Origin: a virus | Length of the DNA: 23,471 nt | IMG/VR virus record: IMGVR_UViG_3300020469_000271 | Location: 1-23,471 of that record | Direction: 5' to 3' (one strand) | Part shown: positions 1 to 23,471 of the stretch, one piece after another | Layout of the letters: each line of letters starts with the position of its first letter | Position numbering within the stretch: position 1 is the first letter of the stretch | The notes under the pieces: model-generated | Told to the model about the DNA's origin: nothing | Databases searched by the model: none | Seen by the model: the letters and a program-made list of their open reading frames with translations, nothing else | Program-made: the position numbers and the translations under genes

Positions 1-72
1 GTTGTTACCAACTTTCTTAGTTAGATACTCAACGAGTTGTTCTGTTGTTACTGGATTTGGTTCAAATGTCAT
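1..72 (-). CDS. Partial CDS, N-terminal 24 codons (possible CobS/MoxR-type partner)
   Basis: An ATG at 72 opens a frame that stays open to the window edge (begins MTFEPNPVTTEQLVEYLTKK). Nothing in these 24 residues identifies a family. It follows a CobT-like metal-binding/VWA gene and has a sigma70-like promoter of its own. In cyanophages a CobS-like MoxR AAA+ ATPase often accompanies such a protein, so that is the first thing to test, but this is inference from context only. No good Shine-Dalgarno sequence is visible before the ATG. Confidence 0.5.
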   Translation of the reverse strand, partial: MTFEPNPVTTEQLVEYLTKKVGNN

Positions 73-106
73 TGTTTTAGTGGATTGCTTTGTTTGTTAT
101 GTACTT

Positions 107-135
107 ATTATAGCAGGTACATCTGCTGTGTGCAA
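107..135 (-). promoter_or_regulatory. Sigma70-like promoter for the partial gene at 1-72
   Basis: On the minus strand a TTGCAC -35 box (130-135) is followed after exactly 17 bp by TATAAT (107-112). An extended TGC precedes the -10. The predicted transcribed start (TAAGTACATA, then AAACAAAG) is almost the same as downstream of the promoter at 2367-2395. It lies in the 90-bp gap after the CobT-like gene. Confidence 0.65.
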
Positions 136-162
136 CGTGTGTGTGCCAGTTTGTTAACTGTC

Positions 163-2343
163 CTATGCTATCTGTTCGATAAACTTGTTAAGGACAGTCT
201 TGTTTGTCATTTTAGAACTCATGTGCTTTTTGAATGCACGACCTAGTTCTGCTCTAGTAGCAACTTCACCCTTTTGCTTTACTTCGATATCTTCAGAACC
301 TTCACCGATATTTCTATCAGGGATGTAAAGTTGCTCAGAGAATCCCATTTGATTTGATATGGAGAAGTGCTTTTCTTTCTTCCACACCTTGTCAATATCC
401 ATACCTCTGGTATCTATCTCATTGTATCTTAGAGTACGACCTAGATCACTTTTACTGCATAGTCTAATACCTATCCAGTTGTAATCAGTAATCTCTCTGA
501 AGAATGATACAATCTCCTTAGTTGTATGATAAGCATGTGTACCAATCTTCTTAGTATAACCTGTCTTAGGGTCACGAAGGAAGAACACATAAGTATTTTG
601 ATGTGCCAATGATCTGGTTACTAGATTGTCATTACTCTCATCATACCATGTAGGAATATAATCTGAATCAGAACTGTCTTCAACATAAGACATAGGATTT
701 GATTCACCATCAGTTAGACAAATTACATTTACTTTTTGTACACTCTCTTCCTTCTTCATTCTGTTAACAAGTTGACGTGTACATAAAACTGCTTCAGCAA
801 GTGGAGTACCACCTAGTTGATACTTGTTGCATGCGTTTACTCTGTATCCACCCATAGCAAATACTTGCATGAAGACTAATTTCATTGACTCTTCTAGAGA
901 CTTAGCATTCTGTCTAGAAGATAATAACTCAAGCATTTTGAATGAATCATTGATATAAAGATTACCTGCTTTAAACTGTGCTATGTTGTTACCTCTACCT
1001 CTAGAGAATGCATCTTGGAATGCAAGAACTCTGAATGGAATACCTGCTTTGCGACAGAACCAAACTAGGTTGTATGTTTGCTTGATTGTATCAAGTAGAA
1101 CATGTGTCATTGAACCAGACCAATCAACATGGAATATCAAACCATGATTCTTACCATCAGGTACAGTTGTGATTCTCTTGAAGATATCATCTGTCAACCT
1201 GTACTTGTATAATGCATTAGTGTTGATAACACCTGTTTTAGCAGTTGCCTGTCTCTTGTAGTTGTCAGCAGACTTCTTCATCTCAAATTGTTTGATGAGA
1301 TAGTTGACAGATTTGTTTGCTTCTTTCTTGAATGTAAAGAATCTTTTTTCCATGTATTCTTTTTGCTGCTCCATGTAATCAAGAAATCTGCAGCGTTCAT
1401 CATCAGTAACAACATGCTCTTGTTTTGGATAATAGAAGTGCTCTGTTAGATCATCTTGTATCTCTTTATGACCAATGATGTAATCATCAATATTGACATC
1501 AGGAAGTGTAAGATACTTCCACTCTTTACAGTTGTCATCAATCAATGTTTCTAGTGCTTGAGCAAATGCTTCATCTGTTAAACTTTCTGTCTCATCAAAC
1601 TTACGATCAAGAGGAGTAGGAGAAGGAGCATTCTTGCCACCTATAGGAGGTGTTTTCTCTGCACTTGGTTGTGTTTGTTGCTGCTGTTGTTGCTGCTGCT
1701 TTTTGTTAGGGTCAGATGGTGTGTTGTCCCACTCAATGTCCATACCAGATAGGTCAGGCATTTCCATACCTTCGCCATCATCATCAGATGCTTCTTCTAC
1801 TTCTTTCTCATCTTCAATCTTCTCTGCTCTACCGAATAGGTCGATTGCTAGTTCAACTACTTCATCAAATGTTTCTGTATTAGCAGCACGATCTACCCAT
1901 ACCTGCTCTTCAGTAGAGAACTCAATATCTGCATTACCTTTGAACCATAAGTTGATACGATCAATGAAAGGAATCTTTGTAAGATCTTCTTCATTAACAC
2001 CGAAGAAATCTTGATCATTTAATTCTGTATATCCTTGGAAGAAAGATTTACGAAGACCTGGATATGTTCTCTTCATCATCTTCTCGATGCGTACATCTTC
2101 TAGAACATTTACAAATCCTCTGTCTGCATCATGATCTGTGTTTGGTGTATATAATGCATGTCCAACCTCATGACCAACAAGTAAATCATACACTGTATTA
2201 GATGCTGTCTTCCAGATAGGTAGAACTAGAACTCTGCTGTTAACATCAAAAGATGCAGTTGTCACTTTGCGATGCTCAACTGTTAGATTCTCTGTTGCTA
2301 ATAATCTAGCGAGTGTTCCTTTTACTTCTTGATTAACTGTCAT
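163..2343 (-). CDS. CobT-like protein: HExxH-type metal site plus von Willebrand A domain
   Basis: A 726-aa protein. The N-terminal part carries HEVGH (58-62), a zinc-protease-type site. About 20 residues later comes VLEDVRIE (80-87), which could supply the third metal ligand, as in CobT-like proteins. The middle is acidic (about 175-210), followed by an eight-glutamine run (216-223) and a proline-rich linker. The C-terminal half begins a VWA-like domain with HVDWSGSMT (405-413), a MIDAS-type DxSGS. CobT is the VWA subunit of cobaltochelatase, and such proteins work with MoxR/CobS AAA+ ATPases. In cyanophages related proteins are usually annotated as CobT-like or peptidase. Whether this one aids metal insertion or proteolysis is unknown. 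It follows a separate sigma70-like promoter. Confidence 0.75.
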   Translation of the reverse strand: MTVNQEVKGTLARLLATENLTVEHRKVTTASFDVNSRVLVLPIWKTASNTVYDLLVGHEVGHALYTPNTDHDADRGFVNVLEDVRIEKMMKRTYPGLRKSFFQGYTELNDQDFFGVNEEDLTKIPFIDRINLWFKGNADIEFSTEEQVWVDRAANTETFDEVVELAIDLFGRAEKIEDEKEVEEASDDDGEGMEMPDLSGMDIEWDNTPSDPNKKQQQQQQQQTQPSAEKTPPIGGKNAPSPTPLDRKFDETESLTDEAFAQALETLIDDNCKEWKYLTLPDVNIDDYIIGHKEIQDDLTEHFYYPKQEHVVTDDERCRFLDYMEQQKEYMEKRFFTFKKEANKSVNYLIKQFEMKKSADNYKRQATAKTGVINTNALYKYRLTDDIFKRITTVPDGKNHGLIFHVDWSGSMTHVLLDTIKQTYNLVWFCRKAGIPFRVLAFQDAFSRGRGNNIAQFKAGNLYINDSFKMLELLSSRQNAKSLEESMKLVFMQVFAMGGYRVNACNKYQLGGTPLAEAVLCTRQLVNRMKKEESVQKVNVICLTDGESNPMSYVEDSSDSDYIPTWYDESNDNLVTRSLAHQNTYVFFLRDPKTGYTKKIGTHAYHTTKEIVSFFREITDYNWIGIRLCSKSDLGRTLRYNEIDTRGMDIDKVWKKEKHFSISNQMGFSEQLYIPDRNIGEGSEDIEVKQKGEVATRAELGRAFKKHMSSKMTNKTVLNKFIEQIA

Positions 2344-2366
2344 GTGTCTTTGTTTCGTATGTACTT

Positions 2367-2395
2367 ATTATAATACATTTTTGAGGTATGTGCCA
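2367..2395 (-). promoter_or_regulatory. Sigma70-like promoter for the CobT-like gene
   Basis: TGGCAC (2390-2395), a 17-bp spacer and TATAAT (2367-2372) on the minus strand, 24 nt before the ATG at 2343. The downstream sequence TAAGTACATA..AAACAAAG matches the promoter at 107-135. The -35 is weak, but the -10, spacing and shared start region support the call. Confidence 0.6.
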
Positions 2396-2419
2396 GTACT
2401 ATGGACACTTTGTCAACTG

Positions 2420-2560
2420 TCACATGACCGCAGTTACACTCATTACTGTTGCACCAGGGTTTCTTGCGAGTGCTACCTTCTTAGCATCTTGGTAATCAAT
2501 AGCAATCACTTCTTCAGTGAATACAGTTCCTGCTTTATACAGTGTTACTTTACATACCAT
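2420..2560 (-). CDS. Small conserved phage protein, 46 aa
   Basis: The frame starts at ATG 2560, overlapping the gp46 stop as TAATG, and ends with TGA at 2420. The product begins MVCKVTLYKAGTVFTEEV and ends in a region with ALARNPGATV. It is a compact basic/hydrophobic protein without signal or membrane segment. Small proteins of this pattern (CKV-LYKAGTVF ... ALARNP) are, from memory, common in T4-like cyanophages, with no known function. The start-stop overlap indicates translational coupling to gp46. Confidence 0.7.
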   Translation of the reverse strand: MVCKVTLYKAGTVFTEEVIAIDYQDAKKVALARNPGATVMSVTAVM

Positions 2561-4281
2561 TAGGAATCATCCGACATTTTACTGAAATCATTAATCTTTT
2601 CAAACTTTACAGTGCGTAAAAACTTATCTAATAACACATCTCCTTTGTGAGAAATAACAAATAGGTTAGTTGTTTGCCCTAAGGACTTTAGTATTTGTAA
2701 TAACTCATTGGTTGCTGATGCATCAAGAGAAGAATCAAATACTTCATCAAGAATCAATAGATTAGTTGCTACACTATTCTTCATTCTAGCAACTTCCCTC
2801 CATGTAAACAGAAGTGATAGATCTATCTTCTGCTTCTCTCCTTCAGAGAATGAAGCATAACTAAAATCATCTCTAAATCTACTCTTTAACTTCTCATTAA
2901 ACTCCTCATCTAGTGTAAAGTTAACAAAGAAATCCATACTGTTCAGATATTTATTGATTAACTTGTTAAAAATTGGCACATACTTTTTAATGATCTGACT
3001 TTTTATACCACTATCTTTCAACAACTGAGATATAACTTGGAACTCATCCAACTTTTTATTAACATGAGCACAACTTTTCATAGTCTCTTCTAAACTCATT
3101 TGAAACTCTACCAGAGAAGACTGTTCTTTGTCAATATTGGGTGTGACAGTTTTTAATTTGTTTATTTCTTTTTCTCTTCTAAGATTCTCTCTTTGCAATC
3201 TCAAGATCTCACGTTCTATTGCAGATATATCTGTTCTCATATCATGGCACCTCATTGATATATTATCTGCCTCTTCTATCTCATCCATCAATGAACTTAT
3301 ATCTACCTTAAGATTGTTTAGATTTTTTGCTATTGACTCACCAGTTTCTTCTAATGATTTTATTTTCTTATTCTTAAATGTCTTTTTAATATCTTGTGTA
3401 CAGGTAGGACATACATCATTAGTACTTAAAAATTTGATTTCTTTTTTAGCACTCCTCAACTCAGAGTTCAAAGAACCTTGATCTAGTTTTAAATCATCTA
3501 GTGTACTTCTCTGTGATCCTGTATCTCTCATTTGCTTTTCGAGATTTGACAAGTTAAGTTTATTGAGTTTCAACTCTTTTTCTTGATCTCCGATTTCTCC
3601 CCAGTTTGTATCTATCTTATCCTGTATCTCTTTCTGTCTATTATCATTTACCTCTTTAAGTTGCTGTAAAAGTTTTGTTTGCGATGATACTTTTTGTTCT
3701 GCTACAGTTAATAAGTGATCACATTCTTTTCTTGATGATAATGTTTCCTTTACTCTATCTCTCAATAAGAGATTCATTTTTGAGAAGATTTTGATGTCAA
3801 GTAAATCCTCAATAACTTCTCTCCTGTGACTTGCTCCGAGTTGCATAAAGGGGACAAAAGTGGATGAACCCAAGATGACGACTTGCGTAAAGGATTTGAA
3901 GTTGAGTTTGAGAATCGATCCTTCAAGATACTTCTGAGTATCGTTCGCTGCTGCGTCTTGGTCCACGAGTTTGTTATTTCTGTAGAGTTCAAATACATTT
4001 GGTTTAATACCTCGGAATACACGATATTCATCTTTACCAATATTGAATGTAACTTCAACCTTGGTGCCCTTTTCGTTGATACTATTTACTAGTTGACCCC
4101 TAGTAATTTTTCTAAAAGGTTTGTTAAATAATCCAAAGCACAAGGCATCCAACATAGTGGATTTACCCGAACCATTTTGTCCTACTATAAGTGTAGACTG
4201 ACTATCTTGTAGTTCAATTTCAGTCCACTGATCACCAGTGGAAAGAAAGTTCTTCCACCGCAATGTGTCAAATACAATCAC
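2560..4281 (-). CDS. 46: gp46, Rad50-like recombination endonuclease subunit
   Basis: A 573-aa SMC-type ATPase, close to T4 gp46 (560 aa). It has Walker A GQNGSGKST (34-42), long coiled coils on both sides of a CPTC zinc hook (291-294), the ABC signature SFSEGEKQ (477-484), Walker B LLILDEVFD (508-516) and a terminal H-loop histidine (545). With gp47 it forms the Mre11/Rad50-like complex that resects DNA ends for recombination-dependent replication and degrades host DNA. The start codon is GTG, overlapping the previous stop as GTGA. Neighbours are the DUF3110-like gene upstream and a 46-aa protein downstream. Confidence 0.95.
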   Translation of the reverse strand: MIVFDTLRWKNFLSTGDQWTEIELQDSQSTLIVGQNGSGKSTMLDALCFGLFNKPFRKITRGQLVNSINEKGTKVEVTFNIGKDEYRVFRGIKPNVFELYRNNKLVDQDAAANDTQKYLEGSILKLNFKSFTQVVILGSSTFVPFMQLGASHRREVIEDLLDIKIFSKMNLLLRDRVKETLSSRKECDHLLTVAEQKVSSQTKLLQQLKEVNDNRQKEIQDKIDTNWGEIGDQEKELKLNKLNLSNLEKQMRDTGSQRSTLDDLKLDQGSLNSELRSAKKEIKFLSTNDVCPTCTQDIKKTFKNKKIKSLEETGESIAKNLNNLKVDISSLMDEIEEADNISMRCHDMRTDISAIEREILRLQRENLRREKEINKLKTVTPNIDKEQSSLVEFQMSLEETMKSCAHVNKKLDEFQVISQLLKDSGIKSQIIKKYVPIFNKLINKYLNSMDFFVNFTLDEEFNEKLKSRFRDDFSYASFSEGEKQKIDLSLLFTWREVARMKNSVATNLLILDEVFDSSLDASATNELLQILKSLGQTTNLFVISHKGDVLLDKFLRTVKFEKINDFSKMSDDS

Positions 4282-4541
4282 TTAGCGTCTTTAGTCTGTG
4301 GTATAATGAGTTGGTTCTCTTTAATGATGGCGAATCGATAATCATAATTAACGCAGTTCATAGCGATAATGTCTGGATCAACTTCCATGAGTTCCAGTTC
4401 GGACTTACTACCGTTTGCTTCTAACATCAAAGCATATCTTTCTGCATCATCTTCTGACTCGAAAACAGTTACAGTTTTATGCTTAGACTTAGAGTGAACT
4501 GCGTAGATTCCTCCAGTGTTTTTTTCAGTAAGTACAAACAT
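4278..4541 (-). CDS. DUF3110-like small protein between gp47 and gp46
   Basis: An 87-aa protein beginning MFVLTEKNTGGIYAVHSK and containing FESEDDAERYALMLEAN (28-44). That stretch resembles the core of the DUF3110 family, which is known from cyanobacteria, plastid lineages and cyanophages. Function is unknown. It is tightly packed: its start overlaps the gp47 stop (TAATG) and its TGA overlaps the gp46 GTG start. Co-translation of all three suggests an accessory role with, or regulation of, the 46/47 nuclease, but this is only inferred. The family call comes from motif recognition and should be confirmed with a profile search. Confidence 0.7.
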   Translation of the reverse strand: MFVLTEKNTGGIYAVHSKSKHKTVTVFESEDDAERYALMLEANGSKSELELMEVDPDIIAMNCVNYDYRFAIIKENQLIIPQTKDAK

Positions 4542-5572
4542 TACAGTTCAGATGCCTCGACATACAGTGATCTCATAACAGACTTTACATTAGACTTATC
4601 AACTTTAAGTTCTATTTCATCTATGTATGATTCAAGTAATGTCATGGTGTCCTCTGTTTCAAGAGTACTATCCGAACATTCTAGTTCAGCACTTAAGTCT
4701 TCGACAATCTTAAGATCTCCGAGACCTATATTTTGGAGTTGCTTGACTGTGTAGTCAAACTTTTGGTAATCACCTTTCTCTTCAACTATAAGTTTTACGA
4801 ATGATCCTTTGAGGTCTTCCGACTCTGGGATACTAACTCCATTATTATAATACAGTTTATAAAAAATGTCAAAGGGATTCCTATAAAAAGTAGTCTTAAG
4901 AGTAGTCGTGTCAAAAACATGAAACCCTCTTTTACATCCGTAGTCATTCCAATATAATTGATAGGGGTTGCCTAGGTAACTGATATTACCTTTAGTAGAT
5001 TTTTGATGGTAGTGTCCACTAAACACTCGTTTAAATTTATTGAAGAACGTTCCATCCATACCACTTTCCATGACATGTCCTGGGTGTGCTTCAAAACCAT
5101 TGAGTTCTAAGTGACCCATAAGCACAGGTGCTTTAGATCTTTGAACTGCCTCAAATATCTCAGACTTGTTTTCATCACAAATCCAAGGTATCAGTAATAG
5201 ATCAGTTCCATCATAACTCTTAGTTGTTGGTTTGTCAATGACGTCAAAATTATACTCTTCTAAAAGTTCGTGGGGTGCATTTAACTTTATAGTATTCTTA
5301 TAGTATATGTCATGATTACCAATCAGCATAGTATGATTCAATCCTAGTTTTCTCAAAGGATCAAACCACATTTCTTTTGCTGCATCTAGTGAATGAAAAT
5401 TTATGTACCTTCTTCTATCAAAGGCATCGCCAAGACTGATGACTTCCTTTATACCTGATGCTTTGAGAAAAGGTATTACAACTCTACTATAAAATTTTTC
5501 ATAGTGATTGATGAAGTGTTGATTGTCATTACGGACACCAAAGTGCTGATCCGTAATAAGAAGTATCTTCAT
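4541..5572 (-). CDS. 47: gp47, Mre11-like recombination nuclease subunit
   Basis: A 343-aa calcineurin-type phosphoesterase, the same size as T4 gp47 (339 aa). All metal-ligand motifs are present: DQH (8-10), GD (48-49), GNHD (85-88), GHLE (153-156) and SGHYH (185-189). The C-terminal part is the usual capping region with lower conservation. It pairs with gp46 to process DNA ends during phage recombination. Its ATG overlaps the gp55 stop (ATGA), so the late sigma factor and the nuclease are translated from the same message. Confidence 0.95.
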   Translation of the reverse strand: MKILLITDQHFGVRNDNQHFINHYEKFYSRVVIPFLKASGIKEVISLGDAFDRRRYINFHSLDAAKEMWFDPLRKLGLNHTMLIGNHDIYYKNTIKLNAPHELLEEYNFDVIDKPTTKSYDGTDLLLIPWICDENKSEIFEAVQRSKAPVLMGHLELNGFEAHPGHVMESGMDGTFFNKFKRVFSGHYHQKSTKGNISYLGNPYQLYWNDYGCKRGFHVFDTTTLKTTFYRNPFDIFYKLYYNNGVSIPESEDLKGSFVKLIVEEKGDYQKFDYTVKQLQNIGLGDLKIVEDLSAELECSDSTLETEDTMTLLESYIDEIELKVDKSNVKSVMRSLYVEASEL

Positions 5573-6111
5573 GGACGACGAGTTTTTATTTGAATGTTAT
5601 TCTTAATTGCATTATAGTCTGTATTACCTGATCCGTCAACTGTAAAGATATCAGAGTAACCATACTTGTCAATGATCTTATCTTTTATATCCATCTGTCT
5701 TTTTTCTTTAGCAATCCTACGAAGGAAAGCATAGTATACTATTTGAGTAAAATAAGCAAAAGGGTTCTTTGATTTTTCTGGATTGAAGTTTTTTATATAT
5801 TGTACACAGTTTTCATACCCATCAGCAATCATGTCATCCTTATACATGTAGTTGATAAAGTTGGGTCGGAATGATAAGTGTGTAGCAATTTTGAGGAAAC
5901 ACTCACCTAAGTATTCATCTATCCTAGGTTCAGTCGTACCTGCTTTTTCTGCGTCGGCAACTTTATTTTTATACACTATAATAGACTCCAAAAACCTTTT
6001 GTTATCTACATAGTGAGGTTTTCTTTTCTTTGGGGCAGCAGGTTTTTTCTTTCCTTTAGTAGGATCTTTAACCAGTACTTTCCCCTCAGGGTTAGGTTTT
6101 TTGCTTGGCAT
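5569..6111 (-). CDS. 55: gp55, late-transcription sigma factor
   Basis: A 180-aa protein (T4 gp55: 185 aa). A lysine/proline-rich N-terminal tail (1-35) is followed by a sigma-2-like helical region. Its FLKIATHLSFRPNF (72-85), DDMIADGYENCVQYI (92-106) and FAYFTQIVYYAFLRRIAKEKR (117-137) resemble the core RNA polymerase-binding and -10-recognition part of phage late sigma factors. gp55 directs host polymerase to TATAAATA-type late promoters, many of which occur in this window. The C-terminus ends in basic KTRRP, not in the hydrophobic/acidic clamp-binding tail known from T4. A strong sigma70-type promoter lies 24 nt upstream. Confidence 0.93.
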   Translation of the reverse strand: MPSKKPNPEGKVLVKDPTKGKKKPAAPKKRKPHYVDNKRFLESIIVYKNKVADAEKAGTTEPRIDEYLGECFLKIATHLSFRPNFINYMYKDDMIADGYENCVQYIKNFNPEKSKNPFAYFTQIVYYAFLRRIAKEKRQMDIKDKIIDKYGYSDIFTVDGSGNTDYNAIKNNIQIKTRRP

Positions 6112-6134
6112 TTAGTTATACTTTCCAATAATCT

Positions 6135-6163
6135 ATTATAGCATTACTTGACAAGGGTGTCAA
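6135..6163 (-). promoter_or_regulatory. Consensus sigma70 promoter for gp55
   Basis: A perfect TTGACA (6158-6163), 17-bp spacer and perfect TATAAT (6135-6140) with extended TGC, all on the minus strand, 24 nt upstream of the gp55 ATG. The -35 is half of a 16-bp inverted repeat, TTGACACCCTTGTCAA (6148-6163), which also supplies a -35 for the opposite strand. Confidence 0.85.
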
Positions 6164-6176
6164 TATAGTGTACAAT
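6148..6176 (+). promoter_or_regulatory. Divergent sigma70-like promoter, antisense to the 147-aa gene
   Basis: On the plus strand TTGACA (6148-6153), 17 bp and TACAAT (6171-6176) form a near-consensus promoter. It overlaps the gp55 promoter head-to-head through the palindromic -35 region. It would fire into the 3' end of the gene at 6191-6634 on the antisense strand. Activity is inferred. Confidence 0.45.
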
Positions 6177-6190
6177 ATGACTGTAAGGAA

Positions 6191-6634
6191 TCAAGGGATT
6201 TTCTTAGTCTTATATATCTTCTCAAACATACTTCGGTAATCTTCTATATCACCTACTAATCCCATAGTCTTGTCAGGGTCTATGCGATATCCAGATTCTT
6301 TTGAATCTATTGGATCCCCGCCCTCTGCCATAACAAATGCTTGATATAGTAGTTTAATATTTTTGCTCATGGTAGATACACATATGACATCTTTCTCTCT
6401 GAGAACATAGAAATCCTCATCAGATAGTTGTTGCCATTTCACAAATCCCATGCCCCTAGCGATTTTCGTTTCACTGATAGGGTTAGTAACAATCTCAACC
6501 ATTAAAGGATCTTGTAAAAACACAAGAGATTCATTGTGATCCTTAGTGATAACTGCTTTAGCAAGAACTTCGTCTCCACTAACCAGTTTAAAGATCCCAA
6601 AAAATTCCTCTTCGTGTTTTATAAAATTAATCAT
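6191..6634 (-). CDS. Conserved phage protein, possibly Sm/LSm-like
   Basis: A 147-aa protein with no certain family. The N-terminal FGIFKLVSGDEVLAKAVI (12-29) followed by a strand-rich stretch (LVFLQDPLMVEIV) has the look of an Sm-like small beta barrel, which often begins F-LxSGexV. The C-terminal half is helical and charged. Its ATG overlaps the uvsW stop (ATGATTAA), so it is coupled to uvsW. If the Sm fold is right, an RNA-binding role is possible, but only the pattern supports it. It could equally be an unrelated T4-like accessory protein. Confidence 0.6.
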   Translation of the reverse strand: MINFIKHEEEFFGIFKLVSGDEVLAKAVITKDHNESLVFLQDPLMVEIVTNPISETKIARGMGFVKWQQLSDEDFYVLREKDVICVSTMSKNIKLLYQAFVMAEGGDPIDSKESGYRIDPDKTMGLVGDIEDYRSMFEKIYKTKKIP

Positions 6635-8093
6635 GCTTAAGTTTAACGTCTATGATTTCATAATCAAACTTTTCTTCATTATATACTTTGACTCTTTCCA
6701 TCAAGTGATTTAACGTGTAGTTATTTCCCCTGTCTGTTGAGATATCATCAGCAATATCATAAAGAACTGCTTTTGATTTATTGTCTCCTTTCCGCAATAC
6801 TCGTCCAATAGACTGTAAATTACGAATCCGAGATTTAGAAGGACTAGCAAAGATAACATTGTGTAGATTACGAATGTTTATACCTGTACTGAACGTACCA
6901 TATGATGCAACTATAATAGCATTGTCTGCTTTTTCAGTAAGATTTCTTATGTCTTCCCGATCATCAGTATCAATACCACCATGTACAAGATATACAGGTT
7001 GGTCTGTATGACTATTTATGAGATTAAATAAAGGAATCCCATGCCGATCTACATAGTTGAAGAGTATCAGAGTGTTACCTTTTAAATCTATTGCAAGTTT
7101 TTTGATGAAATTGTTTCTACCACTGTGTTCTACTAGGTAGTCCATCTCATCTTGATATCCTTCAAATAGTTTTTCATCATGTTTCAATAAAATGACTTGT
7201 ACTTTTAACTTAGCGACATAACCTCGTTTCATTAACTTACTAGTCTTAGTCACTTGTGAACATCTACCAAACAAACCCTCTAGTACCAGTTGATTTACGT
7301 TGGCACCATCTAGTGTACCAGTAAATCCTACACGATATTTACAATCATGTAACTTACTCATGAGTGTACTTAAAGATTTTGCTTTAAATTGGTGTGCTTC
7401 ATCACCTATCACACAGTCAAATCTATCAAACCATTTCTTTGGTTCTTTGTAAACAGACTGCCAAGTGGTAATCACTACCTTATGGTTCGTGTATTTCTCT
7501 TGTCCTGCATATATTCTGTGGCAATAAGAGGATGCCTTCCACCCATATGATTCAAAGTCTTTATACATTTGTTCTACTAGAGAGGTAGTAGGAACAACAA
7601 TCAAAACATTTCTAGTCAAATTAGTATAGTATCTCACCAATGCATAGATCATCAAGGATTTCCCGCTTGCAGTTGGCGACAATAGGAGTCGTCTGTTGTA
7701 TCTCAGGCATTCGTATATTGCTTGATATTGGTAATCGCGTACCTTTACAGGAAGATGCAATGCTTTCACAAACCCTGCAACACCTTCGGGAGTAATAAGT
7801 TCATTGAAATCATCAGGTGATCCATAGAACTCATTCTCTTCTATCTCATATTCATACTTATTTTTCTTTGCCCAGTCTGTAAGATAGTCTACGAGACCAC
7901 AATATAACTCACCTGTAGCAGGAGAGAACAAACGTATCTTACCATCCCATCCTCTATATCTTTTCGTCTTCTGCATAAATTTTGCAGACTCAACTTCAAA
8001 TGTAAAAAAATCTGCCAACTCATACTTGACATGATCAGGTGCTTCTACTTTTAAATATACCTCATTCTTTTTTGCAATCTTGAGGTCCATCAT
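6627..8093 (-). CDS. uvsW: UvsW, RNA-DNA/recombination helicase
   Basis: A 488-aa superfamily 2 helicase, close to T4 UvsW (503 aa). An N-terminal DNA-binding region (1-110) with YRGWDGKIRLF (46-56) is followed by motif I SPTASGKS (139-146), motif II DEAH (231-234), motif III FTGT (257-260) and motif VI QSIGRVLRKG (427-436). UvsW unwinds R-loops and branched DNA, shifting replication from origin-dependent to recombination-dependent initiation, and acts with UvsX/UvsY and gp46/47. It starts 34 bp after the uvsY stop. A 17-bp inverted repeat lies in that gap. Confidence 0.94.
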   Translation of the reverse strand: MMDLKIAKKNEVYLKVEAPDHVKYELADFFTFEVESAKFMQKTKRYRGWDGKIRLFSPATGELYCGLVDYLTDWAKKNKYEYEIEENEFYGSPDDFNELITPEGVAGFVKALHLPVKVRDYQYQAIYECLRYNRRLLLSPTASGKSLMIYALVRYYTNLTRNVLIVVPTTSLVEQMYKDFESYGWKASSYCHRIYAGQEKYTNHKVVITTWQSVYKEPKKWFDRFDCVIGDEAHQFKAKSLSTLMSKLHDCKYRVGFTGTLDGANVNQLVLEGLFGRCSQVTKTSKLMKRGYVAKLKVQVILLKHDEKLFEGYQDEMDYLVEHSGRNNFIKKLAIDLKGNTLILFNYVDRHGIPLFNLINSHTDQPVYLVHGGIDTDDREDIRNLTEKADNAIIVASYGTFSTGINIRNLHNVIFASPSKSRIRNLQSIGRVLRKGDNKSKAVLYDIADDISTDRGNNYTLNHLMERVKVYNEEKFDYEIIDVKLKHD

Positions 8094-8127
8094 TTTGACT
8101 TAAGTCACTATATTATATAGTGTATCA

Positions 8128-8556
8128 CTAGGAACCTTCTTTCCACTTAGTCCAATCTATTGCGTTCTTGATCTGAAAGTTTCTAACACTAATTTGTTTT
8201 ATCACACTTTCTAAAAAGAATATAACTTGATCAAGATAATCCATCTTATACTTCACTTTTCTAATATCTTCATCTGCCTCTATGAACATGTTGATCTCTT
8301 CTTTAGTAGTAAGTTTGAGATCAAATGGCATTTCTTTGTATATCGTAGCAGGTGCTTTACCTTTATAGTATAACCATTTCTCTTTAAGTAATCTTCTATA
8401 GTCACCATCCTTCTCTTTCTTCATTAAAGAAAAAGTATTATAGTATTCCATGTACTTCTGATGTAATCTGGGAATCTTTAGAGACTCCTCACAGTAAAGA
8501 TCATCATCTATTTTGCAGTCCTCTTTCCAGAGATTCTGCAGTGTTTCAAGATTCAT
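8128..8556 (-). CDS. uvsY: UvsY, recombination mediator
   Basis: A 142-aa, mostly helical protein (T4 UvsY: 137 aa). It has the family arrangement: N-terminal helix MNLETLQNLWKEDC (1-14), a central basic KEKWLYYKGKAP segment, EEINMFIEADEDI and a C-terminal SVRNFQIKNAIDWTKWKEG. UvsY loads the UvsX recombinase onto gp32-coated single-stranded DNA. Its position directly before uvsW is the conserved T4-like order. The ATG overlaps the preceding stop (ATGA), giving translational coupling. Confidence 0.88.
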   Translation of the reverse strand: MNLETLQNLWKEDCKIDDDLYCEESLKIPRLHQKYMEYYNTFSLMKKEKDGDYRRLLKEKWLYYKGKAPATIYKEMPFDLKLTTKEEINMFIEADEDIRKVKYKMDYLDQVIFFLESVIKQISVRNFQIKNAIDWTKWKEGS

Positions 8557-8798
8557 ACTCCTTGGTCTTTGTTACTTGCAAACCATTCTTTCATTGATGT
8601 CTGGTATCCAGATTCACGACTCGGTTCTTCCTTGATCCCCTTCATCTTCTTGTAGTCGCTGTGCATCGCTCCCAGTAACCATGCCTGTGCTAGTTGAGTC
8701 GGTCCCTCTTTCAACAATCGGATTTGTAATTTCGATAGACCAGCTTTCATCTCCAAGTACTCCTGTCTCCACAATGTGTGGGGTGCTTTGTCTGTCAT
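8553..8798 (-). CDS. Small helical phage protein, 81 aa
   Basis: An 81-aa frame whose LWRQEYLEMKAGLSKLQIRL and LAQAWLLGAMHSDYKKM stretches look like genuine amphipathic helices. It starts at an ATG preceded by GGGAAGAAA and ends overlapping the uvsY ATG. It overlaps the 3' part of the 133-aa ORF by 185 nt in another frame. The amino-acid texture suggests this frame is the better coding candidate in the overlap. Function is unknown. Confidence 0.6.
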   Translation of the reverse strand: MTDKAPHTLWRQEYLEMKAGLSKLQIRLLKEGPTQLAQAWLLGAMHSDYKKMKGIKEEPSRESGYQTSMKEWFASNKDQGV

Positions 8799-9015
8799 TT
8801 TCTTCCCAATCTCCTAGGATTTTTACTGTTTGACGATCAACGTCGTCCATAGTCCTTAATATTTTACCATCAATCCACATTTTATGCAACCATTCTATAA
8901 AACCTGTAACTAAAAAGGAGATAGGAAAGCGTTGTTTCTTTGCCCACCTCTTAGATTTAGTATACCAGTTATCTTTACCACCCCAATAATGTTCAAATTT
9001 GTATTCAAACTTCAT
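8614..9015 (-). CDS. Conserved hypothetical protein, 133 aa, 3' end doubtful
   Basis: Starts at an ATG overlapping the preceding stop (ATGA). The first 90 residues look like a real folded protein: FEHYWGGKDNWYTKSKRWAK, then FPISFLVTGFIEWLHKMW, then DDVDRQTVKILGDWEEN. The last third (IVERGTDSTSTG, RLQEDEGDQGRTES) is low-complexity and overlaps the 81-aa ORF by 185 nt. Either the two genes overlap deeply, or a frame change joins them. T4-like cyanophages have conserved small genes at this site, including candidates for tail completion gp3, but no homology to gp3 is visible here. Confidence 0.6.
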   Translation of the reverse strand: MKFEYKFEHYWGGKDNWYTKSKRWAKKQRFPISFLVTGFIEWLHKMWIDGKILRTMDDVDRQTVKILGDWEENDRQSTPHIVETGVLGDESWSIEITNPIVERGTDSTSTGMVTGSDAQRLQEDEGDQGRTES

Positions 9016-9563
9016 CGTCTTGTCTGAGTGTTAACGTTTCTTATCTCATAAAGTAGATATTGGAACGTCACACTAGCAGTAAGAAACTCACTGTCGGTTG
9101 TTGTTACATTAAAATCTAGTGTACTAAGTTGTGTAGGAAACAGATCCTTAAACACTACATCAAAATTTGCAATATTATTATTATTTAAAACTTGTAGAGT
9201 ACCATCAGAAACTTTAAAGTCCTGACTACCTACTACATCACTATTGTTATTTACCCATTCTCTTCGTTCTTGTATAGTATCAGGTGTACCTAATGCACGA
9301 ATCCAATTGTGTAACTCCATATAGTTTCTTAAGTCTTCATCAACAATAAAATCTATGTTTAATGTAGAGTATTGGATATTACCTTCTAATGGAACTGATA
9401 CGAATCCTCGTGTAGGTATTGCAATATCACCTAAAGTAAGTTCGGGTATGGATGCTCTCTGACACAAAAAAGATGCCTTCTTTGCTTTATCTAATAGGAA
9501 AACAAATCCTATAGGAGACAAGAAGTTCTTATTTGTTAGTTGGTCTTTATACCAGTTAGACAT
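9012..9563 (-). CDS. gp19-like tail protein (tail tube fold paralogue)
   Basis: A 183-aa protein. It shares the plan of the tail tube protein at 17339-17947: an N-terminal strand region, CQRASIPELTLGDIAIPTRG (34-53) matching the tube's ANLPATQLGTVEVPYRGR, then LNIDFIVDEDLRNYMELHNW (69-88) corresponding to ITIMNDKNFKLRDGFEKW. The gp19 fold recurs in tail tube and in baseplate/tube-initiator proteins such as gp54, so this is probably a minor tail or tube-end component. Which one cannot be told. It starts right after the oxygenase gene and is coupled to the next gene by ATGA. Confidence 0.7.
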   Translation of the reverse strand: MSNWYKDQLTNKNFLSPIGFVFLLDKAKKASFLCQRASIPELTLGDIAIPTRGFVSVPLEGNIQYSTLNIDFIVDEDLRNYMELHNWIRALGTPDTIQERREWVNNNSDVVGSQDFKVSDGTLQVLNNNNIANFDVVFKDLFPTQLSTLDFNVTTTDSEFLTASVTFQYLLYEIRNVNTQTRR

Positions 9564-9564
9564 T

Positions 9565-10155
9565 TTATGCGTTTATATTTTCTAACCATGATGTAGATAT
9601 GTATTTCTCACCTGACAGTGGAGGATTACCTCTATGCACATGAGTAAACCCTGCTGGCCATATCAAAAATTGACCTCTTCTAGGTTTGTATCTTATGGAT
9701 TGATATAGAAATTCAGTTTCACCACCATCATCAACATCATTAAGGTACATCATTGTTGCAAGTATACGTCGATTAGTTCCTAAAGAACCATCTTCTGAAT
9801 GCCATGCATGATACCCTTCACTAGGAAGTGTTCTTTGTACATTCAAATATACCTGTTGGTATCTAAAATGTAATAGATGTTCAAATTTATCAATGTATTC
9901 TTCAAGACATCTACCAGTAACTTCATTATATTGTTTCATGTACACATAACCTGCGTTATGATCTACCATGAAATCTTCTGTGGCAAGACATGTATCTTTA
10001 CGAGCATGTGCTTTGCGTTCTCTACCGAATAAACCTTTACGTTTAAATGTAGATCCAATCTTGTTTTGATAGTTCCAATAGTCAATCAACGGTTGAGTAT
10101 CATATTCCGTATCAAAGATACCTATGAACCCATCATATCTAATGTCAGTAATCAT
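9565..10155 (-). CDS. 2OG-Fe(II) oxygenase, prolyl 4-hydroxylase-like
   Basis: A 196-aa enzyme of the P4H-like double-stranded beta-helix family. Proposed iron ligands are H119 and E121 (HAWHSEDG, an HxE version of the usual HxD) and H172 or H174 (GFTHVHRG). K184 (GEKYISTSW) would bind the 2-oxoglutarate carboxylate. FLIWPAGFTH and MMYLNDVDDGGETEF are typical of this family. Such oxygenases are common in marine T4-like phages. Substrates are generally unknown, with virion or host protein prolines as one possibility. A CTAAATA late box lies 20 nt upstream, suggesting late expression with the following tail gene. Confidence 0.88.
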   Translation of the reverse strand: MITDIRYDGFIGIFDTEYDTQPLIDYWNYQNKIGSTFKRKGLFGRERKAHARKDTCLATEDFMVDHNAGYVYMKQYNEVTGRCLEEYIDKFEHLLHFRYQQVYLNVQRTLPSEGYHAWHSEDGSLGTNRRILATMMYLNDVDDGGETEFLYQSIRYKPRRGQFLIWPAGFTHVHRGNPPLSGEKYISTSWLENINA

Positions 10156-10175
10156 ATTAAAGAGTCATACAATCC

Positions 10176-10182
10176 TATTTAG
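10176..10182 (-). promoter_or_regulatory. Late promoter box (CTAAATA) for the oxygenase/tail genes
   Basis: GCTAAATA on the minus strand, 20 nt upstream of the oxygenase ATG and overlapping the end of the preceding gene. It matches the variant seen before gp19, gp20 and the gp67-like gene. Confidence 0.5.
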
Positions 10183-10463
10183 CACTGGTCTGATGTACTC
10201 ATTGAGTCAACTAAAAAATCTACACACCCCTTATAATCAGTATGATAACTAGGATAGGTAAAATCTTGTTTAGGTTCCTCTTGCATTACGATGTATTTTC
10301 TTTCATCAAGAACTTCATTGATGAGATCTTTTAATTCTGCCTTCAATGCATCTGATAAAAGATTCATTTGTTTCGTCTCTAAAGGTGGTATGGCAGCATG
10401 TTGCTCTTCAATAGTTTTACCACTTTCTCCATTCCCGTAGGACATTCCTTGTGTGTTAATCAC
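10179..10463 (-). CDS. Hypothetical phage protein, about 94 aa, GTG start preferred
   Basis: No family is recognised. The protein has a Gln/Met-rich N-terminus, a helical middle (NLLSDALKAELKDLINEVLDERKYIV) and an acidic C-terminus. Two starts are possible. ATG at 10493 lacks a ribosome site. GTG at 10463 has GGAGG four bases upstream and overlaps the previous stop as GTGATTAA, the same arrangement as ATGATTAA between uvsW and the next gene. I prefer GTG. The upstream 100-aa gene would be coupled to it. Confidence 0.6.
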   Translation of the reverse strand: MINTQGMSYGNGESGKTIEEQHAAIPPLETKQMNLLSDALKAELKDLINEVLDERKYIVMQEEPKQDFTYPSYHTDYKGCVDFLVDSMSTSDQC

Positions 10464-10758
10464 GTTGCCTCCAATCATCTGATTTGTTGTCATTGCGGAA
10501 CCAGTCTGCTATGTCATCTGCTCCACCGAAACCCCTTTTATGTTTACTTGAATCGGGGTTTCCAATATCCAAGTACTTAAGAAAACTTGAGTCATCGTCC
10601 CTTTTTAATCTTCTTGCTGAACTCAGCATACCTCTTGCGGACGTATTTGCTTTTGCTAATTTCTCTGCCCATATCATATCGTCTAAACTTACTTCTTGTT
10701 CTGCTGCGATTGCTTTACATATGCCTTCTAATCGAAGGCGATACTGGGTAGATAACAT
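10456..10758 (-). CDS. Conserved T4-like cyanophage protein, 100 aa
   Basis: A 100-aa charged protein with MLSTQYRLRLEGICKAIA (1-18), VSLDDMIWAEKLAKANTSAR (23-42) and a C-terminal DDIADWF ... SDDWRQRD. This pattern is one I recall from the gene that follows gp23 in T4-like cyanophages. Function is unknown. It is the first gene downstream of the sigma70-type promoter at 10991-11018 and would carry the hairpin-rich leader at 10811-10984. A GATAAATA late-type box also sits 23 nt before the ATG, so it may be expressed at two stages. Confidence 0.75.
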   Translation of the reverse strand: MLSTQYRLRLEGICKAIAAEQEVSLDDMIWAEKLAKANTSARGMLSSARRLKRDDDSSFLKYLDIGNPDSSKHKRGFGGADDIADWFRNDNKSDDWRQRD

Positions 10759-10781
10759 ATGCTAATATTGTATATTATTTT

Positions 10782-10789
10782 TATTTATC
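10782..10789 (-). promoter_or_regulatory. Late promoter-like box (GATAAATA)
   Basis: GATAAATA on the minus strand, 23 nt before the 100-aa gene. It differs from T4 TATAAATA only in the first base. Confidence 0.45.
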
Positions 10790-10810
10790 ATCTCCGAAAT
10801 AATAGGGGAG

Positions 10811-10984
10811 GTTGGGTTTCTGTATACCAACAAAAGATGGGCATTACTACAGAGTAAATACATCTTTGCCTGAGACCCGACTGGTAAGTCGATTCACCTC
10901 TCGGTGCAGCACCACCTGTGTCTCATCACCTTAACTAGCGGTTGCCAGTAAGTTTATTCAGTCACTCCCGACGTTGCGTCCAAC
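10811..10984 (-). ncRNA. Hairpin-rich structured RNA or leader, unidentified
   Basis: No ORF. The minus strand can form a chain of helices: 10970-10980 (GACG/CGTC), 10930-10952 (CTTA plus CTGGC/GCTAG with a one-base bulge), a three-way junction closed by TGAGAC/GTCTCA (10871-10876 with 10920-10925) enclosing CACC-GAGA-GGTG (10895-10906, a GNRA loop on this strand) and CGACT/AGTCG (10878-10891), then AAAGATG/CATCTTT (10833-10839 with 10861-10867) around TTACT/AGTAA, and GTTGG/CCAAC (10811-10831). Transcription from the promoter at 10991-11018 would begin right at its 5' edge. It could be a riboswitch-like leader of the 100-aa gene or a separate small RNA. I do not recognise the class. Confidence 0.45.
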
Positions 10985-10990
10985 AAATAT

Positions 10991-11018
10991 ATTATAGCAT
11001 AAAAAAAGAGGGTGTCAA
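10991..11018 (-). promoter_or_regulatory. Sigma70-like promoter embedded in terminator, copy 1
   Basis: TTGACA (11013-11018), 16 bp, TATAAT (10991-10996) with extended TGC on the minus strand. The -35 covers four loop bases and the first two bases of the 3' stem of the terminator at 11001-11028. Drives the structured leader and the 100-aa gene. Confidence 0.75.
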
Positions 11019-11028
11019 GCACCCTCTT
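11001..11028 (-). terminator. Intrinsic terminator after the 334-aa ORF
   Basis: On the minus strand AAGAGGGTG, loop CTTGA, CACCCTCTT (perfect 9-bp stem), continuing into a run of seven T. Orientation fits termination of the 334-aa ORF message. Confidence 0.85.
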
Positions 11029-11043
11029 AAAAGATAAGCATTT

Positions 11044-12048
11044 TTACTTAATAGCAAAAACTCTATTTAATGAAGTAACCTGTTGATCTTTCCACTTAAA
11101 TGCAACCTTATCCCAATTTTTACCAAGTTTAGATCCTTTTTCATCACGCATATATTTGTCTATCCAATAGCAAGCATAAGATACAGTTCTATTTAATCCA
11201 TCAGCATTAAACCAACTTGTACCTTTAGATTTAAATATATTGGCATTTGTCCATTCCCAACATATGTGAGAAATACCATCCCACTCTCCACCTTTTGTAT
11301 TGAATGCTCTTTGGTCTATATCCTTCAACCCTTCAATAAGTTTGTCATTACAACATCCATATTTTTTAAGAGACATTAATGCAGTGCAAACAAGTGCTTG
11401 ATCCCAGTTAGAAGCAGTAGTAATTATTTCATCAAGTGCTTTTATTTCTTCTAAGAATGCACCAACTTGACCTGGAATTTCGGATGGTTTAACATTAAGT
11501 TGATTCCATGTTTCTGGAAAAAAGAAATGACATGCCTTATTTAATCCTGTAAGAATTTGTCCTTTCATTAATTTATCTGATACTGGAGTATAATTATACA
11601 TTCCAGAAAGAATACCATATACTTTTTCTTGATTTCTTTCAACACTATCTGGTGAATCGAATGTATTATATGACTCTCGTATACGTTCTATACTATCAAA
11701 TGAATATTCAATTACAAATACTTTTTCTGGAATAGCATCAGATCCACCTCTACTCCAATTTAATGCTCTAGTATTGGAATCAATTCTCCATACTTTTCCT
11801 GCTTTATATTTCTTTCCAAAAACTGTGTCTGGTTTAGTAAGTCTAGCAACGAATACCACTACATGCTCTGGCAGTAATGTTGATAAATGTTTTTGTGCTT
11901 TATTTAATCTTCCCTCTGTATTTCTCTGGCAGAATACTTCATCTAATTCTGCAAAATCATTATAGTTCATCCAATATGAATTGATGATATTACTATTATG
12001 GTATGGTTTGAAGGGTACTATATCCCCATCGTTTCTATAAACTGGCAT
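11044..12048 (-). CDS. ParB/sulfiredoxin-like domain protein in a self-contained cassette
   Basis: A 334-aa protein of unknown role. Residues 82-145 contain VWRIDSNTRALNW (86-98), then AIPEKVFVIEYSFDSIERI and NTFDSPDSVERNQEKV. This resembles the ParB-N/Srx fold, whose motif is DGxTR followed by a strand and an NxxDSxxxVE-type segment, as in some phage and transposon ParB-like proteins. The C-terminal half (160-334) is helical with scattered cysteines and matches nothing I know. The start has AGAGGT five bases before ATG. The gene is bracketed by two identical terminator/promoter elements and interrupts the usual gp23-to-next-gene order, so it looks like an acquired cassette. Confidence 0.75.
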   Translation of the reverse strand: MPVYRNDGDIVPFKPYHNSNIINSYWMNYNDFAELDEVFCQRNTEGRLNKAQKHLSTLLPEHVVVFVARLTKPDTVFGKKYKAGKVWRIDSNTRALNWSRGGSDAIPEKVFVIEYSFDSIERIRESYNTFDSPDSVERNQEKVYGILSGMYNYTPVSDKLMKGQILTGLNKACHFFFPETWNQLNVKPSEIPGQVGAFLEEIKALDEIITTASNWDQALVCTALMSLKKYGCCNDKLIEGLKDIDQRAFNTKGGEWDGISHICWEWTNANIFKSKGTSWFNADGLNRTVSYACYWIDKYMRDEKGSKLGKNWDKVAFKWKDQQVTSLNRVFAIK

Positions 12049-12108
12049 TTTTACCTCTGTGTATAAACTAAAACACTTCCCAAAAGGAGGGTTGTGCGAG
12101 ACAACTAT

Positions 12109-12136
12109 ATTATAGCATAAAAAAAGAGGGTGTCAA
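12109..12136 (-). promoter_or_regulatory. Sigma70-like promoter embedded in terminator, copy 2
   Basis: TTGACA (12131-12136), 16 bp, TATAAT (12109-12114) with extended TGC. Drives the 334-aa ORF after the gp23 terminator. Confidence 0.75.
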
Positions 12137-12146
12137 GCACCCTCTT
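12119..12146 (-). terminator. Intrinsic terminator of gp23
   Basis: Perfect 9-bp stem AAGAGGGTG/CACCCTCTT, five-base loop and a seven-T run on the minus strand, beginning 22 bp after the gp23 stop. It separates the late capsid message from the genes that follow. Confidence 0.87.
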
Positions 12147-12168
12147 AAAAGATAAGCAATATTGCCTA

Positions 12169-13542
12169 TTACATTAGGTTTGCAACCTGTACTCTTCTGT
12201 AGTACTTATTAGCATTAGCAGTAAGTGCGCCAGAACCTTGAGTAAGTCCGCCTGAGAATGGGTTAGATACCATACCGTAACGAGTCTTGAAACCAATTTT
12301 TGGTTGGAAGGTGTCAGGGTTGATTGCTCTAACTTGCTGTAACGGAACGTAAGGACAGTAGAATAATCCTGCGTCGTAAGGTGAAGTACCTTTGTATCCT
12401 GCAACATAGAAGTGCTTGTCTGCTACGTTTGCTGAATATGGGTCAACATAAACCTTGATTCTTCCGTTGAGTGTACCAACTAGAGTTGAAGAAGTATCGT
12501 CTACACCTGTTAGAGGGTTGTTACCCTGTAAACCTGGAGCGTAGTCTAGAACTCCTGCCATTCCTAGTGCTGATGCAACGTCTGCTGAACAGATTAGAAT
12601 GTTGCCCTTCCCGCGACGAGTTTGCTGACCGATAGCGTTAGCGTCTCTTTCTATCTGGAATAATAGTCCTTTGAATTTCTCAACTGACCATCTACCATTA
12701 GAGTCAACGTCTAGGTCGAAGATACCTGCAGTAGAAGTATTGTTCTGTGCACCTTTTACAGCGTTTGTGTAAATGGTTCTAACAACTTCTCTGTTGATTT
12801 CTGCAAGGATCTCTGTTGACAGAATGTTTGACAACTCTTGCTCGGCATCAAGACCATGAATCGCTTTCAAGTCTTGAGCTAGTTCGATGCTGTACTCTGC
12901 CTTTAGTGCTCTTGCTCTAGCAGTAACAGTGACTTTCTCGATTGAGAAACCCATTTCTCTGAACGCAGTGTTAGATGAACTATCGTCTAGTCCTTCAACT
13001 GCTGCTGTTGTCATACCAGTAGCATCTGCTGTCTGCTCGTAAGTACCTGCAGAGGCATCGTTAAGAACAGCAGGGTTGTTACCTTCTGCGTCGTTTGTTG
13101 CGTCGGATGCGCCAGGATCGTATGCACCTGGACCTCCAGAGAAACCTGCGTTTGGCTCGTCGAAGAATGCTTCGTCGTAACCTGATGCGTTTGGATCTCT
13201 TTCAGAACCGTAGTTAGTTCTCATCGCAAAGATAAGTCCTGTAGGACCTGTCATTGGTTGAACACCTGCGATATCGTAGGCGATCAATTGAGGCATTGAA
13301 CGTCTGATTAGAGAGATCAGTACAGGGTCGAAACCTGCTACTGGACCTGTTGCGGTTGAACCGCCAGTGTATCCAGTTGTTTGTAGAGTCTCAGAAAGGA
13401 TTTGTCCTTCTTCGATCTGTGCTTTTTCTTGGTTTTCAAGTAGTTGTGCGACTACGCCTTTCTTATAGTTATCACTAATCTCTGGGAGAGCATCGTGATT
13501 CAGAACGGGTGCCCACTTCTCTTGTAGTTTTTGAACAGTCAT
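12169..13542 (-). CDS. 23: gp23, major capsid protein
   Basis: A 457-aa HK97-fold capsid protein of the T4 gp23 family, shorter than T4 (521 aa) as is usual in marine relatives. Characteristic are RRSMPQLIAYDIAGVQPMTGPTGLIFAMR (about 79-107), MGFSIEKVTVTARARALKAEYSIELAQDLKAIHGLD and NREVVRTIYTNA. The C-terminus has YVPLQQVRAINPDTFQPKIGFKTRYGMV, also typical. An N-terminal propeptide is expected to be removed by gp21; the exact site is not certain, though the acidic AQIEEG near residue 41-46 fits the gp21 preference. RBS AGGAGA sits 11 bases upstream. No clear late box lies in the 41-bp gap after gp22, so it may be cotranscribed with gp22. Confidence 0.96.
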   Translation of the reverse strand: MTVQKLQEKWAPVLNHDALPEISDNYKKGVVAQLLENQEKAQIEEGQILSETLQTTGYTGGSTATGPVAGFDPVLISLIRRSMPQLIAYDIAGVQPMTGPTGLIFAMRTNYGSERDPNASGYDEAFFDEPNAGFSGGPGAYDPGASDATNDAEGNNPAVLNDASAGTYEQTADATGMTTAAVEGLDDSSSNTAFREMGFSIEKVTVTARARALKAEYSIELAQDLKAIHGLDAEQELSNILSTEILAEINREVVRTIYTNAVKGAQNNTSTAGIFDLDVDSNGRWSVEKFKGLLFQIERDANAIGQQTRRGKGNILICSADVASALGMAGVLDYAPGLQGNNPLTGVDDTSSTLVGTLNGRIKVYVDPYSANVADKHFYVAGYKGTSPYDAGLFYCPYVPLQQVRAINPDTFQPKIGFKTRYGMVSNPFSGGLTQGSGALTANANKYYRRVQVANLM

Positions 13543-13583
13543 TTGCTGTTTATTCTCCTTTTAGAAGTAGTAATTTTGTTTAA

Positions 13584-14621
13584 TTATTTGGACCATCGAG
13601 CGATTGCATCGACATACTTAGACATCGTGCCACTCTCTGTGCTTTCGACAAGGGGTTGTGTTCCATCTTCGGTGGGTTCCTTCGCTTGTTCAGCGATCTC
13701 AGCCTTCCTAGTGAAGTATGATTCCTTTATCGTTTCGATCTTCTTACGAAAATCTTCTTCATTTTCAAACTCAACACCCTCTGCTAATGATGCTAACTTC
13801 TCCTTTTGGGTTTCTGCTAGTCCAGTAGCGCATTCGTTCACAATTTCCATTTTAACAAACTCGCCAATTCTCTTATTTAAAGATACATTGGATTCGACTG
13901 TTTCGTTGAGTTTCTTTTCCATTTCATCTATCTCTCCAACCATACCGTCAAGTAGATTGAATTTTTCCTCAGGCACACTGAAGTTGTGCTCTAAGAAAAG
14001 GGTTTTTAGACCATTGAAGAATGATTCACTCATCTCAGTCTTAATACCGTGCTCAACTTGGAGACTATTCTCTTTCATCCAAGTTTCTGCAGCATAAGAT
14101 AAGTAGTCATCAACCTTCTCGGCTAATTCTGTTTTGACCTTCTCTACTTCTTCCTGTAGAGTAGATTCAAATGCTTCTTGCAACGCTTTTACTTCGCTGT
14201 TCACTTTTTCTGTGACCACTGCCTCGAAGATAGTTATTGCTTTTGCTCTGAATTCTTCTGATAATTCTTCACCAGAGACAAGAGCGTCAACATCTTGACT
14301 AAAGTCGTACTTGGTTTCAGTGATTGCTTCTTCTTCACTTTCTGCGTCCTCCATTTTAGCGGATGCTGAACTAGGTTTAGTAGATAAGGATTTAGAACCT
14401 TCATGCTTTACTGCACCTGCAGCAGACGCACCTGCGTTCTTAGTACCTTTTGCACCTTCTTCTGAATCAGTATTAACATCGATAACTTTTGCAGCACCAC
14501 CTTTCGATGTATCGATTGGCATGCCAGGTTTAGCGTCTTTGTTAACCGCAGTTTTAGATTGGGTAGTGCCTTCGGTCACTTTTTCCATATCATCAAGATT
14601 TTTTTCGAGGGTCTCAGCCAT
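13584..14621 (-). CDS. 22: gp22, prohead scaffolding core protein
   Basis: A 345-aa, highly charged, Glu/Lys/Ala-rich protein, larger than T4 gp22 (269 aa). The N-terminal 110 residues are low-complexity (Ser/Ala/Gly/Lys). Residues about 110-320 are long helical coiled-coil stretches such as ALQEAFESTLQEEVEKVKTE and EIDEMEKKLNETVES. gp22 forms the inner core around which gp23 assembles and is then cut to peptides by gp21. It sits between gp21 and gp23 as in T4 and has a perfect TATAAATA late box upstream. Confidence 0.88.
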   Translation of the reverse strand: MAETLEKNLDDMEKVTEGTTQSKTAVNKDAKPGMPIDTSKGGAAKVIDVNTDSEEGAKGTKNAGASAAGAVKHEGSKSLSTKPSSASAKMEDAESEEEAITETKYDFSQDVDALVSGEELSEEFRAKAITIFEAVVTEKVNSEVKALQEAFESTLQEEVEKVKTELAEKVDDYLSYAAETWMKENSLQVEHGIKTEMSESFFNGLKTLFLEHNFSVPEEKFNLLDGMVGEIDEMEKKLNETVESNVSLNKRIGEFVKMEIVNECATGLAETQKEKLASLAEGVEFENEEDFRKKIETIKESYFTRKAEIAEQAKEPTEDGTQPLVESTESGTMSKYVDAIARWSK

Positions 14622-14659
14622 TGTTTGAACTCCGTTTTGCTTTAAGCGTTGTCTGTATT

Positions 14660-14667
14660 TATTTATA
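14660..14667 (-). promoter_or_regulatory. Late promoter (TATAAATA) for gp22-gp23
   Basis: Exact T4 late consensus on the minus strand in the 48-bp gp21-gp22 gap, 38 nt before the gp22 ATG. Confidence 0.75.
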
Positions 14668-14669
14668 AA

Positions 14670-15317
14670 TCATAAACTCTTCAAAAACTGTTCAAACGCG
14701 GAGACTTTGCGTTCTTGTAAGTTAATGAGGGTTGCTTGATCTATTTCTTGCTTGATTTGAGCAACTGCAGACTCTTTAAGTATGCCATTATCCCAAATCC
14801 ACTCCTTTCCTTCCATGATACCATCCACAAATGCGTCAGGTGCTGAAGGATCTGCTACTATATCAGCAGCAGTAGCGAGCATAAAGTCATCCATAACAAC
14901 ATTACAGTTCTCTTCCTTACGGATTGAACCCATGCCACGGGATGATACTCCTAATTTTACGCCCTCGTCTAGCAATGACTTGGCGATTTTACCTGATGGT
15001 GTATCAAGTAATTTTGCTCTACCAATAAAGTTATTACCCTCTTCTTTCAAAGAAAGTATTTTGTGTGACACACGATCCAAGTTAATGGATGGTCCGTCAG
15101 GATGACCTAGTTCTCCAAGGGCACGCCCTTTTTGAATGTAGTTCTCGCTATATTTAGTGACTTCATTTTGTAAAGTCTTAAATGGATACATTCTGTTGTT
15201 ACGGTTTTTTAGTTCCGCTTGCAAGAATACCCCTTCAATGAAGTAACTCTTCTTGCCATCTTTCTCTTCAGCGAGAAAGTCAACAGTTGTAATTTCTTCA
15301 GCGATCAGTCTCATCAT
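14670..15317 (-). CDS. 21: gp21, prohead maturation protease
   Basis: A 215-aa protease (T4 gp21: 212 aa) of the herpesvirus assemblin-like type. The proposed catalytic histidine is H72 in GELGHPDG and the nucleophile is S125 or S126 in LGVSSRGMGS. The N-terminal NRNNRMYPFKTL and the later ADIVADPSAPDAFV are characteristic. It digests the scaffold and trims gp23 during head maturation. The ATG (GAGG seven bases before it) lies 20 nt inside the end of the gp67-like gene, so the two are coupled. Confidence 0.93.
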   Translation of the reverse strand: MMRLIAEEITTVDFLAEEKDGKKSYFIEGVFLQAELKNRNNRMYPFKTLQNEVTKYSENYIQKGRALGELGHPDGPSINLDRVSHKILSLKEEGNNFIGRAKLLDTPSGKIAKSLLDEGVKLGVSSRGMGSIRKEENCNVVMDDFMLATAADIVADPSAPDAFVDGIMEGKEWIWDNGILKESAVAQIKQEIDQATLINLQERKVSAFEQFLKSL

Positions 15318-15648
15318 TCGGTACCTCTATTGGTTCTTGTTCGGCAGAAGGTGGATCAATAGATGAAGGTGCTGTGTCAACAGGTTCATCTTCTGGAGTT
15401 TCTACATTACCTTGAGTTGGTTCTGCAGGTTCTTCAGTACCGTCAGGTAGTTTATCTGCAATTTCATCTGCAGCATCCTGTGCGGTATCATCCAATTCAA
15501 ATCCCATAGTTTTAGCAAACTCAACTTTCCTTGCTTGGATCGCATCGTATGCTTTTGCTGCTAAAGCATCTTGAACTGAATCAACTGCTTTTGCTTTATC
15601 GTCGCCAAAGATCTGATCAACGATTTGTTTTGCTTGGTCACTTGCCAT
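15298..15648 (-). CDS. 67: gp67-like prohead core protein
   Basis: A 116-aa protein. The helical N-terminal half includes ALAAKAYDAIQARKVEFAKTMGF (29-51), which resembles the T4 gp67 stretch AMAARTIDLI followed by EEKIA-AR. The C-terminal half is an acidic Glu/Asp/Pro tail, also as in gp67 (80 aa, acidic). gp67 is a minor component of the prohead core and is cleaved by gp21. The position between portal and protease is the T4 position of gp67/gp68. The name rests on this short motif, composition and synteny. Confidence 0.72.
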   Translation of the reverse strand: MASDQAKQIVDQIFGDDKAKAVDSVQDALAAKAYDAIQARKVEFAKTMGFELDDTAQDAADEIADKLPDGTEEPAEPTQGNVETPEDEPVDTAPSSIDPPSAEQEPIEVPNDETDR

Positions 15649-15667
15649 AATAACTCCTACTGTATAC

Positions 15668-15674
15668 TATTTAG
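15668..15674 (-). promoter_or_regulatory. Late promoter box (CTAAATA) for the gp67-like gene
   Basis: GCTAAATA on the minus strand, 19 nt before the ATG and beside the portal stop. The Shine-Dalgarno sequence TAGGAG lies between it and the start codon. Confidence 0.55.
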
Positions 15675-15677
15675 CAT

Positions 15678-17285
15678 TTAGATCTCCCCTCTGCGTGCGT
15701 CGCTAGGGTCAACCTGCGGAGCATCACCATTTGGTGCTGCTTCTACCCCTTCTGGAGGGGCCGCGTTAGGATCCATAGATGGATCCATTTCTGCTGATGG
15801 ATCAGGTATAACACCAGATTCAAGTTCAGATTCAATTTGTTTGTCAATGTCGGCAATCTCGTGTGCAGTTTGTTTGAGGACCTGAGTTCTGATATACTCC
15901 ACTGAGAAGTATTTACCAACATAAGGGTCCATTACATTAACTTGATTCATCCTTTCGTTACGGATCTCAATCTCCTTGAGTTCTGTAAAGTAGTTGTCAG
16001 CAATGTAATCATATTGGATATGTTCTTTCATATCCTCCCACTCTTCAAGTGATATAACACCTTTTAGAATGAGTTGTGTCTTTAAAAGATCATGGAATAG
16101 TTCACTAAATCTCTTGCGGAGACGTGAAATAAACTTCTGAAACTTAACTTCATCTCTAGTTATTTCCGCAGCACGACCTATGTTAAAGGTAGTTTCTGTT
16201 TCTAACCTTGAGGATGGAACGTTGAGTGCCTTGTAAAGTTTCTTCTGGAAGTATTTGACGTCCTCAAGTTCTCCAAGATTTTGTCCACCTGGGAGCGTAG
16301 TGATTTCAGTGCCTCGTCCCCCTTCTCGTCTGGGTAACCAGAAGTCTTCGAGCATTGACATGAACTTCTTGTCATCTTTAATTTCTCCTGTGTTTGCATC
16401 ATACACTAACTTGTTACGGTATCTACCCATAACTTCACGAAGGTATTGCTCCGCTTTGTTCTTAGGTAAGTTACCAACATCAATGTAAAATATTCTACGT
16501 TCTGGAGCTCTTGATAATCTATAGATTACCAAAGAGTCTTCAATCATACGCAGTTGGTTAACTGCCTTGATTGCTTTGTGTAGGTGCGATAGCACCATGT
16601 TTTTATTGAGATCCTGTATACCAGAATGACAATATGAAATAGAATCAGGTGCAATTTTAATACCCTGATTACTAGCATTCTTCAATCCTTTTGCATTGTA
16701 TAGGTAATACGATGCAGAAGATGTCATTAATTGTTGGTTAAGATCTACTTTGCCTTGAAGTTGTTGAGGTTTTTTTGCCTCATACTCCGTAACCTTTCTG
16801 ATCTTACGAGGGTCAATATATCTTATTTCGTTTAAACCTGCCTTGGGGTTAGCGGGATCGATTACTTTATGATAATAAAGTCTACCATCAACATACCAAC
16901 GACGGAAGATTTCATACGATCTATTGTCAAAGTCGAGAAGACGGAGTATTTCATCAAACTCCTCTCGCATTAACTTTTTAATTTTATCTGATACTCTGAG
17001 ATTTGATAACTCTAGTTCGACTGGTACGTCGTCAAAGTTACCACATATCGTTTCATTAACGACATCATCTACAGCACTATCACATTCTGGTTGGAGAACC
17101 ATCTCTCTATAACGAGTGATAAGTTCATATTCATTACGAATAGTCCCATCCATATCAATTGAGTACCCATAGTACCCGCCCCCAACGATAGGTTGAGAGC
17201 CATCCATACTATCCTTTTGAACAAAAGAAGGTCCCTTAGGAACCTTCTTTGCTCTCTGGAGTGAAAATCCGAAGAGTTGAGACAT
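15678..17285 (-). CDS. 20: gp20, portal vertex protein
   Basis: A 535-aa portal protein (T4 gp20: 524 aa). It begins MSQLFGFSLQRAKK and carries the hallmarks of the family: YREMVLQPECDSAVDDVVNE, FDDVPVELELSNL, VDGRLYYHKVID, then DSISYCHSGI, LRMIEDSLVIYRLSRAPERR and YRNKLVYDANTGEIKDDKK. FWLPRREGGRGTEITTLPGG and AEITRDEVKFQKFI follow. The C-terminal 50 residues are an acidic Pro/Asp/Glu tail. It forms the dodecameric ring for DNA entry and nucleates head assembly. It follows gp19 with its own late box. Confidence 0.96.
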   Translation of the reverse strand: MSQLFGFSLQRAKKVPKGPSFVQKDSMDGSQPIVGGGYYGYSIDMDGTIRNEYELITRYREMVLQPECDSAVDDVVNETICGNFDDVPVELELSNLRVSDKIKKLMREEFDEILRLLDFDNRSYEIFRRWYVDGRLYYHKVIDPANPKAGLNEIRYIDPRKIRKVTEYEAKKPQQLQGKVDLNQQLMTSSASYYLYNAKGLKNASNQGIKIAPDSISYCHSGIQDLNKNMVLSHLHKAIKAVNQLRMIEDSLVIYRLSRAPERRIFYIDVGNLPKNKAEQYLREVMGRYRNKLVYDANTGEIKDDKKFMSMLEDFWLPRREGGRGTEITTLPGGQNLGELEDVKYFQKKLYKALNVPSSRLETETTFNIGRAAEITRDEVKFQKFISRLRKRFSELFHDLLKTQLILKGVISLEEWEDMKEHIQYDYIADNYFTELKEIEIRNERMNQVNVMDPYVGKYFSVEYIRTQVLKQTAHEIADIDKQIESELESGVIPDPSAEMDPSMDPNAAPPEGVEAAPNGDAPQVDPSDARRGEI

Positions 17286-17316
17286 TTAATTTACTAGTCT
17301 GTTATTAGTCCTACCT

Positions 17317-17323
17317 TATTTAG
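17317..17323 (-). promoter_or_regulatory. Late promoter box (CTAAATA) for gp20
   Basis: CCTAAATA on the minus strand in the 53-bp gp19-gp20 gap, 31 nt before the portal ATG. Confidence 0.6.
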
Positions 17324-17338
17324 GCACTTTGTGGAAAC

Positions 17339-17947
17339 TTATTTTCCAGGTCCTCTGAGAGCAACTTCCCAGTATTGTACTTGCATCTCTACAGTGAACT
17401 CTTCGATTGCATCATTGCTTCCGAAGTCTAGGTCAATAGCGGAGATATTTGTTGGGAATACATCAACAAATCTGTATGCTCTTAGTGGTGCATGTGGTGT
17501 ACCTGACGCACTCTGACTTGTTGAACTTGTTGACTGAGTTGTAGGTGACGATGCATTTCTATCTAACTGAGTTACGAACATGTCAGCAAAGTAGTTATTA
17601 ATATTTGTACCTGCTGAAGTAACGTTCTGACTGTATGCTTGGATAGATTCAGTCCACTTCTCAAACCCATCTCTTAGTTTGAAGTTCTTGTCGTTCATTA
17701 TAGTGATTGTCCAAGGTTCAAAGGTGCGGTCTCCTGCAATCTTTAAAACTCTTCCTCTATAAGGAACTTCAACTGTACCTAACTGTGTTGCAGGAAGGTT
17801 CGCTGCTTTCACTGTAAACTTACCCAGTTCTGTTAGAGTAGTTCCGTTGGCAACAGTCGCTTCTGGGAAGTTCAAAGTACACTCAAACAGATTAGGTCTT
17901 GCGAAATCTGTAGCGACCTTTGATTTAAATTCTGAAATACTTGACAT
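17339..17947 (-). CDS. 19: gp19, tail tube protein
   Basis: A 202-aa protein of the T4 gp19 family (T4: 163 aa; marine relatives are longer). Key stretches are FTVKAANLPATQLGTVEVPYRGR (44-66) and FEPWTITIMNDKNFKLRDGFEKW (76-98). DVFPTNISAIDLDFGS and IEEFTVEMQVQYWEV follow near the C-terminus. A Ser/Thr-rich insert (about 131-149) distinguishes it from T4. It stacks as hexameric rings to form the inner tube within the gp18 sheath. Its late promoter box lies in the loop of a hairpin after gp18. Confidence 0.93.
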   Translation of the reverse strand: MSSISEFKSKVATDFARPNLFECTLNFPEATVANGTTLTELGKFTVKAANLPATQLGTVEVPYRGRVLKIAGDRTFEPWTITIMNDKNFKLRDGFEKWTESIQAYSQNVTSAGTNINNYFADMFVTQLDRNASSPTTQSTSSTSQSASGTPHAPLRAYRFVDVFPTNISAIDLDFGSNDAIEEFTVEMQVQYWEVALRGPGK

Positions 17948-17961
17948 GTTAAAATCTCAAT

Positions 17962-18002
17962 AAAATACGCCTTGTCCTATTATTTAGAACAAAGCGTATT
18001 TT
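17962..18002 (-). terminator. Gp18 terminator hairpin with late promoter in its loop
   Basis: On the minus strand AAAATACGC, T, TTGT pairs with ACAA, G, GCGTATTTT: 14 bp with one U-G pair. The pair would be a C-A mismatch on the plus strand, which supports RNA from the minus strand. The 13-base loop holds CTAAATA (17981-17987). The U-run after the stem is short, so termination may be partial. Confidence 0.7.
17981..17987 (-). promoter_or_regulatory. Late promoter box (CTAAATA) for gp19
   Basis: TCTAAATA on the minus strand, 33 nt before the gp19 ATG, entirely within the loop of the hairpin at 17962-18002. Confidence 0.6.
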
Positions 18003-18021
18003 CAGAGCTTATTTTCTCTTA

Positions 18022-20265
18022 TTAGTTAGCAACTTCCGTGAACGCGACACCTGTACGAGTAGCGACGAAGGTTAGAGTAATGTAGTTAATAGTCCTTGTT
18101 GGTTTAACATAGATCTCTGCATTGAACTCTCCTCTGTCTACTGACTCAGGTGGGTTATTGCTTTCATCACACTTGACTAAGAAGTCTGTAACTCCTCTAC
18201 GTCCTTGTACATCACGGAGATATGGTTCGACAATGTTAAGGAAGAATCCTCTTTGTGTCTCATCATTCTGCTCGAATAGTTGTGACTTAGCAGCACCAGA
18301 GATTACTCTCTCGATTGTTAGGAATAGACGTCTTACATTGATTCTATCAAATGCAGATGCAAATCCTTGAGCTGTCTTATCACCGAATAGTACGATACCT
18401 TGACCTGGGAATGAAACAACTGGGTTGATTCTAGCAGAGTATAGTCTATCACGCTGTGTCTTGTTAGGTGTGTATGCTAGTTTGATAGCGTTTCTAACAA
18501 TTCCTCTTTGGAATCCTGCAGGTGAGAACCATGGTTCTGCAACTTCAGTTGTTTGTAAACATAGACCTGCTATGTCACCGTTACATGGAACGTATCTGTA
18601 TACATCATTGTACTTGTCATAGATGTATTTGTATCCAGAATCAAATACGATGTAAGAACTTGAAGGTAACTGATCAAAGAATGAGATTAGATTATCTGTC
18701 TGTGTTGCTGCACTTGATACACCGATTAAGTTTCCTCTTCTTGGTGATACAAATAACATACAGTCTCTTCTCTCATCTACGATTGCTGCTAGTGCAGTAA
18801 TCTTGGCAAGTGCTGCTGCATCGTCTGCACCAGATGGACCAGTTAGAATAAAGTCGATTGTCTGTGACTCAGGATCTTCTAGTAAACTGTAACCTGTAGT
18901 TACGTCACCTTGTGAAACTGTGTAACTACCACCAGAGTTTGCATAATCAACACCGTTGATTAGTCTGTAGTAGTATGTTGAGTTTCCTTTAGAACCTATA
19001 GTTGTGTCACCTGCAGGATAATTTGTTGAACCTGCTGAACTTAACAGTAGATCGAATGATGTAGTTCCTACTAATCCGAATGTACCAGTACCACTGTCTA
19101 CATCAAATAGACCTGTTTCGTGCTCACCCCAGTAAACGTATTCAGATTTCTGCTGAATAACTTCAACGTAGAAGTTTGTTTCTCCTACAGATGATTTAGC
19201 ATCGGATGCTTTTGATACTCCGACATATCTCTCAAGTAATGTTCCTGCATTACCTGTGATCTTACCGTCTACATCAATAACCAAGATGTGCATCTCATCT
19301 CTGAATCCACCATTGGCAGATGCATAAGATGAAGTTCCTGGTCTAGGAGCAACGTTTACCCACTTCTGTGTAGGTAGATACTCTCTTTCATCATACTCAA
19401 CTCTTACTGAACTGATTGCAACAGCAGTAGAGTTTGTATCTGTTATGCTATCTGCTGCAGCAAAGTCGATACTTCCTTTATCTTTAACAATATATACTCT
19501 TCTTTCGATACCACCAGTTCCGATTACAGCAGTGTTAGAACCTTGAGTAACAGTCTGACCATCAGCAATGATACCAGTAATACCACCAGAAGGCATTCCA
19601 ATTTCAATCTTTCCTGCTGCTGAGTCGTATGCTAATACGTTAACTGTTTGTGCAGAACCAGAAATACTGATTGTAGTTGTTGTTCCAGGAACGAATGATC
19701 CTACAACAGATCCAACTGTTAATAATACACTATACTTAAAGACCTTACCCGCAGCACCAGATGTAGCACTTAGTGCTTCAGTTGCAACGAACTCATGATC
19801 GTTACCAGATCCAGGAGCAGGGACAACAGCAATCTGATCAGCACCTGCGTCTGTGACGAAGATTCCGATTGAGTTTCCTTTAGCACCAGGGGTTCTTGCT
19901 GCCCACTTCCATGAGTTAGAACCGTTTAGGTATGTTGTTTCGTAGTCTTGTAAGTTTTTAATCTTAACTGCAGTACCTGTATTAACTGCATTCTTTAAGT
20001 TTGTGCTATCTACACGAACTGTTTTTAGTACTCCACCGTATGATAGGAACTGCGCTGCAGTATACCAATATTCATAGTTGTACTCGTTTGGTTCACCGAA
20101 AGTTGCTACAAGTTCTCTTTCTGAACCAATGTCCTTTATTTCCTCGACAGGACCTAGTTCAAAAGGTGCTGCAATTACCCCCGTGTTAGCGGTGGATAAA
20201 GTGGTAATAGTGGTCAGATCTCTTTCCTGTATAACAACTCCAGGACTGGATTGATTAGCTGCCAT
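18022..20265 (-). CDS. 18: gp18, contractile tail sheath protein
   Basis: A 747-aa sheath protein (T4 gp18: 659 aa). The start MAANQSSPGVVIQERDLTTI and the following GVIAAPFELGPVEEI, LVATFGEP and YWYTAAQFLSYGG are typical of sheath N-termini. The C-terminal domain contains PCNGDIAGLC, EPWFSPAGFQRG, LAYTPNKTQRDRLYSARINPVVSFPGQGIVLFG, FDRINVRRLFLTIERVI and AEIYVKPTRTINYITLTF, all conserved in contractile sheaths. The middle (about 140-470) is rich in Gly/Ser/Thr and variable, as expected for surface domains. RBS AAGGAG precedes the start. Confidence 0.97.
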   Translation of the reverse strand: MAANQSSPGVVIQERDLTTITTLSTANTGVIAAPFELGPVEEIKDIGSERELVATFGEPNEYNYEYWYTAAQFLSYGGVLKTVRVDSTNLKNAVNTGTAVKIKNLQDYETTYLNGSNSWKWAARTPGAKGNSIGIFVTDAGADQIAVVPAPGSGNDHEFVATEALSATSGAAGKVFKYSVLLTVGSVVGSFVPGTTTTISISGSAQTVNVLAYDSAAGKIEIGMPSGGITGIIADGQTVTQGSNTAVIGTGGIERRVYIVKDKGSIDFAAADSITDTNSTAVAISSVRVEYDEREYLPTQKWVNVAPRPGTSSYASANGGFRDEMHILVIDVDGKITGNAGTLLERYVGVSKASDAKSSVGETNFYVEVIQQKSEYVYWGEHETGLFDVDSGTGTFGLVGTTSFDLLLSSAGSTNYPAGDTTIGSKGNSTYYYRLINGVDYANSGGSYTVSQGDVTTGYSLLEDPESQTIDFILTGPSGADDAAALAKITALAAIVDERRDCMLFVSPRRGNLIGVSSAATQTDNLISFFDQLPSSSYIVFDSGYKYIYDKYNDVYRYVPCNGDIAGLCLQTTEVAEPWFSPAGFQRGIVRNAIKLAYTPNKTQRDRLYSARINPVVSFPGQGIVLFGDKTAQGFASAFDRINVRRLFLTIERVISGAAKSQLFEQNDETQRGFFLNIVEPYLRDVQGRRGVTDFLVKCDESNNPPESVDRGEFNAEIYVKPTRTINYITLTFVATRTGVAFTEVAN

Positions 20266-20312
20266 GTTAAATTTCTCCTTGGTAGGTCCGTAAATTCTGG
20301 TTGTCTATAAGA

Positions 20313-20320
20313 TATTTATA
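20313..20320 (-). promoter_or_regulatory. Late promoter (TATAAATA) for gp18
   Basis: Exact T4 late consensus on the minus strand in the 66-bp gp17-gp18 gap, 47 nt before the gp18 ATG. Confidence 0.75.
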
Positions 20321-20331
20321 AAAATGAAACT

Positions 20332-21984
20332 CTATCTATAGTCCCACATGTAAGATTTATCTCCATACTCCGCGACTTTCCAGACATCGCCCTGTGCGTC
20401 TTTGAATTGCTCTTCTCCCATACCATCATCTACGAACCCAAAAGGTGCCATATCCTGTTCTATTGACTCTCTTTGATCATCAAAAATCCGCGCACGAACA
20501 TCGTTGTCATGCATCTCTTTAAAGAATGGTTGCATTGCCATCCATCCAAATATAACTAAACACATTGCTAGGTCATCATTACATCCATCTTCCGCTTGGA
20601 ATGTAGAACCTTTTGCTATAAATGTAGTTAGTTCTGCTATCATATCATAGTCTGGTATTATAAGTTTATCTTCTTCTATCAATGCCTTTAAGTTAGAACA
20701 CCCAACTTGCTTAGTGGCAGTTGACATCTTAAGACCTAGTTGTGTCTTCTTACCAGAAAATCCTTGTCCAAGTTGTTGCCCTGCTCTACCACGCATAGAT
20801 GCCATAAGTAAGTTTTCATACTCTAGATCATACTGTATAATATCTGCTACCTGCCCACCAATATCATTTACTTCACATAAGATATATGCTTGATTAAAAT
20901 TCTTTGCTACATCTACAATTAAGTTAGGTAGGACAATAGGTTTGATCTCATTGTTCTTATATCTTGCTACTACTTCATATGGTACAGTGCTTGTGTCTAT
21001 CACAACGAATGCGGAATAGTCATGACCTACACCACGAGATACGTCTACAGTAACGACATACTCATGATCTTCCTCTCTGTTCTTATATAATGCTAGTCCT
21101 CTATTAGTCTTAATAGGATCATGGTATGCCATAGTCCTTAACTTACTTGGAGTTATTAGTGTATCAACAGAGCCCAGGAACTCACATTCAAACTCAACTT
21201 TAAACTGTGCCTCTGATGTGTTCTTAATAGTTTGTTCTTTCCAAACCTCGTCTCTACCAGGGACTTGTGACCAATGAACCTCAGTTGGGACATACTCATT
21301 TTGTTTACGCTCTGCATCATGCCAGAGTTTGTAAAACATGTTCATCCCATGAGGGGTTGATATAATAATAACTTTAGTATTCTTACCAGATGAAATTGTT
21401 GGATAAACAGAACTGAAAAACTGATCAGCGATATGATTCGGAACGAAAGCGAATTCGTCCAGAAATATAACGTTAAAGGACATACCGCGAACAGCACTAG
21501 CAGAAGTAGAAGCAGCGAGGATTTTACTCCCGTTTTCCAGTTCGAGTGACCCTTTGTTCCATCCGAGAATACCCTGTTGCAACCATTTAGGGAGATTCTC
21601 ATAAGATAGTTGGAGGCGGCCCAACATTTCTCTTGCAGTTGCTGCTTTGTTTGCGAGGATTGCGACATTTACATTGTCATTGAATAGTACATACCATAGT
21701 AGATATGCTGTAACGATAGTAGATTTACCTGACTGACGAGGTAACTTTGCTATGTTGAATCTTTCTGCATGAAAACTTTCTACCATACTCTCTTGAAAGT
21801 CATACATTTTAAATGGTATGATACCTTCATCAAGAGATACGATCTTGATATACTTTCGGATAAAGTAAACAGGATTTTCTGCACACTTCAAGAACTCAGC
21901 AATCTGTTTCTTAGTAAACTTTTGAGAAACATTTGCCTTTTTTAAATTGGGGTTACCAAGATATAGTTCTTGTTTTACTGCCAT
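20332..21984 (-). CDS. 17: gp17, large terminase (packaging ATPase/nuclease)
   Basis: A 550-aa protein (T4 gp17: 610 aa). The ATPase domain has Walker A LPRQSGKST (81-89), Walker B VIFLDEF (172-178) and coupling motif IISTPHG (207-213). The RNase H-like nuclease domain has acidic residues D314 (VDVSRG), E371 (CEVNDIGG) and D470/D471 (CNDDLAM). It cuts concatemeric DNA and drives it into the prohead through gp20. Its start codon shares the A of the previous stop (TAATG), giving tight coupling. Confidence 0.97.
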   Translation of the reverse strand: MAVKQELYLGNPNLKKANVSQKFTKKQIAEFLKCAENPVYFIRKYIKIVSLDEGIIPFKMYDFQESMVESFHAERFNIAKLPRQSGKSTIVTAYLLWYVLFNDNVNVAILANKAATAREMLGRLQLSYENLPKWLQQGILGWNKGSLELENGSKILAASTSASAVRGMSFNVIFLDEFAFVPNHIADQFFSSVYPTISSGKNTKVIIISTPHGMNMFYKLWHDAERKQNEYVPTEVHWSQVPGRDEVWKEQTIKNTSEAQFKVEFECEFLGSVDTLITPSKLRTMAYHDPIKTNRGLALYKNREEDHEYVVTVDVSRGVGHDYSAFVVIDTSTVPYEVVARYKNNEIKPIVLPNLIVDVAKNFNQAYILCEVNDIGGQVADIIQYDLEYENLLMASMRGRAGQQLGQGFSGKKTQLGLKMSTATKQVGCSNLKALIEEDKLIIPDYDMIAELTTFIAKGSTFQAEDGCNDDLAMCLVIFGWMAMQPFFKEMHDNDVRARIFDDQRESIEQDMAPFGFVDDGMGEEQFKDAQGDVWKVAEYGDKSYMWDYR

Positions 21985-22196
21985 TACTGTCCTTTAATTA
22001 AGAAATGTTTTTTGATGACAGTTACTTGATCTTCGTACTTAGCAATCATGTTGAGTTCGGTTTCGATTGCTTCCATGATATCTGAGTGCTCACCTATTCC
22101 AACAGGGTTGTTTAAGTAAACTTCTACATTCATTTTGTGTTTCTGTATATCTCCTTGAGCATGAGCAAGAAGAGCAGCGACCATTTTTTCTCTCAT
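21984..22196 (-). CDS. Small conserved protein next to terminase, 70 aa
   Basis: A 70-aa helical protein (MREKMVAALLAHAQGDIQKH, then VEVYLNNPVGIGEHSDIMEAIETELNMIAKYEDQV). I recall near-identical small proteins in many marine T4-like phages, with no assigned role. It sits where T4 has gp16, the small terminase, but is far shorter than gp16 (164 aa), so that identity is not supported. It is coupled at both ends: its ATG overlaps the reductase stop and its TAA overlaps the gp17 ATG. A CTAAATA box lies 33 nt upstream. Confidence 0.8.
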   Translation of the reverse strand: MREKMVAALLAHAQGDIQKHKMNVEVYLNNPVGIGEHSDIMEAIETELNMIAKYEDQVTVIKKHFLIKGQ

Positions 22197-22876
22197 AGTT
22201 TGGGTTTGTCAAATAGTACATTCTGTATATATTTAGTTGCCCACGAATTATCAAACCATTGGGATAATACTGCTTCAGTTTTCTTATTTTTCATCTGTGA
22301 TGTGCAGTACCATAACTGATCATCATACCTTCTCATAGTCTTTTGCCACCTAGTTTCTTTCTCTGCTGTCCTTACTATGTGACAGAATACTTCTAGGTAA
22401 TCACTGCATAGTAATAGAAACTTATCATATTCATCTGTATCCAATCTTTGAAACCTACACCATGGTGAAAATATCTCACCCCACTCTGGCAAGTTTCTAG
22501 TTTTCTTAAAATTATATTTTATATTACCAAGATTATAGTTCACCTCATATACTGGTGATACATCAACTATAGCAGCAGTTACATTACCACCTGCCTGTAC
22601 TATATCACATCCAAAGATAGGTATAGGATAGTATGGATCTGGGAATAAAACACAATGAAGTATTTCTATCTTACCAGTAGTTGCCCTTTCTACATGTAAC
22701 TTTCTTAAACCAGGGCACTGCCACATGTGATTATAGATGGATACATTACCTGCATGTACCTCATCATAATCTGAAACAAGTTCTTCTATTTTAGATAGTC
22801 TAGTAATCTTTGATCTGATTAGAGATTCTAAATCAGAGCAGAGTCCCGAAACTACGTCTAATTTCACGGAGTGCAT
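22193..22876 (-). CDS. Ferredoxin-dependent bilin reductase (PcyA/PcyX type)
   Basis: A 227-aa enzyme that reduces biliverdin to a phycobilin using ferredoxin. LRKLHVERATTGKIEILHCV (59-76), PIFGCDIVQAGGNVTAAIVDVSP (86-108), PEWGEIFSPWCRF (130-142) and QLWYCTSQMKNKKTEAVL (187-204) match the PcyA family closely. E63, H74 and D91 line up with the PcyA catalytic Glu76, His88 and Asp105 (H-to-D spacing 17 in both). At the PcyA Asp220 position this protein has K199. Overall it fits PcyA (phycocyanobilin) or the phage enzyme PcyX (phycoerythrobilin), and sequence alone does not choose. The ATG overlaps the thermonuclease by 44 nt, so the exact start is uncertain. No heme oxygenase gene is in the window. 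Confidence 0.9.
   Translation of the reverse strand: MHSVKLDVVSGLCSDLESLIRSKITRLSKIEELVSDYDEVHAGNVSIYNHMWQCPGLRKLHVERATTGKIEILHCVLFPDPYYPIPIFGCDIVQAGGNVTAAIVDVSPVYEVNYNLGNIKYNFKKTRNLPEWGEIFSPWCRFQRLDTDEYDKFLLLCSDYLEVFCHIVRTAEKETRWQKTMRRYDDQLWYCTSQMKNKKTEAVLSQWFDNSWATKYIQNVLFDKPKL
22230..22236 (-). promoter_or_regulatory. Possible late promoter box (CTAAATA) before the terminase pair
   Basis: ACTAAATA on the minus strand inside the 3' end of the bilin reductase gene, 33 nt before the 70-aa gene. Same motif and spacing as the other late boxes, but within coding sequence. Confidence 0.4.
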
Positions 22877-23291
22877 CTAAGTCCATATTTTTTGTACCTC
22901 CATCATATGCATGAGCATATCCTTCAGTAATCATCGTTTCATTGAGCGATATCTCTGAATCGCCAATGTACAACCAACCAAGCAAACGACCATACTTACC
23001 AACCCCACCTTTAAGTTCAGTTCGTATAGTGAGTTCATCATCTCCATCAATAGCACCCTCAAGTTTTTCTTTCATCCAGTTTGTAGCATCTATTCCCAAT
23101 GCCTTTTCTTCCAAGTTCCTTGTTCTTTTCTCTGGCGTATCAACTCCTGCAATTCTAACTCTTTCTTTCTTGTATAGATCAAACCCAAGATCAATGGTAA
23201 CGTCAATAGTATCGCCATCAACTACCCTGTTTATTTCCGTCACTCGGAAGTTGTAACAACTCTTCCTGCTTGGGGGTATCATTGCTCCCAT
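22833..23291 (-). CDS. Thermonuclease (SNase-like)
   Basis: A 152-aa staphylococcal-nuclease-like protein. INRVVDGDTIDVTIDLGF (20-37), VRIAGVDTPE (45-54) and GKYGRLLGW (98-106) contain the expected metal and catalytic residues D25/D27, R46, D51, E54 and R102. No signal peptide is seen, so it acts inside the cell, perhaps in host DNA breakdown or repair. The ATG at 23291 has GGAG seven bases upstream; an alternative ATG at 23282 is too close to its GGGAG. It overlaps the small membrane ORF upstream by 74 nt and the bilin reductase downstream by 44 nt. Confidence 0.92.
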   Translation of the reverse strand: MGAMIPPSRKSCYNFRVTEINRVVDGDTIDVTIDLGFDLYKKERVRIAGVDTPEKRTRNLEEKALGIDATNWMKEKLEGAIDGDDELTIRTELKGGVGKYGRLLGWLYIGDSEISLNETMITEGYAHAYDGGTKNMDLDALREIRRSFGTLL

Positions 23292-23394
23292 CGTTCATCT
23301 CCGAATATGCATACTTCATTATATATGCGATGATAATAGTGACTGCTATTACCAATATTAACACCATTACATTTACAGAATGGACGACGGTCAC
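23218..23394 (-). CDS. Small single-span membrane protein, 58 aa (49 aa from the ATG)
   Basis: A frame from GTG 23394 (or ATG 23367) to TGA 23218. The product has one strongly hydrophobic segment, MVLILVIAVTIIIAYIM, followed by a short polar tail beginning KYAYSEMNDGSNDTPK. That gives a single membrane anchor with a cytoplasmic or periplasmic tail. The GTG start overlaps the stop of the preceding gene (GTGTGA), a common phage coupling arrangement. Its last 74 nt overlap the start of the thermonuclease in another frame. The hydrophobic run favours a real gene. Function is unknown. Confidence 0.5.
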   Translation of the reverse strand: MTVVHSVNVMVLILVIAVTIIIAYIMKYAYSEMNDGSNDTPKQEELLQLPSDGNKQGS

Positions 23395-23471
23395 ACTTTT
23401 GCTTTCTCAATTAGATACTTTTCTTTTTGTGATCCTTTCTCAGCAGCATACAGTGCAAATGACTTAGTGGC
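23391..23471 (-). CDS. Partial CDS, C-terminal 26 residues
   Basis: An open frame from the window edge to TGA at 23391, ending in LYAAEKGSQKEKYLIEKAKV. It is charged and probably helical. No family can be named from so little. Its stop overlaps the possible GTG start of the small membrane protein. Confidence 0.5.
   Translation of the reverse strand, partial: ATKSFALYAAEKGSQKEKYLIEKAKV

Follow-up and report, generated by a model that had tools for sequence, protein, structure and literature searches.

Introduction

Phage genes for phycocyanobilin:ferredoxin oxidoreductase (PcyA) have been known since the early cyanophage genomes. The gene examined here lies in a viral DNA of 23,471 nucleotides, the whole of which was analyzed and is referred to below as the window. 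The closest described counterparts are the pcyA genes of P-RSM4 and S-TIM4 (Thaumasvirus stim4), whose products are 81% identical to the window protein over the full length. P-RSM4 also shares with the window the order SNase gene, pcyA, small ORF, and gp17, a 44-nt overlap, and a lysine at the position of Asp220 (numbering of Synechocystis PcyA), but it differs in the terminase and sheath backbone. The window gp17 is nearer to those of P-RSM1 (91% identical) and metaG-MbCM1 (90%) than to that of P-RSM4 (84%). P-RSM1 and metaG-MbCM1 are the nearest phages in backbone and have pcyA in the same slot with the same overlap, but their PcyA proteins are 56% and 55% identical to that of the window, respectively, and both have threonine at position 220; that of MbCM1 additionally has glutamine at His88. 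The PcyA of P-SSM4 has Glu76, His88, Asp105, and the same lysine as the window protein, but it is only 46% identical, and its gene lies between a peptidase gene and cobS rather than at gp17.

The cyanobacterial enzymes from Synechocystis, Synechococcus, and Prochlorococcus have the fold (Z ∼31) and the catalytic trio of the window protein, whereas they are ∼40% identical to it, and they have Asp220 (60 of 60 sequences) and, in the rows examined, Arg223. PcyX of the pelagiphage type (PDB 5owg) belongs to the same superfamily and is likewise phage-borne, but it has aspartate in place of Glu76 and proline at position 220, is linked to heme oxygenase, and forms phycoerythrobilin. PcyX of the type found in pelagiphage Mosig is abundant; 194 stretches were matched in a single scan (viral contigs L101–L180).

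Results

Identification of the Bilin Reductase. The reductase gene originally predicted at positions 22193–22876 is real. An intact open reading frame on the minus strand starts with ATG and encodes 227 amino acids that match PF05996 (Fe_bilin_red) with E = 5e-46 and 157.6 bits against a cutoff of 31, across profile positions 28–228 of 228. The product also matches phrog_7278 (E = 2e-88). When the window protein was used in tblastn, pcyA matches were obtained in 27 phage records, of which 26 are from cyanophages, and the best matches were the annotated genes of P-RSM4 and S-TIM4. The AlphaFold2 model (mean pLDDT 91.7) has the α/β/α sandwich fold of the ferredoxin-dependent bilin reductases (FDBRs). 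In structure matching the solved PcyA structures were the best matches (Z 30–32, rmsd 1.4–2.5), and PebB, HY2, PebA, PebS, and PcyX ranked below them (Z 19–26). The window gene encodes a ferredoxin-dependent bilin reductase, an ordinary cyanophage PcyA, and the PcyA-type assignment is supported by the retention of Glu76, by placement among the PcyAs in the phylogeny, and by the best structural matches. Cyanophage pcyA is an already known AMG family, to which the window adds an uncultured member.

Phylogeny, Product, and Host. A tree of PcyA sequences was constructed after removal of the Asp220 region. In this tree 22 cyanophage-type sequences, including that of the window, form one clade with support of 100/99. 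This clade joins the PcyAs of marine Synechococcus and Prochlorococcus with support of 97/94. The divergent PcyA of Sf-CH3 falls outside the cyanophage clade on a long branch, and a single phage clade was not rejected (p-AU 0.19). When all FDBRs were included, PebA, PebB, and PebS were found on a separate side from the PcyAs (support 100/99), and the identity of the window protein as a PebS was rejected on the basis of this separate clade.

The rest of the window was found to be of cyanophage type. Cyanophages P-RSM1 and metaG-MbCM1 cover 73–75% of its DNA at ∼80% identity, and the entire stretch is DNA of a T4-like cyanophage (Kyanoviridae) with P-RSM1, MbCM1, and P-RSM4 as relatives. Two matches from bacterial assemblies were considered as non-cyanobacterial counterexamples and were rejected. 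One of them lies in a 188,235-bp contig of the Nonlabens xiamenensis draft (L037, NZ_RMVE01000006.1); over 6.7 kb this contig region shares 97.6% identity with cyanophage P-TIM40, which suggests contamination of the Bacteroidota assembly by a cyanophage genome. The other, in the gammaproteobacterial MAG SP107 (L038, PARM01000056.1), aligns with cyanophage ACG-2014j; its cyanophage-type PcyA groups with that of ACG-2014j, and the sequence is probably a misbinned phage contig.

The original prediction had left the product (phycocyanobilin or phycoerythrobilin) and the host (a cyanobacterium or a heterotroph) undecided. Neither doubt is upheld. Glu76, a residue specific to PcyA, is present in the protein and distinguishes it from PcyX, the protein falls among the cyanophage PcyAs in the tree, and the gene is surrounded by T4-like cyanophage DNA. 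Because Glu76 is kept, the protein belongs to the cyanophage PcyA clade, and the backbone is that of a cyanophage, phycocyanobilin is the most likely product and a marine picocyanobacterium the most likely host.

It is highly improbable that the gene instead encodes a phycoerythrobilin synthase of the PcyX type from a phage of heterotrophs such as the pelagiphages. PcyX is of the same Pfam family and is carried by phages, a distant homologue of the window protein stands beside a heme oxygenase in Pelagibacter phage Mosig EXVC030M, and PcyX is found on a very long branch near the phage PcyAs in the tree of all FDBRs, from which the alphaproteobacterial PcyAs had been left out. However, this placement is a long-branch position in a tree of that composition, and for the placement of PcyX the AX clade was adopted as published (PMC10151467). 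The window protein is only 25% identical to PcyX, and position 76 is glutamate in the window protein versus aspartate in six of six PcyX sequences. Glu76 is reported to be specific to PcyA, to be absent from PcyX, and to be needed for reduction of the 18-vinyl group (PMC10151467), and Asp55 has been named as a catalytic residue specific to PcyX (PMC11480375). Cyanophages have been reported to be without PcyX (PMC13193486). PcyX is also linked to an adjacent heme oxygenase in a cassette, whereas the neighbors of the window gene are an SNase-like nuclease gene and a 70-residue ORF, and no heme oxygenase was found in the window. Membership in PcyX was therefore rejected on the basis of Glu76 and the cyanophage context, and a heterotrophic host on the basis of the backbone shared with P-RSM1 and MbCM1.

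Catalytic Residues and the Lysine at Position 220. Alignment with PcyA from Synechocystis demonstrates that E63, H74, and D91 of the window protein correspond to Glu76, His88, and Asp105, and that K198 aligns with Asp220; all four residues had been assigned correctly from the sequence alone. In one paper on the mechanism of PcyA, Glu76, His88, and Asp105 are the residues named as essential and Asp220 is not among them (PMC9800206); in that paper and in PMC10151467 only these three are called critical, and Asp220 is not given as a defining residue of PcyA. In the AlphaFold2 model K198 occupies the turn that links two helices near the C-terminus (residues 177–195 and 198–207), which is where the second aspartate of the FDBRs sits (PMC6755814).

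Asp220 was found in all 60 of the cyanobacterial PcyAs retrieved, and Arg223 in those examined at that position. By this residue the window protein falls outside the cyanobacterial (host-type) subgroup of PcyA, and most of the accepted cyanophage PcyAs resemble it in lacking Asp220. Lysine is found at this position in the close IMG/VR relatives of the window protein and in P-RSM4, P-TIM40, P-SSM3, P-SSM4, S-SSM4, P-SSM7, and P-RSM6, whereas the enzymes of ACG-2014j, Sf-CH3, and contigs L018–L022 have aspartate. Position 223 is Glu, Lys, or Leu in every sequence with Lys or Thr at position 220, and arginine goes with Asp220. The lysine is thus not private to the window; it is the common state in cyanophage PcyA, present in most of the sequences. 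The tree requires two changes between Asp and non-Asp at position 220, and a single origin was not rejected (p-AU 0.44), so the pattern rests on few events. The enzyme encoded by metaG-MbCM1 pcyA (L027:3989–4690) is naturally altered at two active-site positions, with Gln at His88 and Thr at Asp220.

The PcyA assayed in 2008 was very probably that of P-SSM4, which we take to be the only phage with a genome published by then among the three pcyA-bearing phages tabulated in Sullivan et al. 2010. A passage of Sullivan et al. 2010 describes cyanophage pcyA as functional in vitro, citing Dammeyer 2008 (PMC3037559), and a passage of Baeuerle et al. 2026 describes the activity of phage PcyA as the same as that of the host enzyme, citing the same work (PMC13198022). 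Because the PcyA of P-SSM4 has this lysine and a cyanophage PcyA has been reported to function in vitro, Lys at position 220 is probably tolerated, i.e., it does not abolish activity. A literature search found neither an Asp220 mutant of PcyA nor a biochemical test of the window protein or its 81%-identical relatives.

Incomplete reduction of the A-ring in enzymes with this lysine is possible. We consider it unlikely that the loss of Asp220 has changed the chemistry of the enzyme such that the D-ring vinyl step works while reduction of the A-ring is slower or relies on a different proton donor, with a two-electron intermediate released or held, or with a changed ratio of products. The invariance of Asp220 in the 60 cyanobacterial enzymes versus Lys or Thr in most of the cyanophage enzymes speaks for such a change, as does the switch of residue 223 together with residue 220, and the equivalent aspartate (Asp-219) is essential in PebB (PMC6755814), that in PebS being catalytically relevant. 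However, the counterpart in PebA is not essential, and both the reported activity of phage PcyA with the same lysine in P-SSM4 and the set of essential residues named for PcyA argue against it. A broader proposal, that cyanophage PcyAs constitute a subtype in which Asp220 (with Arg223) was exchanged for Lys or Thr under selection for the conditions of infection, such that proton delivery to the A-ring, and possibly the rate or the released product, would be unlike that of the host enzyme, is tentative and, in our judgment, rather doubtful.

Gene Neighborhood and Exchange of Alleles. The gene upstream of pcyA (22833–23291, minus strand) encodes an SNase-like endonuclease (T4-GC 228; PF00565, E = 1.2e-11; phrog_452), and the 5′ end of pcyA overlaps it by 44 nt. 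At the other end, the stop codon of pcyA overlaps by 4 nt (ATGA) a 70-residue ORF (21984–22196, minus strand; phrog_1811) whose counterparts carry the annotation T4-GC 227 (MbCM1) and 277 (P-RSM4). The large terminase subunit gene gp17 (20332–21984, minus strand; Terminase_6N, 4e-24; Terminase_6C, 2e-15) comes after this ORF, and the next gene is the tail sheath gene gp18 (18022–20265, minus strand), a backbone marker identified by tblastn to the annotated gp18 of the relatives. The predicted overlap with both neighbors is therefore confirmed. The order of nuclease, reductase, and terminase genes is also as predicted, but gp17 is not the direct neighbor of pcyA.

The description of pcyA as built into a conserved operon must be qualified: relatives keep the flanking order from the SNase gene to gp17, but they vary in what occupies the slot between these genes. 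The order SNase, pcyA, one or more small ORFs, and gp17, with the identical 44-nt overlap, is found in P-RSM4, P-RSM1, MbCM1, and those IMG/VR contigs that cover the site. In S-SSM5 and S-CAM8, gp17 directly follows the SNase gene and pcyA is absent from the slot. A single small ORF separates the SNase gene from gp17 in P-SSM7 and P-SSM3, which likewise have no pcyA at the slot. In P-RSM6, pebS and pcyA lie immediately upstream of the SNase gene, and in other phages pcyA is found at unrelated locations. The surrounding gene order is therefore conserved, and pcyA sits in it at an insertion point whose content varies. A PebS-type gene followed by a PcyA gene is found side by side in L020 and L018 (IMGVR_UViG_3300012952_001236 and IMGVR_UViG_3300020411_000827) as well as in P-RSM6 (L032).

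In PcyA the window is nearer to P-RSM4 than to P-RSM1 and MbCM1, and in gp17 the reverse holds. The topologies of pcyA and gp17 were compared over shared taxa using the AU test. The gp17-type topology was rejected by the pcyA alignment (p-AU 0.001), and the pcyA topology was more weakly rejected by the gp17 alignment (p-AU 0.03); the gp18 and SNase alignments did not separate the two. Because the history of pcyA conflicts with that of gp17, the likeliest reading is that pcyA alleles have been exchanged between phages at the slot beside the terminase.

There is very little chance that pcyA is an inactive or decaying gene kept through its position. The lysine at position 220 and the faster change of amino acids in PcyA than in gp17 would fit decay. 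Against this, the frame is intact in the window and its relatives, the catalytic trio and the fold are retained, and the slot and overlap are preserved in phages of three named genera. The dN/dS ratio of the window pcyA versus the genes of L003, L005, and L013 was determined to be ∼0.2 at dS ∼0.5, and selection on pcyA is purifying.

Discussion

The window gene is a cyanophage pcyA AMG whose product most likely makes phycocyanobilin from host biliverdin with electrons from host ferredoxin. The search for heme oxygenase (PF01126) and 2Fe-2S ferredoxin (PF00111) that had been proposed as a check was carried out, and neither was found in the window, a fragment of its phage genome, or in the complete genomes of P-RSM4, S-TIM4, P-RSM1, and MbCM1; the control phage P-SSM2 was positive for both. 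Because the related phages have neither gene, the biliverdin IXα and the electrons used by the phage PcyA would most likely be supplied by the heme oxygenase and the ferredoxin of the host, respectively. The D-ring vinyl group would be reduced first, via Glu76/Asp105, followed by reduction of the A-ring and release of what is presumably phycocyanobilin; this four-electron conversion of biliverdin has been reported in vitro for cyanophage PcyA.

The overlaps are consistent with a single transcript for pcyA, the SNase-like nuclease gene, and gp17, and translation may be coupled through the overlapping gene ends. A private late promoter for pcyA was considered and rejected: the T4-type late motif ATAAATA is not found upstream of pcyA, and the six sites in the window (2948–20319, all on the minus, i.e., coding, strand) are no more than expected by chance. 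Sites are found 30–54 nt upstream of gp18, gp22, and ORF 10758. Matches in the window to σ70-like promoters and to terminators are near chance levels.

The gain to the phage from pcyA has been described as unexplained (PMC3037559); a sustained supply of chromophore and bilin signaling are candidate benefits. If pcyA is coexpressed with the packaging genes, bilin synthesis would occur late in infection, which bears on the purpose of the gene. The slot beside the terminase, with its apparent exchange of pcyA alleles between phage lineages, is a testable detail, and the Lys and Thr replacements of Asp220 provide natural sequences for the enzymology of the A-ring step.
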